Shown here piece by piece: positions 1-64,000 of a stretch of DNA of 64,000 nt. A program made the position numbers and the translations under genes. Under the pieces are notes generated by a model. It ran no database searches. It was given only the letters and a program-made list of their open reading frames with translations, and was not told where the DNA came from. How positions within the stretch are numbered: position 1 is the stretch's first letter; the number at the start of each line of letters is the position of its first letter. The DNA is from Bacillus marasmi (lineage in GTDB: Bacteria; Bacillota; Bacilli; Bacillales; Cytobacillaceae), in the NCBI RefSeq assembly GCF_902168435.1, contig NZ_LR656182.1:1-64000 (forward strand). Direction: 5' to 3'.

Positions 1-118
1 AGGAGCTCTAAAATAATTTCTGTGATGGTTGAACCTTCCTAAAAATGGAAAATGGGGGTTTTACTTAAAATCGGTCTTTTTTAAAGAAAAAGGGTGGTTG
101 ACTTATTTACCATTATAC

Positions 119-170
119 GCTGTCACCACCCGAATTTTCTTGTTTCACAGGTTCATGATGATGTTTCACG
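119..170 (+). repeat. REP-like repeat, tail type II
   Basis: The core GCTGTCACCACCCGAATTTT is followed by CTTGTTTCAC and, 13 bases on, a second TGTTTCAC. It belongs to the family that carries the GTGCCTGTCAC core elsewhere in the first 17 kb. This copy has lost the first bases of the core. It lies downstream of the HD-GYP gene at 213. Confidence 0.8.
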
Positions 171-209
171 AAAAAACTGTTAATCAAACGTTTGATTAAC
201 AGTTTTTTT
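171..209 (-). terminator. intrinsic terminator of the HD-GYP gene
   Basis: A perfect 12-bp stem (CTGTTAATCAAA / TTTGATTAACAG) with a two-base loop is flanked by an A-run and a T-run. It can therefore work in both directions. It lies directly after the stop codon of the minus-strand HD-GYP gene. Confidence 0.85.
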
Positions 210-212
210 CGT

Positions 213-1118
213 TTAAGGTTGGTTTTTGCTGTTGCTGTTGCATTTAATTAGTGCTCGCAGGAATACGTCAGCAAGGTCGGGGTCAAATTGTTTTCCTTTA
301 TTTTTCTCAATTTCCAGAATGGCTTCATTAAACAGCTTGTGCTTTTTATAAACGCGAGTCGAGGTCATTGCATCAAATGAATCTGCGAGGGCCATAATTC
401 TTGCTGAAATGGGGATTTGTTCTCCTTTTAGCCCATTTGGATAACCTTTCCCATCATACCGTTCATGATGGGATTGGACCATATCTAGTATTCCGTCGTT
501 TTTGAAGGAGGTAATGTATTTCAATGTCTCATAGCCAATGTTAGTATGTAACTTGATATAAGCATATTCCTCATCTGTTAATTTACCGGGCTTGTTTAAT
601 ATAGATTCTGGGATGCCAATCTTCCCAATATCGTGTAGTAATCCACCACAATATATGTCATCGCATTGTTTTTTGGAAAGCTTCATTTCTTTGGCGATTG
701 TGAGGGCATAATTCGCAACATTTTCTGAGTGGTTTCCTGTGTAGTGATCGCGAGAATCTAGTGATTTTGCTAGGGAGAGGATAAACTCCTTTTTTTGTTG
801 CTGCAGCGCTAAATGCTGTCGCACCACTTCACTCGAAATATACGTGACAACTAAGTAAACAAACAATCGTATAGCGATTGCGCTTAAATTATCATATTCA
901 CCGCTAAGCATAATTCGAATGAACACTCCAACCGTAGTAATAAGAAACAAAACCCACTTTGGTTTGTCTGAGAAACCAATACCTAGGAATATCACCGTTA
1001 ATATAAAGAGCGAATTAAATTCAGTCTCAAAATAGGTTAATAGGGGAACAGCGAAAAAGAAAATTATAGATAGAATTCGAAATACCTTTTGGCTTTCAGC
1101 CGAAAAATGTAAATTCAT
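213..1118 (-). CDS. membrane HD-GYP domain protein, probable c-di-GMP phosphodiesterase
   Basis: This 301-residue protein has an N-terminal membrane part (about residues 12-105, four or five hydrophobic segments) and a C-terminal HD-GYP domain. The metal-binding HD is in LLHDIGKIG and the GYP signature in DGKGYPNGL, and the HE of SHHERYDGKGYP is also present. HD-GYP domains hydrolyse c-di-GMP to pGpG or GMP, so activity is plausible, but the membrane part has no recognised sensor. I chose the ATG at 1118, ten bases after GAGG; a TTG six bases upstream is possible. It is paralogous to the protein at 15720-16673. A diguanylate cyclase and a PilZ protein are in the same region. Confidence 0.9.
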   Translation of the reverse strand: MNLHFSAESQKVFRILSIIFFFAVPLLTYFETEFNSLFILTVIFLGIGFSDKPKWVLFLITTVGVFIRIMLSGEYDNLSAIAIRLFVYLVVTYISSEVVRQHLALQQQKKEFILSLAKSLDSRDHYTGNHSENVANYALTIAKEMKLSKKQCDDIYCGGLLHDIGKIGIPESILNKPGKLTDEEYAYIKLHTNIGYETLKYITSFKNDGILDMVQSHHERYDGKGYPNGLKGEQIPISARIMALADSFDAMTSTRVYKKHKLFNEAILEIEKNKGKQFDPDLADVFLRALIKCNSNSKNQP

Positions 1119-1204
1119 ACCCAACCATCCTCACTCTATAAATCTATTTCACAAAAACAAAAATAGCAAAAAAGCGACCATATACTATACAGTTTAGCAT
1201 AAAA

Positions 1205-1245
1205 GTGCCTGTCACCACCCGAATTTTATCGAATTATGTCGAATA
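1205..1245 (+). repeat. REP-like repeat, type I
   Basis: AGTGCCTGTCACCACCCGAA is followed by TTTTATCGAATTATGTCGAA, the type I tail with a small duplication. It lies between the HD-GYP gene start and the RNA element at 1405. Confidence 0.85.
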
Positions 1246-1404
1246 ATCACATTTTATTAAATTGGGAGTTTTATCTTTGAAGTAAATATAATATTGTGAT
1301 AATATTGTGTTAACAAAAAGTTCACTTGTTTTACACATAAAAGACAAATTAAAATATTGATTTTGTTGTTTGGTATAGATGAGTGGCGTTGTTAAACTTT
1401 GTTT

Positions 1405-1569
1405 GATAAGAGGGCCGGAAAGCCCTTTTTCCGAAAATCGAATAATCTTGGGAACTTCGATTTTCATATTTCGTGTTTTACAATTTTCTTGTTTTATTTG
1501 TTTTTTTGATTCACCTTTTTGAAAACCTCTCTATTACTTGAGTTGGCCATATGGTCAACTTCTTTTTTT
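1405..1569 (+). ncRNA. structured RNA element, copy 1 of 3 (short form)
   Basis: This copy shares three parts with the elements at 16860 and 19050. First is hairpin AGGGC-CGGAAA-GCCCT (1411-1426), then a stem GAAAATCGA / TCGATTTTC (1433-1441 and 1457-1465), then ACCTCTCTAT just before a 9-bp terminator hairpin (1540-1562) with a T-run. The first hairpin is GGGC/GCCC here and GGGT/ACCC in the other copies, which is a compensatory change. No downstream plus-strand gene follows, since the next gene (1626-2015) is on the minus strand, so it looks like a free-standing RNA. I could not identify a promoter. Confidence 0.6.
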
Positions 1570-1625
1570 GTTTATCTCACCTATTGGGCAATAAGCCCTC
1601 CATTACCATTGATGGTAGCTTCACT

Positions 1626-2015
1626 TTACAAAAATCGTTTTCTTATTTCTGGGGAAGGTATCTCGCAAATTTCTTTTTTGCCAAACCATTTATATCTGTT
1701 ATTCGCGATAATTGTGTAAAGATAGTCTCTAAATGGCTTCGGGACAATAAGGAGCATATAGAGTATCTTCCATGCGCCTATTAGGTTTTTGCACACTAAA
1801 AGGGCGGCTGTTGATTTAATGTAGCAACGATTATCCTTAATAAGAACAAAACTATTTATGTTTTTTGGCAACTTATACGCATTAAGTAATTCTTTCCCGA
1901 TATCACTTTGTAACGAAGCAAATACGAAGATGCCCTTTGGATCCCTATTAATAATGAAGCGAACAATGGAGTCGCAAAAATTACACGCGCCATCAAATAA
2001 AATAATTTTTTGCAT
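1626..2015 (-). CDS. yuxK: DCC-family thiol-disulfide oxidoreductase (DUF393)
   Basis: This 129-residue soluble protein carries the family signature DGACNFC near the N-terminus (residues 8-14), the DxxCxxC motif of the DCC/DUF393 family to which B. subtilis YuxK belongs. Family members are predicted thioredoxin-fold oxidoreductases with unknown substrates. The start codon at 2013-2015 lies one base from a REP-like repeat. The whole 5' untranslated region is therefore repeat sequence (GGTGGTGACAGGCACCG before ATG) and contains only a weak Shine-Dalgarno-like stretch. The gene stands alone; the RNA element at 1405-1569 converges on its 3' end. Confidence 0.85.
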   Translation of the reverse strand: MQKIILFDGACNFCDSIVRFIINRDPKGIFVFASLQSDIGKELLNAYKLPKNINSFVLIKDNRCYIKSTAALLVCKNLIGAWKILYMLLIVPKPFRDYLYTIIANNRYKWFGKKEICEIPSPEIRKRFL

Positions 2016-2016
2016 C

Positions 2017-2050
2017 GGTGCCTGTCACCACCCGAATTTTGTCGATTTAT
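2017..2050 (+). repeat. REP-like repeat abutting the DCC gene start
   Basis: GGTGCCTGTCACCACCCGAA plus TTTTGTCGA is the consensus type I form. It occupies the leader of the minus-strand gene starting at 2015. Confidence 0.9.
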
Positions 2051-2219
2051 GTTCGTTTTTGGGGTTGCGGTTGAGGGACTGTGTTTGTTTTACTAATAAG
2101 TAAGATTTTTATTATAATTTATTTTGTGCATTTTTATTAATGTTAAAATAGATTAGATGTGTTTGTTGGGGATAGAAGTTATGAACGTACGAAAACTGGT
2201 TTGAAATGAGGAGATTATT

Positions 2220-3092
2220 ATGAGTACGATTGCAAAACAAAAGACTAGTAAGATTAAATTTGCTTCTAAAGCATTACTAGTAATCATCGGTGCCTTTATA
2301 ACAGCATATGGCCTAGAAGCGGTATTAATCCCAAATAATGTATCAGATGGTGGTGTCACTGGCCTAAGTATCGTAGGTTCACAACTGAGTGACCTTCCAC
2401 TAGGAGCGCTTATCGCTGTTTTGAATATACCTTTCATCTTTTTAGGATATAAGCAAATAGGAAGGTCTTTTGCTATTTTTTCAGTGATCGGGATTATATC
2501 ACTAGCAGTTGGTACGATGCTTATGCACCATATACCAACTATTATTGAGGGAGATACCTTATTAATCACTGTTGTAGGCGGAATTATCATCGGTTTTGGA
2601 ATGGGTTTGGCATTGCGTAATGGCGGAGCGTTAGATGGAATTGATATGTTGGCAGTTCTGCTTTCACGTAAATTACCTTTTGGGACAAGTGATCTTATTT
2701 TATTTTTGAACATGTTTGTGTTTATAGTTGTATCGTTTGTATTTGGACTTCAAGGTGCTATTTTATCAGGAATGGCTTACTTTATCGCATCAAAAGTCAT
2801 CCATATTGTTGAGGAAGGTTTAAGCGGTTCTAAGACATTTAAAATTATCACTAAAGAACCTGAATTAATGGTTGAAGTGATTCGTGAACGTTTAGGTCGT
2901 GGCGCGACATACAACGAGGTTCTAGGCGGGTATTCAAACGAGAAATTTAGAGAAATCAGTTGCGTCATTAACCGTCTAGAAGAAAGTAAAATGAAAGAAA
3001 TCATCGCTGAAATTGACCCCAATGCATTCATTACAATCTACGACGTAGCAGAAGTAAGAGGCGGAAGCTTCAAAAAGCAAAATATCCACTAA
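2220..3092 (+). CDS. YitT family membrane protein (DUF161 + DUF2179)
   Basis: This 290-residue protein has about five or six hydrophobic segments in residues 18-185, followed by a soluble C-terminal domain (about 205-280) with GRGATYNEVLGGYS and ITIYDVAEVRGG. Together these match the YitT membrane domain plus DUF2179 architecture common in Bacilli. The transported or sensed molecule of this family is not established. A strong RBS (GAGGAGA) lies seven bases before ATG 2220. The gene is monocistronic, with two REP-like repeats directly after its stop. Confidence 0.9.
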   Translation: MSTIAKQKTSKIKFASKALLVIIGAFITAYGLEAVLIPNNVSDGGVTGLSIVGSQLSDLPLGALIAVLNIPFIFLGYKQIGRSFAIFSVIGIISLAVGTMLMHHIPTIIEGDTLLITVVGGIIIGFGMGLALRNGGALDGIDMLAVLLSRKLPFGTSDLILFLNMFVFIVVSFVFGLQGAILSGMAYFIASKVIHIVEEGLSGSKTFKIITKEPELMVEVIRERLGRGATYNEVLGGYSNEKFREISCVINRLEESKMKEIIAEIDPNAFITIYDVAEVRGGSFKKQNIH

Positions 3093-3156
3093 GGTGCCTG
3101 TCACGCCCCGAATTTTGTCGAATTTGTTATAGTGCCTGTCACGCCCCGAATTTTCG
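3093..3156 (+). repeat. two tandem REP-like repeats
   Basis: Two direct copies of GTGCCTGTCACGCCCCGAAT lie at 3093-3125 and 3131-3156, the first one base after the YitT stop codon. Both share the variant CACGCCCC, while other copies have CACCACCC or CACCGCCC. This suggests a local duplication. Confidence 0.9.
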
Positions 3157-3273
3157 GTATTTTATTGTGATTTTCATCATAATCAAATACACAGAACTTT
3201 AGTAGAATGGTGAAATGTATAACTGTTTTTATTTTTCACAAAACATGTTCTTTATGGGGTGAGAATTTAAGAA

Positions 3274-4140
3274 ATGGAAGGTTTATTGACAGCTGAGTTT
3301 GCACAACATATTTGCCAAATTGTTAGTGAAGAAACTGGATACCGCTTGATTTTTGTAGATAAAGAAGGCACCATTTTTGCTGCATATGATCAAGAACGAA
3401 TCGGTGATTTTCATTCAGTTGGAAAAAAGGTAATGGACGGGCTTGTTGATGAAGGCGTTGTAACAACCGAAGAAGCTGCCGTGCTTAAAGAGAAGTTGGG
3501 GGATAAAGCACCTCGAGCAGGCATTAACATGCCGGTTGTTTATAACGGAAAACGCTTAGCAAATTTAGGCGTTGGCGGGGATCCAGACGCTATTCGTCCT
3601 ATTTTAGGCTTAACTCGTAGAACCATTTCTTTGTACCTCGAAAATAAAGAGATGCTTGACCATCTGACGGGAACGATAGAGGGCATAAACCGGAATTTAC
3701 AAGAAATGTTAACGAAAACTGAAGAAGTGATGATTGATGCTAAAGAGGTTGAAAAGCTGTCAGTTGTAACGCAAAATACTACAGAAGCTTCTATTGAAAA
3801 GGTAAAAAGCATGGAAGAAGTCATCAAAATTCTAAAACAAGTTGGCTTGCAAAGTAAAATCCTTGGTTTGAACGCTGGAATTGAGGCTGTAAGGGTAGGA
3901 CAGGCTGGACAAGGCTTTGCGGTTGTAGCAAGGGAAATTGGCAAGCTTGCCACGGAAAGCGAGACTTCGATTGTTCACGTTTCAGGAATTCTCAAAGAAA
4001 TTCAAGATATTTTCCAAACTATTCAGGACCAAGTTAAAGCAAATAGTAACATTATCGAAAAACAAACAAGCTCCATGCTCGAAATGGAAAAACTCATCGG
4101 TGTCGTAGAAAAAGCCATGGCCGGACTAATGATTAAATAG
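3274..4140 (+). CDS. soluble chemoreceptor-like protein with diacid-recognition domain
   Basis: This 288-residue protein has no membrane segment. Residues 1-130 resemble the sugar-diacid recognition domain seen in CdaR-type regulators (ANLGVGGDPDAIRPILGLTR). Residues 135-285 form a short methyl-accepting signalling coiled coil whose hairpin tip reads GLNAGIEAVRVGQAGQGFAVVA, close to the conserved MCP tip that binds CheA/CheW. It is probably a cytoplasmic receptor for a small organic acid. The best RBS (GGGGTGAG) is rather far, about 11 bases, from ATG 3274. A REP-like repeat begins at the base after the stop. Confidence 0.85.
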   Translation: MEGLLTAEFAQHICQIVSEETGYRLIFVDKEGTIFAAYDQERIGDFHSVGKKVMDGLVDEGVVTTEEAAVLKEKLGDKAPRAGINMPVVYNGKRLANLGVGGDPDAIRPILGLTRRTISLYLENKEMLDHLTGTIEGINRNLQEMLTKTEEVMIDAKEVEKLSVVTQNTTEASIEKVKSMEEVIKILKQVGLQSKILGLNAGIEAVRVGQAGQGFAVVAREIGKLATESETSIVHVSGILKEIQDIFQTIQDQVKANSNIIEKQTSSMLEMEKLIGVVEKAMAGLMIK

Positions 4141-4172
4141 GGTGCCTGTCACCGCCCGAATTTTGTCGAATA
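4141..4172 (+). repeat. REP-like repeat, type I
   Basis: GGGTGCCTGTCACCGCCCGA plus ATTTTGTCGAA directly follows the stop codon of the chemoreceptor gene. Confidence 0.9.
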
Positions 4173-4449
4173 TTTTTTGGGGGAGGGGCTGTTTTCTCCC
4201 TCATTTTTTTGTTTTAAGCAGGATTTTCCCACTTTTTTATCGAAAAGATATTATTATTAAGAAATAATAATAGCCACAAAGTATCATATGCCGCAGTCTT
4301 CTTTCTTCTCCTGTTATTTCTATTCTCCCTTTTGGCTTTCCATTTAACTAAGCATTTTACAAACTTCCTTGAGTCTTACACCTTCTGAATCTTGATTTTT
4401 CTAGCTAGCTATCTAATCAAAATAATATAAAAAAGAAAGAATAGGTGGT

Positions 4450-4515
4450 ATGTTTATGTTTGCCGATGTATTATGTGATTCTTGCGCTCAATTTAGAATG
4501 GGGAGGGGATGGTAG
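4450..4515 (+). CDS. 21-residue leader peptide ORF before the transposase
   Basis: ATG at 4450 follows ATAGGTGGT and opens a 21-codon frame (MFMFADVLCDSCAQFRMGRG plus W). It ends with TAG at 4513-4515, immediately before ATG 4516 of the RAYT. The back-to-back arrangement suggests translational coupling. The transposase RBS (GGGGAGGGG) lies inside this ORF. It could be chance; no homologue is known to me. Confidence 0.35.
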   Translation: MFMFADVLCDSCAQFRMGRGW

Positions 4516-5118
4516 ATGCCACGGAAGAAAGTAATTTGGGAACCTGATCGATTTTTTCATATTACAAGTCGCGGTAATCGTCGCGAGCCGCTATTTCGAT
4601 GTTCTTCTGATTTTGAGACGTTTTTCTATATTCTTGACCAACTCCATGAGAAAACTCCGTTTGAACTTGCCGCGTATTGTTTAATGACCAATCATTTCCA
4701 CATGCAAATGCGCTCCACAGAGGTTCCAATCTCTAAGCTAATGTCCCATATTAATAAAAGGTACGCAAATTATTTTAATAATAAATATGAGTTGACCGGT
4801 CATGTTTATGAGAAGCGTTATAGTGGTAGGCTCATTCGGGATGAAGAGGGGATGTTAAAGGTTAGTCGCTATATTCATATGAACCCGATTGAGGCAAATA
4901 TCGTAAGTCACCCGCAATTATATCCCTACAGCAGCTATCACTTCTATATGGACCCTGAATTGCCCCAGCCTCCTTACTTGAACATTCACGCGGTACTAAA
5001 CCTTTATACAGGTACAATCGAAGAAAAAGTATGGAAGTATTTCGAGGAGGTGCCTGTCACCACCCGAAATTTGTCGAATATTGAGCAGGTTTGCCTGGAG
5101 ACTCAGGACAACCCGTAA
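4516..5118 (+). CDS. REP-associated tyrosine transposase (RAYT, Y1_Tnp / TnpA_REP)
   Basis: This 200-residue protein is related to IS200/IS605 Y1 transposases. The HUH motif is in LMTNHFHMQMR (HFH, residues about 57-59). The conserved GHVYEKRYSGRLI block and RYIHMNPIEANIV contain the candidate nucleophile tyrosines. RAYTs cut and join single-stranded REP DNA and are usually single-copy domesticated enzymes. Here about 16 REP-like repeats lie within 12 kb on either side, which makes it their likely processing enzyme. The last 20 or so codons are unusual: a REP-like repeat at 5049-5080 is read in frame as VPVTTRNLSN, and the stop lies in a 9-bp tandem repeat. The native C-terminus has therefore been replaced or extended. 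Confidence 0.92.
   Translation: MPRKKVIWEPDRFFHITSRGNRREPLFRCSSDFETFFYILDQLHEKTPFELAAYCLMTNHFHMQMRSTEVPISKLMSHINKRYANYFNNKYELTGHVYEKRYSGRLIRDEEGMLKVSRYIHMNPIEANIVSHPQLYPYSSYHFYMDPELPQPPYLNIHAVLNLYTGTIEEKVWKYFEEVPVTTRNLSNIEQVCLETQDNP
5049..5080 (+). repeat. REP-like repeat inside the RAYT 3' end
   Basis: AGGTGCCTGTCACCACCCGA plus AATTTGTCGAA is translated in frame as the C-terminal tail of the transposase. Confidence 0.9.
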
Positions 5119-5165
5119 AACCCGTAAAACCCGTAAAACCCGTAAAACCCGTAAAACCTGCAAAA
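5112..5165 (+). repeat. 9-bp tandem repeat
   Basis: Five perfect copies of CCCGTAAAA run from 5112 to 5156, followed by a degenerate copy CCTGCAAAA. The RAYT stop codon TAA (5116-5118) is part of the first unit. A simple slippage array is the likeliest explanation. Confidence 0.95.
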
Positions 5166-5265
5166 CTCTACGCTCCTTCCGCACCTCGAATAATCTTTTC
5201 GGCATATTCATCACGATACTTGTATAGGAATCAAAGATAATAAATTTCTTTGAGGGGCGTCTTAA

Positions 5266-6045
5266 ATGAAAAATATTCGCTTGAAATCAGCGTTGCAGGC
5301 TGACCAAATTGCTGATCGGCTAAAATACAGACCAGAAATTTTAGAAATCCAACTTAATGAAGAGGATTTATACTGCCCTCAGGTAGTTGTTGACTATATT
5401 AGGGATTTCAAGTCGCGGGGGATCAAAGTATATCTCCATCATCCGACTCGATTCCGGGGGCGGTACATGGACATCATTAGTTCCAGCAGGGAAATGCGGG
5501 ATTATTATGATTGGTCAAGTAAAGAAATCGCGAGCATTTGTAAACAGGAGCAAGTAAAATGCATTATCCATTGTCACTATGCCCAATCGGAGAGTAGCTT
5601 GTATAGTGGTCGTGCGGAAAGGCTTGCTTTGAGAAAAAGAGTGGAAGGGATTCTCGCTATTTGTGATAGGTCATTTCTGTGGGAAGACACAATTAGAGGG
5701 ATATTTTCAGCGGAAAATCCGTATTTATTTTCTGAGATTGTTGGGCCATTAGACTTGTCTCTTAATATTGATATTAGTCATTCATTTATTGCCTTAAGGG
5801 GGAGCAATGCGCGATTAAGAAGGCATTTGGATATATTTGCGCCGCATGCTCGTTATTATCATATTGTTGATTCTAAAGGACAGAATCATGACGGACTCCC
5901 ATTAGGTCAAGGGAGGATTGATTGGGAAATGGTGAAATCATACGTTGGCGACACTGATTTTATTTTTGAAATCGACCTGAAGTGCTCTGACTACAAAGAT
6001 TGTATACCAATGATAGAAAGTGCAGAGTACTGGAACCGAATCTAA
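5266..6045 (+). CDS. sugar phosphate isomerase/epimerase-like TIM-barrel protein
   Basis: This 259-residue soluble protein fits the xylose-isomerase-like/AP-endonuclease-2 superfamily. Metal- and substrate-site features are HCHYAQSE in the middle, DISHSF, YYHIVDSKGQNHDGLPLGQG (residues about 202-221) and FIFEIDLK near the end. These proteins typically isomerise or epimerise sugars or polyols using a divalent metal; the substrate cannot be named. The RBS GAGGGG is well spaced before ATG 5266. The gene is monocistronic and followed by a REP-like repeat at 6058. Confidence 0.8.
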   Translation: MKNIRLKSALQADQIADRLKYRPEILEIQLNEEDLYCPQVVVDYIRDFKSRGIKVYLHHPTRFRGRYMDIISSSREMRDYYDWSSKEIASICKQEQVKCIIHCHYAQSESSLYSGRAERLALRKRVEGILAICDRSFLWEDTIRGIFSAENPYLFSEIVGPLDLSLNIDISHSFIALRGSNARLRRHLDIFAPHARYYHIVDSKGQNHDGLPLGQGRIDWEMVKSYVGDTDFIFEIDLKCSDYKDCIPMIESAEYWNRI

Positions 6046-6057
6046 AATGCCAAACGC

Positions 6058-6090
6058 GGTGCCTGTCACCGCCCGAAATTTGTCGATAAT
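6058..6090 (+). repeat. REP-like repeat, type I
   Basis: GGTGCCTGTCACCGCCCGAA plus ATTTGTCGATAAT lies between the epimerase-like gene and the next hypothetical gene. Confidence 0.9.
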
Positions 6091-6186
6091 TTTGCGCATT
6101 TTTAGGGATTATATGCTATAATACCTTGGGTTTTAAAAATTATAAAATTTGGAATTTTCAACAAAAATTGGGGATTGGGAATGTAA

Positions 6187-6753
6187 ATGACTAAATACGA
6201 GCTTCACTATGTAATAAACGAAATATTAGACATTACTATGAAATACGATGAGATGATGAAAAAGGCTAGGGATGTCCGGTATCGATATCGTGACACATAT
6301 GTTAAAAGATCATTACTATTTATTATTATTTTGGTTTATCTCTGGGGTACCAAGTACCATTCATTTTCAGGTGATTTAATTCTGCAAAGTCTTTGTTTAA
6401 CAGGGATTATTGGTTTACCTTTATATTGTCTATATAGAGTTTGGGCTTCATGGAAAAGACGAGAATCTCAGAAACAATCAGAAGATCTTAAAGCTAAAGC
6501 GAAAATTTACTTAGAAGAGTCTCTTGAAAATGCTATGCTCCCTAAGATTTACTGTGAAACTAAGATATTAAGGAAATTTCTATTTTATATAGAAGGTCAT
6601 CTTGCTGAGAACCTCAAAGATTGTGCCAATTTGTATCATAGTGAAAAACAGTATGAAAAATTACATATAGAAATAGAATACATAAAATGGCGATTAGACC
6701 AGGTGCCTGTCACCACCCGAAATTTGTCGAATGAAAAAGGTGAATCTTTATGA
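6187..6753 (+). CDS. hypothetical two-TM protein with REP-encoded C-terminus
   Basis: This 188-residue protein is not recognised. It has a charged N-terminus (1-40), two hydrophobic helices (about 43-56 and 66-82) and a charged, probably coiled-coil C-terminal half. The last 17 residues (VPVTTRNLSN then EKGESL) are translated from a REP-like repeat at 6702-6733, in the same frame as in the RAYT. The original protein probably ended at or soon after IKWRLD. The start ATG 6187 follows GGGGATTGGGA. Upstream, TATGCTATAATA at about 6112 is a good -10 region. Confidence 0.6.
   Translation: MTKYELHYVINEILDITMKYDEMMKKARDVRYRYRDTYVKRSLLFIIILVYLWGTKYHSFSGDLILQSLCLTGIIGLPLYCLYRVWASWKRRESQKQSEDLKAKAKIYLEESLENAMLPKIYCETKILRKFLFYIEGHLAENLKDCANLYHSEKQYEKLHIEIEYIKWRLDQVPVTTRNLSNEKGESL
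6702..6733 (+). repeat. REP-like repeat inside the 3' end of the 6187 gene
   Basis: GGTGCCTGTCACCACCCGAA plus ATTTGTCGAAT is read in frame as the protein tail VPVTTRNLSN. Confidence 0.9.
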
Positions 6754-7048
6754 TTTGCCTATTTTTTTTTGCAATTTTGTAGGGATGGTTGCGTTGATGT
6801 TATATTGATAAATAATTATTCCGTTTTGTGATATTTTATACAATAAAATAGATTAGATGAAAGTATCGTTAGTATAGGTAGTATGGACTAATTATTATGA
6901 TGGCTAACTGAGTCTTAATATGGGGAAAATCTAGGCAAATTAGGATTTTTTGATTATTTTATTACAAATAATTTCCTTATGTTATATTGATAAAATATTT
7001 GAAAAATGCTATTGTAGGATAGAGAAACTATTCATAAGGAGCGAAATC

Positions 7049-7744
7049 ATGGAGCTAAATAAACTGATCAAGAAAATGGCGATTATTACAGTTTGTGGCG
7101 TTGGTATTACTGCGTTTTCACCTACTTTTGCTGATGCAGCGACACCAGCAGATGAAAATGCGAAAAAGTTAGTAGAGGCATTAAAAGTACTGGAAGTTGA
7201 CCAAGTAGATTATTTGTATGCTTACATGCAATCTGTGAAATTAACAGATGGCGAGTATAATAGTATTGTTGCGAATGCAGAGAAAGTTGCAGCAATCCTT
7301 AAGAGTGTTAGCAGCCCAACTGCATTAACGGATGCAAACAGAGCAGAAATTGGCCGTTTATTCCTAGATAGTGCTCAGAAAGCTCATATTAAAATTGCGT
7401 TTGTTGATAAAACCGGCAAAACAATTGATTTAACAAGTTATAGCTTTGATAAAGGACTTAAATTGCAAATTATGGATTTAAACGGGAAGATTTTAGCAAC
7501 GATTGATCCGGATAAGAGCGATTTAAACGCTGATATTCTCGCTAGCAAAGTTGCTGCGTTAAAAACAGCTGTTACTGCTAAAGTTGAACTAGATAAGACT
7601 GGTAAATTCACTCCAATTCCAGAAGGCGAATTACCAAATACTGCATCTGACCTTCCGTTAAACATTGCGTTAGGTGGATTATTAATTGCAATGGGTGTAG
7701 TAACGTTAAAGCCTGCTTTAAAGATTGCTAGAAAAGCGAACTAA
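7049..7744 (+). CDS. LPNTA cell-wall-anchored surface protein (processed acidic surface protein type)
   Basis: This 231-residue protein has a signal peptide (about residues 1-30, ending near TFADA). An Ala/Lys/Asp-rich helical body contains VDQVDYLYAYMQSVKLTDGE, and the C-terminal sorting signal is LPNTA, a hydrophobic segment and a basic tail (KIARKAN). LPxTA is the substrate motif of class D sortases, and a class D sortase follows after two bases. It resembles the 'processed acidic surface protein' family found next to such sortases. I chose ATG 7049 (RBS AAGGAG, seven-base spacing); upstream in-frame starts lack a signal peptide and RBS. Confidence 0.85.
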   Translation: MELNKLIKKMAIITVCGVGITAFSPTFADAATPADENAKKLVEALKVLEVDQVDYLYAYMQSVKLTDGEYNSIVANAEKVAAILKSVSSPTALTDANRAEIGRLFLDSAQKAHIKIAFVDKTGKTIDLTSYSFDKGLKLQIMDLNGKILATIDPDKSDLNADILASKVAALKTAVTAKVELDKTGKFTPIPEGELPNTASDLPLNIALGGLLIAMGVVTLKPALKIARKAN

Positions 7745-7746
7745 TT

Positions 7747-8388
7747 TTGGCAGACATCATGAGAAAAAAAAAGCGAAAAAGATTTAAGAAGAGATGGCTG
7801 GTTCTTATAGTCCCGGTTTCACTTATTGTTGTTGGGATTTTGGTAATGGTCACATTTTATTGGGATTTAACGAAGCAAACAGTATTGTTGACGAAAACTG
7901 TTGTGGCTCCGTATGAACCTGATCCAACAGCAAGAGAGTTCGAACATGAAACTTGGCCAACCTTACCGGTGCCAGGTGAAAATCTCGGTGAGTTAAAGAT
8001 TCCTTCATTGGAATTGGCCTATCCGGTCGTTCAGGGAACACATGATGAAGAATTGAAAATGGGTATTGGCCATTATGCTGGAAGTCTGCTGCCTGGACAA
8101 GGCGGAAATGTCCTTCTCAGCGGTCACCGTGACACAGTGTTTAAGAAACTTGAAAACCTAAAGGAAGGCGACCAAATTGTCTTTTCTACGCCTTATGGTG
8201 ATTATGTTTATGAGGCTGTAGAGTTCCAAATTGTCGGGGCTGACGACAAAACCGTTGCGGTTCCGAAAGACTATGAAACTCTAACTCTTACAACTTGTTA
8301 CCCATTCGACTTTATTGGAGACGCTCCTGATCGCTATATAGTATATACAAAGTTCCTGTCAAAGACAGAAACTGCAGCTATTAATTAG
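7747..8388 (+). CDS. srtD: class D sortase
   Basis: This 213-residue protein has one N-terminal membrane helix (about residues 18-40) after a very basic segment. The extracellular sortase domain carries the catalytic His in LLSGHRDT, Cys in TLTTCYPF and Arg in DRYIVY. Class D sortases cleave LPxTA between Thr and Ala and join the protein to the peptidoglycan cross-bridge. The start is TTG 7747, two bases after the stop of the LPNTA gene, so it is translationally coupled; ATG 7759 is an alternative. Two further LPxTA proteins in the window (39271 and 52663) are likely extra substrates. A terminator follows at 8393. Confidence 0.92.
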   Translation: MADIMRKKKRKRFKKRWLVLIVPVSLIVVGILVMVTFYWDLTKQTVLLTKTVVAPYEPDPTAREFEHETWPTLPVPGENLGELKIPSLELAYPVVQGTHDEELKMGIGHYAGSLLPGQGGNVLLSGHRDTVFKKLENLKEGDQIVFSTPYGDYVYEAVEFQIVGADDKTVAVPKDYETLTLTTCYPFDFIGDAPDRYIVYTKFLSKTETAAIN

Positions 8389-8392
8389 ACAA

Positions 8393-8419
8393 AGCATCCT
8401 AGCGATAGGATGCTTTTTT
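8393..8419 (+). terminator. terminator of the LPNTA-sortase operon
   Basis: An 8-bp perfect stem AGCATCCT / AGGATGCT with a six-base loop is followed by a T-run. Confidence 0.9.
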
Positions 8420-8445
8420 GGTGAGCTGCTCGGTGCCAGCTGCTC

Positions 8446-8493
8446 GGTGCCTGGCACCGCCCGAAAAATCTTGTTTCACGAGGATGTTTCACA
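8446..8493 (+). repeat. REP-like repeat, type II, divergent core
   Basis: TCGGTGCCTGGCACCGCCCG (GGCACC instead of GTCACC) is followed by AAAAATC, TTGTTTCAC and a second TGTTTCAC. The core is preceded by a partial duplicate GCTGCTCGGTGCCAGCTGCT. Confidence 0.85.
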
Positions 8494-8586
8494 AGTTAAG
8501 TTAAGTTAACTGCCGTGAATGTATGAATTGTGTCTTTGATAATCCGCTTGCCAAGCCACGGTGCTGTAGTGAGCTCGATTAATCTA

Positions 8587-9609
8587 CTATTGAAAGCTGC
8601 CCGTTACTTCCTTGATTTTTTGTGGATTAACGACGATTTGAGAGTTTTTTGCCTTTAAAACATCGTCGTACATGGTTTGAACCGTACCGGTAATTTGTTG
8701 GTAATTTAGCTGTTTGTCAAGGTCGATATCTTTCACGGCCAAACCTAAGCTAATCATATCGGTTGTTGTCATATTTGTAGCTATTACGTATTCTGAAGAG
8801 GTTTTTATTAATGCAGGAAGTTTGGTTACTTGCCCGGGGCTTAGCGCTTTTTTTGCTATCCCTTTTAATGCCTCAACTTGCAGCTGCTGGCGACCATACT
8901 CTCCGTTTTTTAATGAATAGCGTTCGGTCACAACCTCAGTCACCATATTTCCATCTAAAGTTTGCATACCGGCTGGGATTACTTTGTTTAAATTTTCATG
9001 ATTCCATGGATGTGTTAACGTAACTTCAAATGGAATGTTCATTTCAATTTCTCCGACTGAATCAATCATCGCTTGGAACCCAGTGTAATTGGTTTCCACA
9101 TAATAATTAATTGGTACCCCCATTAGTTTACTTACTGCTGCTACAGCAGCTTCAATTCCTTGTTGTGCACCGTGCTTCGCCTGCATTATGTATTGAACAC
9201 TGGTTAGTTTTGTAAAACCAAAGCTATCGAGATGAACGCGCGTATCTCGTGGAATGCTCACAGCATTGAATTTATTTTTTTCTAAATTTACATGAACGAG
9301 AATCATTGAATCAGAGTGACCAACCTGTTCATCCTTCCGTTGATCAGAACCAATCAGCAGAAGGTTAAATACTGGCGTGTTAATCTTAACCTCCTTTGTT
9401 TCTTCATCAAGCTTTTTTTGCTCTGGAATATCTTTTTTTGCCACGTTCATTACTTTCGTGCCAGTCTCTGCTTCAATAACCGGGACCGTCGTAAAATGAT
9501 TTTCAGGCTTTAACTGATTAAACTCATAGACGATTCCAGCCATGACCACAAGCAACATTACTAATAAACTAAACCCAAACATCATCCACTTTCGATTTCT
9601 ATTTTTCAT
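8587..9609 (-). CDS. LytR-CpsA-Psr (LCP) family cell-wall ligase
   Basis: This 340-residue protein has a single N-terminal membrane helix (residues about 9-27) and an extracellular LCP domain. LLIGSDQRKD, SDSMILVHVN, SIPRDTRV (phosphate-binding Arg/Asp) and the late RYSLKNGEYGRQQLQ block are all typical. LCP enzymes transfer teichoic acids or other glycopolymers from lipid carriers to peptidoglycan. The start is ATG 9609, with GGAGG five bases before. Longer upstream frames only translate REP sequence (SGGDRH). It is monocistronic between two REP-like repeats. Confidence 0.92.
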   Translation of the reverse strand: MKNRNRKWMMFGFSLLVMLLVVMAGIVYEFNQLKPENHFTTVPVIEAETGTKVMNVAKKDIPEQKKLDEETKEVKINTPVFNLLLIGSDQRKDEQVGHSDSMILVHVNLEKNKFNAVSIPRDTRVHLDSFGFTKLTSVQYIMQAKHGAQQGIEAAVAAVSKLMGVPINYYVETNYTGFQAMIDSVGEIEMNIPFEVTLTHPWNHENLNKVIPAGMQTLDGNMVTEVVTERYSLKNGEYGRQQLQVEALKGIAKKALSPGQVTKLPALIKTSSEYVIATNMTTTDMISLGLAVKDIDLDKQLNYQQITGTVQTMYDDVLKAKNSQIVVNPQKIKEVTGSFQ

Positions 9610-9687
9610 AAAAACCTCCATTATCAGTGCAAATGCCTTTAAAAAGAATAGATGAATGTTAGTTTTTCCCAAAAAGGTAGAATTAAT

Positions 9688-9735
9688 GTGCCTGTCACCG
9701 CCCGAAAAATCTTGTTTCACGGTTGTTGTTTCACA
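9688..9735 (+). repeat. REP-like repeat, type II
   Basis: TGTGCCTGTCACCGCCCGAA plus AAATCTTGTTTCACGG, then TTGTTGTTTCAC. It lies between the LCP start and the end of the GGDEF gene. Confidence 0.9.
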
Positions 9736-9750
9736 AAAATAGCGTAGCTG

Positions 9751-10863
9751 TTAGTCAGCTACGCTTGTGAGTTCCTGTGATGTGGTTAGATTAAATACAC
9801 ATACTTTGTTTCGTCCCGTTCGTTTTGCTTGATACAAAGCTTTATCAGCATCTTCAAGTAATGATTCGATATCTGGCGTTGTTTCATCAAAACTTGCTAC
9901 GCCGATTGAGATAGTTATATAGATAATCTCTCCTGAACTTAGTGTGAAGGGGTATTTTTCAACCGTTTCTCTAATATTCTCGCTAATCTCCATGGCGCGT
10001 TTCAGAGGACAATCGAGCAGGATGATTGAAAATTCCTCACCGCCATTTCGACTAACGATGTCATACGATCGTGCTGCGTTCATTAAAATCATTCCTAAAT
10101 CTTTCAAAACAATGTCGCCCTCTTTATGTCCATATGTATCATTAATTTTTTTGAAAAAATCAATATCGATATAGAGGAGGGACAGCTTTTCATTCTTAGA
10201 CTCCATTTTGCTAATAATGCTATTAAATGTATCATTGAACCTTCTGAAATTATTTAAGCCGGTTAATCCATCAGTCGTTGATTCAGATTTATAACGGTGA
10301 AAAAGATCTTGGCTATTTCGAATATATTCCAAAATGTAAAAAGCAATGTAGCCAGCTAAAAAAGAAATAATCCAATAGCTAGGGATTAAGATAAATAATG
10401 TATTAACATCTTTAATTAAGTAGCAAAAAGCGATGGAATAAAGGATATTAGAAACTACTAACATGAGAAACCTTCTCAAATTTTTAGTGACTTTTGTATT
10501 TGAAATAAGGCTTGTACTAATCGTTATGGAAACGATTAGTGGAACAGCAACAAAGGAGGATATGTTATATCCTATGAAGAAACGACCAATGATGATGAGT
10601 ATCGTCGCGATAAATGCCGGGATTGCCCCGCCAAAAAAAGAAAGCAAGATAATAGGGATATGTCGTAAGTCGATGATTGTATCACCTATACTCATACTAT
10701 ACTGCATAAGGACATTACTTAATAAACCACCAAAAACACCTAATAAAATTTTCCTTTTAAGGTCCGAGGACTTATTAAGTGGTGTGGCGTTATTTACTTG
10801 TGTATAAATAAATATCAATGATGTCATGATTCCTAAATTCGCAAGCAGCTCTTTAATAATCAT
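9751..10863 (-). CDS. membrane diguanylate cyclase (5TM receptor + GGDEF)
   Basis: This 370-residue protein has an N-terminal half with about six hydrophobic segments resembling the 5TM LytS-type receptor module. A C-terminal GGDEF domain follows (about 195-360). The active-site motif is GGEEF in SRNGGEEFSIIL. An inhibitory I-site RxxD (RSYD) lies exactly five residues before it, so product feedback is expected. DGLTGLNNFRRF and LYIDIDFFKKINDTYGH are canonical. Start ATG 10863 has AGGTGA at five bases; GTG 10872 is possible. It should make the c-di-GMP that the HD-GYP and PilZ proteins in this window degrade and bind. Confidence 0.92.
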   Translation of the reverse strand: MIIKELLANLGIMTSLIFIYTQVNNATPLNKSSDLKRKILLGVFGGLLSNVLMQYSMSIGDTIIDLRHIPIILLSFFGGAIPAFIATILIIIGRFFIGYNISSFVAVPLIVSITISTSLISNTKVTKNLRRFLMLVVSNILYSIAFCYLIKDVNTLFILIPSYWIISFLAGYIAFYILEYIRNSQDLFHRYKSESTTDGLTGLNNFRRFNDTFNSIISKMESKNEKLSLLYIDIDFFKKINDTYGHKEGDIVLKDLGMILMNAARSYDIVSRNGGEEFSIILLDCPLKRAMEISENIRETVEKYPFTLSSGEIIYITISIGVASFDETTPDIESLLEDADKALYQAKRTGRNKVCVFNLTTSQELTSVAD

Positions 10864-10921
10864 CAAAATCACCTAAATAAAATAGTATATATAATAAATT
10901 TTAATCTATAAACCGCCTAGA

Positions 10922-10970
10922 ATATTGTGCGAAATTTGTCGATTTGGTGCCTGTCACCACCCGATTTTTC
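10922..10970 (+). repeat. REP-like repeat with permuted tail
   Basis: GGTGCCTGTCACCACCCGAT occurs at 10945, preceded rather than followed by GCGAAATTTGTCGATTT. It looks like the overlap of two rearranged copies. Confidence 0.85.
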
Positions 10971-11068
10971 TTTATTTTCGAAAGAGATAGTTTTTTTATG
11001 ACATAACTCACTTACAAACCTTATCTGATAATTTAAACTATTAAAAAACCAAAGATAGGATGAGTTGC

Positions 11069-12796
11069 TTGATAGAATTAGACTTATGTGAGATGACAGG
11101 TGCGGATTTATTGATTGAAACATTGGCGCAACAAGGGATTGGTGATGTTTTTGGCTGCCAAAGCGATGGAATGTTGCCATTTTATCAGAAGCTAACCAAT
11201 TTCCCTTATTTTAATTATATTCAACTGAAGCATGAGCAGGCTGCGGTTCATGCGGCTGATGGTTATGCCCGCTCAACGGGAAAGCCAGGGGTTGTACTTT
11301 TAAGTTCAGCGGCAGGGGTAGTGAGTGGGGTTACGGGAATTGCGACGGCTTATAGTGATTCCGTTCCGCTTGTCGTTATCACGGGACAGTATGATTTTAA
11401 TAAAACGAGTGATGGAGCAAGTGCAAGTGCCGATTATAATTTTTCGGGAATAAATGTTCCGATTACAAAGCATATTTATCATGTAACGTCCGGGGATAAT
11501 TTGCAAGAGGTTGTCCAACTGGCCTTCCATGTTGCAACGGAGGGGAGGCCGGGACCGGTAGTGGTAGAACTATCGGGGGAAGTATTAACGAGCCTGGTGT
11601 GCCCGAGCGTCCTTGAGTTTCCAGAGCCAAAGAAACGATCAATACCACTAAATCAAAATGCATTCGCAAAAGCAGTTGAGTTGATTGAAGCAGCCGAGAT
11701 GCCGGTCATATTCATTGGTGGTGGCACAAATATTTCTGGTGGGTCTGAGGTGTTAAGAGAAATCGTGGCAAGGACGGGAATTCCAGTCGTGAGTTCAATG
11801 ATGGGACTTGGTGTTATGAATGGGTCAGACCAAAGTCACCTTGGGATGCTTGGGATGCATGGCACATTCGCATCAAACAAGGCGGTCCATCGCTGTGATT
11901 TGTTGGTGGCGGTTGGCGTGCGTTTCAGCGACCGTGTGACCGGGAAGATTAGCGGATTTTCGCCAAAATCAAAAAAAATCCATGTTGATATTGATCCGGC
12001 GGAGATTAATAAAATCATTCCAGTTGATTTGCCGATTGTAAGTGACGCTAAGGATTTTCTTGATTTTGTAAAAGAGAACTTGGATTTTGATCACGTTCGT
12101 AGTCGAATTAAGAACTGGGCACGCGAAACTTCAGAAATGAAACGCGTTGTTCCGCGGTTTGATCAATCGAAGAGCATTTTGAATCCGAAAAATGTGATTA
12201 AACTGCTTGATGAGTACTCTGGGGAGGATGCGATTGTCGTGACCGATGTAGGCCAGCACCAAATATGGGCAGCCAACCATTATAAGTTTACGAAGCCGAG
12301 ATCGCTTGTTACGTCAGGAGGGCTTGGGACAATGGGTTTTGGGCTGCCGGCTGCAATTGGTGCGATGATTGGAAATCCGACGAGGAATGTGATTTGTGTA
12401 TCGGGTGACGGCAGCTTTCAAATGAATTTACAGGAGCTGATTACGGCAGTGGCTTATAGGCTGCCGATAAAAATAGCGATAATGAACAACGGTTACTTAG
12501 GTATGGTGCGGCAATGGCAGGAAATGTTCTATGATCGTCGTTATTCATCGGTGAAAATTACTTCGCCGGATTTCGTTACCCTCGCTGAGGCATACGGAGC
12601 GGTCGGGCTTCAAGCAAGGGATGAAGTAGAAGCACGGGAGATTATCACAAAAGCATTCCAAATCGACGGACCGGTGCTGATGGAATTCAACGTCATTGAA
12701 GAAGAAAACGTCTATCCAATCGTCCCACCAAACCAAAGCAACGCCAACTTGATACTAGGTGCCTGTCACCACCCGAATTTTGTCGAATCAAAATAA
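11069..12796 (+). CDS. acetolactate synthase large-subunit-like ThDP enzyme
   Basis: This protein of about 575 residues matches the IlvB/AHAS catalytic subunit. The N-terminal ThDP domain has the catalytic Glu in LKHEQAAVHAADGYARSTG. A central FAD-type domain follows, then the C-terminal ThDP motif GDGSFQMN...NNGYLGMVRQWQ. AHAS makes acetolactate (or acetohydroxybutyrate) from pyruvate for branched-chain amino acids or acetoin. No regulatory subunit, ilvC or leu gene is adjacent, so this is an orphan copy. The start is uncertain: TTG 11069 has AGGA eight bases before; ATG 11060 and ATG 11093 are alternatives. The last 12 codons (GACHHPNFVE onward) come from a REP-like repeat. Confidence 0.88.
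   Translation: MIELDLCEMTGADLLIETLAQQGIGDVFGCQSDGMLPFYQKLTNFPYFNYIQLKHEQAAVHAADGYARSTGKPGVVLLSSAAGVVSGVTGIATAYSDSVPLVVITGQYDFNKTSDGASASADYNFSGINVPITKHIYHVTSGDNLQEVVQLAFHVATEGRPGPVVVELSGEVLTSLVCPSVLEFPEPKKRSIPLNQNAFAKAVELIEAAEMPVIFIGGGTNISGGSEVLREIVARTGIPVVSSMMGLGVMNGSDQSHLGMLGMHGTFASNKAVHRCDLLVAVGVRFSDRVTGKISGFSPKSKKIHVDIDPAEINKIIPVDLPIVSDAKDFLDFVKENLDFDHVRSRIKNWARETSEMKRVVPRFDQSKSILNPKNVIKLLDEYSGEDAIVVTDVGQHQIWAANHYKFTKPRSLVTSGGLGTMGFGLPAAIGAMIGNPTRNVICVSGDGSFQMNLQELITAVAYRLPIKIAIMNNGYLGMVRQWQEMFYDRRYSSVKITSPDFVTLAEAYGAVGLQARDEVEAREIITKAFQIDGPVLMEFNVIEEENVYPIVPPNQSNANLILGACHHPNFVESK
12758..12788 (+). repeat. REP-like repeat inside the acetolactate synthase 3' end
   Basis: AGGTGCCTGTCACCACCCGA plus ATTTTGTCGAA is translated as GACHHPNFVE, a different frame from the RAYT and 6187 copies. 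It ends the reading frame at 12796. Confidence 0.9.
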
Positions 12797-12814
12797 TAGA
12801 TTGGCAATGACCTT

Positions 12815-14509
12815 TTATCTCTGTGGAGATGGAAGGTCATTTTCTTCTAGTTTTAGGGCCATTTCAGTTGTTGTTATTTCCGGTAAAACGTCAATTTCGC
12901 TCTTTGCCTCGCCAGCAAGTTCTGAGCAAACCTCATCCTTCACCTCGCCAGCAAGTTCTGAGCAAACCTCGCACTTCGTCTCACCAGGAAGTTCTGCACA
13001 AACTAAGCTCTTCGCCTCACTGGGAAATTGTGCATATGAGTCCCCAATCGCCTCGCCAGCAGTTTCTGAGCAAACCTCGCACTTCGTCTCGCCAGGAAGT
13101 TCTGCACAAACTATGCTCTTCGCCTCAATGGGAAATTGTGCATATGAGTCCCCGATCACCTCGTCAGCAAGTTCTGAGCATACCTCGCACTTCGTCTCGC
13201 CAGGAAGTTCTGCACAAACTATGCTCTTCGCCTCAATGGGAAATTGTGCATATGAGTCCCCGATCGTCTCGTCGGCAAGTTCAGAGCAAACCTCGCACTT
13301 CGCCTCGCCAGCAAGTTCTGAGCAAACTAAGCTCTTCGCTTCACTGGGGAATTGTGCATATGAGTCCCCGATCGCCTCGCCAGCAAGTTCTGAGCAAACC
13401 TCATCCTTCGCTCCGCCAGCAAGTTCTGAGCAAACCTCGCACTTCGTCTCGCCAGGAAGTTCTGCACAAACTATGCTCTTCGCCTCAATGGGAAATTGTG
13501 CATATGAGTCCCCGATCACCTCGTCAGCAAGTTCTGAGCATACCTCATCCTTCGCTACGCCAGCAAGTTCTGAGCATACCTCGTACTTCGCCTCGCCAGC
13601 AAGTTCTGAGCATACCTCTCCGTTCATCTCATCAGCAACCTCATCAGCAACCTCTTCAGCAACTTCATCAGGTGCATTATCAACCAACTCGTCAGTTAAT
13701 TCTCCACTTACTTCAGGAGACGTATCTCCAGCTACACCGAAACCATCCTCTCCTTTTCCAGCTTGGATTGTTTCCGCTGCCGCAGAACAATCTTTATTTT
13801 TCCGAAAAGAAGGGAGTTTCCATGGATAGGGGTTGTAGCCGAATAGTAGCGTGATGACAAATGTGACAGGGACGAGATAGTCGATGATTAGGAAGCCCGG
13901 GTAAGTTCCTTCGAGAATTGAGGAATTTCCCTTTGCTTCTGTGACGAAATAGAAATCCAAGCCAACTAGTGCGGTATAACTTAGGATGGTGATTGCGAGA
14001 ATTCGGAAGGGCTTAATGTTTTTGACAGCTGTATGGTAGACAATTGGCAATAGAAACGGGATTACAAAGTAAATAATGAAGCCGAAGCCATCAGGTGCGG
14101 ACTCTACCCATAAGTGAGTAGAAAGTAGTAAAAATGATGCAGCAAATAGAGCGTTCTGCGCAACACCACGTAACCAGCTGAGTCCGAAATATGGCAGCTT
14201 GGCTAGTAGCATGCTGACGAGAATGGTTGTTGTCTCTAGTCTCGATAATGAGAATAAGCCAAGATTGAAGTCGATGAGAACATTGGCTGGGACTAGCTTC
14301 ACTAATAAAATACTGATAGGAATGGCGGTGGCTATTGAAATGATGAAGTGCAGCCAGATATTTTTAGGGAATTTGATTAGGAAAGGGACTAATGCAATGG
14401 CTATTAATACAGGCATATAAAGAGAGAGGAAAAAGTCGTTGTAGGCTCCAAGAAATAGGCAAAACGAATAACCCACAAATAAGGAGATTATTTTATTACC
14501 AAGACTCAA
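12815..14509 (-). CDS. polytopic membrane protein with twenty 12-residue Cys repeats
   Basis: This 564-residue protein is not recognised. Residues 1-235 are very hydrophobic, with about seven or eight membrane segments. A linker follows (236-300), then exactly twenty 12-residue modules of three types: CSELAGEAKDEV-like, YAQFPIEAKSIV-like and CAELPGETKCEV-like. The tail is acidic (EENDLPSPQR). Most modules start with Cys and the third type has a second Cys. The start is TTG 14509, seven bases after AGGAGGG, which is convincing. On the opposite strand two other frames are open through the repeats, because the DNA period (36 bp) is divisible by three; those are shadows. Function unknown; metal binding or disulfide cross-linking are possibilities only. 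Confidence 0.8.
   Translation of the reverse strand: MSLGNKIISLFVGYSFCLFLGAYNDFFLSLYMPVLIAIALVPFLIKFPKNIWLHFIISIATAIPISILLVKLVPANVLIDFNLGLFSLSRLETTTILVSMLLAKLPYFGLSWLRGVAQNALFAASFLLLSTHLWVESAPDGFGFIIYFVIPFLLPIVYHTAVKNIKPFRILAITILSYTALVGLDFYFVTEAKGNSSILEGTYPGFLIIDYLVPVTFVITLLFGYNPYPWKLPSFRKNKDCSAAAETIQAGKGEDGFGVAGDTSPEVSGELTDELVDNAPDEVAEEVADEVADEMNGEVCSELAGEAKYEVCSELAGVAKDEVCSELADEVIGDSYAQFPIEAKSIVCAELPGETKCEVCSELAGGAKDEVCSELAGEAIGDSYAQFPSEAKSLVCSELAGEAKCEVCSELADETIGDSYAQFPIEAKSIVCAELPGETKCEVCSELADEVIGDSYAQFPIEAKSIVCAELPGETKCEVCSETAGEAIGDSYAQFPSEAKSLVCAELPGETKCEVCSELAGEVKDEVCSELAGEAKSEIDVLPEITTTEMALKLEENDLPSPQR
12893..13612 (-). repeat. 36-bp coding tandem repeat, 20 units
   Basis: Exactly 720 bp (20 x 36) encode the 12-residue modules of the 12815-14509 protein. 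A higher-order 108-bp unit (three modules) recurs at least five times with few differences, which indicates recent amplification. Confidence 0.95.
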
Positions 14510-14590
14510 CGCAAATCCCTCCTATTCATTAAACAACGGAAATATATCTATATGTATATAGAAGAAACCTAAAGATATTACAAATTAATG

Positions 14591-14640
14591 GGTGCCTGTC
14601 ACCGCCCGAAAAATCTTGTTTCACGGGTGTGTTTCACGGG
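14591..14640 (+). repeat. REP-like repeat, type II
   Basis: GGTGCCTGTCACCGCCCGAA plus AAATCTTGTTTCACGGG, then TGTGTTTCACGG. It lies upstream of the Cys-repeat membrane protein start. Confidence 0.9.
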
Positions 14641-14708
14641 ATGGGGATTAATGGTGATGAATAGGGGGGGGAGGTTATGTATAATCATCATGTTTACGAG
14701 GAGAAAAT

Positions 14709-14748
14709 AAAAAACACCTATACTCTCGAGGTTTAGTAGGTGTTTTTA
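14709..14748 (-). terminator. terminator of the PilZ gene
   Basis: AAAAACACCTA pairs with TAGGTGTTTTT around a loop of about 15 bases. It is symmetrical and could serve both strands. The PilZ stop codon lies at its right edge. Confidence 0.8.
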
Positions 14749-15090
14749 TATTTTACTTCCATATAAAGCACGATTTCCGACGTAGTTGAAATCAAACTTC
14801 AAACCATATTCAAATGCTTCGTTTGCTATTTTTCTTTTCCTAATGATTTTTCCAAACAGGACGAGGTCTTTTCCATCGATGTTTATATTGATTTTATAAA
14901 TTGCGATGTAATTTACAGGAAAGTCGAGCTTACTCACAAACCGCAAGCCCCCAGCACTTATATCGATTACTAGTATGCCTGCTTCGTTTCGTATATGGAA
15001 ATCAGTATGATATGAATGCGTCTCCAGTTCTAATGTAGCCTGGATCCCATTTGTGATGTTTAACCGATCGAATTCCCTTCGACTAGTCAC
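14746..15090 (-). CDS. PilZ domain protein, probable c-di-GMP effector
   Basis: This 114-residue protein is essentially one PilZ domain. The two c-di-GMP-binding signatures are present: an Arg-rich start (SRREFDRL, an RxxxR-type motif) and DISAGGLRFVS (D/NxSxxG). The later GKIIRKRK and YGLKF strands also fit. It is probably a diffusible effector that reads c-di-GMP made or degraded by the GGDEF and HD-GYP proteins nearby. Its partner is unknown. The GTG start at 15090 has GAGAGGAG seven bases upstream. Confidence 0.88.
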   Translation of the reverse strand: MTSRREFDRLNITNGIQATLELETHSYHTDFHIRNEAGILVIDISAGGLRFVSKLDFPVNYIAIYKININIDGKDLVLFGKIIRKRKIANEAFEYGLKFDFNYVGNRALYGSKI

Positions 15091-15339
15091 GCGAATACTC
15101 CTCTCGACGTTATTTTGAAATATTATATCATTTTTATGTAAATAAATCAGCGACGAACAAATGCATAGAAAAATGAAATTACCATGGATACTGTCCGCTT
15201 TTTCTTAATAATAATTAGAAGATGAGAGAACATAATGAAGAATAATTGTGCTAAAAGTTGTACTACTTGGAAAGTTAGGTTTGATATACTTTAACTGTAA
15301 AATAATTCAAAAAAATCAATATAAGGGGGAGTTGATATT

Positions 15340-15591
15340 ATGGAATTTATTACTTTAGCTATAAACATTGCCATAGTTGTTTTCTTAGTAATTGATGCAC
15401 CAAAGTTTGGAAAAAATCCGATTCTTTGGGGTGTACTTGGCTTCATTTTTAGCGCGATTGCCTTAGGGATTTATCTCATTAAAACTGGAAGAACAGCATG
15501 GGGTTGGGTCATTACTATAGTTTGCGGGATTGGATATATATTCGTCCTATTTATCATCGGACTATTCTCGTTACTTCTATTTTTCTTATAG
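15340..15591 (+). CDS. small membrane protein, 83 residues
   Basis: It has two or three hydrophobic segments (about 3-19, 27-46 and 53-82) with a short polar GRTAWGW loop. No family is recognised with confidence. The RBS AAGGGGGAG is strong and well spaced before ATG 15340. The stop codon TAG overlaps the first base of a REP-like repeat, so the repeat joined exactly at the gene end. Confidence 0.7.
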   Translation: MEFITLAINIAIVVFLVIDAPKFGKNPILWGVLGFIFSAIALGIYLIKTGRTAWGWVITIVCGIGYIFVLFIIGLFSLLLFFL

Positions 15592-15621
15592 GTGCCTGTC
15601 ACCACCCGAATTTTGTCGAAT
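15591..15621 (+). repeat. REP-like repeat, type I
   Basis: GGTGCCTGTCACCACCCGAA plus TTTTGTCGAA overlaps the stop codon of the 15340 gene and precedes a terminator. Confidence 0.9.
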
Positions 15622-15622
15622 G

Positions 15623-15677
15623 AAAAATCAGCATTTCCCGGTTTTCAAAAAACATTTGGGAGAATGCTGATTTTTTT
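15623..15677. terminator. bidirectional terminator
   Basis: AAAAATCAGCATT pairs with AATGCTGATTTTTTT across a loop of about 27 bases. It sits between the convergent 15340 gene and the second HD-GYP gene and can serve both. Confidence 0.85.
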
Positions 15678-15719
15678 ACATTCAACTAAATCAACACATA
15701 TATCAATACAACTCATTTT

Positions 15720-16673
15720 TTAATTCAATTTATTCTCAAATGAGCGAAGAAATTTCGCCCGGGGAAGTCGCTTTAATATTGATTGACCTTCATTTTCAAG
15801 GATTTCTAAAAAGATATCAGTGATGTACGGGTCAAATTGAGTACAGCGATTGTCGGCAATTTCCGCCTTTGCGTAACTTAAGTCAAGCGCATTCCTATAG
15901 GTGCGCTTGCTCGTCATTGCGTCAAACGAATCTGCAACACAAAGGATTCTGGCTGCCAAGGGGATTTCCTCACCCTTAAGGCCTGCTGGATAACCTTTTC
16001 CATCAAATCGCTCATGGTGGTAGCGAACCATCTCTAAAACCCCAAGCTCCGCAAACGAAGAAATGTGCATAATCATGTTATAACCAAGCTCAGGGTGCAG
16101 TTTAATCTGCTCAAACTCTTCTAGTGTTAACTTTGTTGGTTTTTTCAGAATGGTTTCGGAAATACCGATTTTCCCGATATCATGCAGCAACCCGCCGATA
16201 TAAATAGCATTGCACTCTTCCTTTGAGAATTTGAGTTTTTTGGCAATCATTAATGCATACTTGGCAACATTTTCTGAATGTTGGCCAGTATAAGTGTCCC
16301 TTGAACCGAGCGAATTCGATAGGGCGGTGACTAAATCGTTTTTTAATTTTTGAATATGCAAGAATTGTTTTGTAATGGTATAGGCAAAGAAGGTAATCGA
16401 TACATAGATTAATAAATTAACAAATAAGGCTGTTGTACTTTCGGGATTTCCTAAAATGAATATTTGTACGCTCAATCCAAGGCAGCTAGCGACCAGTACA
16501 TACCAACCAGGATAGTTCCATAGGCTAATCCCCAAGGTGACAAAGGTGAAGATATAGAGGGAGCTGTATTCAGGATTCCAATACGTAATGAGTGGTACAG
16601 CGATAATCAATATAAACAAAAGGTAACGGAGCAGCTTAAATAACTTTGGGGTAGGGGAATTGTAGTCGGCCAT
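15720..16673 (-). CDS. membrane HD-GYP domain protein, paralogue of the one at 213
   Basis: This 317-residue protein has the same architecture as the 213-1118 protein: four or five membrane segments in residues 12-110, then HD-GYP. The signatures LLHDIGKIGI, YHHERFDGKGYPAGL and CVADSFDAMTS are all intact, so c-di-GMP hydrolysis is plausible. Similarity to the paralogue runs the full length, including the membrane part. ATG 16673 has AGGTG six bases upstream; an upstream GTG (16682) is less likely. As with the paralogue, the upstream flank carries a REP-like repeat and then a copy of the structured RNA element, suggesting a duplicated segment. Confidence 0.9.
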   Translation of the reverse strand: MADYNSPTPKLFKLLRYLLFILIIAVPLITYWNPEYSSLYIFTFVTLGISLWNYPGWYVLVASCLGLSVQIFILGNPESTTALFVNLLIYVSITFFAYTITKQFLHIQKLKNDLVTALSNSLGSRDTYTGQHSENVAKYALMIAKKLKFSKEECNAIYIGGLLHDIGKIGISETILKKPTKLTLEEFEQIKLHPELGYNMIMHISSFAELGVLEMVRYHHERFDGKGYPAGLKGEEIPLAARILCVADSFDAMTSKRTYRNALDLSYAKAEIADNRCTQFDPYITDIFLEILENEGQSILKRLPRAKFLRSFENKLN

Positions 16674-16769
16674 GATGAACACCTCTGTTGTTTATATTTC
16701 AAATATTATAAACAGGATAATGTATTGAATCTATTTTTGCAGTTGAAAAAGTCTCAGTTTTCAAGAAAA

Positions 16770-16800
16770 GGTGCCTGTCACCACCCGAATTTTGTCGAAG
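16770..16800 (+). repeat. REP-like repeat, rightmost copy
   Basis: GGTGCCTGTCACCACCCGAA plus TTTTGTCGAAG. I saw no further copy of this family to the right of this point. Confidence 0.9.
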
Positions 16801-16803
16801 AAA

Positions 16804-16860
16804 TCTTCATAACTTCCACACAAGTTCCTCATAAGTTCTTCATACGAGATTAGTATTATT
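16804..16860 (+). promoter_or_regulatory. promoter with three 11-bp direct repeats (RNA copy 2)
   Basis: TTCCACACAAG (16814), TTCCTCATAAG (16825) and TTCTTCATACG (16836) are spaced exactly 11 bp apart and lie just upstream of a -10 candidate TATTAT (16854). Direct repeats with an 11-bp step are typical operators of OmpR/PhoB-type response regulators. The same arrangement stands before the copy at 19050. Confidence 0.6.
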
Positions 16861-16861
16861 A

Positions 16862-17112
16862 AGACAAGAAGAACACAGGGTTTTGAAACGCAACGCAACA
16901 CCGGCTCTTCATCACTTTTTTAACAATCATTTACTTATAGCAGGGTCGGAAAACCCTTGCCAGGAAAGTCGATACTAACAGGACCCTCGATTTTCCACCT
17001 TAGTGCTAAACGTTAACACTAAGAAGTTTTACTCGTTAAGCTTAAGTTTTAAACCTTTCTAAAATAAATCTCTCTTTTTGAAAGCTGACCATCGGGTTGG
17101 CTTATTTTTTTA
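16862..17112 (+). ncRNA. structured RNA element, copy 2 of 3
   Basis: This transcription unit of about 250 nt has its own promoter and terminator. Its parts are hairpin AGGGT-CGGAAAA-CCCT (16942-16957); a stem GGAAAGTCGA / TCGATTTTCC (16963-16996) whose loop holds GGACCCT, the complement of AGGGTC in the first hairpin; a stem CTTAGTG / CACTAAG (16999-17023); a pyrimidine run ATCTCTCTTT; and a 9-bp terminator hairpin (17082-17104) with a T-run. The third stem is CTTAGCAC / GTGTTAAG in copy 3, so base changes are compensated. There is no convincing ORF inside. It may be a trans-acting sRNA or the leader of the 17363 gene. I do not recognise a known riboswitch class. Confidence 0.65.
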
Positions 17113-17362
17113 TTCCCCAAACCCATATTAAGTCCCATATTCAAAGTCCCATATTCAAACCTAATCTAGGCGTATTTACTCAAATAAACAATAATAAAAA
17201 GTTCTTTATTGAGAACCTCTAAACATTGTTGTATAATCAAAAACGAACATTAATGTAGCACTTTGTGATTAATCGAACAAAGTAGATTAAAGCTGTGCAT
17301 CTAACTCCGTGAAGACTAGGTCAGTCAGTCTTCAGTATTACTGGCAAAGGAGTTGTAAGGTT

Positions 17363-17746
17363 TTGAAAAAACGGGTAACTGGGTTGGCAATATTGACAAT
17401 CATATTTCTTTTTACTTTAAATATGTCCGTCCAAGCAAATCTAAGTAGAACCGTTCCTATGGCAGAACATACACATACTAAAGGTTTACAACCTCAATCA
17501 AAGGAACAACATGTAAATCGAATTGCACATGCAGGTTATGAGCTCGGGAAAAGTGGAGCGGAGTATAAGCTTCCAACTAAATTTGAAAGATCAGAAAAAG
17601 TTTTCAAAACATCTTACAAAAAAGGCTATCAAGAATACAAGTTAAGAAAAGAAAGTAACTTAAAAATCGCCAACATTGGCGCCGGGTTGCTATTTTTCGT
17701 CTGGTTGTGTCGCCGATTTTATGTGGCTAGAAAAATGATAAGTTAG
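17363..17746 (+). CDS. small secreted/membrane protein, unknown
   Basis: From TTG 17363 the 127-residue product begins MKKRVTGLAILTIIFLFTLN and has a signal peptide ending near SVQA. A basic Lys/Tyr-rich middle (KVFKTSYKKGYQEYKLRK) and a C-terminal membrane helix (LLFFVWLCRRF) follow. AAAGGAG lies ten bases before this TTG. A GTG at 17309 would add 18 residues without a clear RBS. No family is recognised. It lies 250 bp downstream of RNA copy 2 and 11 bases upstream of a 49-codon ORF, probably in one operon. Confidence 0.55.
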   Translation: MKKRVTGLAILTIIFLFTLNMSVQANLSRTVPMAEHTHTKGLQPQSKEQHVNRIAHAGYELGKSGAEYKLPTKFERSEKVFKTSYKKGYQEYKLRKESNLKIANIGAGLLFFVWLCRRFYVARKMIS

Positions 17747-17757
17747 GGGTAATTGGA

Positions 17758-17907
17758 ATGGGAGTTTATCGGAAAATTTGTTACATAATTGAAGATATCA
17801 TCGTAAAACTTTTAGGGAAAAATCAACCTCAAGCAGAGCTTAGATCGAAAGTTGAACAATACCGAAGCATATCTGAAGAGCAAAACCTTCATAACTCGGT
17901 CTTTTAA
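17758..17907 (+). CDS. 49-residue hypothetical protein
   Basis: ATG 17758 follows AGGGGT at a seven-base distance and opens a 49-codon frame starting MGVYRKICYIIEDIIVKLLG. The product has an amphipathic or weakly hydrophobic N-terminal half and a charged Gln/Glu-rich C-terminal half. It follows the 17363 gene by 11 bases and may be co-expressed. No homologue is recognised. Confidence 0.5.
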   Translation: MGVYRKICYIIEDIIVKLLGKNQPQAELRSKVEQYRSISEEQNLHNSVF

Positions 17908-17975
17908 TAAAGCGCATACATAACAAACCTCAGCTAGCCAAAACCAAAAATCCTACCAACAATTCATTTAAACAT

Positions 17976-18000
17976 AAAAAAAGCTGGCCAGTGGTCAGCT
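17976..18000 (-). terminator. terminator of the small Cys protein gene
   Basis: On the minus strand AGCTGACC-ACT-GGCCAGCT is followed by a run of seven Ts. The stem resembles the terminator hairpins of the structured RNA copies, but the upstream sequence is unrelated to them. Confidence 0.75.
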
Positions 18001-18032
18001 CTCGGTCTTATGTATATTGCCACAATGGTATT

Positions 18033-18173
18033 CTAATTTTCTGTACCACTTTTGCCAATTTGTTCGTCATTCTTAATCGACCGTCTCGTCTTTCCGCATC
18101 TTACACATTTACCAGAATAATAGTCGATTTTATGTTTCTTTTGTAAAAAACATATAATTGCACCAAGCTTCAA
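18033..18173 (-). CDS. 46-residue Cys-containing small protein
   Basis: TTG 18173 follows AAGGGGGGGAG at five bases. The product starts MKLGAIICFLQKKHKIDYYS and then has GKCVRCGKTRR, a CxxC knuckle, with another Cys and a His earlier that could complete a metal site. Similar very short MKLI...CVRCGK proteins occur in phage-related DNA, but I would not assign a family. A clear terminator follows at 17976. Confidence 0.5.
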   Translation of the reverse strand: MKLGAIICFLQKKHKIDYYSGKCVRCGKTRRSIKNDEQIGKSGTEN

Positions 18174-18515
18174 GTAAGCTCCCCCCCTTTACAATCTACC
18201 TAGCTCCATTAATGTAGTTCATTCTATTTAAAGGGTAATTGTTCTAATTACCAGTTTTTTTATCAGATTAATGCCAAAATTAGTTTACTGCTAAATAATA
18301 AAGATAGCAATATAGTTTGCTAAAAATTTGGAATAATTTTAATGATAAGTTATTTTAATAAAACAATATATTTATTGGCAACGAAACAAACCTGATTCAG
18401 AAAATAAATGCCACTAAAAGGAGTTGGAATAATTTACAATTAATTCAGAAAATTGTAAAATTATTATAGGTATACGTTTTATAAGTCACTAGATTTAATT
18501 AAGGGGATAGCACAC
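18174..18515. other. AT-rich intergenic region
   Basis: These 340 bases separate two divergent genes (18033 on the minus strand, 18516 on the plus strand). They are strongly AT-rich and must hold both promoters. I see no repeat, hairpin or ORF worth naming apart from the poly-G RBS of the minus-strand gene at 18179-18188. Confidence 0.4.
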
Positions 18516-18971
18516 ATGAGATATTATGAGTTATTAGTCGCTATTTTTGAGAAAGAAATTGGACATTTAATAGAAGAAAATAGATTTCATAATGAATTTG
18601 GCGGAGTACTGACTGCGAAATTCTTATATCAAAATAGAATTTGTGTGAGCATGATGTTCGTTGAAATTAAGAAAGGTGTATGGGTCATTCACCATGATTT
18701 TTCGATGGAGGAGCCGTTCCTATTGAAAAAAGTACTATATCTCTGTGAAAGAATTGAAAGAATTGGTGATACGAAGCGGACGACCATATTGTTGTCTGAG
18801 GATTTACAAGACGTCAAGCGCCAAAACATCATTACAACTATCATCAAAGCCGGCATTCAAAACTTTTTTAACTTATTTACATTATTTGTTTCACCCGTCC
18901 TTGCTGTACAAAAAGAACGCCCAAGTGAAACTGACATCACGATTCCGATAAAAGAAACAGCGAAATCCTAA
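18516..18971 (+). CDS. hypothetical protein, 151 residues
   Basis: This soluble protein has no recognised domain. A mixed alpha/beta N-terminal part (RFHNEFGGVLTAKFLYQNRI, then KKGVWVIHHDFSMEEP) is followed by a helical middle and a moderately hydrophobic segment near 115-130. RBS AAGGGGATAG precedes ATG 18516. It is followed within 20 bases by the promoter of RNA copy 3. Confidence 0.6.
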   Translation: MRYYELLVAIFEKEIGHLIEENRFHNEFGGVLTAKFLYQNRICVSMMFVEIKKGVWVIHHDFSMEEPFLLKKVLYLCERIERIGDTKRTTILLSEDLQDVKRQNIITTIIKAGIQNFFNLFTLFVSPVLAVQKERPSETDITIPIKETAKS

Positions 18972-18989
18972 GAATGAAGCCGAAAATAA

Positions 18990-19048
18990 AAATCTTCACA
19001 ACTTCCACATAAGTTCCTCATAAGTTCTCCATACGAACTTTGTATTAT
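18990..19048 (+). promoter_or_regulatory. promoter with three 11-bp direct repeats (RNA copy 3)
   Basis: TTCCACATAAG (19003), TTCCTCATAAG (19014) and TTCTCCATACG (19025) lie exactly 11 bp apart upstream of TATTAT (19043). They are nearly identical to the set at 16814-16846, with the same distance to the -10. Confidence 0.6.
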
Positions 19049-19051
19049 TAA

Positions 19052-19267
19052 CTCAAGAAGAACAAAACAAAGTTCTTCAATCATCTAATTAACAATAATC
19101 TTAATATATCAGGGTCGGAAAACCCTGGCATTTGAAAATCGATAATAATAGGACCCTCGATTTTCGCCCTTAGCACTAATGAAGTGTTAAGCTCAGTACC
19201 ACCTTTTGCTGTAAAATCTATAAAACCTCTCTATTACATAGCTGGCCATGGGCCGGCTTATTTTTTT
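19052..19267 (+). ncRNA. structured RNA element, copy 3 of 3
   Basis: The organisation is the same as copy 2. Hairpin AGGGT / ACCCT with a CGGAAA-type loop lies at 19111-19126. Stem GAAAATCGA / TCGATTTTC (19134-19165) has GGACCCT in its loop. Stem CTTAGCAC / GTGTTAAG spans 19169-19191, and ACCTCTCTAT (19225) follows. The terminator hairpin AGCTGGCC-ATG-GGCCGGCT (19240-19259) ends in a T-run. Compared with copy 2, the third stem and the terminator stem differ by compensated pairs. It lies between convergent genes with no plus-strand gene after it, so it is most likely an independent RNA. Confidence 0.7.
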
Positions 19268-19294
19268 GTATTGATAAAAACAAAAACCATTCCT

Positions 19295-19552
19295 TTATAT
19301 TTTTCGAAACTCCACATAATCCCCAATTCGCACATCACAAACCTCAAAGCCTGCTGTAACCCAACCGGCTGCATGCGATCCATTAATCCGACTGTTTACC
19401 CACCAACAATGATACTTGTAGGCAGCTTCAGGTAAAGCATCTCCAAGGATGATTTCGATTTGTTGAAAGGACAGAAATATAGTGGGGTCTGTTTGTCTAG
19501 TTAAATATATTTGTAATGGTAGATAACAATCTGCGACTGCGCTACTGATCAT
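19295..19552 (-). CDS. DUF7662-like small protein
   Basis: This 85-residue protein has the block IEIILGDALPEAAYKYHCWW followed by VNSR...HAAGWVTAGFEVCDVRIGDYVEF. It resembles the short DUF7662 family (LPxSAxxxxxWWxN...AGWxV...VxF), whose function is unknown. RBS AGGAG lies six bases before ATG 19552. It is a single-gene unit, convergent with RNA copy 3. Confidence 0.65.
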   Translation of the reverse strand: MISSAVADCYLPLQIYLTRQTDPTIFLSFQQIEIILGDALPEAAYKYHCWWVNSRINGSHAAGWVTAGFEVCDVRIGDYVEFRKI

Positions 19553-19653
19553 CTTTTGCTCCTAACTCCTCACAAGCACGAGGATTTTTTTACTAATGGT
19601 TTTGCCGGATTTTTCAATATGTATACGTACTTTGTGAGGTTGTGGCGAACGGA

Positions 19654-20409
19654 TTAGACGGTTTGATCTTGATTAGGAGAACTTCCCTCGGATCGAGTCG
19701 CAGGGCCTGCTTTCTTTTTTCGGAAAATTAACCAAGCAACCTGACTCAAAATAATCACGAGTACTTCCATGGAAAGAATGTACCACGGATAGGGACCTAG
19801 ATAATCCAGCAGGCTGAAATGATTGGGTTTGCCGCTAAGGTACCAATAGTTGCCGCCCGTCAGAGCATTGACCAGCATAATGAACGGCATTAGGAGGTTC
19901 AAAAATAAAAATAGCTTTACTGTCGACCAAAAAGTCGGTCGGTATCCCTTTACCCAAGTGAAATAAAACGCGACCCAAACAATCATTAAATGAGTATAGA
20001 AAAAGTGAAAGTAGCGAAAATGCGGAAAATCGTAATGGAGTGAAGGGAAGAAGATGGACTGGGTGCAGCCAAGAATGGCTGTAAAAAAGACCAGCTCGTA
20101 TATATGTCTTGATTTTCGAATCAGCAAAATAACGGTTAACACGAGGCTAATGCTACAAAGTTCAAGTTGGACCGAATGACTGGCATCCCAGTTTCCATTC
20201 ACATACATCCAAACATGATAGGTTACTTCAATCAAAACCAAGCTAGAGGCAACTGCATATTCCCATGCTTTAGTGAGAGATTCCCTCAGCCTGTCTTGAA
20301 AAATAAAAATGAATAACGATACTAATATAAAGGTGAGCATGACAAATAAATGACTTGCAGAATACATTTCGAAGCGAAAAGGCTGAGAACTGCCGCCAAA
20401 CCATCCCAT
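19654..20409 (-). CDS. YwaF/TIGR02206 family membrane protein
   Basis: This 251-residue protein has about seven membrane helices. Diagnostic features of the TIGR02206 family are FSASHL-like MYSASHLFVML at the N-terminus, VQLELCSISL in helix 3, HFFYTHLMIVW, and NALTGGNYWYLSGKPNHFSL before DYLGPYPWYI. The biochemical role of the family is unknown. ATG 20409 lies six bases after AGGGGTGA; earlier in-frame GTG/ATG codons overlap that RBS. Confidence 0.85.
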   Translation of the reverse strand: MGWFGGSSQPFRFEMYSASHLFVMLTFILVSLFIFIFQDRLRESLTKAWEYAVASSLVLIEVTYHVWMYVNGNWDASHSVQLELCSISLVLTVILLIRKSRHIYELVFFTAILGCTQSIFFPSLHYDFPHFRYFHFFYTHLMIVWVAFYFTWVKGYRPTFWSTVKLFLFLNLLMPFIMLVNALTGGNYWYLSGKPNHFSLLDYLGPYPWYILSMEVLVIILSQVAWLIFRKKKAGPATRSEGSSPNQDQTV

Positions 20410-20497
20410 TATCATCACCCCTAACTCTATTTTAGCATTATGTGCTCGGCCTAGAACAAAAAAGTGAGGTCGGATTTGATTGAATTTCGCATAAAAT

Positions 20498-20526
20498 AAT
20501 CCCCATCCTTTGGGAAGATGGGGATT
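20498..20526 (-). terminator. terminator of the phage ABA-sandwich-type gene
   Basis: On the minus strand ATCCCCATC pairs with GATGGGGAT around a nine-base loop and is followed by TATTTT. It lies about 170 bases past the stop of the 20695 gene. Confidence 0.65.
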
Positions 20527-20694
20527 AGCTATAGGGTATTAGGTTATTTGGGTTGTTCCTAATTATTAAAAGTATTAATTATGACTTTAATGCTTTATAA
20601 ACTTTATTTACGACTTTTTGGTTATTGGGCTTAAGACAGTGATGATAAGCAATTTCATGTTGATAAAGAAACATCGAACGGTTCAGTCAGGTAC

Positions 20695-21018
20695 CTAGCA
20701 CATTTTTTGCCAAAGTCTAGAGCTTTGGGCAATGGACGTTTGCTCAATAAGGTTGTAAGCGGCATTTGTAATGGCCTGTGGCAGTGAATCACCAGTAGCA
20801 CGAACATCGTTAAAGCAAGCTTCAGAAACACCATTTGTTTTATATTGGAATCCATACTCTTCTAATTTTTTTACAATTAACATGGCATGATCGTGGTTCT
20901 CTTCGGGCTGAAATTCTGAATCATGAATGAATTGATTATTTTCGTAGTCATACCAGCGATCCCATCTGTTTAATTTCCAGCCAAAAATTCTTCTAGCAAT
21001 AGAATCTGTTTTGTTCAT
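20695..21018 (-). CDS. phage ABA sandwich domain-like protein
   Basis: This 107-residue protein matches the small Bacillus 'phage ABA sandwich' type. It begins MNKTDSIARRIFGWKLNRWD, then has DRWYDYE, FIHDSEFQPEEN, DHAMLIVKKLEEYGF and the closing ATGDSLPQAITNAAYNLIE. Such proteins occur in prophages and as isolated chromosomal genes; the function is unknown. ATG 21018 has AAGGGG eight bases upstream. No other phage gene is nearby. Confidence 0.75.
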   Translation of the reverse strand: MNKTDSIARRIFGWKLNRWDRWYDYENNQFIHDSEFQPEENHDHAMLIVKKLEEYGFQYKTNGVSEACFNDVRATGDSLPQAITNAAYNLIEQTSIAQSSRLWQKMC

Positions 21019-21317
21019 TTTATTTACCCCTTTGTAAAAAGTTTTATTTTCCCCATCCCATTGTTCTAACAAATCACATCACCAAAGGCTTTAATACTAT
21101 ATTCACCAAAAACGTTTATGTTGTATAACAGTTTACTAATTGTTGTTTATTATATAACACGTTCGCGAAACTGACCACAATTTTTTGAAAATTTTTTTAA
21201 AAAAATAAAAATAATTTTTCTGTGAGCAAAAATGAAGCTTTTTTAACTGTATTTTGAGAAAATTAAGTCATCCTCGTGATAAAATAATAAGAGTAGTAAC
21301 ATTGGGGAGTGAACACA

Positions 21318-22235
21318 TTGAAAACTATTACAATTGAAGATTTAGCTCAACGGTTTTCATTGAAGGTGTTAGCAGGGGAAAGTCATTTAGGCCGAAAAGT
21401 TACCAAAACTCAATCGCACAGACCTGGTTTAGAATTCATCGGTTTCTTCGACTTTTTTCCGATGGAACAAGTGCAAATTTTGGGTAAAAATGAAATTACA
21501 TATTTATACACTTTGACAAAGGAAGAACGCCGCATGCGCGTTAGCAATATCGTCAAATATCATCCACCATGCTTTATCGTTACTGACCATCAAGAGGATC
21601 GCCTTTTTTATATGAGGGAATTTTGTGAGAAGGAAGGAATTCCTTTACTTTTTACTTGTGAACCTACTTATGAATTCGCTTCCAAACTTGATGCCTATTT
21701 AGTTAAAGCGCTCGCACCAGAAATTGCGATTCATGGGGTTTGTCTCAATGTGTTTGGGATGGGGATTTTACTGCGCGGTAAATCAGGCATCGGCAAAAGT
21801 GAAACCGCTCACACGCTAATAGGACGAGGCCATCGCCTTGTCGCTGACGATATCGTTGTCTTAAAAAAGCTGAGTCCGCAAACATTACTTGGAACGCATA
21901 ACGGAACAAATCGCGAATTTCTTGCACTGCGCAGCATCGGCTTATTAAACGTCGCACGGATGTACGGACGCAAGGCCTATCAAGAGGAAACGCGTATCGC
22001 CCTCGATATCGAGCTAACCACTTGGGAAAAAAATAGCTTAAATAACGACCTTGAAGTAGAAGCAAAAATGTCGGAATACATGGGTGTTCAAATTCCCCGC
22101 ATCGAAATCCAGCTCCAGGCTGGACGTGACGTCGTTGGCTTAATCGAAGCTGCCGCCAATAATTTTTATTTAAAGCAGCAGGGCTACAGCGCAGCTGATG
22201 AATTTATGAAACGCCTTGAATCAGAAGAAAATTAA
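21318..22235 (+). CDS. hprK: HPr kinase/phosphorylase-like protein
   Basis: This protein of about 305 residues has the HprK N-terminal domain (RPGLEFIGFFDFFP, QILGKNE) and a C-terminal kinase domain with Walker A RGKSGIGKSETAH and GHRLVADDIV. HprK phosphorylates Ser46 of HPr for carbon catabolite control. The family signature around the GLGIINV block reads ALRSIGLLNVARMYG here. The gene is also not followed by lgt as in B. subtilis, so this may be a second, diverged paralogue. TTG 21318 has GGGGAG eight bases before; GTG 21309 is too close to it. A terminator follows at 22253. Confidence 0.85.
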   Translation: MKTITIEDLAQRFSLKVLAGESHLGRKVTKTQSHRPGLEFIGFFDFFPMEQVQILGKNEITYLYTLTKEERRMRVSNIVKYHPPCFIVTDHQEDRLFYMREFCEKEGIPLLFTCEPTYEFASKLDAYLVKALAPEIAIHGVCLNVFGMGILLRGKSGIGKSETAHTLIGRGHRLVADDIVVLKKLSPQTLLGTHNGTNREFLALRSIGLLNVARMYGRKAYQEETRIALDIELTTWEKNSLNNDLEVEAKMSEYMGVQIPRIEIQLQAGRDVVGLIEAAANNFYLKQQGYSAADEFMKRLESEEN

Positions 22236-22252
22236 ATTTGTGAAATATGGAA

Positions 22253-22279
22253 GGCAGCTGTCCCAGAGGGGCAGCTGCC
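22253..22279 (+). terminator. terminator-like hairpin after hprK
   Basis: GGCAGCTG / CAGCTGCC forms an 8-bp stem with an 11-base loop. The following T-run is weak (TAATTATT). Confidence 0.6.
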
Positions 22280-22313
22280 TAATTATTACGTTATTCATCA
22301 TGTCTAAACTCCT

Positions 22314-22910
22314 TTAATAGGCGGGCACTGTCTTTTTTAATTTTATTTTCGTCCGAATCGCCGACCACATGGCAACAAGCAGTCCGCCGCCACTATCGGC
22401 AATCAAATCAATCATCGTATCGCGATTGCCACCGCCTTGTAGCGTTTGATTGAAAAATTCATCAGAACTAAATTCGTATATTTCCCAAACTACCCCGCCT
22501 AATACTGCGAAGGCTATGACAAAAATAAATACAAACCAAGGGGAAATATGCTTGTCAGCTTCGCGATGGATGAGGCGTTCATACAAAGCAACCCCGGCAA
22601 AACCAAGAATCGCCCCGCTAATTAAATGCATGAATGTATCCCACCAGCCATTGCCATACCAGCCTAAAATCGAGCCCAAATATTGCGAGCCAACCAAGAA
22701 TATCAAGTAGGAAACAATTAATGGCATATTAAATTTAAGCTTTGTGAAAAAAGCCAATAAAAGTGGTATGGCACCGCAACCAACCCCACTAGCTGCAACA
22801 ACAGCCTTGAACGATTCATCCCTCATAAAATAAAAAATAGCAACCGATCCCATAAATAAAACGTATAGCAAGCAAAGTCCGATAACGAGCTTTCGATTGT
22901 GATTCATCAT
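22314..22910 (-). CDS. polytopic membrane protein, YjdF/DUF2238-like
   Basis: This 198-residue protein has about six membrane segments. The conserved polar pieces WWDTFMHLISGAILGFAG, VVWEIYEFSSDEFF and NRDTMIDLIADSGGGL (Asp/Glu/His-rich turns) resemble the DUF2238/YjdF family. The role is unknown. RBS AGGTGG lies just before two consecutive ATGs (22910 and 22907); either may be used. Confidence 0.75.
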   Translation of the reverse strand: MMNHNRKLVIGLCLLYVLFMGSVAIFYFMRDESFKAVVAASGVGCGAIPLLLAFFTKLKFNMPLIVSYLIFLVGSQYLGSILGWYGNGWWDTFMHLISGAILGFAGVALYERLIHREADKHISPWFVFIFVIAFAVLGGVVWEIYEFSSDEFFNQTLQGGGNRDTMIDLIADSGGGLLVAMWSAIRTKIKLKKTVPAY

Positions 22911-23164
22911 GTCACCACCTATTTTTATTGTCGTCATAATAACCGTATTTTTCCGCTTATCTATATTTTTATTATAAGATGTGGTGTGGCTTTCCGCTCT
23001 TATTAACTTATTATTGGTTGAAAATCGACAAACTCTCATTACTATTTTTAATAAAAGCTTGAAGGATAAGGCTTTACTTGAGTTTAATCAAACCTTTGAT
23101 TGAAACGGGTTTCCCGGGAAATTAGTCGAAATAAGTGGGAGAGTTGTAGAATTTGAAAAATAAA

Positions 23165-23213
23165 GATAGAGCCAGGCTCCACCATAATCAACGGAATGCG
23201 TCTGGCTCTATTT
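23165..23213 (-). terminator. terminator of the DUF4015 gene
   Basis: An 11-bp stem AATAGAGCCAG / CTGGCTCTATT with a long loop is followed on the minus strand by TTTATTTTTC. Confidence 0.8.
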
Positions 23214-23243
23214 AAGTTGGGTGGTGGTGCTGGATTTCCAGCT

Positions 23244-24338
23244 TCATTTAAATGGCGTGTAATCCACCCCCGGAGTGTACACGTTTTTACTATTCCAAAG
23301 TAAATATTCGTGAATTCCCTGGTCATGAAGTGCGCGAATCTGGTCCTCAACTTCCTTCTTCCCATAAATCAGGTAATTTCCTTTACCAAGCCACGGGGCG
23401 GTGAAATCCTGCAGCCAAGGTCGCGATTTCGGCGGATGTTTTAATTTGCTTAATTTTTCCTTTTCAACGCGCGCGTATTCATGAACAAGCTTGTAAGGCT
23501 CAAGATCCGGCTTTTGGAGCCCGAAAATCCCGGACCAATGACTAGGATAAATCATCGACGAAATAATATCGATGTTCTTGGAGATTTTTAGGAAGTCTTG
23601 ACCAATTCCTGGTGCCTTTTCAATCACTGTCGTATTTCCAAACGTATCAACGGACATTTTGACATCATAAGGCTCTAATCGTTTTTTTGCCATCTTCACA
23701 AATTCTGTCACGGCGTCAATTCTATGCTGACCTTGGTTTCCTGTGCTGTGCGGTTTATAGTATGTAAGTTCACTCTCAAACTGCTCAAATTTTTCTGGAA
23801 ACCTCACATAATCGAATTGAATCTCCTTGAAGCCTAGCTTCGCTGCTTCAATCGCAATGCCAATATTATAATCCCAAACCTCCTTCAGAAAGGGGTTAGT
23901 AAATGAATCACCGCGACTATTTTTCCAAAGGTTATCCCCCTTTTTAAACGAATAACTCGGCTCCTTTTGCGACAGCACGCTGTCTTTAAAAACAACAATC
24001 CGCGCAATCGGATAAATATTATGCTTTTCTAAGGTTTTCATAAGCTCTTCTGGATTGGTAATATACGGATGGCTATTCGCATGATAGGCTGATATTTTCG
24101 AAGGCTCAAAGGTAATATGGCCCCAATCATCCTTAATATCAATCACCATCGCATTTAATTCAGTATCCTTAACGAGATTAACCAATTGAGTAAACTTTGG
24201 CCCTTTTGTGTTGCTGGCTTGAACGTAAATCCCTCTAATTGGCTCCTCCGATGTTGCCTCGTTTTGGGCATGTATCTCCTTTGGAACCATTGCTGTAAAA
24301 ATAAAAATGGCAAATAGAAACCATATCTTTTTTCTCAC
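23244..24338 (-). CDS. secreted putative glycoside hydrolase (DUF4015)
   Basis: This 364-residue protein has a signal peptide (residues 1-24, ending EIHAQ). The DUF4015 TIM-barrel glycosidase-like domain includes RGIYVQASNTKGPKF, LNAMVIDIKDDWGHI, GFKEIQFDYVRFPE (probable catalytic Asp), VKMSVDTFGNT and the late PWLQDFTAPWLGKGN block. The family is predicted to hydrolyse polysaccharides; the substrate is unknown. The GTG start at 24338 has GGAGAG eight bases upstream; an in-frame upstream ATG lacks a signal peptide at its end. Upstream lies the 52-bp repeat array. Confidence 0.85.
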   Translation of the reverse strand: MRKKIWFLFAIFIFTAMVPKEIHAQNEATSEEPIRGIYVQASNTKGPKFTQLVNLVKDTELNAMVIDIKDDWGHITFEPSKISAYHANSHPYITNPEELMKTLEKHNIYPIARIVVFKDSVLSQKEPSYSFKKGDNLWKNSRGDSFTNPFLKEVWDYNIGIAIEAAKLGFKEIQFDYVRFPEKFEQFESELTYYKPHSTGNQGQHRIDAVTEFVKMAKKRLEPYDVKMSVDTFGNTTVIEKAPGIGQDFLKISKNIDIISSMIYPSHWSGIFGLQKPDLEPYKLVHEYARVEKEKLSKLKHPPKSRPWLQDFTAPWLGKGNYLIYGKKEVEDQIRALHDQGIHEYLLWNSKNVYTPGVDYTPFK

Positions 24339-24454
24339 AAAACACACTCTCCAGTAGTATATATTTCCAATTATCATGTGCAAAAGAGCGCGGGTTCATT
24401 CGTGGAAGTGGAGAAGTTTGCGATTTTTTTTGGGGGGATGGTTGATTCTCAAAA

Positions 24455-25095
24455 GGATCCCTTATGAGCCAAAACACGAGGGATAATTATAGAAAATGGC
24501 TCATAGAAGGCCTCTATGAACCAAAACAAAAGCAAAAATCAAACCAAGTGTCCCAAAGAGAGTCTCTATGAGCCAAAACACGAGGGATAATTATAGAAAA
24601 TGGCTCATAGAAGGCCTCTATGAACCAAAACAAATGCAAAAATCAAACCAAGTGTCCCAAAGAGAGTCTCTATGAGCCAAAACACGAGGGATAATTATAG
24701 AAAATGGCTCATAGAAGACCTCTATGAGCCAAAACAAAAGCAATAATCAAACCAAGTGTCCCAAAGAGAGTCTCTATGAGCCAAAACTCGGGGGAAAATT
24801 ATAGAAAATGGCTCATAGAAGGACTCTATGAGCCAAAACAAAAGCAAAAATCAAACCAAGTGTCCCATAGAGAGTCTCTATGAGCCAAAACACGAGGGAT
24901 AATTATAGAAAATGGCTCATAGAAAGCCTCTATGAGCCAAAACAAAAGCAAAAATCAAACCAAGTGTCCCATAGAGAGTCTCTATGAGCCAAAACTCGGG
25001 GGAAAATTATAGAAAATGGCTCATAGAAGGCCTCTATGAGCCAAATCTCGAGAGATAATTATAGAAAATGGCACATAGAAAGCCCGTGAGCCAAA
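24455..25095. repeat. tandem dyad array, 104-bp unit made of two 52-bp halves
   Basis: The motif TATGAGCCAA recurs at 24463, 24567, 24671, 24775, 24879 and 24983, exactly 104 bp apart. Halfway between, at 24515 and so on, lies a diverged partner TATGAACCAA/TATGAGCCAA, so the basic period is 52 bp and there are about 12 units. Junctions form hairpins: TGGCTCATAGA, loop AGGCC, TCTATGAGCCA. The alternating spacers are near-identical between units. The array fills an intergenic space between two minus-strand genes. Confidence 0.95.
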
Positions 25096-25184
25096 ACAAT
25101 AGAAACCATATGCCAAAATCCACTTAAAGCTGTCCCCACCTCTACAGTAGGAAAAGTATACTAGTAATTGATTGTTGAGTTTAC

Positions 25185-26093
25185 TTATATAAAATAAACA
25201 TGCTTTCCATAGCCCATTTTTTTGAAATGTTTATTCAAAATTCTCATAACCCTCTTCCTTCCACCTTCCACCCCACACCACTCATAAACCAACTTAGTCG
25301 TGATTTTCAACTCTGGAAATAGCAAGCGAATTTCCTCCACACATCGCAAAACCGCAGTTCCCAATTCTTCCTCAAACCCGCAATTATTACAAACCAAGTT
25401 CCGTCCTCCCGAAGACACGAAAAAGGACCCGCAACGTCCGCAGCAAAACCCCTTTCTCATGCCATTAAAATCATATGAAAATGGCAATTCAAAGGGAGGA
25501 TTCGCGATATGACGCTCTAAAAGAAATTGTGCTATGCGGTGGTGGCCATCATTTAGGACGGAAGGCAGCCCACTCAAATTGTGTAAATATTGATTTAATT
25601 GCGGTAGATAAATAATGGGTTTGTCTTGTGGAGCATCGTATAAAAAGAATTCAGGATGATTAAAGATGACATTTCCATCAATCGATAAATGGAAGCCGTG
25701 TTTTTGGAGTAATTGGGAAAGAAGAGTCTTACATCGGCTCAATTGGTGGAGGGGGTTTTTGATTTTTTTCCTGGTGGTTATATTGCGAAATTCACCATCT
25801 TCATAATAGTAATTGCCTTGATAGTACTTTACTTCGCAAACAACAATACATTTTTGGGTAATGATTAATGTGTCGATTTGAAATTTATTGCCGTCATAGT
25901 CGAGGAACAAGTCTCTCAGAATTAAGAATTTTTCAGCCAGCCAAGCCGAGGATTCATCAAAACGCAATTCACCTTCGTAGCCTTTTTGGAGGATAGATAG
26001 GCGATGCTTTGCATCGTCTGGTATTTCCATTCGCAAATTCAAAAGTTTAAGGACCGTTAATTCAGTACGTTCAACACGTTCGTTTAATAGCAT
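25185..26093 (-). CDS. NERD domain protein with zinc ribbon
   Basis: This 302-residue protein has an N-terminal nuclease-related NERD domain (about 35-150; KFQIDTLIITQKCIVVCEVKYYQGNY). A linker and a C-terminal zinc-ribbon (CCGRCGSFF...CNNCGFEE, CxxC pairs at about 218-245) follow, with a basic tail that may bind DNA (VEGGRKRVMRILNKHFKKMG). NERD proteins are predicted nucleases or DNA-processing factors; this one keeps the D...EVK core. RBS AAGGAAG precedes ATG 26093. It is monocistronic. Confidence 0.85.
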   Translation of the reverse strand: MLLNERVERTELTVLKLLNLRMEIPDDAKHRLSILQKGYEGELRFDESSAWLAEKFLILRDLFLDYDGNKFQIDTLIITQKCIVVCEVKYYQGNYYYEDGEFRNITTRKKIKNPLHQLSRCKTLLSQLLQKHGFHLSIDGNVIFNHPEFFLYDAPQDKPIIYLPQLNQYLHNLSGLPSVLNDGHHRIAQFLLERHIANPPFELPFSYDFNGMRKGFCCGRCGSFFVSSGGRNLVCNNCGFEEELGTAVLRCVEEIRLLFPELKITTKLVYEWCGVEGGRKRVMRILNKHFKKMGYGKHVYFI

Positions 26094-26277
26094 ATTCCAC
26101 TTCCTTTCTGGGATTCTATCTTTATTTTAAAGAAAAAAAGAAAGATAGGTGTACGAGTATTGTGTGAATTGTGTGACAACAAACAACTCATGGCCATCAG
26201 CCCTGACCGACATTTCTTTCCAATCTTAGCCATAGAATGTTATAATCGTATGTGAGATTTTGATGGGAGGTAGTAAC

Positions 26278-27288
26278 TTGGCGATTTTAGTGACAGGCGG
26301 AGCTGGCTATATCGGAAGCCACACTTGTGTGGAGCTGCTTAACGCTGATTATGAAATAATAGTAGTAGATAATTTAGATAATAGTAAGCCAGAGGCGTTA
26401 AAGCGGGTTAAGGAACTAACTGGCAAGGAATTCAAGTTCTACGAAACGGACTTGCTCGATCGTGAGGGGCTTGAAAAGGTATTTGAGGAAAACCAAATCG
26501 AAGCCGTCATCCACTTTGCGGGCTTGAAGGCGGTAGGTGAGTCTGTGGCACTTCCGCTCAAATACTATCATAACAATATCACGGGAACATTAGTCCTTTG
26601 TGAAGTAATGAGCAAATATAACGTAAAGAATCTCGTATTTAGCTCGTCGGCGACAGTATACGGAATGCCTGAAGAAGTGCCGATTTCTGAAAGTTTTCCA
26701 TTAGGAGCAACAAATCCTTACGGCCGCACGAAGCTAATGATTGAGGAGATCTTGCGCGATTTGTATGTTTCCGACAATGACTGGAGTATCGCTTTATTGC
26801 GCTATTTCAATCCAATTGGTGCGCATGAAAGTGGCCGAATTGGCGAGGATCCGAACGGAATTCCAAACAATCTAATGCCTTTCATTACTCAAGTGGCGGT
26901 AGGAAAGCTACAGGAGCTTAAGGTATTTGGCAGTGATTACAATACAGTTGATGGAACAGGGGTTAGAGATTATATTCACGTTGTTGACCTTGCTAAAGGC
27001 CACCTTAAAGCCCTTGAGAAAATCGTAACAAACAAAGGCGCTGAAAGCTATAATCTAGGAACTGGTCGTGGCTATAGCGTACTTGAAGTCGTAAAAGCAT
27101 TCGAAAAAGCATCTGGAAAAACGATTCCATATGCAATCGTCGACCGCCGCCCTGGCGATGTTGCCGAGTGTTACGCGAACCCGGAAAAGGCGAAGCAAGA
27201 GTTGGGTTGGAGCGCGGAAAAGGGAATCGAGGAAATGTGTGTGGATTCCTGGAGATGGCAATCAAACAACCTAAATGGCTATGAATAA
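26278..27288 (+). CDS. galE: UDP-glucose 4-epimerase
   Basis: This 336-residue extended SDR epimerase has the NAD-binding [10 protein letters not shown] at the extreme N-terminus, the catalytic Ser/Thr in FSSSATVYG, YxxxK in NPYGRTKLM, and the C-terminal [15 protein letters not shown]. It interconverts UDP-glucose and UDP-galactose for cell-surface glycans or galactose use. The TTG start at 26278 has GGGAGG seven bases before. Earlier in-frame codons would put residues before the Rossmann strand and lack an RBS. It is followed by a terminator at 27294 and has no gal operon partners. Confidence 0.93.
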
Positions 27289-27293
27289 TTAGT

Positions 27294-27326
27294 AAAGGAG
27301 GGTCAATTTGAGCCCTCCTTTTTTCT
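27294..27326 (+). terminator. galE terminator
   Basis: AAAGGAGGG pairs with CCCTCCTTT around a nine-base loop, followed by a T-run. Confidence 0.9.
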
Positions 27327-27371
27327 TTTAAAAATAAAGCAGACCGCCGCGCCGGATAAAAAACTAGTCAG

Positions 27372-27578
27372 TTATGATAGGCGGTTCCGGTTTCGATGTT
27401 GAGTTGAAGTAGAGTCAAACTTCTGCACAAAATTACAACGTTGACAGGCACGGCCCAGCGTAACTTTTGATTTGGTGTCTCGATAATAAACCTCATTAAA
27501 GCCGCATATTGAACATTCTACCTCGTGAATCGCTTCCCGTGGACCAAATAACGCATCAAGCAGTAGCTCAAAATACAT
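27372..27578 (-). CDS. small zinc-ribbon-like protein, 68 residues
   Basis: Two CxxC pairs (ECSICGF and ACQRCNF), 22 residues apart, suggest a zinc ribbon after an N-terminal helix MYFELLLDALFG. The C-terminus is basic (RNRNRLS). ATG 27578 follows GGGGGATTTTG. No known function; it lies convergent with galE. Confidence 0.6.
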   Translation of the reverse strand: MYFELLLDALFGPREAIHEVECSICGFNEVYYRDTKSKVTLGRACQRCNFVQKFDSTSTQHRNRNRLS

Positions 27579-27809
27579 CAAAATCCCCCCATCGTAACCC
27601 AAAAACGAATTAATATTTTTATATCAAAAATTACTAGGAGAAACAGTCGGAATTTGGATAATTTTTCAAAAAGAAGTTCGACGTTATTTTTACCCTAGGC
27701 ATTGCAATTCGTACATGTTGTTATACCCATACTCTTGTCACGATGTTGTCAAATTCGTAATAGTCATAAAATTTTCACCGGATATTTTATTGAAATAATG
27801 TATTGGTGA

Positions 27810-27824
27810 TGATAATCTTTATCA
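27810..27824 (+). promoter_or_regulatory. Fur box upstream of feoA
   Basis: TGATAATCTTTATCA fits the 7-1-7 Fur consensus (TGATAAT-N-ATTATCA) with one mismatch. It is 46 bases before the feoA start. Iron repression is inferred. Confidence 0.75.
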
Positions 27825-27869
27825 ATAAGAGAAGCTTTTGAAAACAGATTATAAAAGTAGGTGAATAAT

Positions 27870-28085
27870 ATGATTTTATCAAAAGCAAAGATCGGCCAAA
27901 CAGTTGTGGTTAAAAGCGTTGAAGGAAAAGACAAGATGAAGAAATTCCTATTTTCCTTAGGCTGCTATGAAGGCGAAGAAATCACCCTTATTTCAATTCT
28001 AGCAGGTAATTATGTTGTGAATATTAAAGATAGCCGCTACGCACTGGATGCAAATATGGCAAAATCAATCCTGATTCAAGCATAA
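27870..28085 (+). CDS. feoA: FeoA family ferrous iron transport accessory protein
   Basis: This 71-residue SH3-like FeoA protein has the typical KIGQTVVVKSVEGKDKMKKF start and a late DSRYALDANMAKSILI block. FeoA proteins bind FeoB and are needed for Fe(II) uptake. ATG 27870 has AGTAGGTG six bases before. A Fur box lies upstream and a terminator hairpin downstream, before a second Fur box that serves feoB. The two genes can therefore be transcribed separately. Confidence 0.88.
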   Translation: MILSKAKIGQTVVVKSVEGKDKMKKFLFSLGCYEGEEITLISILAGNYVVNIKDSRYALDANMAKSILIQA

Positions 28086-28154
28086 TTCTGCAATTCAATG
28101 AGACTTTAAAGCTAATGTTAAGATGAACATGACTCTGTAATCTACCAAACCAAT

Positions 28155-28187
28155 AATATGCTATGAATCGTAGCATATTTTTATTTT
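28155..28187 (+). terminator. terminator between feoA and feoB
   Basis: AATATGCTA / TAGCATATT with a seven-base loop is followed by TTTATTTTC. Confidence 0.8.
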
Positions 28188-28197
28188 CAACATAAAT

Positions 28198-28217
28198 GAT
28201 AATGATTTTCAATATCA
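28198..28217 (+). promoter_or_regulatory. Fur box upstream of feoB
   Basis: TGATAATGATTTTCAATATC matches the 19-bp Fur consensus closely and lies about 42 bases before feoB, separately from the box before feoA. Confidence 0.8.
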
Positions 28218-28259
28218 ACAAAACAACATCAAAATAGTAGAAATGAGGAGAGGCGCATC

Positions 28260-30206
28260 ATGAAAATCGCTTTGGCGGGCAATCCGAATTGCGGGAAAAC
28301 GACGGTATTCAATGCCATTACAGGAAGATCAGAAGCGGTAGGAAACTGGTCTGGTGTTACGGTATCAGCAAAAGAAGCAGGACTGAAGAAAAAGTACAAT
28401 CCCGAAGGTCGCGAAATCACTATCGTTGATCTACCAGGGGCATACTCGATTTCTCCTTTTACTGGAGAGGAAGCGATTACCTCTGATTTCATTAAGGAAA
28501 AGGATCCAGATGTCATTATAAATATTGTAGATGGAGCAAATGTAAGCCGAAGCTTATTTTTCACAACGCAGCTCCTTGAGTTAGGGGTTCCGGTTGTTAT
28601 TGCACTAAATAAAAATGACATCGTTTCCAAACGAGGAGATAAAATTGATGTTGCGGCGTTAAGCAGTGCCTTAAGTTGTCCTGTCATTCCTGTTGCCGCT
28701 ACGCTAGAGGAAGGCTTACCGGAATTACTAGCGAGTGCAATTGAACATGGAGAAGCGCAGAGCTTTATCGCACCGCCGTCATTAGCGAGTATTGATACAG
28801 ATACAGCCAGACAAAAGCTGGTTGATCAAATTGTCAATAAATGTCTTGTCAAAGTGCGTGTAGCGAACCAAATCACTCTTTCGGATAAAATAGACCGCAT
28901 TGTTGCTCACAAATGGTTGGGATTACCGATTTTCTTTGGAATTATGTGGGCTGTGTTCTCTCTATCGATTGAAGGAGTCGGCGGATATTTTTCAGCTTAC
29001 TTAAACGAGACACTATTTGGAGAAATCGTTCCGAATGCTGCGAACAGCTTTTTTGAAAACCTAGGTGTTGACCCGTTATTGCAGGCGGTTATCGTTGATG
29101 GGGCAATCGGTGGGGCTGGCGCTGTCATTGGCTTCTTACCGCTCATCATGGTGTTGTTTTTCTGCTTATCGCTATTAGAGGATTCTGGTTACATGGCGAG
29201 GGTGGCCGTGGTCATGGATCGATTTTTCAAAAAGATTGGCCTTTCTGGAAAATCAATTATCCCAATGATCGTTGGTTCTGGCTGCGGAATTCCGGGTGTT
29301 ATGGCAACAAGAACAATTGAAGATATTAATGAAAAAAGAATGACAACAATTCTGACGCCATTTGTTCCGTGTGGGGCGAAGCTACCAATCATCGCGCTAT
29401 TCGCAGCTGTATTTTTCCCTGAAAATACTTGGGTTGGCCCAAGCATGTATATTTTAGCGATTGTGATGATTTTACTAGGCGGATTGTTATTAAAGAAAAT
29501 CTTTGTTTGGGATAGTACTTCATCGTTCATTATGGAGCTGCCAGAATACAAAATCCCAAGCTTAAAAAATGCACTCATTCAAATGTTTGATAAAGCAAAA
29601 GCGTTCATTGTTAAAGCAACAACAATTATCCTTGTTTGCAACACATTAGTTTGGTTCGCATCCACTTATAGCTGGAGCTTGAAGCCGGTTGAAGACCAAA
29701 GCTTAAGTATTCTAGCTTCGATGGGCTCGACCATTGCACCATTGTTAATCCCACTTGGATTTGTTGGCTGGCAATTGGCTGCAGCAGCAATAACTGGATT
29801 CATTGCGAAGGAGAACGTTGTCGCAACGTTCGCTGTCTTGTTAGTTGCATCTGAAGAAGCGTTACACATGCCTGGTGGCGTTATCACTGAGTTTTTCACA
29901 CCAGTTACCGCATTAGCATATCTTGCTTTCAATTTATTTACACCACCTTGCTTCGCGGCAATCGGTGCGATGAACTCGGAAATGGGCTCGAAGAAATGGC
30001 TATTTAGAGGCTTGGCGTTCCAATTTGGTGTTGGCTATATGGTTGCGTTGATTATTTCCCAGGTTGGTTCACTGATTGTGTACGGCACTCCTAGTATTGG
30101 GTTCGGGCCTGCAATCGTGATTACCGTCCTAATGGCCTTATTCCTTGTTTTCATTATCAAACGTGCTGATTTCAAACGAACCCAGTTAGGAGTTGATTTA
30201 TCGTGA
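28260..30206 (+). CDS. feoB: ferrous iron transporter FeoB
   Basis: This 648-residue protein has an N-terminal G domain with G1 GNPNCGKTT, G3 DLPGAYS and G4 NKND. The helical GDI region follows, then a membrane part with two Gate motifs (GSGCGIPGVMATRTI and PFVPCGAKLPI). It imports Fe(II) across the cytoplasmic membrane. The switch region reads NWSGVTV, while NWPGVTV is the usual form. RBS AGGAGAGG precedes ATG 28260. A GTG-started Cys-rich gene overlaps its stop by four bases. Confidence 0.95.
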   Translation: MKIALAGNPNCGKTTVFNAITGRSEAVGNWSGVTVSAKEAGLKKKYNPEGREITIVDLPGAYSISPFTGEEAITSDFIKEKDPDVIINIVDGANVSRSLFFTTQLLELGVPVVIALNKNDIVSKRGDKIDVAALSSALSCPVIPVAATLEEGLPELLASAIEHGEAQSFIAPPSLASIDTDTARQKLVDQIVNKCLVKVRVANQITLSDKIDRIVAHKWLGLPIFFGIMWAVFSLSIEGVGGYFSAYLNETLFGEIVPNAANSFFENLGVDPLLQAVIVDGAIGGAGAVIGFLPLIMVLFFCLSLLEDSGYMARVAVVMDRFFKKIGLSGKSIIPMIVGSGCGIPGVMATRTIEDINEKRMTTILTPFVPCGAKLPIIALFAAVFFPENTWVGPSMYILAIVMILLGGLLLKKIFVWDSTSSFIMELPEYKIPSLKNALIQMFDKAKAFIVKATTIILVCNTLVWFASTYSWSLKPVEDQSLSILASMGSTIAPLLIPLGFVGWQLAAAAITGFIAKENVVATFAVLLVASEEALHMPGGVITEFFTPVTALAYLAFNLFTPPCFAAIGAMNSEMGSKKWLFRGLAFQFGVGYMVALIISQVGSLIVYGTPSIGFGPAIVITVLMALFLVFIIKRADFKRTQLGVDLS

Positions 30207-30343
30207 CAGCAACAATCGTCGTAGGTGTCATTTTTGCCGGAATTTTAATCTTTGCGACAAGAAAAGTCGTCTCAGATGCGAAAAATAAGAAATGTAATTG
30301 TTCTAGCTCAGGAAGCTGCTCAAGCAAAACGAAATGCAGTTAA
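30203..30343 (+). CDS. FeoB-associated Cys-rich membrane protein
   Basis: GTG 30203 overlaps the feoB stop (GTGA). The 46-residue product has one membrane helix (TIVVGVIFAGILIFA) followed by a short Cys/Ser tail (CNCSSSGSCSSKTKC) with four cysteines. This matches the small FeoB-associated Cys-rich family found directly after feoB in Firmicutes. It may bind iron or assist FeoB; the role is not proven. Confidence 0.85.
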   Translation: MTATIVVGVIFAGILIFATRKVVSDAKNKKCNCSSSGSCSSKTKCS

Positions 30344-30366
30344 TAATTAAATAGAAGAAACTGGTA

Positions 30367-30400
30367 AAAAGCAGGAGGCGTTCAGCGTCTCCTGCTTTTT
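30367..30400 (+). terminator. terminator of the feoB operon
   Basis: AAGCAGGAG pairs with CTCCTGCTT around an 11-base loop, followed by TTT. The 52-bp array begins 40 bases later. Confidence 0.85.
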
Positions 30401-30438
30401 GTATTATTTTTGATTAATATTTTGTGGGCATTAAAGGT

Positions 30439-31560
30439 CTCAATGAAACAAATCATGAATGAAAAAGGCAAGAAATGATTCATGAAAGACCTCAATGAAA
30501 CAAATCATGATTGAATTATGCAAGAAGTGTTTCATGAAAGGTCTCAATGAAACAAACCTTGGTTGAAAAAGGCAAGAAGTGTTTCATGGTAGGTCTCAAT
30601 GAAACAAACCTTGGTTGAAAAAGGCAAGAAGTGTTTCATGAAAGGTCACCATGAAATATATCATGATTGAATTAAGTAAGAAGTGTCTAATGAAAGGCTC
30701 ATGAGTTCAAAGGGAGATGGGGATTTAAGAGAAATGAACTCATGAAAGGCTCATGAGTTCAAAAGGAGATGAGGATTCAAGAGAAATGAACTCATGAAGG
30801 GCTCATGAGTTCAAAGGGAGATGGGGATTTAAGAGAAATGAACTCATGAAAGGCTCATGAGTTCAAAAGGAGATGAGGATTCAAGAGAAATGAACTCATG
30901 AAGGGCTCATGAGTTCAAAGGGAGATGGGGATTTAAGAGAAATGAACTCATGAAAGGCTCATGAGTTCAAAAGGAGACGGGGATTCAAGAGAAATGAACT
31001 CATGAAAGGCTCATGAGTTCAAAAGGGGACGATGGTTCTTGCAAAATGAACTCATAAAAGGCTCATGAGTTCAAAATGAGATGATGAATCAAGAGAAATG
31101 AACTCATGAAAGGCTCATGAGTTCAAAAGGAGATGGGGATTCAAGAGAAATGAACTCATGAAGGGCTCATGAGTTCAAAAAGAGATGATGAATCAAGAGA
31201 AATGAACTCATGAAAGGCTCATGAGTTCAAAAGGAGATGGGGATTCAAGAGAAATGAACTCATGAAGGGCTCATGAGTTCAAAAGGGGACGATGGTTCTT
31301 GCAAAATGAACTCATGAAAGGCTCATGAGTTCAAAAGGAGATGATGAATCAAGAGAAATGAACTCATGAAGGGCTCATGAGTTCAAAAGGAGATTAGAGT
31401 TCATGCAAAATGAACTCATGGCAAGCCCATACGGACAGAACCCAAGAAAAAAACCCGAGAAGTGTCCGTATGAAGAGCCCATACGGACAGAACCAAAGAA
31501 AAATTCACGAAAAATGTCCGTATAAAGAGCTAATACGGACATTTAAAGCAAGTACCTCAT
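30439..31560. repeat. continuous 52-bp-register dyad array with three arm types
   Basis: Block A (30439-30690) has about five units with arms TGTTTCATGA / TCAATGAAACA. Block B (30697-31420) has 14 units with arms TGAACTCATGA / TCATGAGTTCA, starting at 30697 + 52n with no indel for n = 0 to 13. Block C (31425-31545) has three units with arms TGTCCGTAT / ATACGGACA. Block C starts exactly at the next 52-bp step, and blocks A and B are within two bases of the same phase. Hairpin loops are AAGGT, AAGGC and GAAGAGCCC. Spacers of about 25 bp are purine-rich. No ORF or promoter is evident. Confidence 0.95.
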
Positions 31561-31612
31561 AAAATAAAAAATGTTCAACGCAAAACACAAATCCCATAAA
31601 CAAATTCTCTCT

Positions 31613-32227
31613 TCAAACTCTCCCACGCATCGCCTTCAAGTCCGCAACAGCAAAATCTATAATTCTCCCATAAATAGACAGTATTGATTGCCCGTAGGTC
31701 GTTCCTGGTACGGCCCATTTGCCATTTAGTGCTGTCCAGGTTTTCGCGGTGCCCCGTGAGACTAAATGGAAGCGGGGGTCGACGACAGGGTAGGCGGTTG
31801 GTAATGACTCAGAACTTGCATAGGCAAATAAATGCTGAAGGTGGGCGAGGACACCATCTTCGGGTGTGGCGAACGATGCGCCACGTACGGGAGTTCCGGT
31901 TGCCCCGATTCCAGCGAAATTATTTTGGGTGGATCGCACATCGCCGCCGAAACGGAAATACCCAGTTTCGAGCAAGGCTTGGGAAAAAGCAATATCACCC
32001 CGAATTCCATAATAATCTCCGTATAAAACGTATAATCCACCCAATTCAACCGCACTCGGATTAATTGATTTTGCGTATTTATTAAGATGCTCAGGAGAAA
32101 TTAATGTCGGACCTAATATTGAAATAGCAGTATAGTTGGAGAAGTTTCCACCACTGCTACCACCAGCACCACCGCCCTTGCCACCAGTGTCTCCGCTCCC
32201 ATCCTGACTTGGACTAAAATAAACCAT
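31613..32227 (-). CDS. glucosaminidase-domain protein (GH73-like)
   Basis: This 204-residue protein has a Gly/Ser-rich N-terminal linker (GGKGGGAGGSSGG) and then a glucosaminidase fold, with the catalytic Glu region in FSQALLETGYFRFGG and NNFAGIGATG. It probably cleaves peptidoglycan N-acetylglucosaminyl bonds. There is no signal peptide, which fits Bacillus homologues that act during sporulation or are exported otherwise, but this is unresolved. ATG 32227 has GGAGG eight bases before. Confidence 0.85.
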   Translation of the reverse strand: MVYFSPSQDGSGDTGGKGGGAGGSSGGNFSNYTAISILGPTLISPEHLNKYAKSINPSAVELGGLYVLYGDYYGIRGDIAFSQALLETGYFRFGGDVRSTQNNFAGIGATGTPVRGASFATPEDGVLAHLQHLFAYASSESLPTAYPVVDPRFHLVSRGTAKTWTALNGKWAVPGTTYGQSILSIYGRIIDFAVADLKAMRGRV

Positions 32228-32545
32228 CAGCATCACCTCCATTTATTAGCTTCAAGTAAATATATGCGGCGCGTTATCAGATTAATTTTTCGAAAAGGGA
32301 AAATATTTGAGATAGGATTGTCATTATTAAAATAAAATAGAACAAACTGCACTAATTCAAATAGTAAAAGCCATCAAACTTGCCATCCAAAAATTTAACA
32401 ACCTGCGCAGCTCAAACATGCCAAATAGAACCATCAAAGGGTGCCCATTCCAGAAATCATAAAAATCCGTTAAATCACTAGTTCATTTTGAAATTGCACT
32501 CGTATGATATCATAAAACCATTTTTCCATACGATGAGGTGTCGTA
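32228..32545. other. intergenic region, nothing notable
   Basis: This 318-bp AT-rich gap lies between the divergent glucosaminidase and VTT genes. It must hold promoters for both, but I see no clear operator, hairpin or ORF. Confidence 0.4.
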
Positions 32546-33232
32546 ATGACAATGCGAATGAAAGTAGTCCTTGTTATACTAGTGGTCCCGCTGTTGTTGT
32601 TCAGTTTAAATTCGGAAATTACGGAGATCATCACCGTCATGCTGTCAGGGGATCATTCTGCATTGGCCGATCTTTCGAAGGGGAGTCTTCTTCTGATACT
32701 CCTGTGCACGTTGTTGTTGATGACAATTCAAAACTTATTTACGATTATTCCGCTTATATTGTTAATATCCGTTAATATCTCATTATTTGGATTTACGGGT
32801 GGATATATTTGGAGTTGGATTGTGAGCATCGCGGGAGCAGTCGTTTCTTTTTTACTGACACGATTTTGGTTTCAGGACTTTTTTGGGAAATTTGTGGATG
32901 ACAAATGGGAGCAAAAAATTGATGAGAACGGATTTTGGTTTGTTTTTATCGGAAGAATCATGCCGTTTATGCCAACCAGTGTTGTTAATATTGCTGCGGG
33001 GATTAGTTCGGTTCGCTTTATGAAGTTCTTCTATGCGACTGCAATCGGAAATTTCATATATTTCTTTTTCCTATCAGCAATCTCCCTTGGAATCCTATCC
33101 ATCCCTTGGGAGAACGGGATTTATCTTGCGCTCGCCTTGTGCACGCTGATTATTTATATGCTTATCAGGAGAAGAAAAAAGAAAAGCTTGTTAATCGAGT
33201 CCTCCTCTGAATATCAAACCGAGGACTTCTAA
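32546..33232 (+). CDS. TVP38/TMEM64 (VTT domain) membrane protein
   Basis: This 228-residue protein has about six membrane segments. The VTT signature is present as FGFTGGYIWSWIVSIAGAVV followed by GRIMPFMPTSVVNIAAGISS. DedA/VTT proteins move lipids or small molecules across membranes; the substrate here is unknown. RBS GAGGTG lies five bases before ATG 32546. A shared bidirectional terminator separates it from the convergent germination gene. Confidence 0.88.
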   Translation: MTMRMKVVLVILVVPLLLFSLNSEITEIITVMLSGDHSALADLSKGSLLLILLCTLLLMTIQNLFTIIPLILLISVNISLFGFTGGYIWSWIVSIAGAVVSFLLTRFWFQDFFGKFVDDKWEQKIDENGFWFVFIGRIMPFMPTSVVNIAAGISSVRFMKFFYATAIGNFIYFFFLSAISLGILSIPWENGIYLALALCTLIIYMLIRRRKKKSLLIESSSEYQTEDF

Positions 33233-33234
33233 AC

Positions 33235-33260
33235 AAAGAGGGTGAATCTAACCCTCTTTT
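33235..33260. terminator. bidirectional terminator
   Basis: AAAGAGGGT / ACCCTCTTT with a seven-base loop lies between two convergent genes. The stop codon of the minus-strand gene is inside the hairpin. Confidence 0.8.
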
Positions 33261-34348
33261 CCAATCATTCCGCGTAATTTTCCCACAACTAGCAGCAAAA
33301 CTGGGAATAGCAGTCCATATACAGCTGCAAAGGGCGTCCAAATCGAGCCAATCACCGAGATGAAAAAAGAGGAATTGGGATAGGCAATTAACGAAAGCAC
33401 AATCATCATCATACCAAATGGAAAATAAAGAATTCTGGAGTGCTTCAGCTTTAAAGCCTGCGCAAAACAAACTGTAGTGGCATAAAAACAAATAATTAAT
33501 TTGAAAAATATCGTAATAATCCACAATATTGCCATGATTGCTTCAATGCGCTCTAGTATATTAGCAATATTTATTTTTGTCGCTAATATAAAGGTTGGGT
33601 ATATGACTCTACCAGTCATTTCTGAGCCCATAACCAATATGCTAATAAAGGAAATGATAATCAGGATAAGGCCGCCAAATAAATAGCCGTAATAAAAGGC
33701 TTTTGTTGTTTTGTTTGTATCTTTCACGTAAGGGTAAATCATCAAAAACACGACGAGCTCCATACAAGGGGTGCCAATGTAAGGCAGCGTCCCATTAATA
33801 ATTGGCTTAAAACCACCTTCAAGCATTGGTTGAATATTTTCAATTTTTGCTTGAGGAAAAATTAATATGATCAGTAAGCAAAAAAAGAAAATAGTAATTG
33901 GAAAAATAATTTCAGATGTCCTCGAAAAAGTTTCCAAGCCATAATACAGTCCAAAAATGACCACCAATATGAAAAGGATTTCAATGAACTGGATTGGCGT
34001 ATCATCCAATACATGAGTTACTAAAAAATCGCCAATGTTACGGAGCACAAGTGAAGAGATGAGAAAAAAATAGGCAGAGAACATTAAGGAAATACAGAGT
34101 CCAAGCCATTTGCCGAGGATTTTCTCACTGTATTCAGCAAGGTTCATTTTTGGATAAGACTTTGCTAAAGAATTGTATATTACGATTAAAATAAAGCCAA
34201 GGCCAACCCCGATAATCGCTGCTAACCACGCATCTTGCTTCGCTTTGGCGGCTAGCGCAGAGGGCAATAATAGGATTGAACTTCCAATTACATACATTGT
34301 TACTAATACGGAGAATTGAACGTTTGAGATTTTCCCGTTTTCTAGCAT
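33248..34348 (-). CDS. GerAB-type spore germination permease, solo
   Basis: This 366-residue protein has ten predicted membrane helices and fits the endospore germination permease family (GerAB, an APC-superfamily branch). It has the typical start ISNVQFSVLVTMYVIGSSIL with LPSALA, the central TPCMELVVFLMIYPY, and TGRVIYPTF. GerAB subunits bind the germinant in the spore inner membrane and normally work with GerAA and GerAC. Neither gene is beside it, so it may pair with subunits elsewhere. RBS AAGGGG precedes ATG 34348. It supports a spore-forming host. Confidence 0.9.
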   Translation of the reverse strand: MLENGKISNVQFSVLVTMYVIGSSILLLPSALAAKAKQDAWLAAIIGVGLGFILIVIYNSLAKSYPKMNLAEYSEKILGKWLGLCISLMFSAYFFLISSLVLRNIGDFLVTHVLDDTPIQFIEILFILVVIFGLYYGLETFSRTSEIIFPITIFFFCLLIILIFPQAKIENIQPMLEGGFKPIINGTLPYIGTPCMELVVFLMIYPYVKDTNKTTKAFYYGYLFGGLILIIISFISILVMGSEMTGRVIYPTFILATKINIANILERIEAIMAILWIITIFFKLIICFYATTVCFAQALKLKHSRILYFPFGMMMIVLSLIAYPNSSFFISVIGSIWTPFAAVYGLLFPVLLLVVGKLRGMIGKEG

Positions 34349-34446
34349 AAAGAACCCCTTAGCAGCACGGCAGTGTGATTATGTTATTTTTCTTCAAAAA
34401 ATAAATAAATATCCCTACATTTGAAAAATATTCCACTCAATCAAAC

Positions 34447-34481
34447 AAAAAAAGAGAGGAATCAGCGCTGATTACCCTCTT
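34447..34481 (-). terminator. terminator of the DUF5655 gene
   Basis: On the minus strand GAAGAGGG-TAATCA-GCGC-TGATT-CCTCTC is followed by a long T-run. Confidence 0.8.
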
Positions 34482-34497
34482 CATTAATGGTTAGTAA

Positions 34498-34905
34498 TTA
34501 TGAAATTGCTGTTACTTTTCGTGTGCGTATTAATGAAAACGTATAAGCCTCGCACATCCAGGTAAAAACCTCTTTATCTAACTCAGCTTCACTCTCAATG
34601 ATGACATGGTGGGTAAAGCGACCGGGATATGGTTCAACAATCTCTGTGAATCGTTTGTTCTTTAGACGACGTCCCACGCTAAAGGTCAGAACGATACTGT
34701 TTGGCGGTCGTTTTGAGCCGGACGGCGGATACCAGAGCCAGGCAAATTTCGCTTTTGTGCCAAACGAGATTTCGGTTTTGTGAACTTCCACTGTTGCAGG
34801 TCCAATTGATGAAATCATGCGTTCTAATGCTTGGAACAAAGAGAAATGATCATTATGATTAGAAAAGAAAGCTCGGACTTCTTCTGTATAATCAGGATCA
34901 GTCAT
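34498..34905 (-). CDS. DUF5655 domain protein
   Basis: This 135-residue soluble protein resembles the DUF5655 family: an N-terminal helical FSLFQALERMISSIGPATVE, the strand KTEISFGTKAKFAWLWYPP, and the closing HHVIIESEAELDKEVFTWM block. The function is unknown. ATG 34905 lies just after GGTGGAGAG; an upstream ATG at 34932 has no RBS. Confidence 0.7.
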   Translation of the reverse strand: MTDPDYTEEVRAFFSNHNDHFSLFQALERMISSIGPATVEVHKTEISFGTKAKFAWLWYPPSGSKRPPNSIVLTFSVGRRLKNKRFTEIVEPYPGRFTHHVIIESEAELDKEVFTWMCEAYTFSLIRTRKVTAIS

Positions 34906-35043
34906 GTCTCTCCACCTCTCTATTGATTTCATTTTTAAATGATTCTTGCAACTTTATCCTAACTCTATTCTACCACTTAAATATTCTTTCACTATACTTT
35001 TTGTAAAATCTTGATTGTTGCTTACGACTTTCAGGCGCGATGC

Positions 35044-35607
35044 TTATGGGAAAATTACTCCAATTATTTCGTCCATGGTCATTCCGCTTTGTACTTCATA
35101 CATTCCTGGTTTAAGACCGTTTGCTAAACCGCGACGATCCACCTCTTGGGTGAATTCGAGTGCATTAGGAATGATTTTTGATTGTACGAGCGCATTGCCG
35201 ACATCGATACTGGTCATCCCAGAAGCAACGAAAATGACGGTTCGGTATACAATCTTTTCTTCTGGTTGAGTTTCGGTTTTTGTTTTAGGCTCTTCTTTTT
35301 GTTTGTCTTTAGCTTTGGTTGATTTTTCACTAGCCGTTTTTGCTGCTTTTTCTGCATTGTTAGCCGCTTTTTCAGCTTTGTTCGCTTTCTTTTCGGCTGC
35401 TTCTACTGCAGCAACTTGAGCATCCCAGTCTTTCTCTGTTTTCACAACATAGCCTTCTGCAACTAGCGCAGCTTTCATTTCTTTTTCTGATAGCTTTGTT
35501 TTCGGGTTCGCTGCTGCATCATTTGGGAAAAGGTAGTATACTGCTGTGATTAAGCATGCAGCAATAAAAATACCAGCAGCAATGCTTTGCATTGTTTTAG
35601 CTGTCAT
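35044..35607 (-). CDS. membrane-anchored MltG/YceG-like accessory protein
   Basis: This 187-residue protein has an N-terminal membrane helix (about 8-27) and an Ala/Lys/Glu-rich coiled coil (about 65-110). A C-terminal domain (GMTSIDVGNALVQSKIIPN...GLKPGMYEVQSGM) resembles the LysM-like part of endolytic transglycosylase MltG. The catalytic transglycosylase domain is absent, so it is not an active MltG. It overlaps the upstream 35597 gene by 11 bases (same operon) and may bind peptidoglycan. Confidence 0.7.
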   Translation of the reverse strand: MTAKTMQSIAAGIFIAACLITAVYYLFPNDAAANPKTKLSEKEMKAALVAEGYVVKTEKDWDAQVAAVEAAEKKANKAEKAANNAEKAAKTASEKSTKAKDKQKEEPKTKTETQPEEKIVYRTVIFVASGMTSIDVGNALVQSKIIPNALEFTQEVDRRGLANGLKPGMYEVQSGMTMDEIIGVIFP

Positions 35608-35971
35608 GTTCAGCCTTGCCCCTTTCTGTCTTCGGCTTGATGTAAGGTGCTAGCTTCTGTTCAACATCCTCAGCAGTTAATTCATATTTACCGGCAATGC
35701 TTTCATTCGAATAACCGCGCCGATTCATGTCAATCATTTCCTTAAGATGGGTACGTTCCTCGGTATAGCCTGCTTCATGTGCTGTAATTTCTGCGTCCAA
35801 CTCAAGAAAGCGCACCTGCTCTTGCAGCTTATTTATTTCATCGGTTAACGAAAATGTGATGTGATCAATTTGCTGTTGATAGTCCTTGGATGACTGCTTA
35901 GTGTTATTAATCGACAAAATGAACAGTATAATTGCAGCTAGGAATAAAATGGCTAATGTCCACTCCATCAT
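35597..35971 (-). CDS. membrane-anchored coiled-coil/HTH-like protein (DUF6115 type)
   Basis: This 124-residue protein has an N-terminal membrane helix (4-21), a coiled coil (30-75) and a C-terminal helix-turn-helix-like segment (DMNRRGYSNESIAGKYELTA). The layout resembles DUF6115 proteins such as the SwrB group, but this gene is not near sigD, so no role is assigned. It overlaps the following MltG-like gene by 11 bases. Confidence 0.65.
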   Translation of the reverse strand: MMEWTLAILFLAAIILFILSINNTKQSSKDYQQQIDHITFSLTDEINKLQEQVRFLELDAEITAHEAGYTEERTHLKEMIDMNRRGYSNESIAGKYELTAEDVEQKLAPYIKPKTERGKAEHDS

Positions 35972-36256
35972 ATTTGCTCATCCTCCATATAGTTCAATTT
36001 TTTTACATTGTCCTATTATACATGGATTATGATTACATTTGGATTACAATTCGATAAAATTATACAAAACGCGACAAAAGTCCTGATTTGATAGTAAGTT
36101 ATGGAAAACATTTAGGGCAAGGAGTCAAATGGTGGGTATGTTTATCTGTGAGAGTGGACCACCACCACACGAACAACTTCTCTGAATAAAACATAGCCAA
36201 GCTGAATATGTATAGTTTAATAGAATGAAAAATTTCAGAGGGTGGAGGGCGAGCGA

Positions 36257-36550
36257 ATGAAGGTATTTCTAAGAATCATTAGCCTTTTAGTCTTGCTTGT
36301 TGGTATTTATTTGTTTGTAATTGGTGATACAGGGCTGGGCGTTATCGCAGTCATCGTGGCACTTATTCTGTTTCCGACTAAAAGTAGTGGTGGGCATGGT
36401 GCGAAGCGTTCAAAAGCGGTGAGCAGCAGTCACAGTTATTATGACCATGATGACGATGAGAGAGACGACGATGATTTTGATGATGATGATGGTAATGATG
36501 GCGGTGACTCCTCAGACGGTGGTGATTCCGGAGGGGGAAGTGATGATTAA
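36257..36550 (+). CDS. small membrane protein with Asp/His-rich tail
   Basis: This 97-residue protein has two hydrophobic segments (4-42), then a Ser/His stretch and a very acidic C-terminus of about 40 residues dominated by Asp and Gly. ATG 36257 has GGAGGGC at six bases. The tail could bind divalent cations, but this is conjecture. A terminator follows at 36562. Confidence 0.65.
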   Translation: MKVFLRIISLLVLLVGIYLFVIGDTGLGVIAVIVALILFPTKSSGGHGAKRSKAVSSSHSYYDHDDDERDDDDFDDDDGNDGGDSSDGGDSGGGSDD

Positions 36551-36561
36551 TAATTTTAATC

Positions 36562-36597
36562 AAAAACAAGCTCAAGTGTTGAGGGCTTGTTTTTTTA
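36562..36597 (+). terminator. terminator after the Asp/His-rich gene
   Basis: AAAAACAAGC...GCTTGTTTTTTT forms an imperfect stem of about 10 bp. Confidence 0.8.
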
Positions 36598-36773
36598 TTT
36601 ACTACTAATCGTCATAGTTTGTTGGCGAATTTTAGCGATATTTATTTTATTGGAATATTCTAAATTTAGTATAAAAATCTGTAAATTAAATGCCTTGCTA
36701 TGGTAGAATTTTAACAGATTGCATAATATGCTCCAAAGTCTACTATAATTTAGGAGGAAGGTAACTGACTGCG

Positions 36774-37217
36774 ATGAAGAAACTTATATTTGTATTAGTG
36801 ATTATGATGCTTTCTCTAATTGGATGCTCTTCCGTTAAGGAAACGGTTTCGAAGGCTAACAAGTCAACAGGCACAGAGGAAAAAGTGGAGAAAACCGTTA
36901 AAGAGTATGTGGAATTGTCTAAGGATGAAAAGTGGGACAAGATGTATTCGTTGATTTATGATCCGAAATTCACGAAGGAAGATTGGATTGAATCAAAGGA
37001 AGCAGAGGTATTTTCTACTGAATACGAAATCAAGTCTTATAAAATCATGTCAGTTAAGAAAGATGGAAAAAAGAATTACAAGGTTCGGGTTGGTATGGAA
37101 ACTACATATAAAAATGGAGACATGAAGGGTGTAATTGAACTAGCAGTTGTGCCTAAAGGTGACAGCTATCAAATCGACCTACAAAAAAGTAAGGAAGTAA
37201 GTAGTGAGAAGTTCTAA
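36774..37217 (+). CDS. small lipoprotein, unknown function
   Basis: This 147-residue protein has a lipobox (MLSLIGC, Cys at 18) and a C-terminal NTF2-like fold rich in beta strands (YKVRVGMETTYKNGDMKGVIELAVV). The start is odd: the strong AGGAGG at 36752-36757 is 16 bases before ATG 36774 but seven bases from an in-frame CTG at 36765. Translation may begin at CTG, or the RBS is simply distant. The terminator at 37228 is shared with a convergent lipoprotein gene. Confidence 0.7.
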   Translation: MKKLIFVLVIMMLSLIGCSSVKETVSKANKSTGTEEKVEKTVKEYVELSKDEKWDKMYSLIYDPKFTKEDWIESKEAEVFSTEYEIKSYKIMSVKKDGKKNYKVRVGMETTYKNGDMKGVIELAVVPKGDSYQIDLQKSKEVSSEKF

Positions 37218-37227
37218 CCATATAAAT

Positions 37228-37281
37228 AAAGAAAAGCCAGGTTCAAATTCAATTTCGGATTGCTTTGAACATGGCTTTTCT
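37228..37281. terminator. bidirectional terminator
   Basis: AGAAAAGCCA...TGGCTTTTCT with inner TTCAA/TTGAA pairing lies between two convergent lipoprotein genes. Confidence 0.75.
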
Positions 37282-37308
37282 CATGAGTGGGACTAAGTCG
37301 AAAGAGGA

Positions 37309-37755
37309 CTAGTTACCTAGCTTCTTAAGCTCGTTAATTAAGCCTGACATATCATTTATGGTTTGGAAAATTTCTGTATTTTCTAGAATTGCCGGGTCGA
37401 GCTTGCCATCCTCGATTGATTCCAAGTAAAGATTAATCCCATTGAGAACGACCGTGTTATTATCGACGATTTGTTGGTGCAAATCGGCTGCAATTTCTGG
37501 TGCTTGAAGGCTATTGAATTCTTCGATTTCGTTTTTCATATCAAGTAGCATCGTTTCGAGCTCCGTGGCTGCTTGAGTATCTTCAACAGCTCGCTTGGCC
37601 AATGGTGGCGCATCGTTTGCGAAATCAGTTGCTGTATTAATAAACTCAATTGCTTGATCGATGTAAGTAACCGTGTTTTTCGCTTCGTTAATGACATTAC
37701 AACCGCCAAGTAGAATGAGCATCCCTGCAAATAAGACCGTAAACCACTTTTTCAC
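37309..37755 (-). CDS. DUF6376-like lipoprotein
   Basis: This 148-residue protein has a lipobox ILLGGC (Cys at 19) and a mostly helical body starting NVINEAKNTVTYIDQAIEFI and ending in SGLINELKKLGN. This matches the DUF6376 lipoprotein type of Bacillus. The function is unknown. RBS GGAGGGG precedes ATG 37755. Confidence 0.7.
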   Translation of the reverse strand: MKKWFTVLFAGMLILLGGCNVINEAKNTVTYIDQAIEFINTATDFANDAPPLAKRAVEDTQAATELETMLLDMKNEIEEFNSLQAPEIAADLHQQIVDNNTVVLNGINLYLESIEDGKLDPAILENTEIFQTINDMSGLINELKKLGN

Positions 37756-37933
37756 GATATCCCCTCCTTATTTTTCGGTAAAATCTATAAGCATTCTCCT
37801 CTATTGTAACAGTATTTTAAATATTCGTGCGGCGGATCTGGGCTTTTTCTCGGTTTATATATTGGAACTGGATTAATCAGGATAAAATTTATCAGCATGG
37901 AAACGCTAAAGATGGTTATGGAGGTGAGTATAA

Positions 37934-38089
37934 TTGAAAGGTCATAAGCGCAATAATCCAGAGAGTAATACACAAAATCTTGATTCAAAACTATCTGCTA
38001 ATCCGTTAGACCAGTTTTCTGATGTGGTGTATAAAACCGTAGATAATATGGTGGATGGCGATGATGAGCAACTTAAACCACAGGAATAA
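37934..38089 (+). CDS. 51-residue hypothetical protein
   Basis: TTG 37934 has GGAGGTG seven bases before and opens a 51-codon frame (MKGHKRNNPESNTQ..., ending DDEQLKPQE). The product is hydrophilic and charged, of the size and composition of small Bacillus sporulation or stress proteins, but no family is recognised. A strong terminator follows at 38191. Confidence 0.55.
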   Translation: MKGHKRNNPESNTQNLDSKLSANPLDQFSDVVYKTVDNMVDGDDEQLKPQE

Positions 38090-38190
38090 TTTTTAATAAG
38101 ATTGAGTTGATAAACCTTATGATTCTTGTAAATGGTTTTGAAATCCTGTAGCTTATGAAAAGAGCCGGGACATAAGTATTTCAGCTAAAC

Positions 38191-38250
38191 AAAAAACCGA
38201 ACAATCTTGCGAAATTCTAACTTAGAATTTCCAAATTGTTCGGTTTTTTT
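38191..38250 (+). terminator. strong long terminator hairpin
   Basis: AAACCGAACAAT / ATTGTTCGGTTT encloses a second stem GAAATTCTA / TAGAATTTC and is followed by a T-run. The A-run on the left makes it usable on the other strand too. Confidence 0.85.
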
Positions 38251-38339
38251 ATTCCTTTTTATAATAGGCGCCCTGATATAACTGTGGAAATTACATTGAA
38301 GTGCCAATTTTTTTGCAAGAGGGTCTGTTAACCTTGTGT

Positions 38340-38540
38340 TTGAAAATAAGCGGAAGAATTACGCTTATTTTGGGAAATACCTATATTTCCCTAAAAATAA
38401 CGGGAGTTTTTCCGCTTATTTCATAAAAATCACTGGATTTTGTCTTTTCGGGAGTAGTTAAGCGGAAATTCTCCTCTTATTTCAGCTCATTTAGCCCCCC
38501 TTACATACAATAACGGGAAATTCTCCTCTTATTTATTCTC
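38340..38540. repeat. degenerate 52-bp dyad array
   Basis: Arms AATAAGCGG / CCGCTTATT, partly mutated, recur near 38345, 38396, 38460 and 38510 at spacings of about 51, 61 and 52 bp. The layout is the same as the arrays at 24.4 and 30.4 kb, but older or decayed. Confidence 0.7.
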
Positions 38541-38668
38541 ATAACTACATGAAAACCAACACTGAACTTTAATATAGTCTCCATAAAATCATTCGAACTT
38601 AATAGCGGACAATTTAGTTCTGTCCCAGCTTCTTTGTGTGTAACCTTCTGTTGGAGCATTACAGCACA

Positions 38669-38959
38669 TCATTTCGTCATCATCCACTCAGTAACTTTCT
38701 TTGCTTCAGCTTCAGAGAGCAGATTCCCTGGCATCATGCCTTTTCCTTCCATAATTAATGTGTAAAGTTCATCCTGAGTATATTTATCTGCCATATTTTT
38801 TACGGCAGGTCCTGAGGCGCCTTCTAGATTTTCTCCGTGACAGCCAACGCAGCTTTTTTTATAAAGTCCTTCAGGATCATTGGGATTAGCGGCCTGATCG
38901 TTCCCGCAGCCTCCTAAAAGTCCAATTGTGATGATTCCTAATAGTAATAGTCGTAGCAT
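38669..38959 (-). CDS. lipoprotein cytochrome c551-type
   Basis: This 96-residue protein has a lipobox (LLGGC, Cys at 18) and one haem site CVGCH. The axial Met lies in KGMMPGNL and the C-terminus is VTEWMMTK. It matches the small membrane-anchored c551/CccB cytochromes of Bacillus that shuttle electrons outside the membrane. RBS GGAGGC precedes ATG 38959. A close paralogue is at 51376. Confidence 0.9.
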   Translation of the reverse strand: MLRLLLLGIITIGLLGGCGNDQAANPNDPEGLYKKSCVGCHGENLEGASGPAVKNMADKYTQDELYTLIMEGKGMMPGNLLSEAEAKKVTEWMMTK

Positions 38960-39270
38960 CTAAACGCCTCCATGTTTTACAAAATTGATATATTAGTTAT
39001 TTGTTAAAGCAATTAATCTAATGCAACAAATAAAAATTAACTTCAGAAAAAGACACGTGAAGATTGAATTCTGTCGAAGTCTGTTGTTGCGAAATATTAC
39101 TGTGATACCGCAGTTTATGATAATTTTTTGTAGTATATTTGCCCGAAAAAAAGGGTTTTGATTGGAATACGTGCAGATTTTGTAGAAGATAATTTATTGA
39201 ATATTATGATTTATCAAAATATAATGAGGTCGATTACCCATAAACAAGCTTTTAGTAAGGAGGAAGAGTT
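38960..39270. other. intergenic region between divergent genes
   Basis: These 311 AT-rich bases lie between the cytochrome and SGNH surface protein genes. They carry both promoters; no distinct operator or ORF was seen. Confidence 0.4.
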
Positions 39271-40455
39271 TTGAAGTCTAGTAGATTTTCGATAATCTTT
39301 GCACTGGTGCTACTATTTAACGCAGTTTTTGCAGGATTTGCATTTGCAGCAGATACAGCTCCGATCACGCAAAAAAAAGTAAAAGTAGTTGCGCTAGGTG
39401 ATTCGATTTCAGTTGGACCATCTACATTCCCGTATTATATTGGGGAAGAATGCAACGAAGTGACATCATTCGGAGGTAGTGGTGCGACGTCTGCATCTTT
39501 ACTGGGGACGTTAACTGGAAATGTATTAAATTTCAGTAATAGCGCGAAGCAAGCTGATGTAGTCACTGTAAATATTGGGAGCAATGATTTCTTAGGAGCA
39601 ACAGGTTTAGGTGCATTGTTAAACACATTAAAACCAATTGTGAACGATCCAGATGCATTAAAGACGGCATTGGCTGAAAACCAATTGACTCCGATAACTG
39701 AAGAACAACTTAACACGTACCGGATTTCCTTAACAGCAATCTTAACCATGACTGATACGCAGTCAAATGCACCGATTGTTCTTTACAACTTATACAATCC
39801 GATTGTTGTGAATGATCAGTTAGATTTAGCTGTTGATGGCAAATTGACTGAATTACATAACGTTGTAGAGCAAGAACTTTCTAAAGTCAACAATGTAATC
39901 AGTGAAGTTGGAGGTAGTACAGGAGCACGTGTCGTAGATGCCAAGTCTACTATTGCTTCAAATCCAGCGGCATTCATTCTGCCATTAGATATCCACCCAA
40001 CAGCAGCAGGACACAAAGCATTAGCAAAGTTAACAGATAATGTGCTTGCTAGTTTACCAGTTCAAGAGCCAGATGAAGATTTAAATCCTTGCGGCGGTTG
40101 TGACGAAGAGCCAGTTGAAGAGCCAGAAGGCTGCACACAAACTCCACCGGAAGAAGAGGAGCCACCAGCTGAAGAACCAGGTGAAACCCCGGGCGAACAA
40201 CCTGAGAATCCACCAGCTGAAGAGCCAAAGGAAAATCCAACACCACAGCCGCCTGCAACTGAACAGCCTAAGGCAGAAACACCAAAGCCTGCTCCAGTTA
40301 AAGCACATGCTAAGGTTGTTACTTCTGGAAGTGAATTACCAGACACTGCAACACCAATCTATAATTACCTAGTCATTGGACTAGCCTTAGCATTCATTGG
40401 CATGATTAGCTTTGGAATGCAGCAATATCACCAAAAAAGAAAACAAAGCATATAG
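39271..40455 (+). CDS. LPDTA wall-anchored SGNH/GDSL hydrolase
   Basis: This 394-residue protein has a signal peptide (1-27, ending AFA). An SGNH hydrolase domain (35-265) follows with Ser in ALGDSISVG, Gly in GGSGATS, Asn in NIGSNDF and Asp-His in DIHPTAAGH. Then come a Pro/Glu linker (270-350) and the sorting signal LPDTA, a hydrophobic helix and a basic tail. It is probably an esterase or lipase anchored by the class D sortase at 7747. TTG 39271 has AAGGAGG nine bases before. Opposite-strand frames over the Pro/Glu linker are shadows. Confidence 0.9.
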   Translation: MKSSRFSIIFALVLLFNAVFAGFAFAADTAPITQKKVKVVALGDSISVGPSTFPYYIGEECNEVTSFGGSGATSASLLGTLTGNVLNFSNSAKQADVVTVNIGSNDFLGATGLGALLNTLKPIVNDPDALKTALAENQLTPITEEQLNTYRISLTAILTMTDTQSNAPIVLYNLYNPIVVNDQLDLAVDGKLTELHNVVEQELSKVNNVISEVGGSTGARVVDAKSTIASNPAAFILPLDIHPTAAGHKALAKLTDNVLASLPVQEPDEDLNPCGGCDEEPVEEPEGCTQTPPEEEEPPAEEPGETPGEQPENPPAEEPKENPTPQPPATEQPKAETPKPAPVKAHAKVVTSGSELPDTATPIYNYLVIGLALAFIGMISFGMQQYHQKRKQSI

Positions 40456-40461
40456 TGTAGT

Positions 40462-40585
40462 ACACTAAAGCGGAAGCGGCTTGGTCAGGGGCGACAGGCA
40501 CAAGACGAGCTGGCTAGAAGGTTGTTCTTTGACCTTCTGGACTGATTGGCTTGTGACCCCGAGCCCCTAGCCGCTGGAGCTAGCA
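40462..40585. repeat. long imperfect hairpin repeat
   Basis: Nested complementary segments are AGCGGAAGCGGCT with AGCCGCTGGAGCT, GGGGC with GCCCC, CACAAG with CTTGTG, and CTAGAAGG with CCTTCTGG. They fold almost the whole stretch into one long hairpin. The layout resembles interspersed hairpin repeats found in Bacillaceae genomes; only one copy is in this window. Confidence 0.75.
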
Positions 40586-40634
40586 GCACACTAAAGCGGT
40601 GGGGGACAGTCCCCCACCGCTTTAGTGTGTTAAA
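40586..40634. repeat. perfect 20-bp palindrome, family B copy 1
   Basis: CACACTAAAGCGGTGGGGGA and its exact complement flank a three-base centre. It sits between convergent genes, and the TAA of the minus-strand response regulator lies at its edge. Other copies are at 44566, 49702, 51322 and 63945. Confidence 0.9.
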
Positions 40635-41625
40635 GAGTTTCTTTGGCTTCCATGTAGAGGGCTTGGATGAATTTTTTGATGTTGATGCGTGGTGGGGCGC
40701 TGGATGAGTCGCCTTTCCCTTGCAGCTCGAGCATCTTCAGCCGTATTTGTGAGTAGTCAAAGAAAGTAGCTGCATAATGTTCAAATTTAGGGTTTGCATA
40801 ATCAGTTACACCAAGTGCCGCGATGTGGTCGAAGGCTTGGTGAATGGTTCGACGGATCCGCTGCTCCCCTGCCTTTGTTTCTTTTTTAATTTCAATTGCT
40901 GTAACATTATTACCAAGCCGTTTTCTGACGATTTTTTCATATAAATCCTTCATCGAAGGTACGGACCGATTTCCCTCTGTTTCGGATTGGTACATCACAC
41001 TTAGGATATCAAGTAAATCTTTATTTCCGCTTTCGCCAATAATGCCAAGCTCAAGTAACACGTTTCTACCGGAGTTAATGAGAGCGTATAAATCACCGTT
41101 ACCTACACTTGTTCCTGGATGATTTCTAGTGCGAGAACTCCTATCATTTTTGAAAATCGAGCTAGATCTCGTTGTAGGGTGTGGTTCCTGCTTCTGCAGT
41201 CCCAGCCCACTTAAGGAATGTTGGATTTGCTGGATAGATTTTTGTAACAGCAGGTGTTCTGACGCCTTTTTAATAATACTGACCACTTCATGCCGATTGA
41301 TAGGCTTGGTAATATAATATTCAACGCCCAGTTCGTATGCCTCGGCAATCAAATCCTTCGTTTCCACCTGAGAAATCATGATGATTTTTCCAGAAAAGGA
41401 AGGGGCAATTTCGCGAACGGTCTCAATCCCATCCCGATTTGGCATGAGCAAATCAATCAACAATAAATCAATTCCATTAGCGGCAAGGATATCTGCATAA
41501 ACCTCTGAGCCATCTTCAGCCTCCCCTACAACAGTACCGAGTTCTTCGTCTTCAATGATATTGGCAAGCATCGCCCGTATTGGAACAGAATCATCTACAA
41601 TAAAAAATCTCATCGGTCTAATCAT
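40630..41625 (-). CDS. YcbB/GlnL-type response regulator
   Basis: This 331-residue protein has a receiver domain (5-125) with the phosphoacceptor Asp in LLLIDLLMPNRDG and K in YYITKPINRHE. A linker and a YcbB-type C-terminal domain (about 175-330) follow, with KRLGNNVTAIEIKKETKAGE and HIAALGVTDYANPKFEHYAA. B. subtilis GlnL (YcbB) of this architecture controls glutamine uptake and use. The sensor kinase gene overlaps by four bases (ATGA). ATG 41625 has AGGAG five bases before. The neighbouring Dcu transporter, aspartase and sdh genes are likely targets by context. Confidence 0.9.
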   Translation of the reverse strand: MIRPMRFFIVDDSVPIRAMLANIIEDEELGTVVGEAEDGSEVYADILAANGIDLLLIDLLMPNRDGIETVREIAPSFSGKIIMISQVETKDLIAEAYELGVEYYITKPINRHEVVSIIKKASEHLLLQKSIQQIQHSLSGLGLQKQEPHPTTRSSSIFKNDRSSRTRNHPGTSVGNGDLYALINSGRNVLLELGIIGESGNKDLLDILSVMYQSETEGNRSVPSMKDLYEKIVRKRLGNNVTAIEIKKETKAGEQRIRRTIHQAFDHIAALGVTDYANPKFEHYAATFFDYSQIRLKMLELQGKGDSSSAPPRINIKKFIQALYMEAKETL

Positions 41626-42893
41626 CCTTTCTCCTCTAATTTCTCGATTGGTAGGTGAATCACAAAGATTGTTGAGTAACGCTCTTTGCGGTCACAATCC
41701 TCTAAAGTGATGGTTCCGCCAATTTTCTCAATCATGTCTTTTACATATGAAAGGCCAATTCCGGAAGAGGCTTTTCCGGCAGGGTCAAACTTCGTCGTGA
41801 AGCCGGGCGAAAATATTAAGTCTCGGTTTCGTGCACTAATGCCAGGACCGTTATCCTTTACCTCAATTATTAGATTATCGAGATCGATTTTTGCTTCAAT
41901 ATTTATTTCTCCACTTTCCACAATCGCTTCCACAGCGTTGGCAACCAAGTTATTTATCAATGACATGAGCATAAACGTGTTATATCTTGGGTGGATGCCG
42001 ACAATATTGGGAATAAAGCGGATTTTTTTCTCGAGCATTGCGGCATAGCGTTCATTACCTGTAACCATCACATTGATAATCTCGTTGATTGGCATAAAAC
42101 TAGCCAGTTTCTCTTTTGCCATTAGCTTGGACAGACCAGCATAAATGCGCTGGTTATCCTTTTTAATTTCGTGAATTTCTCCAGCAAATTTCAGGGCAGT
42201 TTTGGCGAATTCATGCTGCTCGTTTGCTTTTAAATCACGGTAAAAGGAATAAGCAGAACTCGTCAGTTGTTCGGTATTTTCCATTGTTTTTTTTAGCTGA
42301 ATCATCTCGACATAAACATTAGAAACTTTAACAAGTATCTCTTCATTACGAAGACGCTGTGCAGATTCCGCAATGCGTGATTCTCTGATAACCAATAGGT
42401 TGAAAAATCCGAGTACGAAAAAGCTGCGAATAATCGCAATCCCTGCAATTGTAAAGGCTGTATCAAGTGTCATTGGTACATGTGAGTATAGCGAGCGGAT
42501 TCCCATTTCCGTTATTGTCGCGGCAATTTCGAGTAGAACTCCGAAAAGACCGATGAGCAATGGTCGATCGTATTTTTGATTTATTTTTAAAAAATGAAAC
42601 AAAGTTGCAAAAACAAAGTAATAGAAGAAAACAGGAAAATGGAGTTCTAATGCATTAAAAAAGGACATGTCCTCAAAAATCGTGCGGAGCATGATGCGGA
42701 ATAAAACCACTGAGCAACCTACATAAATCCCCGAAAGAATAGGTAGGATTTGACGGGACCATAATAAAAAGAAGAAAAAGACAGGTGTTCCTAAGCTTAC
42801 CCGCACATTTATCTCAAAAGGGTATAATTTCATCTCCCCTGCCAGCGGCACGGCAATTATCAATGCTATGTATAATAAAAATTTATGTTTCAT
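41622..42893 (-). CDS. YcbA/GlnK-type sensor histidine kinase
   Basis: This 423-residue protein has about six membrane helices (1-190), then a helical dimerisation region and a HATPase domain with the N box NLVANAVEAIVESG, G1 DNGPGIS, F FSPGFTTKF and G2 SSGIGLSYV. No classical H-box His is obvious, which fits the SpoOB-like GlnK/YcbA group. It pairs with the response regulator at 40630. ATG 42893 has GAGGTG six to eight bases upstream. The signal is presumably a dicarboxylate or amino acid, from context only. Confidence 0.88.
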   Translation of the reverse strand: MKHKFLLYIALIIAVPLAGEMKLYPFEINVRVSLGTPVFFFFLLWSRQILPILSGIYVGCSVVLFRIMLRTIFEDMSFFNALELHFPVFFYYFVFATLFHFLKINQKYDRPLLIGLFGVLLEIAATITEMGIRSLYSHVPMTLDTAFTIAGIAIIRSFFVLGFFNLLVIRESRIAESAQRLRNEEILVKVSNVYVEMIQLKKTMENTEQLTSSAYSFYRDLKANEQHEFAKTALKFAGEIHEIKKDNQRIYAGLSKLMAKEKLASFMPINEIINVMVTGNERYAAMLEKKIRFIPNIVGIHPRYNTFMLMSLINNLVANAVEAIVESGEINIEAKIDLDNLIIEVKDNGPGISARNRDLIFSPGFTTKFDPAGKASSGIGLSYVKDMIEKIGGTITLEDCDRKERYSTIFVIHLPIEKLEEKG

Positions 42894-43254
42894 TAATGCC
42901 ACCTCTTCTTATGGGAAAAGCTATTTGTCGTGTAGATGACAATATCATTTTAAGGGAATTAGCAACAATTCAAACCTACAATTATGACAAATTTATTAAG
43001 TTGTCGTTTGAGCTTGTTAGTTTCTGTAGTTTTTCGTAGGTCGACTATTATCCTAAAAACAAGCAAAGAGGACAGTTTCCCCTTTCTCACAATTAAGCAT
43101 TTCTGTTCTCTTGCTTGAAGTATTTTTTTAAAGAAAGAAGGTGGCTGGAGCTTTTTCAACATGATGGGCATCCTAGAATAGTCACAATGAAGCTTTAAAA
43201 ATAGTTTACTGCTCTAATATTTATTATTTCTTTTCTCACTTGGAGGGAGACAAC
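42894..43254. other. divergent regulatory region between the two-component genes and dcuB
   Basis: This 361-bp gap carries promoters for both directions. The imperfect inverted repeat TTGTC-N8-GACAA (42924-42941) and further GACAA/TTGTC copies near 42985 and 43004 are weak operator candidates. I saw no ORF with an RBS and no Fnr-type TGTGA-N6-TCACA site. Confidence 0.4.
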
Positions 43255-44568
43255 ATGTTCTGGATTCAATTTCTAATCGTGCTTGCCTGTATCTTTATCG
43301 GTGCGCGGCTTGGCGGTGTAGGTCTTGGTGTAATGGGTGGTGTCGGACTTGCCATTCTGGTATTCGTGTTTGGATTACAGCCAACATCAGCACCAATCGA
43401 CGTTATGTTAATGATTTTAGCAGTAGTAACTGCTGCTGGTGCTTTGCAAGCAGCAGGCGGTATGGATTACTTAGTATTCATTGCCGAAAAAGCACTTCGT
43501 AAAAATCCGAAGTGGATTACATTCATTGCACCAATGGTTACGTATATCTTCACTTTTTGTGCAGGTACAGGCCACGTTGCATATTCTGTTTTACCAGTTA
43601 TCGCAGAGGTTGCTCGTGAATCTGGGGTGCGCCCAGAGCGTCCAATGTCAATCGCTGTTATTGCTTCACAACAGGCGATTACAGCTAGTCCAATCTCAGC
43701 TGCAACTGTTGCATTACTCGCTTTATTAGCAGATTTCGATATTAACTTGCTTCAAATTATGCTTATCTGTGTTCCATCAACATTTATCGCTTGTATGATC
43801 GCAGCATTCGTTGCGAGCAAAAAGGGTAAAGAGCTTAATATGGACGCTGAATATTTAAACCGTCTTGAAGCTGGTCTTGCTCCAATTAAAAAGGATAAGA
43901 AGGCTTACGCTCCAAAAGCAGGCGCTAAATTGTCAGTTATATTTTTCTTAACAGCTGCAATCCTTGTTGTACTACTTGGTTCAATCGAAGAGTTACGTCC
44001 TGGTTGGGAAGTTGAAGGGGTATTCACTCGTATGGGAATGCCTGCAGCAATCGAAATTGTTATGTTAACTATTTCAGCTTTAATGCTTATTTTCTGTAAG
44101 CCAAATGTAGATGAAATTGTAAATGGTAGCGTATTTAAAGCTGGTGCTACTGCAGTTGTAGCGATATTCGGTATTGCTTGGATGGGTGATACATTCTTCG
44201 CTGGCAACATGGAATTAATCTCTGGTAGCATTTCTGATTTAGTAACAGCAGCTCCATGGTTATTCGCAATTGCATTGTTTGCACTATCTATTCTTTTATA
44301 CAGCCAAGCAGCAACAGTTCGTACACTTATGCCACTTGGAATTACACTAGGTATCAACCCGGCTTTATTGATTGCAATGTTCCCAGCTGTAAACGGATAT
44401 TTCTTCATTCCAAACTATCCAACAGTTGTAGCAGCAATCAACTTCGACCGTACTGGAACTACAGGTATTGGGAAATACATCCTTAACCACAGCTTCATGG
44501 TACCAGGCTTAATCGCAACAGCTGGAGCCGTCATCATCGGTATCCTCCTAAGCATGGTCGTCCTTTAA
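43255..44568 (+). CDS. dcuB: Dcu-family anaerobic C4-dicarboxylate transporter
   Basis: This protein of about 437 residues is entirely membrane-embedded with 10-12 helices. The family-typical segments are GGVGLGVMGGVGLAILVFVF, TFCAGTGHVAYSVLPVIAEV and the late YPTVVAAINFDRTGTTGIGK. DcuA/DcuB proteins exchange fumarate, malate or aspartate for succinate during fumarate respiration. The aspartase gene downstream strongly supports this; A versus B type cannot be decided. ATG 43255 follows GGAGGGAG. A palindrome cluster and terminator follow. Confidence 0.9.
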   Translation: MFWIQFLIVLACIFIGARLGGVGLGVMGGVGLAILVFVFGLQPTSAPIDVMLMILAVVTAAGALQAAGGMDYLVFIAEKALRKNPKWITFIAPMVTYIFTFCAGTGHVAYSVLPVIAEVARESGVRPERPMSIAVIASQQAITASPISAATVALLALLADFDINLLQIMLICVPSTFIACMIAAFVASKKGKELNMDAEYLNRLEAGLAPIKKDKKAYAPKAGAKLSVIFFLTAAILVVLLGSIEELRPGWEVEGVFTRMGMPAAIEIVMLTISALMLIFCKPNVDEIVNGSVFKAGATAVVAIFGIAWMGDTFFAGNMELISGSISDLVTAAPWLFAIALFALSILLYSQAATVRTLMPLGITLGINPALLIAMFPAVNGYFFIPNYPTVVAAINFDRTGTTGIGKYILNHSFMVPGLIATAGAVIIGILLSMVVL

Positions 44569-44700
44569 AGCACTGGGGGCCTGTCCCCCATTGGAGTAAA
44601 GCGTTGAAGCACTGGGGGCCTGACCCCCAACGGAGTAAAGCGTTGAAGCAATGGGGAACAGTCCCCCATCACAGTAAAGCATTAAAGTTACCCTGGGGGT
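44566..44700. repeat. cluster of four degenerate family B palindromes
   Basis: Consecutive cores CTGGGGGCCTGTCCCCCA, CTGGGGGCCTGACCCCCA, ATGGGGAACAGTCCCCCA and CCTGGGGGTCAGG are separated by TTGGAGTAAAGCGTTGAAG-like linkers at about 43-bp steps. They are related to the perfect palindromes at 40586 and 49702. The cluster lies between dcuB and aspA. Confidence 0.85.
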
Positions 44701-44744
44701 CAGGCGCAATGCCATGAGTGAAAACTTGCCTTTCCCCCATTTTC

Positions 44745-44783
44745 CGCGAGGGGACGACCCCCAAATGTTCCCCTCGCATTTTT
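44745..44783 (+). terminator. terminator or attenuator between dcuB and aspA
   Basis: GCGAGGGG / CCCCTCGC form an 8-bp stem, followed by ATTTTT. It lies about 70 bases before the aspA RBS. Confidence 0.75.
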
Positions 44784-44853
44784 ACGATGTTTGAACTGAG
44801 CGGTAGTTCAACAAGAACTGCTGCTCTCCAATGATAAATAGGAGATGAATGAA

Positions 44854-46311
44854 ATGAAAGAATTATTCCGCATCGAAAAAGATTTTCTAGGTGAAAAACA
44901 GGTACCGATTGACGCTTATTATGGTGTACAAACGATGCGTGCAATTGAAAACTTTCCCATCACTGGTTATCAAATTGATGAAGCATTAATTATCGCTATG
45001 GCAGTTGTAAAAAAAGCGGCTGCACTTGCAAATGCAGACATTGGTCAGTTAGACCGTGAAATTGCTGATGCGATCTCAGCAGCAGCTCAAGAAGTCGTTC
45101 AAGGTCACCTTCATGATCAATTTATCGTTGATCCAATCCAAGGTGGAGCAGGAACTTCAATCAACATGAACACGAATGAGGTTATTGCAAACCGTGCCCT
45201 TGAATTGCTTGGTGAAGCTAAAGGGAATTACAAAAAAATCAGTCCGAACTCACACGTGAATATGGCGCAGTCAACTAATGATGCTTTCCCAACTGCGATT
45301 CACTTATCTGCGTTGGCAAGATTAGATGTATTACTTGAAGCGATGTCAGAGCTTCATCAAGAGTTCATGAACAAGGCACGTGAGTTTGACGGAATCATTA
45401 AAATGGGCCGTACTCACTTACAGGACGCTGTGCCAATTCGTCTTGGTCAAGAATTTGAAGCATATGCTCGCGTCTTAGAACGTGATATCAATCGTATTGA
45501 AGCAACTCGCGAACACTTAATGGAAGTAAATATGGGTGCTACTGCAGTCGGAACAGGCTTAAATGCTGACCCTGATTACATCAAAAAGGCAGTTCAATAT
45601 TTAGCAACCTTCACAGGCTATCCCTTAAAAGGCGCAGAAAATCTAGTAGATGGCACACAAAATACAGATTGCTATATTGAAGTATCCGGAGCATTAAAGA
45701 TTTGTATGCTCAATATGTCTAAAATCGCTAATGATTTACGGATGATGGCATCAGGCCCACGCTGTGGCTTAGGTGAAATTAACCTGCCAGCTCGCCAACC
45801 AGGTTCATCCATCATGCCAGGAAAAGTTAACCCAGTAATGGCAGAAGTACTAAACCAAAGTGCTTTCCAAGTAGTTGGAAACGATTTAACCATCAGCATG
45901 GCTTCTGAAGCTGGCCAATTTGAATTAAATGTTATGGAACCAGTAATTGTCTTTAACCTTCTACAATCTATTAAAATCATGACTAACGTGTTTACAGTAT
46001 TCCGTACCCACTGCTTAAGCGGAATTACCGCAAATGAACAACGCATGGCAGCTTATGTTGAAAATAGTGTCGGTGTTATCACAGCCATTAACCCACATGT
46101 TGGTTATGAAACGGCTGCATCTATTGCCCGTGAAGCGATTGTCAGCGGACGACCAGTTAGCGAAATCGTATTAGAGCGAGAGGTTTTAACAAAAGAGGAC
46201 TTAGATGTCATTCTAAATCCATTTGAAATGACTCATCCGGGTATTTCTGGGAAAAGCTTATTGGACGCGAAAAAGAAAGAAGTTGAAGAGCAAGATCTTG
46301 TAACTTCTTGA
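44854..46311 (+). CDS. aspA: aspartate ammonia-lyase
   Basis: This protein of about 485 residues belongs to the fumarase/aspartase superfamily. It has the signature GSSIMPGKVNPVM (mobile loop), GTSINMNTNEVIANRA and the substrate-binding TNDAFPTA. It converts aspartate to fumarate and ammonia. Between a Dcu antiporter and sdhCAB it would supply fumarate as electron acceptor. ATG 44854 has GGAG nine bases before; ATG 44845 overlaps the RBS. Confidence 0.93.
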   Translation: MKELFRIEKDFLGEKQVPIDAYYGVQTMRAIENFPITGYQIDEALIIAMAVVKKAAALANADIGQLDREIADAISAAAQEVVQGHLHDQFIVDPIQGGAGTSINMNTNEVIANRALELLGEAKGNYKKISPNSHVNMAQSTNDAFPTAIHLSALARLDVLLEAMSELHQEFMNKAREFDGIIKMGRTHLQDAVPIRLGQEFEAYARVLERDINRIEATREHLMEVNMGATAVGTGLNADPDYIKKAVQYLATFTGYPLKGAENLVDGTQNTDCYIEVSGALKICMLNMSKIANDLRMMASGPRCGLGEINLPARQPGSSIMPGKVNPVMAEVLNQSAFQVVGNDLTISMASEAGQFELNVMEPVIVFNLLQSIKIMTNVFTVFRTHCLSGITANEQRMAAYVENSVGVITAINPHVGYETAASIAREAIVSGRPVSEIVLEREVLTKEDLDVILNPFEMTHPGISGKSLLDAKKKEVEEQDLVTS

Positions 46312-46336
46312 GATAAATAATTAAGAATATTGGTGA

Positions 46337-46366
46337 AGCCAGCGCTAGCTACTACTAGCGTTGGCT
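46337..46366 (+). terminator. hairpin after aspA
   Basis: AGCCAGCGCTAG / CTAGCGTTGGCT form a 12-bp stem with a six-base loop. There is no real T-run, so termination may be partial. Confidence 0.55.
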
Positions 46367-46404
46367 ATAAACATTATATAGACTGCTAGATTACGAGTAA
46401 AAAC

Positions 46405-46443
46405 TTGCAAGATTTTTATGAAAATGAAATCCTGCAAGATTTT
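46405..46443 (+). promoter_or_regulatory. direct-repeat operator candidate before sdhC
   Basis: TGCAAGATTTT occurs at 46406 and again at 46433, 27 bp apart, about 70 bases before sdhC. It is a possible binding site of the nearby YcbB-like regulator or another activator. Confidence 0.4.
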
Positions 46444-46512
46444 ACAAAAAAGAAAACTGCAATTATGAGAAAAAACACCACTAGAAGCACAAAAAAAGGA
46501 GGCAGTAAGGCG

Positions 46513-47127
46513 ATGGAGCGAGGAAAGAATCAGCATCTCTACCGAAAGCTTCACTCCCTGTCAGGAATCATTCCAGTTGGGATTTTCCTAATGGTTCACT
46601 TATTTGTGAACTATACAGTTACATGGGGGACAGATGCATATAACACAGCCGCAGGAGTAATGGGGAATTTACCATTTAAAATATTCTTAGAGGCATTTAT
46701 TATTTTTATTCCGATGTATTTTCACGCTATTTATGGAGTTTATATTGCATTCCAAGCAAAAAACAATGTTGGTCGCTATAGCTATGTGAGAAATTGGAAA
46801 TTTTATTTACAACGCTTATCTGGTGTCATTATGCTTATCTTTGTTACTTGGCATATTTGGGAAACGAAGATACAAGTAGATTTCTTTGGAGCAGAGGCCA
46901 ACTTTAATTTAATGGCTGGAATCGTTGATAATCCATTGTCATTAGCTCTTTATATTATTGGAATTGTTGCTTCTGTATTCCACTTTGCTAACGGAGTTTG
47001 GACTTTCCTTATCACTTGGGGAATCACCGTTTCACCAAAATCTCAGAAGATATTCTCTTATATTTCAATCGGAATTTTTATTGTCCTATCTTATATTGGC
47101 ATCCGCGCTATTCTAGCATTTGCCTAG
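46513..47127 (+). CDS. sdhC: succinate dehydrogenase/fumarate reductase cytochrome b558
   Basis: This 204-residue protein has five membrane helices and His residues for two haems (RKLHSLSGI, MVHLFVNY, MYFHAIYGVY, VTWHIWET, VFHFANGVW). It is close to B. subtilis SdhC. It anchors SdhA/SdhB and passes electrons to or from menaquinone. ATG 46513 has GGAGG ten bases before; longer N-terminal frames are not family-like. Start of sdhCAB. Confidence 0.93.
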   Translation: MERGKNQHLYRKLHSLSGIIPVGIFLMVHLFVNYTVTWGTDAYNTAAGVMGNLPFKIFLEAFIIFIPMYFHAIYGVYIAFQAKNNVGRYSYVRNWKFYLQRLSGVIMLIFVTWHIWETKIQVDFFGAEANFNLMAGIVDNPLSLALYIIGIVASVFHFANGVWTFLITWGITVSPKSQKIFSYISIGIFIVLSYIGIRAILAFA

Positions 47128-47180
47128 ATATGAATTATGAACGGAATTTTGTCTAACACAAAAAATGGAGGTAGACGCAG

Positions 47181-48944
47181 ATGACGAAAGGCAAAATTGT
47201 CATTGTTGGTGGTGGTTTAGCAGGCTTAATGGCTGCTATCAAAATCGCTGAATCAGGTACAAAGGTAGATTTATTTTCGCTCGTGCCGGTAAAACGATCC
47301 CACTCTGTTTGTGCACAAGGTGGCATTAACGGTGCGGTTAATACAAAAGGGGAGAATGATTCTCCATGGGAGCATTTTGATGATTCCGTGTACGGTGGTG
47401 ACTTCCTCGCGAATCAGCCCCCGGTAAAAGCTATGTGTGAGGCTGCACCAAAAATCATTCATATGTTCGATCGTATGGGAGTAATGTTTAACCGTACTCC
47501 AGAAGGTTTACTAGATTTCCGTCGCTTTGGTGGTACGCAGCACCATAGAACAGCATTTGCAGGAGCGACAACTGGTCAGCAGTTATTATATGCATTAGAT
47601 GAGCAAGTACGGAAATACGAAGTAGCTGGATTAGTGGAAAAATTTGAAAGCTGGGAATTCGTATCATCTGTTATTGATAACGATGGGGTTTGTCGTGGTA
47701 TTACCGCCCAAAACTTACGGACGATGGAATTGAAAGCTTTCCGTGCTGATGCCGTTATCATGGCAACAGGTGGACTTGGCGTTATTTTTGGAAAGTCAAC
47801 TAACTCAACCATCAATACTGGTTATGCTGCTGCAAGATTGTACGAGCAAGGTGCTTATTTTGCAAATGGTGAATTCATCCAAATTCATCCAACTGCCATC
47901 CCTGGCGATGATAAAAATCGCTTAATGAGTGAGTCGGCACGCGGTGAAGGTGGACGTGTTTGGACATATAAAAATGGTAAACCATGGTACTTCCTTGAAG
48001 AAAAATACCCGGCTTACGGAAACCTCGTACCTCGTGATATCGCGACTCGAGAAATTTTCGATGTGTGTGTAAATCAAAAGCTGGGAATTGATGGGGAAAA
48101 TAAAGTATATCTAGACCTTTCTCATATTGATTCGCATCAGCTGGATATTAAACTTGGTGGAATCATGGAGATTTATGAAAAATTCGTTGGTGAGGATCCG
48201 CGTAAGGTACCAATGAAAATTTTCCCAGGTGTGCACTATTCTATGGGCGGACTGTGGGTTGATTTTAACCAACAAACAAGCATTCCTGGTTTGTTTGCAG
48301 CTGGTGAATGCGATTATTCTCAGCACGGTGCAAACCGACTTGGTGCAAACTCGCTATTATCGGCGGTTTATGGTGGTATGGCTGCTGGTCCGGCAGCGTT
48401 GGAGTATATTAAAGGCTTAACTAAGTCAGCTGATGATGTGTCGTCAACCGTTTTTGATTGTCAAATTGACGAAGACCAACAGCGTTATAGCTCAATTTTA
48501 TCGATGAATGGAAATGAAAATGCTTATCTGCTTCATAAAGAGCTTGGTGAATTAATGACCGATAATGTGACGGTTGTTCGTGAAAATAAAAAATTACAAA
48601 TGACTTATGACAAGCTTCAGGATTTTGTCGAGAGATATAAGCGCATTAACATTGAGGATACGGCAAAATGGAGCAATTCGAGCACGTCATTCGTTCGCCA
48701 GCTAGAAGGAATGATTAACTTGGCACAAGTGATTACGCTTGGTGCGTTGAACCGTAATGAAAGCCGTGGTGCTCACTATAAGCCAGAGTTTCCAGATCGT
48801 AATGATGAAGATTGGTTAAAGACAACGATGGCTAAATACAATCCAAAAACTGGTCAGCCTGAGCTATCTTATGAAGCGGTTGATACTTCATTAATTAAAC
48901 CGCGGAAACGGGATTATACGAAGGCGAAGAAAGGAGCGAAGTAA
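47181..48944 (+). CDS. sdhA: succinate dehydrogenase/fumarate reductase flavoprotein
   Basis: This 587-residue protein has the FAD-binding GGGLAGLMAAIK, the covalent-FAD His region (RSHSVCAQGGINGAV), the substrate-site HPTAIPG and RGEGGRVW, and the late HYSMGGLWVD and GANRLGANSLLSAVYGG. It interconverts succinate and fumarate at the cytoplasmic face. RBS GGAGG precedes ATG 47181. The direction in vivo cannot be read from sequence; with aspA and dcuB nearby, fumarate reduction is plausible. Confidence 0.95.
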   Translation: MTKGKIVIVGGGLAGLMAAIKIAESGTKVDLFSLVPVKRSHSVCAQGGINGAVNTKGENDSPWEHFDDSVYGGDFLANQPPVKAMCEAAPKIIHMFDRMGVMFNRTPEGLLDFRRFGGTQHHRTAFAGATTGQQLLYALDEQVRKYEVAGLVEKFESWEFVSSVIDNDGVCRGITAQNLRTMELKAFRADAVIMATGGLGVIFGKSTNSTINTGYAAARLYEQGAYFANGEFIQIHPTAIPGDDKNRLMSESARGEGGRVWTYKNGKPWYFLEEKYPAYGNLVPRDIATREIFDVCVNQKLGIDGENKVYLDLSHIDSHQLDIKLGGIMEIYEKFVGEDPRKVPMKIFPGVHYSMGGLWVDFNQQTSIPGLFAAGECDYSQHGANRLGANSLLSAVYGGMAAGPAALEYIKGLTKSADDVSSTVFDCQIDEDQQRYSSILSMNGNENAYLLHKELGELMTDNVTVVRENKKLQMTYDKLQDFVERYKRINIEDTAKWSNSSTSFVRQLEGMINLAQVITLGALNRNESRGAHYKPEFPDRNDEDWLKTTMAKYNPKTGQPELSYEAVDTSLIKPRKRDYTKAKKGAK

Positions 48945-48946
48945 TC

Positions 48947-49699
48947 ATGGCGGGAAATGGCAAAACAATTAAATTGATTATTAAACGGCAAAAAGATGGA
49001 AATTCACAAGCCTATGTAGAAGAGTTTCAGGTGCCCTATCGTCCCAATATGAACATTATTTCAGCTCTCATCGAAATTCAGAGAAATCCTGTTAACGCAA
49101 AGGGCGAGGAGTCCACACCAGTCAATTGGGAGTCCGTTTGTTTGGAAGAGGTTTGCGGCGCTTGTTCAATGGTTATTAATGGTAAGCCACGCCAAGCCTG
49201 CTCATCATTAATCGACCAGCTTGAGCAACCGATTCGGATTGAGCCATTGAGTACGTTTCCGGTTATCCGGGATTTAGTGGTTGACCGCTCACGCATGTTT
49301 GATTCATTGAAAAAAGTGAAGGCGTGGGTTCCGATTGATGGAACGCATGACTTAGGTCCTGGTCCAAGAATGCCGGAAAATACACGCCAATGGGCGTATG
49401 AATTGTCCAAGTGTATGACCTGTGGCTGCTGTCTCGAGGCGTGTCCGAATGTAAATGACCATTCGCCGTTTATGGGCCCGGCGCCAATGTCTCAGGTTCG
49501 TTTGTTTAATACGCATCCAACAGGTGCGATGCATAAAGAAGAAAGATTAGACGCAATTATGGGTGAAGGCGGAATTACAACCTGTGGTAACTCACAAAAC
49601 TGCGTTGAGGTTTGTCCAAAGGGAATCGAACTAACAACCTCACTAGCAGCCCTAAACCGCCAAGTCACACTATACTCATTCAAAAGATTCTTCGGTTAA
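48947..49699 (+). CDS. sdhB: succinate dehydrogenase/fumarate reductase iron-sulfur subunit
   Basis: This 250-residue protein has the [2Fe-2S] ligands in CLEEVCGACSM...QAC, [4Fe-4S] ligands in CMTCGCCLEACP, and [3Fe-4S] ligands in CGNSQNCVEVCPKGI. It conducts electrons between SdhA and SdhC. ATG 48947 begins two bases after the sdhA stop, with AAGGAG before it. It is the last gene of the operon and is followed by a perfect palindrome. Confidence 0.95.
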   Translation: MAGNGKTIKLIIKRQKDGNSQAYVEEFQVPYRPNMNIISALIEIQRNPVNAKGEESTPVNWESVCLEEVCGACSMVINGKPRQACSSLIDQLEQPIRIEPLSTFPVIRDLVVDRSRMFDSLKKVKAWVPIDGTHDLGPGPRMPENTRQWAYELSKCMTCGCCLEACPNVNDHSPFMGPAPMSQVRLFNTHPTGAMHKEERLDAIMGEGGITTCGNSQNCVEVCPKGIELTTSLAALNRQVTLYSFKRFFG

Positions 49700-49701
49700 C
49701 G

Positions 49702-49747
49702 CGTTAAAGCGGTGGGGGACAGTCCCCCACCGCTTTGCTGTGTTAAA
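49702..49747. repeat. perfect palindrome, family B copy
   Basis: GTTAAAGCGGTGGGGGAC-AGT-CCCCCACCGCTTT continues to TGTGTTAAAGC. It lies between the convergent sdhB and DUF2892 genes. Confidence 0.9.
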
Positions 49748-49754
49748 GCCGAAG

Positions 49755-49943
49755 TTATTTTTTGCAGGTGTTTATTTTTAGTAGTGGATAAAACGGGCAG
49801 AAGCGTATTGCTGCCGTTGCGATAAATACGATACCAAGAATCCCAAAATATTTTACATTACCATCAAGTAGGAATAACCCCAACAGAAGAACTCCCAATA
49901 CGAAACGTAATACTCGATCTGTCCCACCGACATTTGCTTTCAT
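49755..49943 (-). CDS. DUF2892 small membrane protein
   Basis: This 62-residue protein starts MKANVGGTDRVLRFVLG, has two membrane helices, and ends FCPFYPLLKINTCKK. This is the N-x-GxxDRxxR...CPxY pattern of DUF2892, often found near rhodanese or sulfur-related genes. Function unknown. ATG 49943 follows GGGGGCTGGG. It lies downstream of the Crp/Fnr gene on the same strand and may be co-transcribed. Confidence 0.8.
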   Translation of the reverse strand: MKANVGGTDRVLRFVLGVLLLGLFLLDGNVKYFGILGIVFIATAAIRFCPFYPLLKINTCKK

Positions 49944-50024
49944 TTTCCCAGCCCCCAAATATCTAAATTGTTAGAAATAATGATAAGCTGAGGCTTTACG
50001 TTTTTCCGTAACTAAGTCACATAT

Positions 50025-50678
50025 TCACCTTTTTGTCATAAAGCCCTCAAGCTTTTCTCTGTCATACATCATGATTTTTCCGCGCGCTAACCGAATAATG
50101 TCATTTTTTTCGAACTGTTTCATGAGCCTGCTTATGACCTCACGAGCTGTCCCTAGCTCAGCTGCCAATTCCTCATGGGTCATATACAATGTTGACTGGT
50201 CGTAAGGAAGTTTTTCTAAAAGGTATTCTGCCACTCGTTCATCTATCCGTCTAAAACACAAATCATCAAATAGTCCCATTACATGATTGAAGCGGTTAGC
50301 TGTTGTTTGGTTAATCAGCTTCTGAAAAGATGGATACTTATTCATCCATTTAATTAATAGCTTTCTTTCAACAAGAAAGAGCTTGCAGCTTTTACTAGCG
50401 ACCACATGTGCAGGGAAAGTCTGTTCCGAAAGTGTGCTTGTGATGGATAAAATGCAGACTTGCCCAGACACAGCACGGAATAAATTGATTTCTCGGCCAT
50501 TCTTATTCGTTTTGTGAATCTTCACTTCGCCTTCATAAATAAACGCTGCATACTGACATGGATCACCTTCATTAAAAATGATTTGATCTGCATGAGCCTC
50601 AATATAGACAAGCTGCTCAAGTTCATCCGTTGTCAACTCTTTAAGAAAAGGAAACAATGAGAAAATAGGACGTTTCAT
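50025..50678 (-). CDS. Crp/Fnr family transcription regulator
   Basis: This 217-residue protein has a cyclic-nucleotide-type beta barrel (10-125) and a C-terminal winged HTH with MTHEELAAELGTAREVISRLMKQFE as two adjoining helices. There is no N-terminal Cys cluster as in E. coli FNR. C-terminal Cys residues like those of Bacillus Fnr are also missing, so an oxygen-sensing Fe-S cluster is doubtful. It may control neighbouring respiratory genes. The start ATG 50678 follows GGGGGGC. Confidence 0.85.
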   Translation of the reverse strand: MKRPIFSLFPFLKELTTDELEQLVYIEAHADQIIFNEGDPCQYAAFIYEGEVKIHKTNKNGREINLFRAVSGQVCILSITSTLSEQTFPAHVVASKSCKLFLVERKLLIKWMNKYPSFQKLINQTTANRFNHVMGLFDDLCFRRIDERVAEYLLEKLPYDQSTLYMTHEELAAELGTAREVISRLMKQFEKNDIIRLARGKIMMYDREKLEGFMTKR

Positions 50679-50854
50679 ATGCCCCCCTATGTATATTTGT
50701 TTCTTTATATTTTAAAGCAATAACCTAATGTGGACTACTAAAACATTCTTAAATATTCTCACTTCAAAAGTAAAGCCTTTTACTGGTTATATTGGAATAA
50801 TTAAATCGATATTTGTTGAGAATATAACCATGTGACAGTTAGGAGTGCGTTTCA

Positions 50855-51331
50855 TTGAGCATCAATTTTATAGTCCTCATTAGTGTTTGGTCGCTAACCA
50901 TCCTAGGACTGATCCTTTGGGTTTCAAAAGATAGATTGCGGGAAGCGTGCCTAGTATTTTTTTTCAAGCAGTTTATGACTTGGATCCTAGGTTTAGTAGT
51001 GGTTGAGTGTGGATGGATTGAATATCCGGTGCGGGAGTTTTCAAAGGCGAGTGGTACAAGCTTTTCCTTCGAGTATTTTATATACCCCGCAATATGTGTC
51101 ATATTCAATCTGCGCTATCCTTATCACAAAGGCAAACTACATAGAATTGGCTGGTTCCTCTTTTTTCCAACCTGGATGACAATCCTCGAGGTATTAATTG
51201 AAGAGCACACGGATCTAATTGAATATATTGAATGGTCCTGGTATTGGACATGGTTAACATTGTTAATAACGTTTTTCTTTTCAATGCACTTTTATCGCTG
51301 GTTTTTCAAAAAAAGTTCTTTAACACAGTAA
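50855..51331 (+). CDS. CBO0543-type membrane protein
   Basis: This 158-residue protein has about four membrane helices. The WGLVVVECGWIEYPVREF-like segment, FEYFIYPAICVIFNLRYP and HRIGWFLFFPTWMTILEV match the CBO0543 family seen in spore formers. Function unknown. The TTG start at 50855 has AGGAGTG upstream. Its stop lies inside a family B palindrome. Confidence 0.75.
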   Translation: MSINFIVLISVWSLTILGLILWVSKDRLREACLVFFFKQFMTWILGLVVVECGWIEYPVREFSKASGTSFSFEYFIYPAICVIFNLRYPYHKGKLHRIGWFLFFPTWMTILEVLIEEHTDLIEYIEWSWYWTWLTLLITFFFSMHFYRWFFKKSSLTQ

Positions 51332-51370
51332 AGCGGTGGGGGACTGTCCCCCACCGCTTTACTGTGTTAA
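51320..51370. repeat. perfect palindrome, family B copy
   Basis: TTTAACACAGTAAAGCGGTG and the following GGGGAC pair exactly with the right half GTCCCCCACCGC-TTTACTGTGTTAAA. This is the longest copy, with a stem of about 24 bp. It lies between convergent genes. Confidence 0.92.
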
Positions 51371-51375
51371 ATTAT

Positions 51376-51669
51376 TTATTTGGTCATGAGCCATTCTGAG
51401 ACGAGTTTGTTTTCTTCTTCTGTTAGTAGTTTTCCTGGCATCATGCCTTTACCGTCCAGCATTAGCTTTTCAAGCTCATCTGTAGTGTACTTACTCTTCA
51501 TATTTAATACTGCTGGACCAGCAGCAGCTCCTTTTAAATCCGAACCGTGACAGGCTGAACATTTTTGCTCATAAAGCCCAGGTCCATCTTTAGGACCGTC
51601 AGCAGCATTAGCTGAGCAACCAGCCGTAATAATCAGGATTAGTACTGAAAGTAGCCATAATCGTTTCAT
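51376..51669 (-). CDS. cccB: cytochrome c551-type lipoprotein
   Basis: This 97-residue protein has a lipobox (ITAGC), a haem site CSACH, the axial Met in KGMMPGKL, and ends SEWLMTK. It is paralogous to the 38669 protein, and both resemble Bacillus c551 (CccB). ATG 51669 has GGAGGG eight bases before. It probably carries electrons on the outer membrane face in the same respiratory region. Confidence 0.88.
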   Translation of the reverse strand: MKRLWLLSVLILIITAGCSANAADGPKDGPGLYEQKCSACHGSDLKGAAAGPAVLNMKSKYTTDELEKLMLDGKGMMPGKLLTEEENKLVSEWLMTK

Positions 51670-51916
51670 GTTGTTTTCCCTCCGTAACACAGCTTTAGCA
51701 TAACAATAAAGTTAAACTATTAACTCGATATAAATAAAACATTAATATTATCTTAAAATATTTAATAGCTGTGTTGCTGTCAAATTTATGGCGAAAATAT
51801 GATATAATTGAAAAAATTTCCTGACTGCTAGTAACCGGAGAGAATAAACAACGTGTAAATTTAACACTAGTAACAAAAAAAGTCGTATTTCTTCCTATTA
51901 TATAAAAATCTATCGG

Positions 51917-52414
51917 TTATTGTTTGATTTTGTCATTTAGGCGAAACCAGGCAATTTTGAAAACTTCTGCTAGTGCAATCTGAAATTCTAATGAAGCATC
52001 ATTATGAAGCCGCTTTGTCATATCAGCTAGAATTATTTTTTTATCTTTTCCACGTACGGCAATGATCAGTGGGAACCCGAACTTTTGGTGATAGCGAGTA
52101 TTTAGTGAAAGAAACGTTTCATATTCCTTAGAAGTAAGGTTAGTAAGTCCCGCTGCTCGCTGCTCTTTGCTTGAAGCATGACTCATCGCAATTTTTTCAC
52201 CTAAATTTGGATGAGCTTCTAACAGATTTAATTGAATCGTTCGAGAGGTCCTTTGAATAATTGCTACCATAGATTGATGTAAATCATCTACGGAAGCAAA
52301 GGGGCGTTCTAAAGCTGCAGCGGCTGCAATCCATGCAGATTCTTCAAAAATATCTCCTATAACGTCAGTAAATTCATTCGTACTCATCAAGTTTAATTTT
52401 TCTATAGTTAACAT
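51917..52414 (-). CDS. uraD: OHCU decarboxylase (uric acid catabolism)
   Basis: This 165-residue helical protein has the UraD motif EAHPNLGEKI (catalytic His) and the late RYHQKFGFPLIIAVRGK. UraD decarboxylates 2-oxo-4-hydroxy-4-carboxy-5-ureidoimidazoline to allantoin. In Bacillus it is usually part of the pucL uricase fusion or operon, but no uricase or hydroxyisourate hydrolase gene is adjacent. ATG 52414 has GGAGG 11 bases before; upstream starts are less family-like. Confidence 0.88.
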   Translation of the reverse strand: MLTIEKLNLMSTNEFTDVIGDIFEESAWIAAAAALERPFASVDDLHQSMVAIIQRTSRTIQLNLLEAHPNLGEKIAMSHASSKEQRAAGLTNLTSKEYETFLSLNTRYHQKFGFPLIIAVRGKDKKIILADMTKRLHNDASLEFQIALAEVFKIAWFRLNDKIKQ

Positions 52415-52554
52415 ACGCTTAACTTCCTCCTTCATATGGTAAAGCCTATGAGCTGTCAATTTCTAAAATTCACATCCTCTATTATTACAGAATTTTTATA
52501 AAAAATAAAATATTAAGAAAACTAAAGAAAAACAGACTTTTTTGGATAAAAATT

Positions 52555-52626
52555 GTTCTTTATAAAGGAAAATGACGATTATTGAACGTTTCTAAATCAT
52601 GTTTTGTTCTATATAATGAACAAAAC
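52555..52626 (+). promoter_or_regulatory. SinR-like operator and promoter of the 52663 gene
   Basis: A half-site GTTCTTT lies at 52555. A 9-bp inverted repeat GTTTTGTTC / GAACAAAAC (52601-52626) encloses a perfect -10 TATAAT (52612). B. subtilis SinR binds inverted GTTCTYT sites at matrix promoters. Binding here would block the promoter. Confidence 0.55.
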
Positions 52627-52662
52627 AAAACATTATTTTTTTCTAAGAAAGGAGGGTGAAGG

Positions 52663-54144
52663 TTGCTAAAAAAACTTTTACTAATATGTCTATTATTTAA
52701 TTCAGCTACGCTAGGTTTAAATGTAGTTCAAGCGGAGGAAATTACCCCACCGGCAGGGACTGTAGCAACTTACACTGAAGATGAGTCTGCAGCACCACTG
52801 TTGGATGAAAGTACAGAAGACAATTATTCTAACAAAGAAGAAATAACCGAAGAGGATCCAGAGGTGAACCAGGACCAAACTTCTGATTCTTCAGCAGAAC
52901 AGGTTCAGGATATCGAAGGAGAGTATGATTTAGTCGACCAAGATCAGACAGCAAATAACAATGTTTGCCAAGATCAAACTGTTGAGGCCACTGTTACTTG
53001 CCACGATAGTATTGAAAGTGACGTTAATGGTCAAATTGGTCAGGGACAGACGACGAATTTAACTGGTGCTCAACAACAGGAGTTTGAATCAGATGGAAAC
53101 ATTGACGCAGAACAATGGTTGAAGGCAAAAATTGATTCTCACCAATCACAAGAAGTCAATTATCCTTCTGGTGAAAGTGACGTTCTTAATCAAGGGACAA
53201 TTGCCGAAACGGAGCAAGGTCAAATTGTAACAACTAGCGAATCGGCTGAAGTTAAGTTAGAACAAGATACAAATATCACCGTTTCCCAGCTACAGGATTT
53301 TAATCATGAGGGTGATGGAGCAGACGAGCAGGAGCAGCTAACTGAAATTGATGCTGATCAAAAAATGACAGTAGATTCAGCTGGAGCAGCTGTATTGGAG
53401 CAAGTGCAAAATGCTATTGTTGAAGGTTATTTTGTTAATACGCTTATGGAAGTGGCTGAAATAGGTGTAAAGGTTACTACCCAAAACTATGTAGAAGTAA
53501 TCCAAGATGCTGCTGGAAGCTTCGTGAAATTTGCGCAAAAGATCTTTGTGAATGATCAATTGATTGACGACAGTCAGCGTACAACTGCATTAAAAGTGAA
53601 GGACATACATGGTTCATTCCAATCATATGAAGAAGAGTTTGATTGGGGTACCCTTATTGTAAAAAATGTGGCTGTGTTATTCGTGGAGGATCTTGCTACA
53701 GTAGACTACAAAGCATTATTAAAAAGCAGTCTGTCACTAATATTTGGCGCCGAGCAGATTGGTGCACCGGTTACAAAACCAATAGAGGAACCGCCTGGTG
53801 AAGACGATCAGGAAGAACCAACAACACCACCGGATGACAACAATGAAGAAGAGCCAACACCACCGGAGGAACCACCAACAACTCCAACAGACGATAATGG
53901 GACAACTCCAGATTCTGGAGAAACTCCATCTGCACCAACTGAGGTAGAAAATAATTCAGCACCACCAGTAACTCAAGTTATCGCAAAAGCTGCACCTGTT
54001 AAAACAATTGCTAAAACGACAGCTGAGGGTAACGAACTTCCAAATACTGCAACTAATCAGCATAACATTCTTTTGTTTGGAATTGCATTAATTGCTTCTG
54101 GTTCATTGTTAATTTTTCGTAAAAAAGTAAAGTTCAAAAATTAA
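52663..54144 (+). CDS. LPNTA wall-anchored Gln-rich surface protein
   Basis: This 493-residue protein has a signal peptide (1-25, ending VVQA). A Gln/Glu/Asp-rich region of degenerate repeats follows (about 65-260; recurring QDQT, GQGQT, EQGQ, QLQD). Then come a compact domain (about 265-365), a Pro/Glu/Thr linker, and LPNTA with a helix and KK tail. The class D sortase at 7747 is its probable anchoring enzyme. TTG 52663 has AAAGGAGGG before it. The Gln-rich repeats echo those of the secreted protein encoded just downstream, so it may nucleate or tether that protein. Confidence 0.85.
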   Translation: MLKKLLLICLLFNSATLGLNVVQAEEITPPAGTVATYTEDESAAPLLDESTEDNYSNKEEITEEDPEVNQDQTSDSSAEQVQDIEGEYDLVDQDQTANNNVCQDQTVEATVTCHDSIESDVNGQIGQGQTTNLTGAQQQEFESDGNIDAEQWLKAKIDSHQSQEVNYPSGESDVLNQGTIAETEQGQIVTTSESAEVKLEQDTNITVSQLQDFNHEGDGADEQEQLTEIDADQKMTVDSAGAAVLEQVQNAIVEGYFVNTLMEVAEIGVKVTTQNYVEVIQDAAGSFVKFAQKIFVNDQLIDDSQRTTALKVKDIHGSFQSYEEEFDWGTLIVKNVAVLFVEDLATVDYKALLKSSLSLIFGAEQIGAPVTKPIEEPPGEDDQEEPTTPPDDNNEEEPTPPEEPPTTPTDDNGTTPDSGETPSAPTEVENNSAPPVTQVIAKAAPVKTIAKTTAEGNELPNTATNQHNILLFGIALIASGSLLIFRKKVKFKN

Positions 54145-54159
54145 TAAAAATTTTTTTCA

Positions 54160-54199
54160 CGGCAAAATGACTGGTAATTCAGTGTTTTGCCGTTTTTTT
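54160..54199 (+). terminator. terminator of the LPNTA gene
   Basis: CGGCAAAA / TTTTGCCG with a loop of about 17 bases and a T-run. Confidence 0.9.
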
Positions 54200-54203
54200 A
54201 TCA

Positions 54204-54227
54204 TTTTGTTCTTTAGAAAGAACAAAA
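54204..54227 (+). promoter_or_regulatory. perfect SinR-like palindrome
   Basis: TTTTGTTCTTT-AG-AAAGAACAAAA is a perfect 11-bp inverted repeat containing GTTCTTT and AAAGAAC. It almost matches the SinR operator arrangement at B. subtilis tapA. A further half-site pair (GGTCTTTATAACGAAC) lies at 54248. It stands about 165 bases before the repeat protein gene. Confidence 0.65.
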
Positions 54228-54389
54228 AAGAGAGAGAAATAGAGCATGGTCTTTATAACGAACAAAAAAATAGGTAAATTGACCGAATATAGCTAAATTT
54301 CCGATTTTTCAAAAAATTCAACGCGGTAGTATACTAAAGCTCGGAACAGGCAATTCCAATAAAAGTTTACTTGGAGGTTGGTATCAGGT

Positions 54390-56177
54390 ATGGGTCAAAA
54401 TTACAAACAGGTAAAGAACGTACTCAATTGGAAGAAAATCATCGCAACAGGAGCTTTAGTTGGAACAATTTTAGCATCAACATCTGCGTTTGCTGCTGTT
54501 GATCAAGACAAAGTATATGGCGGAAATCATTCTGACGTAAATATTGGAGCTGGATTGTTGGTTGGTCAAACTAACATTGACAGCGTTACAGTTGCTCCAT
54601 CACAAACAGCATTTGCAGCTAATTTCTCTGACCAATTACAGGCAGGTCTATTCATTCGCAACCAAGCAAATGTAGGTGCAGGGTTACTGATCGGTCAAGG
54701 CAATATTTCATCAAGCTACACTTCACAAGGTCAAGATGTAGTTGGCCGCTGGAATGACCAAACACAAGTTACTGTGGTTGGTGAATCACAAGTAAATGCA
54801 GGTCTTGGTGCATTAATCGGTCAAGTAAACATTTCTGATAACCAAGGTGAGCAAATTCAAGATGCAACAGGTAGAGCTAATGACCAAGCTTCAGGTGCAA
54901 TTAACGTAACTGAGCAAACAAATGTTGGCTTAGGTGCATTAATTGGTCAAATTAAAGGTTCAAGCAACCACAACACTCAAGGTCAAGGTACATCTGGAGT
55001 TGCAAATGACCAAGGTCAAGGAATCGTTAACGGTACTGAGCAAAACAGCCTTGCTTTAGGTTTATTAATCGGCCAACTACAAGGCTCTCAAAATACAAAT
55101 AGTCAATCTGAAGTTTCAGGTGGCGCATTCAATGACCAAAACCAAAGAATTGAAAATGCAACTGAACAAAATCAATTAGGTGCTGGCCTATTAATCGGTC
55201 AAGCACAAGGTACAGCTAATTATGTAACTCAAGGTTCAGGCGCATTTGGTATTGGCAATGATACTGAACAAGGTGCAACGAATGCAACTGAGCAAACTCA
55301 AGTTGGACTTGGCTTATTAGTTGGTCAAGAACAAGGTGCAATTAACGTAACGGCACAAGGCGCGATTGCTACAGGTTTAGCAAATGACGCTGAACAAGCT
55401 TCTGTTAATGCTACTGAACAAACTCAAGTAGGTGCGCTTGGTGCACTTCAATCACAAGGTTCTGAAACTGGTACAGCTCAAAGTGCGGTTGTAGAAGGCG
55501 CATTTAACGATGCTGTTCAAGTAGATGTTAACGGAACTGTGCAAACTCAACTTGGTGGCTTAGGTGCTGTACAGGAGCAATCAGCTTCAAGTGGTTCTTT
55601 ACAAATGACAGATGTTGATGGATTAGCAAATGACACAGTTCAAGCTGATGTTAATTGCGTTGAGCAAACACAAGTTGGCGGACTTGGTGCAGCTCAAAGC
55701 CAATCAGCTTCTTCATCTACAGAACAGCTTGCTGATGTTGATGGCGCGTTCAACGATGCGGCTCAAGCTGATGTTAATGTAACTGAGCAAACACAAGTTG
55801 GAGCTCTTGGTGCTGACCAAGCTCAAAGCTCAGACAACACAGTTGAACAAGGTGCAATTGTTGCTGGTGTTGGTAATGATGTAGCACAAGTGGCTGCGAA
55901 CGAAACTGATCAAACTCAAGCAGCTGTTGGTAATGCTGACCAAACTCAAGCTGCTGAAACAAACACTTCTCAAACTGCGGTTTCTGTAGGTGTTGGTAAC
56001 GAAACAAATCAAGAAGCAGCAAACTCAATTACATTAGAGCAGTCTGCTACAGCTAATGCAGACCAAAATCAATCCGTAACAAACAATACTTCTCAAACAG
56101 CAGTAGCGTTTGGTGCTGGTATCAGCCAAAACTCATCTTCAAGCTTCACAATCGTTTCTAGCCAATCAGCTAACTAA
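54390..56177 (+). CDS. secreted Gln/Asn/Gly-rich tandem-repeat protein, possible fibre subunit
   Basis: This 595-residue protein has a signal peptide (1-35, ending SAFA). Nearly the whole mature part is about twelve repeats of 41-42 residues. Repeats carry TEQTQVG, then L(L/I)GQ.Q, a hydrophilic turn, a second strand with SQ/TQ, and a GxxND..Q turn. It is almost free of Lys, Arg and Pro, has one Cys, and has no anchor. The pattern suggests a beta-solenoid or amyloid-like fold, similar in spirit to curlin repeats (Q-x-G-x-N spacing), but homology to CsgA is not claimed. ATG 54390 is 12 bases after GGAGG. Upstream SinR-like sites and the neighbouring anchored Gln-rich protein suggest a biofilm matrix role. 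Confidence 0.75.
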   Translation: MGQNYKQVKNVLNWKKIIATGALVGTILASTSAFAAVDQDKVYGGNHSDVNIGAGLLVGQTNIDSVTVAPSQTAFAANFSDQLQAGLFIRNQANVGAGLLIGQGNISSSYTSQGQDVVGRWNDQTQVTVVGESQVNAGLGALIGQVNISDNQGEQIQDATGRANDQASGAINVTEQTNVGLGALIGQIKGSSNHNTQGQGTSGVANDQGQGIVNGTEQNSLALGLLIGQLQGSQNTNSQSEVSGGAFNDQNQRIENATEQNQLGAGLLIGQAQGTANYVTQGSGAFGIGNDTEQGATNATEQTQVGLGLLVGQEQGAINVTAQGAIATGLANDAEQASVNATEQTQVGALGALQSQGSETGTAQSAVVEGAFNDAVQVDVNGTVQTQLGGLGAVQEQSASSGSLQMTDVDGLANDTVQADVNCVEQTQVGGLGAAQSQSASSSTEQLADVDGAFNDAAQADVNVTEQTQVGALGADQAQSSDNTVEQGAIVAGVGNDVAQVAANETDQTQAAVGNADQTQAAETNTSQTAVSVGVGNETNQEAANSITLEQSATANADQNQSVTNNTSQTAVAFGAGISQNSSSSFTIVSSQSAN

Positions 56178-56195
56178 TATTGTTACAAGTTCTTC

Positions 56196-56232
56196 AGCCC
56201 CATCTGGTGCTTTGCTGGATGGGGCATATTTA
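56196..56232 (+). terminator. terminator of the repeat-protein gene
   Basis: GCCCCATC / GATGGGGC with a 13-base loop, followed by ATATTTAAT. Confidence 0.8.
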
Positions 56233-56342
56233 ATCTTTAAGCCTTGAGATTAAATACATGCCTTAACAAAATCGATATTTAGCAGAAAATATGTTATAGA
56301 ATATCAATTATTTATTCCACAATCATTAGGAGGATTTACGGT

Positions 56343-56855
56343 ATGTTTAAAAAGAAGGTCGGAACATTAATCGCAGTATCAGCTCTAGTAGCTGGGTTTG
56401 GACTAGCAAATGGAGCAGCAGCAGCACAAACTGACAATTCTTCAATTAGTCAAAATCAATCAGCACCATCAAATTTTTACCAAAACAAAAATACAATCGG
56501 TAATTATTCTTGGAATTGGGTAAGTGGGGTTAAAGGTGCTGGCCAAGCTCAAGCATCAACAACTGCTGGATCACAAACACAAAATGGTGACACAAGTGGT
56601 GCAGAAACAGTCTCCCAATCACAAGTAACTTCTGTTGATGTACAAGATGATCTAAACGGAAACCCACAAAAAACACAAGCAACTGGTAGCTTGAGTGACT
56701 CAGTTACAACAACAGGTCCTGCAAAAGTAACGCAACAACAAAAAAGCATCAGCACAACACTACATTTCCAAGGTACTATCAAAGGTGGACCAACATTACA
56801 AAATGCTATGACTCAATTCCATAGTCATCAATATTCATCTGCAATTTCAAAATAA
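56343..56855 (+). CDS. small secreted Gln/Ser/Thr-rich protein
   Basis: This 170-residue protein has a signal peptide (1-28, ending GAAAAQ). The mature region starts SSISQNQSAPSNFYQNKN and keeps SQ/TQ-rich segments (SQTQNGDTSGAETVSQSQV) recalling the upstream repeat protein without clear periodicity. Four His/Gln/Tyr residues cluster at the C-terminus (FHSHQYSS). RBS AGGAGG precedes ATG 56343. It has its own terminator-separated unit but lies beside the two other Gln-rich secreted proteins; a minor subunit is a guess. Confidence 0.65.
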   Translation: MFKKKVGTLIAVSALVAGFGLANGAAAAQTDNSSISQNQSAPSNFYQNKNTIGNYSWNWVSGVKGAGQAQASTTAGSQTQNGDTSGAETVSQSQVTSVDVQDDLNGNPQKTQATGSLSDSVTTTGPAKVTQQQKSISTTLHFQGTIKGGPTLQNAMTQFHSHQYSSAISK

Positions 56856-57017
56856 TTGTCTGCGATGAAACCGAATACTTATTCAAAAACATCAACCCAT
56901 TCTTAGTTGAATGGGTTGTTTAAATTTGGACAGGCTGCAGTATAATCTCCCATCAATCACCCTATTTAGAAAATTCACTATTTTGCCCCCGTTGCCACCA
57001 CTAATAGTGTCAAATGT

Positions 57018-57031
57018 CATTTACGTAAATG
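57018..57031 (+). promoter_or_regulatory. perfect 14-bp palindrome before the symporter gene
   Basis: CATTTACGTAAATG is located 56 bases before the transporter start and is a good operator candidate for an unidentified dimeric repressor. Confidence 0.4.
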
Positions 57032-57086
57032 GTAATCTTCGGTATGCTTTTCAAAATGAAACTACATATTAAGATGTAGAAAGGCA

Positions 57087-58370
57087 GTGGAGATTTTGAA
57101 ATCCTTTTTTAAAAATTATCGCTTCACTCTGATTCTGCTGGGGGCTATCGTAATCGGTGGAATTGCCGGCTTGGTTTATGGTACAGACACAGCAGTGGTC
57201 AAGCCGTTTGGAGATTTATTCCTCAATTTAATGTTTATGATGATTGTACCTTTAGTATTTTTCAGCATTGCCTCGGCCATTGCTAATATGAACGGGATGA
57301 AACGTCTCGGCAAAATTATGGGCAGCATCCTCGTCGTATTTTTACTAACCGCTTCGGTATCAGCCATTCTTGGTTTAGTTGGCACAACAATAATTGAACC
57401 GATTGAAAACGCCGACATTTCAAGCATTAAAGAGGTGATGAGCGCAGCAGAAGAGCCGGAAACAGAGGCGATTCCATTCTTAAGCCAGCTTGTAAACACC
57501 TTTACCGTTTCTGATTTTTCAAGCCTGTTATCGAGAAGCAACATGCTCCAACTCATTGTCTTCTCCTTACTGTTTGGGGTATCAACCGCACTGATTGGAG
57601 AAAAAGGCAAGCCTGTTGCCGACTTCCTCAACGCAGCCACTCAAGTCATGATGAAAATGGTCAACATTGTCATGTATTACGCACCGATCGGACTTGGCTG
57701 TTATTTTGCCGCGGTAATCGGTGAACTCGGTCCGCAAATACTAGAAGGCTATGCACGTTCATTTGTGCTGTACCTCATTCTTACATTAATATATTTCTTT
57801 ATCTTCTTTACACTTTATGCTTTTATAGCGGGCGGCAAGCACGGCGTCGTGATTTTTTGGAAAAACGCAATCACACCATCGATTACGGCAATCGCTACAT
57901 GCTCAAGTGCGGCATGCATTCCGGTTAACCTTGCAGCCGTGAAAAAAATGGGCGTGCCAAAGGATATCGGCGAAACGATTATCCCGCTCGGCGCCAACAC
58001 CCACAAGGATGGCTCCGTTTTTGGCGGCGTCCTGAAAATCGTCTTCCTATTCGCCTTATTTGGCAAAGATTTAACAAGCCTATCAAGCATATTAAGTATT
58101 TTAGCAGTAGCCTTTTTAGTCGGGGCGGTAATGGGCGCTATACCTGGTGGTGGTATGATTGGAGAAATGCTCATCATCTCTGTATACGGCTTCCCACCTG
58201 AAGTACTGCCGATCATTGCGGTCATCAGTACGATTATCGATGCCCCGGCAACACTATTAAACTCAACCGGCAACACCGTTTGCGCGATGCTTGTCACCCG
58301 CCTCGTCGAAGGCAAAGACTGGCTCAAGAAAGCCGGCCTCATCCCAAAGCGCAACGTGAAGGCCGTATAA
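57087..58370 (+). CDS. dicarboxylate/amino acid:cation symporter (DAACS family)
   Basis: This 427-residue protein matches the sodium/proton:dicarboxylate symporter fold (GltP/DctA type) with eight helices and two hairpins. The Ser-rich hairpin reads IATCSSAACIPVN. The substrate region is GANTHKDGS, where GA(T/N)xNMDG is usual. GGGMIGEML and DAPATLLNSTGNTVCAMLV complete the site. The altered NMDG motif may mean a different substrate. GTG 57087 or TTG 57096 may be the start. It could supply C4-dicarboxylates to the nearby respiratory module. Confidence 0.85.
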   Translation: MEILKSFFKNYRFTLILLGAIVIGGIAGLVYGTDTAVVKPFGDLFLNLMFMMIVPLVFFSIASAIANMNGMKRLGKIMGSILVVFLLTASVSAILGLVGTTIIEPIENADISSIKEVMSAAEEPETEAIPFLSQLVNTFTVSDFSSLLSRSNMLQLIVFSLLFGVSTALIGEKGKPVADFLNAATQVMMKMVNIVMYYAPIGLGCYFAAVIGELGPQILEGYARSFVLYLILTLIYFFIFFTLYAFIAGGKHGVVIFWKNAITPSITAIATCSSAACIPVNLAAVKKMGVPKDIGETIIPLGANTHKDGSVFGGVLKIVFLFALFGKDLTSLSSILSILAVAFLVGAVMGAIPGGGMIGEMLIISVYGFPPEVLPIIAVISTIIDAPATLLNSTGNTVCAMLVTRLVEGKDWLKKAGLIPKRNVKAV

Positions 58371-58375
58371 ACTAG

Positions 58376-58418
58376 AAAAAGCGATGACTATGATGCAGTC
58401 GTCGCTTTTTCCTCTTTT
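58376..58418 (+). terminator. terminator of the symporter gene
   Basis: AAAAGCGATGAC...GTCGTCGCTTTTT forms a stem of about 12 bp followed by CCTCTTTTTT. Confidence 0.85.
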
Positions 58419-58482
58419 TTGAAAATAAAGATCGTGTTTCGTTCCGTTTCAAGCTTCAGGTGGCCACTGCCTCGCACACAGA

Positions 58483-59007
58483 CTAATCGGTCAAAAATTT
58501 ATAACGAAGTATTGCCGCGAGTCCTGCTCCATGCGAAAATTCTCCATCCTTCACTAAATCCTTTAATTCTCCCATTGTCAGCTCGTGAACCTCAATTTGT
58601 TCGCTGCTTTCTAAGTTTTGCTTCGTGGCTGTTAAACCAGCTGCTGCAAATAAGAAGATTTCCTCGCTTGTTGATCCGGGAGAAGGATAGAAGCTTCCTA
58701 ATTCAAGCCAATCCTCAGCAACATAGCCTGTTTCTTCCTCTAATTCGCGTTTTGCAGTTTCGAGTGGTTGACTGCCTTCTTCGATACCCCCTGCGGGTAA
58801 CTCCCATTGCCAACTCTTAAGTGCATGGCGGTATTGCTTTAAACATAGTACTTTATGCTCGTTCGTAATTGGGAGAATGCAGACGCCTTTGGCAAAATCC
58901 AAATAGGCAAACGTCTTTTCTTCACCATTCGGAAGAATTACCTCATCTATTGTGATGCCGTAGCGATCGATTTGTTTTCGTTCAGTGCTTTTTATTTTCC
59001 AAGTCAT
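58483..59007 (-). CDS. Nudix hydrolase, ADP-ribose pyrophosphatase-like
   Basis: This 174-residue protein has a complete Nudix box (GGIEEGSQPLETAKRELEEE then TGY) at about 73-95. The QWELPAGG before it and SPGSTSEEIFLFAA after it are typical of ADP-ribose/ADP-sugar pyrophosphatases (NudF type). It hydrolyses nucleoside diphosphate sugars. The start ATG 59007 follows AGGTG. It is convergent with the symporter gene. Confidence 0.9.
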   Translation of the reverse strand: MTWKIKSTERKQIDRYGITIDEVILPNGEEKTFAYLDFAKGVCILPITNEHKVLCLKQYRHALKSWQWELPAGGIEEGSQPLETAKRELEEETGYVAEDWLELGSFYPSPGSTSEEIFLFAAAGLTATKQNLESSEQIEVHELTMGELKDLVKDGEFSHGAGLAAILRYKFLTD

Positions 59008-59224
59008 TATGTATTTTCACCTCGTTAACATTGTAAGCGCCCCGCAGCTAAACGGCAAATTTATCGCAGCATATAATCCTTTACAAGCTTTCTCCATCCT
59101 TATTTTTACATAAACATAAATTTGTGAAAAAGCTTTCATAAACAAGACATAATTACATATAGGAGTAGGCATTAAAATAATAGAAAATAGAGGATGTAGA
59201 TAGATAAATTAGGGAGGTCATCGA

Positions 59225-59635
59225 ATGAGAGGCTATTTATCTTTAATTTTAGGAAGCTTGATTTTGGCGTTTATGTTGGCAGTGCCAGGAAATACTGCAC
59301 AAGCGAAGGTAACTGCTCCAGCAGATGGAGAATGTAATTGTCCTGTTACTTATATTGTTGGAGCAGAAGGAAACAAGTGGGTTTCTGAGTTATTTAAAAG
59401 TGAAGAGTTTAAAACTGTTAAACAGAATTTAACGAAAAACGGATATAAATGGAATGGTGCAGATGAAATGTCCGTTGTTAGAGTGAAGGAAAATTTAGGA
59501 ACACCATTTGATGGAATGATTATGGTGAGTGCTGCATTCATTAATCAGGATGGTGTGAAGGAGTTTGCAGCATTTCTGGCTACCTCAAAGGGCTTTGTGT
59601 TCTTAGATATACAACCTGAAGGTGACGGACATTAA
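59225..59635 (+). CDS. small secreted protein, unknown
   Basis: This 136-residue protein has a signal peptide (1-27, ending AQAK). A GECNCPVTYIVGAEGNKW start and a mixed alpha/beta body (ELFKSEEFKTVKQNLTKNGY, GMIMVSAAFINQDGVKEFAA) follow. There is a single Cys pair (CNC) in the mature protein. I recognise no family. RBS GGGAGG is well spaced before ATG 59225, and a strong terminator follows. Confidence 0.65.
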   Translation: MRGYLSLILGSLILAFMLAVPGNTAQAKVTAPADGECNCPVTYIVGAEGNKWVSELFKSEEFKTVKQNLTKNGYKWNGADEMSVVRVKENLGTPFDGMIMVSAAFINQDGVKEFAAFLATSKGFVFLDIQPEGDGH

Positions 59636-59640
59636 GAAAT

Positions 59641-59679
59641 AAAAAATCGGGCACTCAAAATGAGCTGCCCGATTTTTTT
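59641..59679. terminator. bidirectional terminator
   Basis: AAAAATCGGGCA / TGCCCGATTTTTTT with a 12-base loop lies between convergent genes. Confidence 0.9.
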
Positions 59680-59686
59680 CATTCCA

Positions 59687-61741
59687 TTAAACCTTCGCCA
59701 CATTCACGCGCCCCGAAAAGAACGTCGCCCCGCCGCCCATATCGGCAATCCGGTCTGGCGTTAGCGTATTGACAAGCTGCTTGGTCCCATCGAGGTCCGC
59801 CCACAGTCCTTGTGTCGCGACAACTCCAGGAAGGACGTTTTCACCAACAGACACCTTTAACTCAATTTCCCCACGCTGATTCCAAATCCGGACCATGTCC
59901 TCATTCTCAATACCAGTAGCATTAGCGTCCAAAACATTCATATGGAGCAACGGCTCTTTTTCGAGCTGCTGATGCTTTGAATTATTAGAAAAAGTCGAGT
60001 TTAAGAAATTATGATTTGGTGCTGGGATGAAGCGGAATGGGTAGACCTCCGCGCTTTCGCTGTCACCATCGCTGTCATCCGGTAACGGAATATAAGTTGG
60101 AAGCGGTGGATAACCATCCTGCTTCATTTTTTCGGAATATAGTTCGATTTTGCCGCTTGGCGTTTTTAATTTTCCAGGCAACAATGGCTTGACCTTCGCC
60201 TTCACATATTGATTTTCCAAAAGTGTTTCTAAAGTGATTCCGTCCAAGTACGGATTATCAGAATAGTTTAGTGCCTGACTAATCATTTCAGCTTCGGACT
60301 CAGAAAACTCAGGTTCATCAAAGCCCATGCTAGCTGCGAGGAGGCGGAACACCTCGACATTCGACTTCGCCTCACCGAATGGTGCGACGACTGGCTCTTG
60401 AAGCTGAGCGTAATGATGCCAGTACGAGCAATAAAAGTCCATGTTTTCGAATGAGGAGGTTGCAGGCAGAATGATATCGGCATACTTAGCCGTTTCTGTT
60501 AAAAATAAATCATGAACTACGGTAAATAAGTCATCACGGGCAAGCCCCAGTCTGACTTTATTCCCTTCAGGTGCAACGACTGCAGGGTTAGAGCTATAAA
60601 CATAGAGCGACTTTATAGGAGGGTCAAGGTTGAGCAAGGCTTCGCCGAGCAAATTCATGTTGACCGTCCTCGTGGCTTTATTTTTCAAAAAATCTGGTCG
60701 CTGTAAGGCTTCGGAATTATAGGCTAAATAGCCGGAATTACTCTTCGTTGCCCCACCGCCTTCTTTGATCCATTGCCCAGTTAATGCGGGCAGACAGGAG
60801 ATGGTGCGGATGCACATGCCGCCATTATCGTGATGCTGAGGACCGTTACCGATGCGAATGTAGGATGGTGCCGTTTCGCCATACATTCTCGCCAGTTTGT
60901 AAATATCTGCCACAGGGACACCTGTTATGCCTGCGACGGTTTCAGGGTCGTATTGCTTCACATGCTCGCGTAGCTCCTCATGACCAACTGTGTGCTCTTG
61001 TAAAAAGTCTTCGTCGACTAGCTTTTCGGCAAATAGGATGTGCATCATGCCTAACGCTAGTGCGCTATCTGTTCCTGGTAAAATCGGAATAAACCAGTCG
61101 GCGAACTTACCGGTTTGATTTTTATGAACATCGATTACGACTATCTTGGCGCCGTTATGTTTGCGGGCCTGCTGAGCAAAGGCGATTTGATGCATGTTCG
61201 TGCTTACAGCATTCACACCCCAAAAAATGATGAGCTTGGAATGAACTGTATCCTCGGGATCGATACCGTAAGGGCCACCCATCGTATATTTGTAGCCTTC
61301 AACCCCTGCTTCAGAGCAGATTGTTCGGTCAAGTTTTGTGGCGCCGAGTCGATTGAAGAAGCGACGATCCATCCCTTCAGCGGTAAGATTGCCCATGTTT
61401 CCATAAAAGCTGTAGGGCATAATGCTTTCAGGTCCATTTACTTCTATCAGTTGTTTCCATTTTGAGGTAATCGTGTCAATTGCCTCGTCCCAGCTAATCC
61501 GCTCGAATCGATTCTCACCCTTCTTGCCGCTTCGTTTCATTGGATATTTGAGCCGATTTTCGTCGTTAAGGCGATTTGGCATGTTGCGGACTTTATTACA
61601 TATATTCCCTTTTGTAACAGGATGATTGGGGTCACCCTCAATTTTTACTATTTTTCCAGCTTGTTTATGAATGAGTAAGCCGCATTGATCAGGACAATCA
61701 AGCGAGCAAACTGAATGAAAAATGCCATCTTGAGATTGCAT
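59687..61741 (-). CDS. molybdopterin oxidoreductase, YoaE-like
   Basis: This 684-residue protein of the DMSO reductase superfamily has N-terminal [4Fe-4S] ligands (CSLDCPDQCG and CNKVRN). The Mo-bis-MGD domains include IIFWGVNAVSTNMHQ, RIGNGPQHHDNG and the C-terminal HMNVLDANATGIENEDMVRI cofactor-binding domain. It has no twin-arginine signal, so it is cytoplasmic. Length and features resemble B. subtilis YoaE, whose substrate is unknown. No electron-transfer subunit is adjacent. RBS AAAGGAG precedes ATG 61741. Confidence 0.88.
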   Translation of the reverse strand: MQSQDGIFHSVCSLDCPDQCGLLIHKQAGKIVKIEGDPNHPVTKGNICNKVRNMPNRLNDENRLKYPMKRSGKKGENRFERISWDEAIDTITSKWKQLIEVNGPESIMPYSFYGNMGNLTAEGMDRRFFNRLGATKLDRTICSEAGVEGYKYTMGGPYGIDPEDTVHSKLIIFWGVNAVSTNMHQIAFAQQARKHNGAKIVVIDVHKNQTGKFADWFIPILPGTDSALALGMMHILFAEKLVDEDFLQEHTVGHEELREHVKQYDPETVAGITGVPVADIYKLARMYGETAPSYIRIGNGPQHHDNGGMCIRTISCLPALTGQWIKEGGGATKSNSGYLAYNSEALQRPDFLKNKATRTVNMNLLGEALLNLDPPIKSLYVYSSNPAVVAPEGNKVRLGLARDDLFTVVHDLFLTETAKYADIILPATSSFENMDFYCSYWHHYAQLQEPVVAPFGEAKSNVEVFRLLAASMGFDEPEFSESEAEMISQALNYSDNPYLDGITLETLLENQYVKAKVKPLLPGKLKTPSGKIELYSEKMKQDGYPPLPTYIPLPDDSDGDSESAEVYPFRFIPAPNHNFLNSTFSNNSKHQQLEKEPLLHMNVLDANATGIENEDMVRIWNQRGEIELKVSVGENVLPGVVATQGLWADLDGTKQLVNTLTPDRIADMGGGATFFSGRVNVAKV

Positions 61742-61966
61742 GATTGATTCTCCTTTGCTAGGTCAGCGAGACCGCTGTTGGTTTATTAATACTTTTGTAG
61801 TTTAAGAGAAATTAGTTATTTTTATTATAGAGGTTATGAGGATCGTTTGTCATGTACGTGGAATTTGGAAAAAAATAATTTTTAAATAGCGATCAGGTGG
61901 CGCATAGGGCGAAGAAAAGAAACGGAATATGGTATCATGAAAATAAGAGAAATATTGTATTTCGTT

Positions 61967-62008
61967 GTGTTGAAAAGCGATGATGTCATCAACTTGTAGG
62001 TTCAACAC
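61967..62008 (+). promoter_or_regulatory. nested inverted repeat in the ptuA leader
   Basis: GTGTTGAA (61967) pairs with TTCAACAC (62001), and inside it GATGA-TG-TCATC forms a second dyad. The structure ends 35 bases before the ptuA start, so it could be a leader hairpin or operator of the defence genes. Confidence 0.45.
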
Positions 62009-62043
62009 GGTTTACTTATAAAAGAGCAAAAGAGGTGTTGGCT

Positions 62044-63297
62044 TTGAAGATTACTGAAATTATTTTGGAAAATTTCCGTGGCTTTAAGCAATTGCATTTG
62101 CAGTTTCAAGAGAAGAATGTTGTCTTAGTTGGAACAAATGGAGTTGGTAAATCGACGATTCTAAATGCTGCGATTATTCTACTCTCACGATTTGTTGAGT
62201 CGCTTTCGTTTGGAATTTCCAAAAAAATTAGCCTCAGTGAGACGGATATCAAAAATGGCAAACAAGGATTAAAAATCAAGTGCACGCTTGAGTACAATGG
62301 CAAAGAGCGTCAACTAGAGCTAATTAAAACCTTGGCAGCCAATCAATATAGCAGCTCGAAGCTTACAGTTAATGATTCAACTCAGGATTTAATTGCGTAT
62401 TTACATAAACAACTGGCAGAGGATTGCTGCTTTAATGCGCCGATTTTTGTGAATTATCCTGTTCATCGAACCGTGAAGGATGTTCCGATAAAACTCAAGG
62501 CGAGGAAGGGCTTTGACCCATTTTCGGCCTACCATCATTGCTTTTCAAACGATGTGGATTTCCGGTCGTTTTTTGAATGGTTTTTAGACGAGGCGTATAT
62601 GGAGGAGCTTCGGCAAGGCGCTCCAAACAGGCAGCTGTCCGCAGTTCGAAATGCCATTTATAATTTCTTGCCAGGTTTTTCTGATTTAAAGGTCACAAGG
62701 GGACGGAAAATTAGAGTAACTGTTGTCAAAGGCAACCAGCGATTAGAGATTAGTCAATTATCTAATGGTGAAAAGTGCACTCTAGCAATGGTCGGAGATT
62801 TAGCACGCCGTCTAGCGTTGGCGAATCCAAGTCTAGACAATCCTTTGGAGGGAGAGGGGATTGTCTTAATTGATGAAATTGAGCTTCATCTTCATCCGGC
62901 ATTGCAACGTGATATCATCAACCGATTACAGTCGACGTTTCCGAATATCCAGTTTATTTTATCCACACATTCACCGCAGGTATTAGGTGAAATCAATTCA
63001 GCGCAAATCTTCTTTGTAACACAGCAGGAGGACGGCGAAGACATTCATGTTCGTAGCGTGCCAACGTTATTTGGTAAAGATTCGAATATGATATTGGAAC
63101 AATTTATGGGTGCTGCAGAAAAGAATGAAGAAATAAAGAGTCAATTGGAGAAATTATTCCGATTAATCATGAATGATGCAGAGCTTGATGAGGCGAGGGA
63201 ATTATTAAACCATCTGATGGATATTTTAGGGTGTGATGACCCGACTTTAATAAGAGCGGATATGATTTTAAGAAGAAAAGAGAGCTTGAATTCATGA
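62044..63297 (+). CDS. ptuA: Septu defence ATPase PtuA
   Basis: This protein of about 417 residues is an SMC/OLD-like AAA ATPase with Walker A GTNGVGKST at about 32-40 and the signature SQLSNGEKC. Walker B is GIVLIDEIELHLHP and the D/H-loop is ILSTHSPQVLGE. Together with the HNH gene overlapping by four bases it forms a type I Septu system (PtuA senses or gates, PtuB cuts). TTG 62044 has AGAGG eight bases before; the GTG/TTG codons at 62035 and 62038 overlap the RBS. Confidence 0.88.
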   Translation: MKITEIILENFRGFKQLHLQFQEKNVVLVGTNGVGKSTILNAAIILLSRFVESLSFGISKKISLSETDIKNGKQGLKIKCTLEYNGKERQLELIKTLAANQYSSSKLTVNDSTQDLIAYLHKQLAEDCCFNAPIFVNYPVHRTVKDVPIKLKARKGFDPFSAYHHCFSNDVDFRSFFEWFLDEAYMEELRQGAPNRQLSAVRNAIYNFLPGFSDLKVTRGRKIRVTVVKGNQRLEISQLSNGEKCTLAMVGDLARRLALANPSLDNPLEGEGIVLIDEIELHLHPALQRDIINRLQSTFPNIQFILSTHSPQVLGEINSAQIFFVTQQEDGEDIHVRSVPTLFGKDSNMILEQFMGAAEKNEEIKSQLEKLFRLIMNDAELDEARELLNHLMDILGCDDPTLIRADMILRRKESLNS

Positions 63298-63953
63298 AGC
63301 ATATTCATAAAAAGCCCTCACCAAGCGCTTTTGAAAAATGGAAAAGCTCGATGGGTAATGCAGCAACCTATTCGAGTATTCCACCGTCAATAAAAAGTAT
63401 CGTTCGTGAAAATTTATTAGATGAGCAGTATTGGCTTTGCTGTTATTGTGGGTTGAGTCTAACAAGAAATAATGTTCATATTGAACATTTTCGACCGCAA
63501 TCAAAATTTAAATCTCTGCAATTGGATTATCAGAATTTACATGCCTCCTGTATGGGGAAATTAATTCATCATGAAGCAGAACTTTCGGATTTTTGTGGTC
63601 ATTCCAAGAAGGATTGGTTTGACCCGGTGCTGATGGTATCACCACTTGATCCGAATTGTGAAAGCTATTTTGAGTACGGCTTTGACGGAACGATTCGGGC
63701 CGCTAACCATCATCAAGGTGCTGAAGAGACGATTCATCGCCTTGGTTTGAATACATATTTACCAAGAAAACAAAGGGAGGAGGCAATTAATGCCATCCTC
63801 GACATCATCGATCTCTCAGATACAGATCAAATAAAACTAATGATCCGTTTTCTTGAAACACCTGATGAAACTAATAGACTGCCATCTTTCAGTTATGTAA
63901 TTGCTAGATTACTAAAATCATTACTCATCACTGACTCTGCCGCTTTAACGTAG
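63294..63953 (+). CDS. ptuB: Septu defence HNH nuclease PtuB
   Basis: This 219-residue protein has an HNH core with the zinc knuckle CCYCGLSL, catalytic HIEHFRPQSKF, LDYQNLHASC and the later SPLDPNCESYFEY. It fits the PtuB/TIGR02646 type of HNH nuclease found with PtuA and in retron Ec78. Its ATG overlaps the ptuA stop (ATGA). The last codons (DSAALT) and the stop lie in a family B palindrome, so the extreme C-terminus may be altered. No reverse transcriptase or msr-msd is seen in the 2 kb upstream. Confidence 0.9.
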   Translation: MKHIHKKPSPSAFEKWKSSMGNAATYSSIPPSIKSIVRENLLDEQYWLCCYCGLSLTRNNVHIEHFRPQSKFKSLQLDYQNLHASCMGKLIHHEAELSDFCGHSKKDWFDPVLMVSPLDPNCESYFEYGFDGTIRAANHHQGAEETIHRLGLNTYLPRKQREEAINAILDIIDLSDTDQIKLMIRFLETPDETNRLPSFSYVIARLLKSLLITDSAALT

Positions 63954-64000
63954 TGGGGGACAGTCCCCCGCTGCGCTAAAGCGCAAAAGCGCGGGGGACT
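63942..64000. repeat. family B palindrome at the window edge (incomplete)
   Basis: CCGCTTTAACGTAGTGGGGG-ACAGT-CCCCCGCTGCGCTAAAGCG is followed by the beginning of another core GCGCGGGGGACT that runs off the window. It overlaps the ptuB stop codon. Confidence 0.85.

What the first reader, a model, noticed from the sequence alone, without database searches (positions are those of the whole stretch)
30439..31560. A continuous 52-bp-register dyad array whose arm sequence changes in blocks
About 22 units keep an exact 52-bp step. The 14 central units start at 30697 + 52n without a single indel, and the next block starts at 31425, the next step. Arm sequences switch from TGTTTCATGA to TGAACTCATGA to TGTCCGTAT while loop (AAGGT/AAGGC/GAAGAGCCC) and period stay fixed. 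Each arm type is homogenised within its block, yet both arms of each hairpin match. 52 bp is close to five helical turns, so all dyads would face the same side of the helix. This suggests an ordered protein-binding platform, a DNA-structure element, or an unknown copying mechanism that spreads arm sequences. Period, arms and register are seen; the role is inferred.
Basis: seen in the sequence. Interest (0 to 1): 0.8.

Follow-up and report, generated by a model that had tools for sequence, protein, structure and literature searches.

The report
Helix-phased, replication-oriented 52-bp repeat arrays
This is one of many non-coding arrays of 52-base repeats in this Bacillus-type genome; such repeats were already published but unexplained, and the arrays examined here mostly carry A/T patches one DNA turn apart and point away from the replication origin, which suggests a DNA-bending or DNA-wrapping element.

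Summary
The array is real: 14 central units without an indel, a third block in exact register, and one 1-bp slip at the first border. It belongs to a published but unexplained kind, the 52-nt tandem repeats of Bacillus (Subirana & Messeguer 2021). The own genome has at least 21 such places; 4 of 5 genus genomes and, under strict limits, 22 of 193 family genomes hold units (own included).

New here: (1) arms differ between blocks, arrays and species, yet both arms change together. (2) A/T patches recur every 10.4 bp, five per unit: the fifth harmonic is the largest in 46 of 70 arrays and in 16 of 27 published units of other bacilli. This explains 52 bp as five helical turns. (3) The purine-rich strand runs origin to terminus in 55 of 57 arrays, against 145 of 226 background intergenic segments. 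(4) Arrays favour gene 3' ends; five sites are kept between two species while units are homogenised.

Most likely: a phased, curved DNA platform wrapped by a protein (gyrase or a nucleoid protein), working like E. coli BIME-2. Binding and function are inferred. Rivals: neutral satellite, specific binding array, head-on terminators, RNA. The SpoIIIE-site idea failed.

The parts
30437..30696 (+). Block A: five 52-bp units, arms mostly TGTTTCATG/AATGAAACA (4 dyads found, 7-8 of 9 pairs)
30697..31424 (+). Block B: 14 units of 52 bp without indel, arms TGAACTCAT/ATGAGTTCA, the commonest arm pair in the own arrays read (85 units in 9 arrays)
31425..31560 (+). Block C: about 2.3 units, arms TGTCCGTAT/ATACGGACA; near-identical arms occur in two other own arrays (L021, L023)
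24463..25045 (+). Second array of the same kind, 52/104-bp period, arms TGGCTCATA/TATGAGCCA; both flanking genes on the - strand; an orthologous array lies at the same site in the same orientation in G004
30364..30402 (+). Ordinary intrinsic-terminator-like hairpin between the feo genes and the array
28260..30206 (+). Upstream gene, FeoB-type ferrous iron transporter (named from recall; no family search run)
31613..32242 (-). Convergent downstream gene, 209 aa (glucosaminidase-like by eye; no family search run)

Best explanation
The array is a non-coding satellite whose unit length is set by DNA structure. Each 52-bp unit carries five A/T-rich patches one helical turn apart, a central dyad and purine-rich spacers (shown). 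The patches make the DNA curve or bend to one side, unit after unit (predicted). A protein that wraps DNA therefore finds many equal seats in register; DNA gyrase is the first candidate, a nucleoid protein of the HU or Lrp type the second (inferred). Arrays sit behind gene 3' ends and between convergent genes, where positive supercoils collect, and would act as supercoil sinks or nucleoid anchors, as BIME-2 arrays may do in E. coli (inferred). Unequal crossing-over or slippage homogenises units in blocks (supported). The dyad arms either fix the position of the bound protein or are kept symmetric by hairpin-templated repair (open). The near-constant orientation relative to replication means that the platform, or the process that builds it, reads fork direction (shown as a bias, cause inferred).
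For: A/T fifth harmonic: mean normalised power 3.24 in 70 arrays with at least 3 units (next highest of harmonics 1-13: 1.43), largest in 46 of 70, phase coherence 0.98 relative to the dyad; in the 56 arrays of complete genomes alone 3.49, largest in 37, and in 14 own arrays 2.23, largest in 9. Background: 8199 windows of 52 nt give 1.13, largest in 8.1%. Other sequences: all 27 units of the published table, 50-54 nt, average 3.00 against a shuffled mean of 1.02, sd 0.19; largest in 16 of 27. G041, another family: 3.9-5.4 in 4 of 4 units. The 18 published 52-nt units have dyads of other spans, better than 20 shuffles in 11 of 18, so the period is not simply set by the hairpin. Wedge-model curvature above column shuffles in 55 of 70 arrays (parameters recalled). 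Steps between neighbouring units: 408 at 52, 46 at 50, 51, 53 or 54 (unit finder allows drift of 2). Convergent 18 and divergent 3 of 57 rows; background 29 and 49 of 196 (p 1e-4). Purine-rich strand origin to terminus in 55 of 57 arrays versus 145 of 226 segments. Gyrase sites of E. coli carry phased 10-bp G/C variation over about 130 bp, and BIME-2 are enriched in them (PMC6379681, abstract passage and passages).
Against: No binding or function was measured. Many arrays may share descent, so phase coherence within the family is partly inherited. With arms masked the fifth harmonic falls to 1.87, and with arms and loop masked to 1.54, where the fourth harmonic (1.66) is higher, so the spacer alone is only weakly phased. 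Eleven of 27 published units do not have the fifth harmonic as the largest. The main array's predicted curvature is only mildly above its shuffles, end-to-end ratio 0.685 versus 0.794, sd 0.137. The E. coli gyrase period is 10.75 bp, not 10.4. Gyrase or a general nucleoid protein does not by itself explain polarity or genome-specific arms. At the strict limit 171 of 193 family genomes show no match.
Confidence: 0.41

Rival explanations
1. Neutral satellite: arrays arise and persist by replication slippage and unequal crossing-over; arm symmetry is kept by hairpin-templated (quasi-palindrome) repair, which is strand-biased at the fork, and the purine strand follows leading-strand mutation bias. 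No function.
For: Within-array homogeneity and divergence between orthologues; higher-order 104-bp repeats; patchy distribution between relatives; an insertion sequence inside an array in two genomes; a G-T over A-C excess of the size a strand-biased C-to-T mutation could give.
Against: Arms stay more alike than spacers between arrays of one genome in 7 of 8 genomes compared (G031 0.72 versus 0.40, G004 0.67 versus 0.32, G000 only 0.41 versus 0.35; the exception is G182, 0.34 versus 0.46), which independent drift does not predict. A neutral process gives no reason for a helical phase in units of other bacilli. Purine skew is above background, 0.600 versus 0.522 on average.
Confidence: 0.27
2. 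Specific binding array: a dimeric regulator or chromosome-organising protein binds the dyad arms; its specificity differs between species, and arms co-evolve with it.
For: Both arms change together (93.7% of cells paired versus 63.4% in shuffles, 23 units pre-selected for pairing; in a less selected set, units with at least 5 of 9 pairs, 4203 of 4923 cells are Watson-Crick). Common arm types recur in several arrays of one genome and differ between genomes. TG/CA ends are conserved and CAAAAC occurs 140 times on the origin-to-terminus strand against 14 in column shuffles.
Against: Several arm types coexist in one genome and even in one array. No candidate protein was sought. In G000 arms are only slightly more alike than spacers between arrays.
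Confidence: 0.12
3. Arrays of one-way transcription terminators facing head-on transcription: on the strand opposite to replication each hairpin is followed by a T-rich tail, so the array stops antisense or convergent transcripts that would collide with forks.
For: Terminator scan: 11 of 12 hits in 30000-31800 are array units read on the - strand; shuffles give 1.1 in all. In 59 array rows framed by replication, T of 8 after the stem is 3.87 head-on and 1.56 co-directional; head-on is higher in 47, equal in 2, lower in 10. Convergent contexts are common.
Against: Stems hold only 3.45 G-C pairs of 9. A hairpin in the head-on transcript would tolerate A-C changes on the origin-to-terminus strand, but G-T is commoner, 79 versus 45 events, p 0.003. 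Long rows of terminators are hard to justify, and the period is not explained.
Confidence: 0.1
4. Small-RNA source or RNA sponge, as proposed in the literature, read in fork direction.
For: Published RNA-seq reads match such repeats in B. coagulans (PMC8625621, parts 1 and 2 of 3 read). In replication-framed arrays G-T exceeds A-C, 131 versus 71 cells and 79 versus 45 events, which a G-U-tolerant RNA in fork direction would also give.
Against: The excess is under twofold, absent in own arrays (13 versus 14 events) and in the less selected set (152 versus 147 cells); transversion mismatches are as common as these. No Rfam match in window 20000-36000. Strand follows replication rather than neighbouring genes.
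Confidence: 0.07

Closest known systems
52-nt tandem repeats of Bacillus (Subirana & Messeguer 2021, PMC8161180)
   Same: Constant 52-nt unit, variable sequence, several families in one genome, mostly 4-10 repeats with some longer, non-coding, copy number varies
   Different: Dyads, helical A/T phase and replication polarity were not found in the parts read (abstract, introduction, methods 2.1-2.2, results 3.1-3.4 and part of 3.5, discussion, tables) or by word searches of the main text for palindrom, inverted, strand, orientation, hairpin, replication, helix, helical, curv, purine, periodic, turns. The authors do note that short signals and their reverse often occur in one repeat, and suggest a protein polymerising on DNA
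BIME-2 / REP arrays of E. coli
   Same: Intergenic arrays of palindromic units; phased G/C bending signals and BIME-2 enrichment in gyrase sites reported (PMC6379681, passages); insertion sequences landing inside them (recalled for BIMEs)
   Different: Other sequence and unit length; REP motif and RAYT transposase not sought; gyrase binding untested here
SpoIIIE recognition sequences (SRS) / FtsK KOPS
   Same: Short purine-rich signals that point from origin to terminus (orientation recalled; octamer from PMC5869595)
   Different: The SRS GAGAAGGG occurs 0 times in 59 array rows; arrays are long and spaced, not single octamers
CRISPR arrays
   Same: Regular array of palindromic repeats
   Different: Spacers are homogenised copies, not unique; Subirana & Messeguer drew and rejected the same comparison

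Membership tests
52-nt Bacillus tandem repeats (Subirana & Messeguer) | Tandem unit of 51-53 nt, at least 4 copies | tested here: met
52-nt Bacillus tandem repeats (Subirana & Messeguer) | Several families of equal length and different sequence in one genome | tested here: met
52-nt Bacillus tandem repeats (Subirana & Messeguer) | Non-coding, intergenic | tested here: met
   for this array; elsewhere, with a few arrays overlapping crude ORFs; no gene annotation was available
52-nt Bacillus tandem repeats (Subirana & Messeguer) | Transcribed (reported for B. coagulans) | not testable with these tools
   no RNA-seq at hand
BIME / REP | Array of palindromic units in intergenic DNA | tested here: met
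BIME / REP | REP motif and linked RAYT (Y1) transposase | not tested
   no search was run
BIME / REP | Bound by gyrase or IHF | not testable with these tools
   needs Topo-Seq or ChIP
SpoIIIE SRS / KOPS | GAGAAGGG octamer on the origin-to-terminus strand | tested here: not met
   0 in 59 array rows, 0.9 expected from column shuffles
Intrinsic terminator | G+C-rich stem followed by a T tract | tested here: inconclusive
   T-rich tail on the head-on strand but weak stems
Structured RNA (any Rfam family) | Match at the gathering score | tested here: not met
   0 matches in window 20000-36000
CRISPR | Unique spacers between repeats | tested here: not met
   spacers repeat within arrays; cas genes were not searched

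The most novel reading that the evidence does not exclude
A chromosomal element defined by helical phase and fork direction rather than by sequence: any sequence qualifies if it places five A/T patches per 52 bp on one face of the helix and its purine strand along the fork. Arrays of it would be seats for a DNA-wrapping machine, and arm sequence is free to drift as long as both arms agree. This would explain why 52-nt repeats with unrelated sequences recur across bacilli.
Probability: 0.33. Interest if true: 0.82.

Novelty: new member of a known kind. Interest (0 to 1): 0.62.

Why it matters
The constant 52-nt length with variable sequence was reported as enigmatic. A helical phase of A/T patches gives a physical reason for the number 52, and the replication polarity gives a second constraint. 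Both make the open question testable with standard assays (curvature gels, Topo-Seq, orientation swaps). If a wrapping protein is found, bacilli would have a counterpart of BIME-2 gyrase arrays that has spread and been homogenised like eukaryotic satellites.

Tried and rejected
SpoIIIE SRS / KOPS: the loop GAAGGG suggested polar translocase signals; GAGAAGGG is absent from 59 array rows and GAAGGG is in only 15 of 59.

First polarity count: with covariance-model hits, 33 of 33 multi-hit clusters and 22 of 26 single hits pointed origin to terminus (from the 150 rows listed; more matches existed; 8 further clusters on G192 C1 and C3 could not be placed and were left out; genome size stood in for chromosome length). 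I judged this biased, because the model prefers purine-rich flanks and low-scoring opposite arrays appear as single hits: L130 and L133 are full arrays with reversed boxes, L131 and L132 short arrays. I redid it with palindromic, orientation-free arm patterns in G192 and G031 (about 100 rows of 154 and 216 places were listed, and only listed places and earlier loci were read): in 26 arrays of at least 2 units the spacer purine polarity is 26 of 26, but flank A-T is + in 21, about 0 in 1, - in 4, and loop G-C is + in 18, about 0 in 3, - in 5. Only the purine strand is nearly invariant; box and loop are not.

RNA element: no Rfam match; a modest G-T excess at most. An early count with almost no wobble pairs used units pre-selected for Watson-Crick pairing and is not relied on.

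Element of phages or plasmids: no match in either collection; one arm pattern absent from viral contigs.

Literature: searches listed no paper on this element. The authors' earlier paper on tandem repeats in bacteria, asked for by a recalled DOI, is not held, so a mention there of palindromes or polarity cannot be excluded.

Rows dropped: 8 units of one array with even dyad length; own arrays L015, L022 and L023 were not in the sets (L015 because its box and its contig neighbour disagree in strand, L022 and L023 for few units); arrays with under 3 units.

Full report
What is there. Window 30437-31560 holds three blocks of a 52-bp satellite on the + strand between a feoB-type gene with its terminator (+) and a convergent gene (-). 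Lag-52 autocorrelation is 0.817 against a maximum of 0.336 in 1000 shuffles. The 14 central units have no indel; the third block continues the register; the first border has a 1-bp slip on the dyad scale, and sequence likeness across that border is weak. A second array, 24463-25045, has other arms.

A genome-wide family. BLAST finds 25 matches in the own genome, itself included. A covariance model built from 23 units matches all 150 candidates that were scored, a cap, at 21 places. Of 16 own arrays read, 11 consensus units carry CAAAAC after the right arm; the others differ there (L015, L019, L021, L023 and the main window array). Genus: 4 of 5 genomes have matches (own included): 150, 94 in G004, 7, 2 and 0. 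Family: 22 of 193 (own included) at E up to 1e-6 with at most 30 candidates scored per genome, a lower bound, since G031 is not among them and has 27 at E up to 1e-3. In the 24 loci read, some from one array, period 52 is among the two best periods in all. An array in another family of the order (G041) has the same plan with arms TGTCCTTCA. The locus of G030 is largely masked and was not judged.

Arms. In 547 units of 62 arrays (units with at least 5 of 9 pairs) 4203 of 4923 arm cells are Watson-Crick, 152 G-T, 147 A-C. In a stricter set of 584 units in 73 rows there are 145 G-T and 105 A-C cells, 92 and 59 events, p 0.009. Split by frame: 59 rows framed by replication give 79 and 45 events, p 0.003; 14 own arrays framed by their box give 13 and 14. 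A G-U-tolerant RNA in fork direction or a strand-biased C-to-T mutation would both give this; it is far weaker than in known RNA helices (from general knowledge), and transversions are as common. Between arrays of one genome arms are more alike than spacers in 7 of 8 genomes, clearly in G031, G004, G002, G192, G147 and G172, slightly in G000; G182 is the exception. Between genomes arms are as different as spacers (0.33 and 0.32), while TG/CA (0.71) and the flanking box (0.54) stay.

Concerted evolution. Of 8 G004 loci compared with 17 own loci, 5 share flanking DNA at the array, 75-84% identical, in one pair on one side only; the other three have no partner array among the loci fetched. In the five pairs period and orientation are kept. 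Spacers are 0.59-0.91 alike within arrays and 0.45-0.64 between orthologues; arms are 0.92, 0.89, 0.70 and 0.58 alike in four pairs and 0.11 in L019/L029, where different blocks dominate.

Why 52. The A/T profile of the unit has its power in the fifth harmonic, 10.4 bp: 3.24 on average in 70 arrays, largest of 13 in 46, with a phase coherence of 0.98 to the dyad. Background windows give 1.13. In the 27 published consensus units of other bacilli the mean is 3.00 against 1.02, sd 0.19, for shuffles; it is the largest in 16 and not in 11. Some of these share the TG-arm-CA plan and may share descent; their best dyads have other spans and beat 20 shuffles in 11 of 18. Arms and loop carry most of the signal (2.03 alone), the outer spacer less (1.54). 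Predicted curvature exceeds column shuffles in 55 of 70 arrays; for the main array only mildly.

Polarity. dnaA and, in G002 and G031, a dif-like site fix the two replichores. In 57 arrays (59 rows; two arrays are each split by an insertion sequence) the purine-rich strand runs from origin to terminus in 55, against 145 of 226 background intergenic segments, p 2e-7. Exceptions are L131 (0.43) and L146 (0.50). Flank comparison leaves 57 groups, 56 with the bias; that grouping joined L119 and L131 only because both hold the same kind of insertion sequence. Where both genes run against the fork, 5 of 6 array rows still follow replication, background 7 of 15. Most of these arrays were found with the model, which prefers purine-rich flanks, and 15 loci with palindromic arm patterns; the orientation-free subset gives 26 of 26 for the spacer, but only 21 of 26 for the flank box and 18 of 26 for the loop. 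For the window, all 9 DNA matches of 22000-34400 in G002 lie on the strand that makes the window's + strand run origin to terminus; only two lie beside each other, so synteny is loose, but GC skew (+0.044) and gene strand (28182 versus 20375 bp) agree. Both window arrays then follow the rule, one of them against its two neighbouring genes. Replichores of the other own contigs were not determined.

Place. Arrays avoid divergent gene pairs (3 of 57) and favour convergent ones (18 of 57) against 49 and 29 of 196 background segments; in 15 own arrays, framed by the box: 7 convergent, 6 tandem with, 2 tandem against the array, 0 divergent. Genes here are crude ORF calls, and background includes leftovers beside arrays.

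Reading. A DNA-level element fits best: helical phase, predicted curvature, no firm RNA signature, 3'-end location. Gyrase sites of E. coli show phased 10-bp G/C variation over about 130 bp, with 35-52 bp thought to wrap around the GyrA C-terminal domains, and BIME-2 arrays are enriched in them (PMC6379681, passages). The step to gyrase or any other protein in bacilli is inference. Polarity is not explained by gyrase alone.

Known or new. The kind is published (PMC8161180) with the suggestions of nucleoid protein binding or small RNA; this array is a new member. The dyad covariation, the five-turn phase and the polarity were not found in what I could read of that work, and an earlier paper of the authors was not available.

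Noticed in passing
L119 (G182) and L131 (G172), arrays at about 2584-4775 in L119 read origin to terminus and 516-2410 in L131: An insertion sequence with a Mutator-family transposase (PF00872; IS256-type by recall) sits inside a 52-bp array in both genomes, with apparent 8-bp target duplications seen by eye: a possible taste for such arrays.
   Followed up: partly
window 27700-31600: In G004 the segment with the feo genes and the main array is missing; matches to the DNA before and after it lie about 93 bp apart. Gain or loss was not decided.
   Followed up: partly
window 12907-13671: Dense tandem repeats of 36/72/108/144 bp, period a multiple of three, perhaps coding.
   Followed up: no
window 44568-44687: Three copies of a 39-bp repeat with an inner GGGGGCCTGTCCCCC palindrome.
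   Followed up: no
L020 1480-1750: A short 53-bp-period array with other motifs (TACTCAAT) and no CAAAAC box, in the own genome.
   Followed up: no
G192 contig C3: Three single model hits on another contig of G192, perhaps a plasmid or a separate piece.
   Followed up: no
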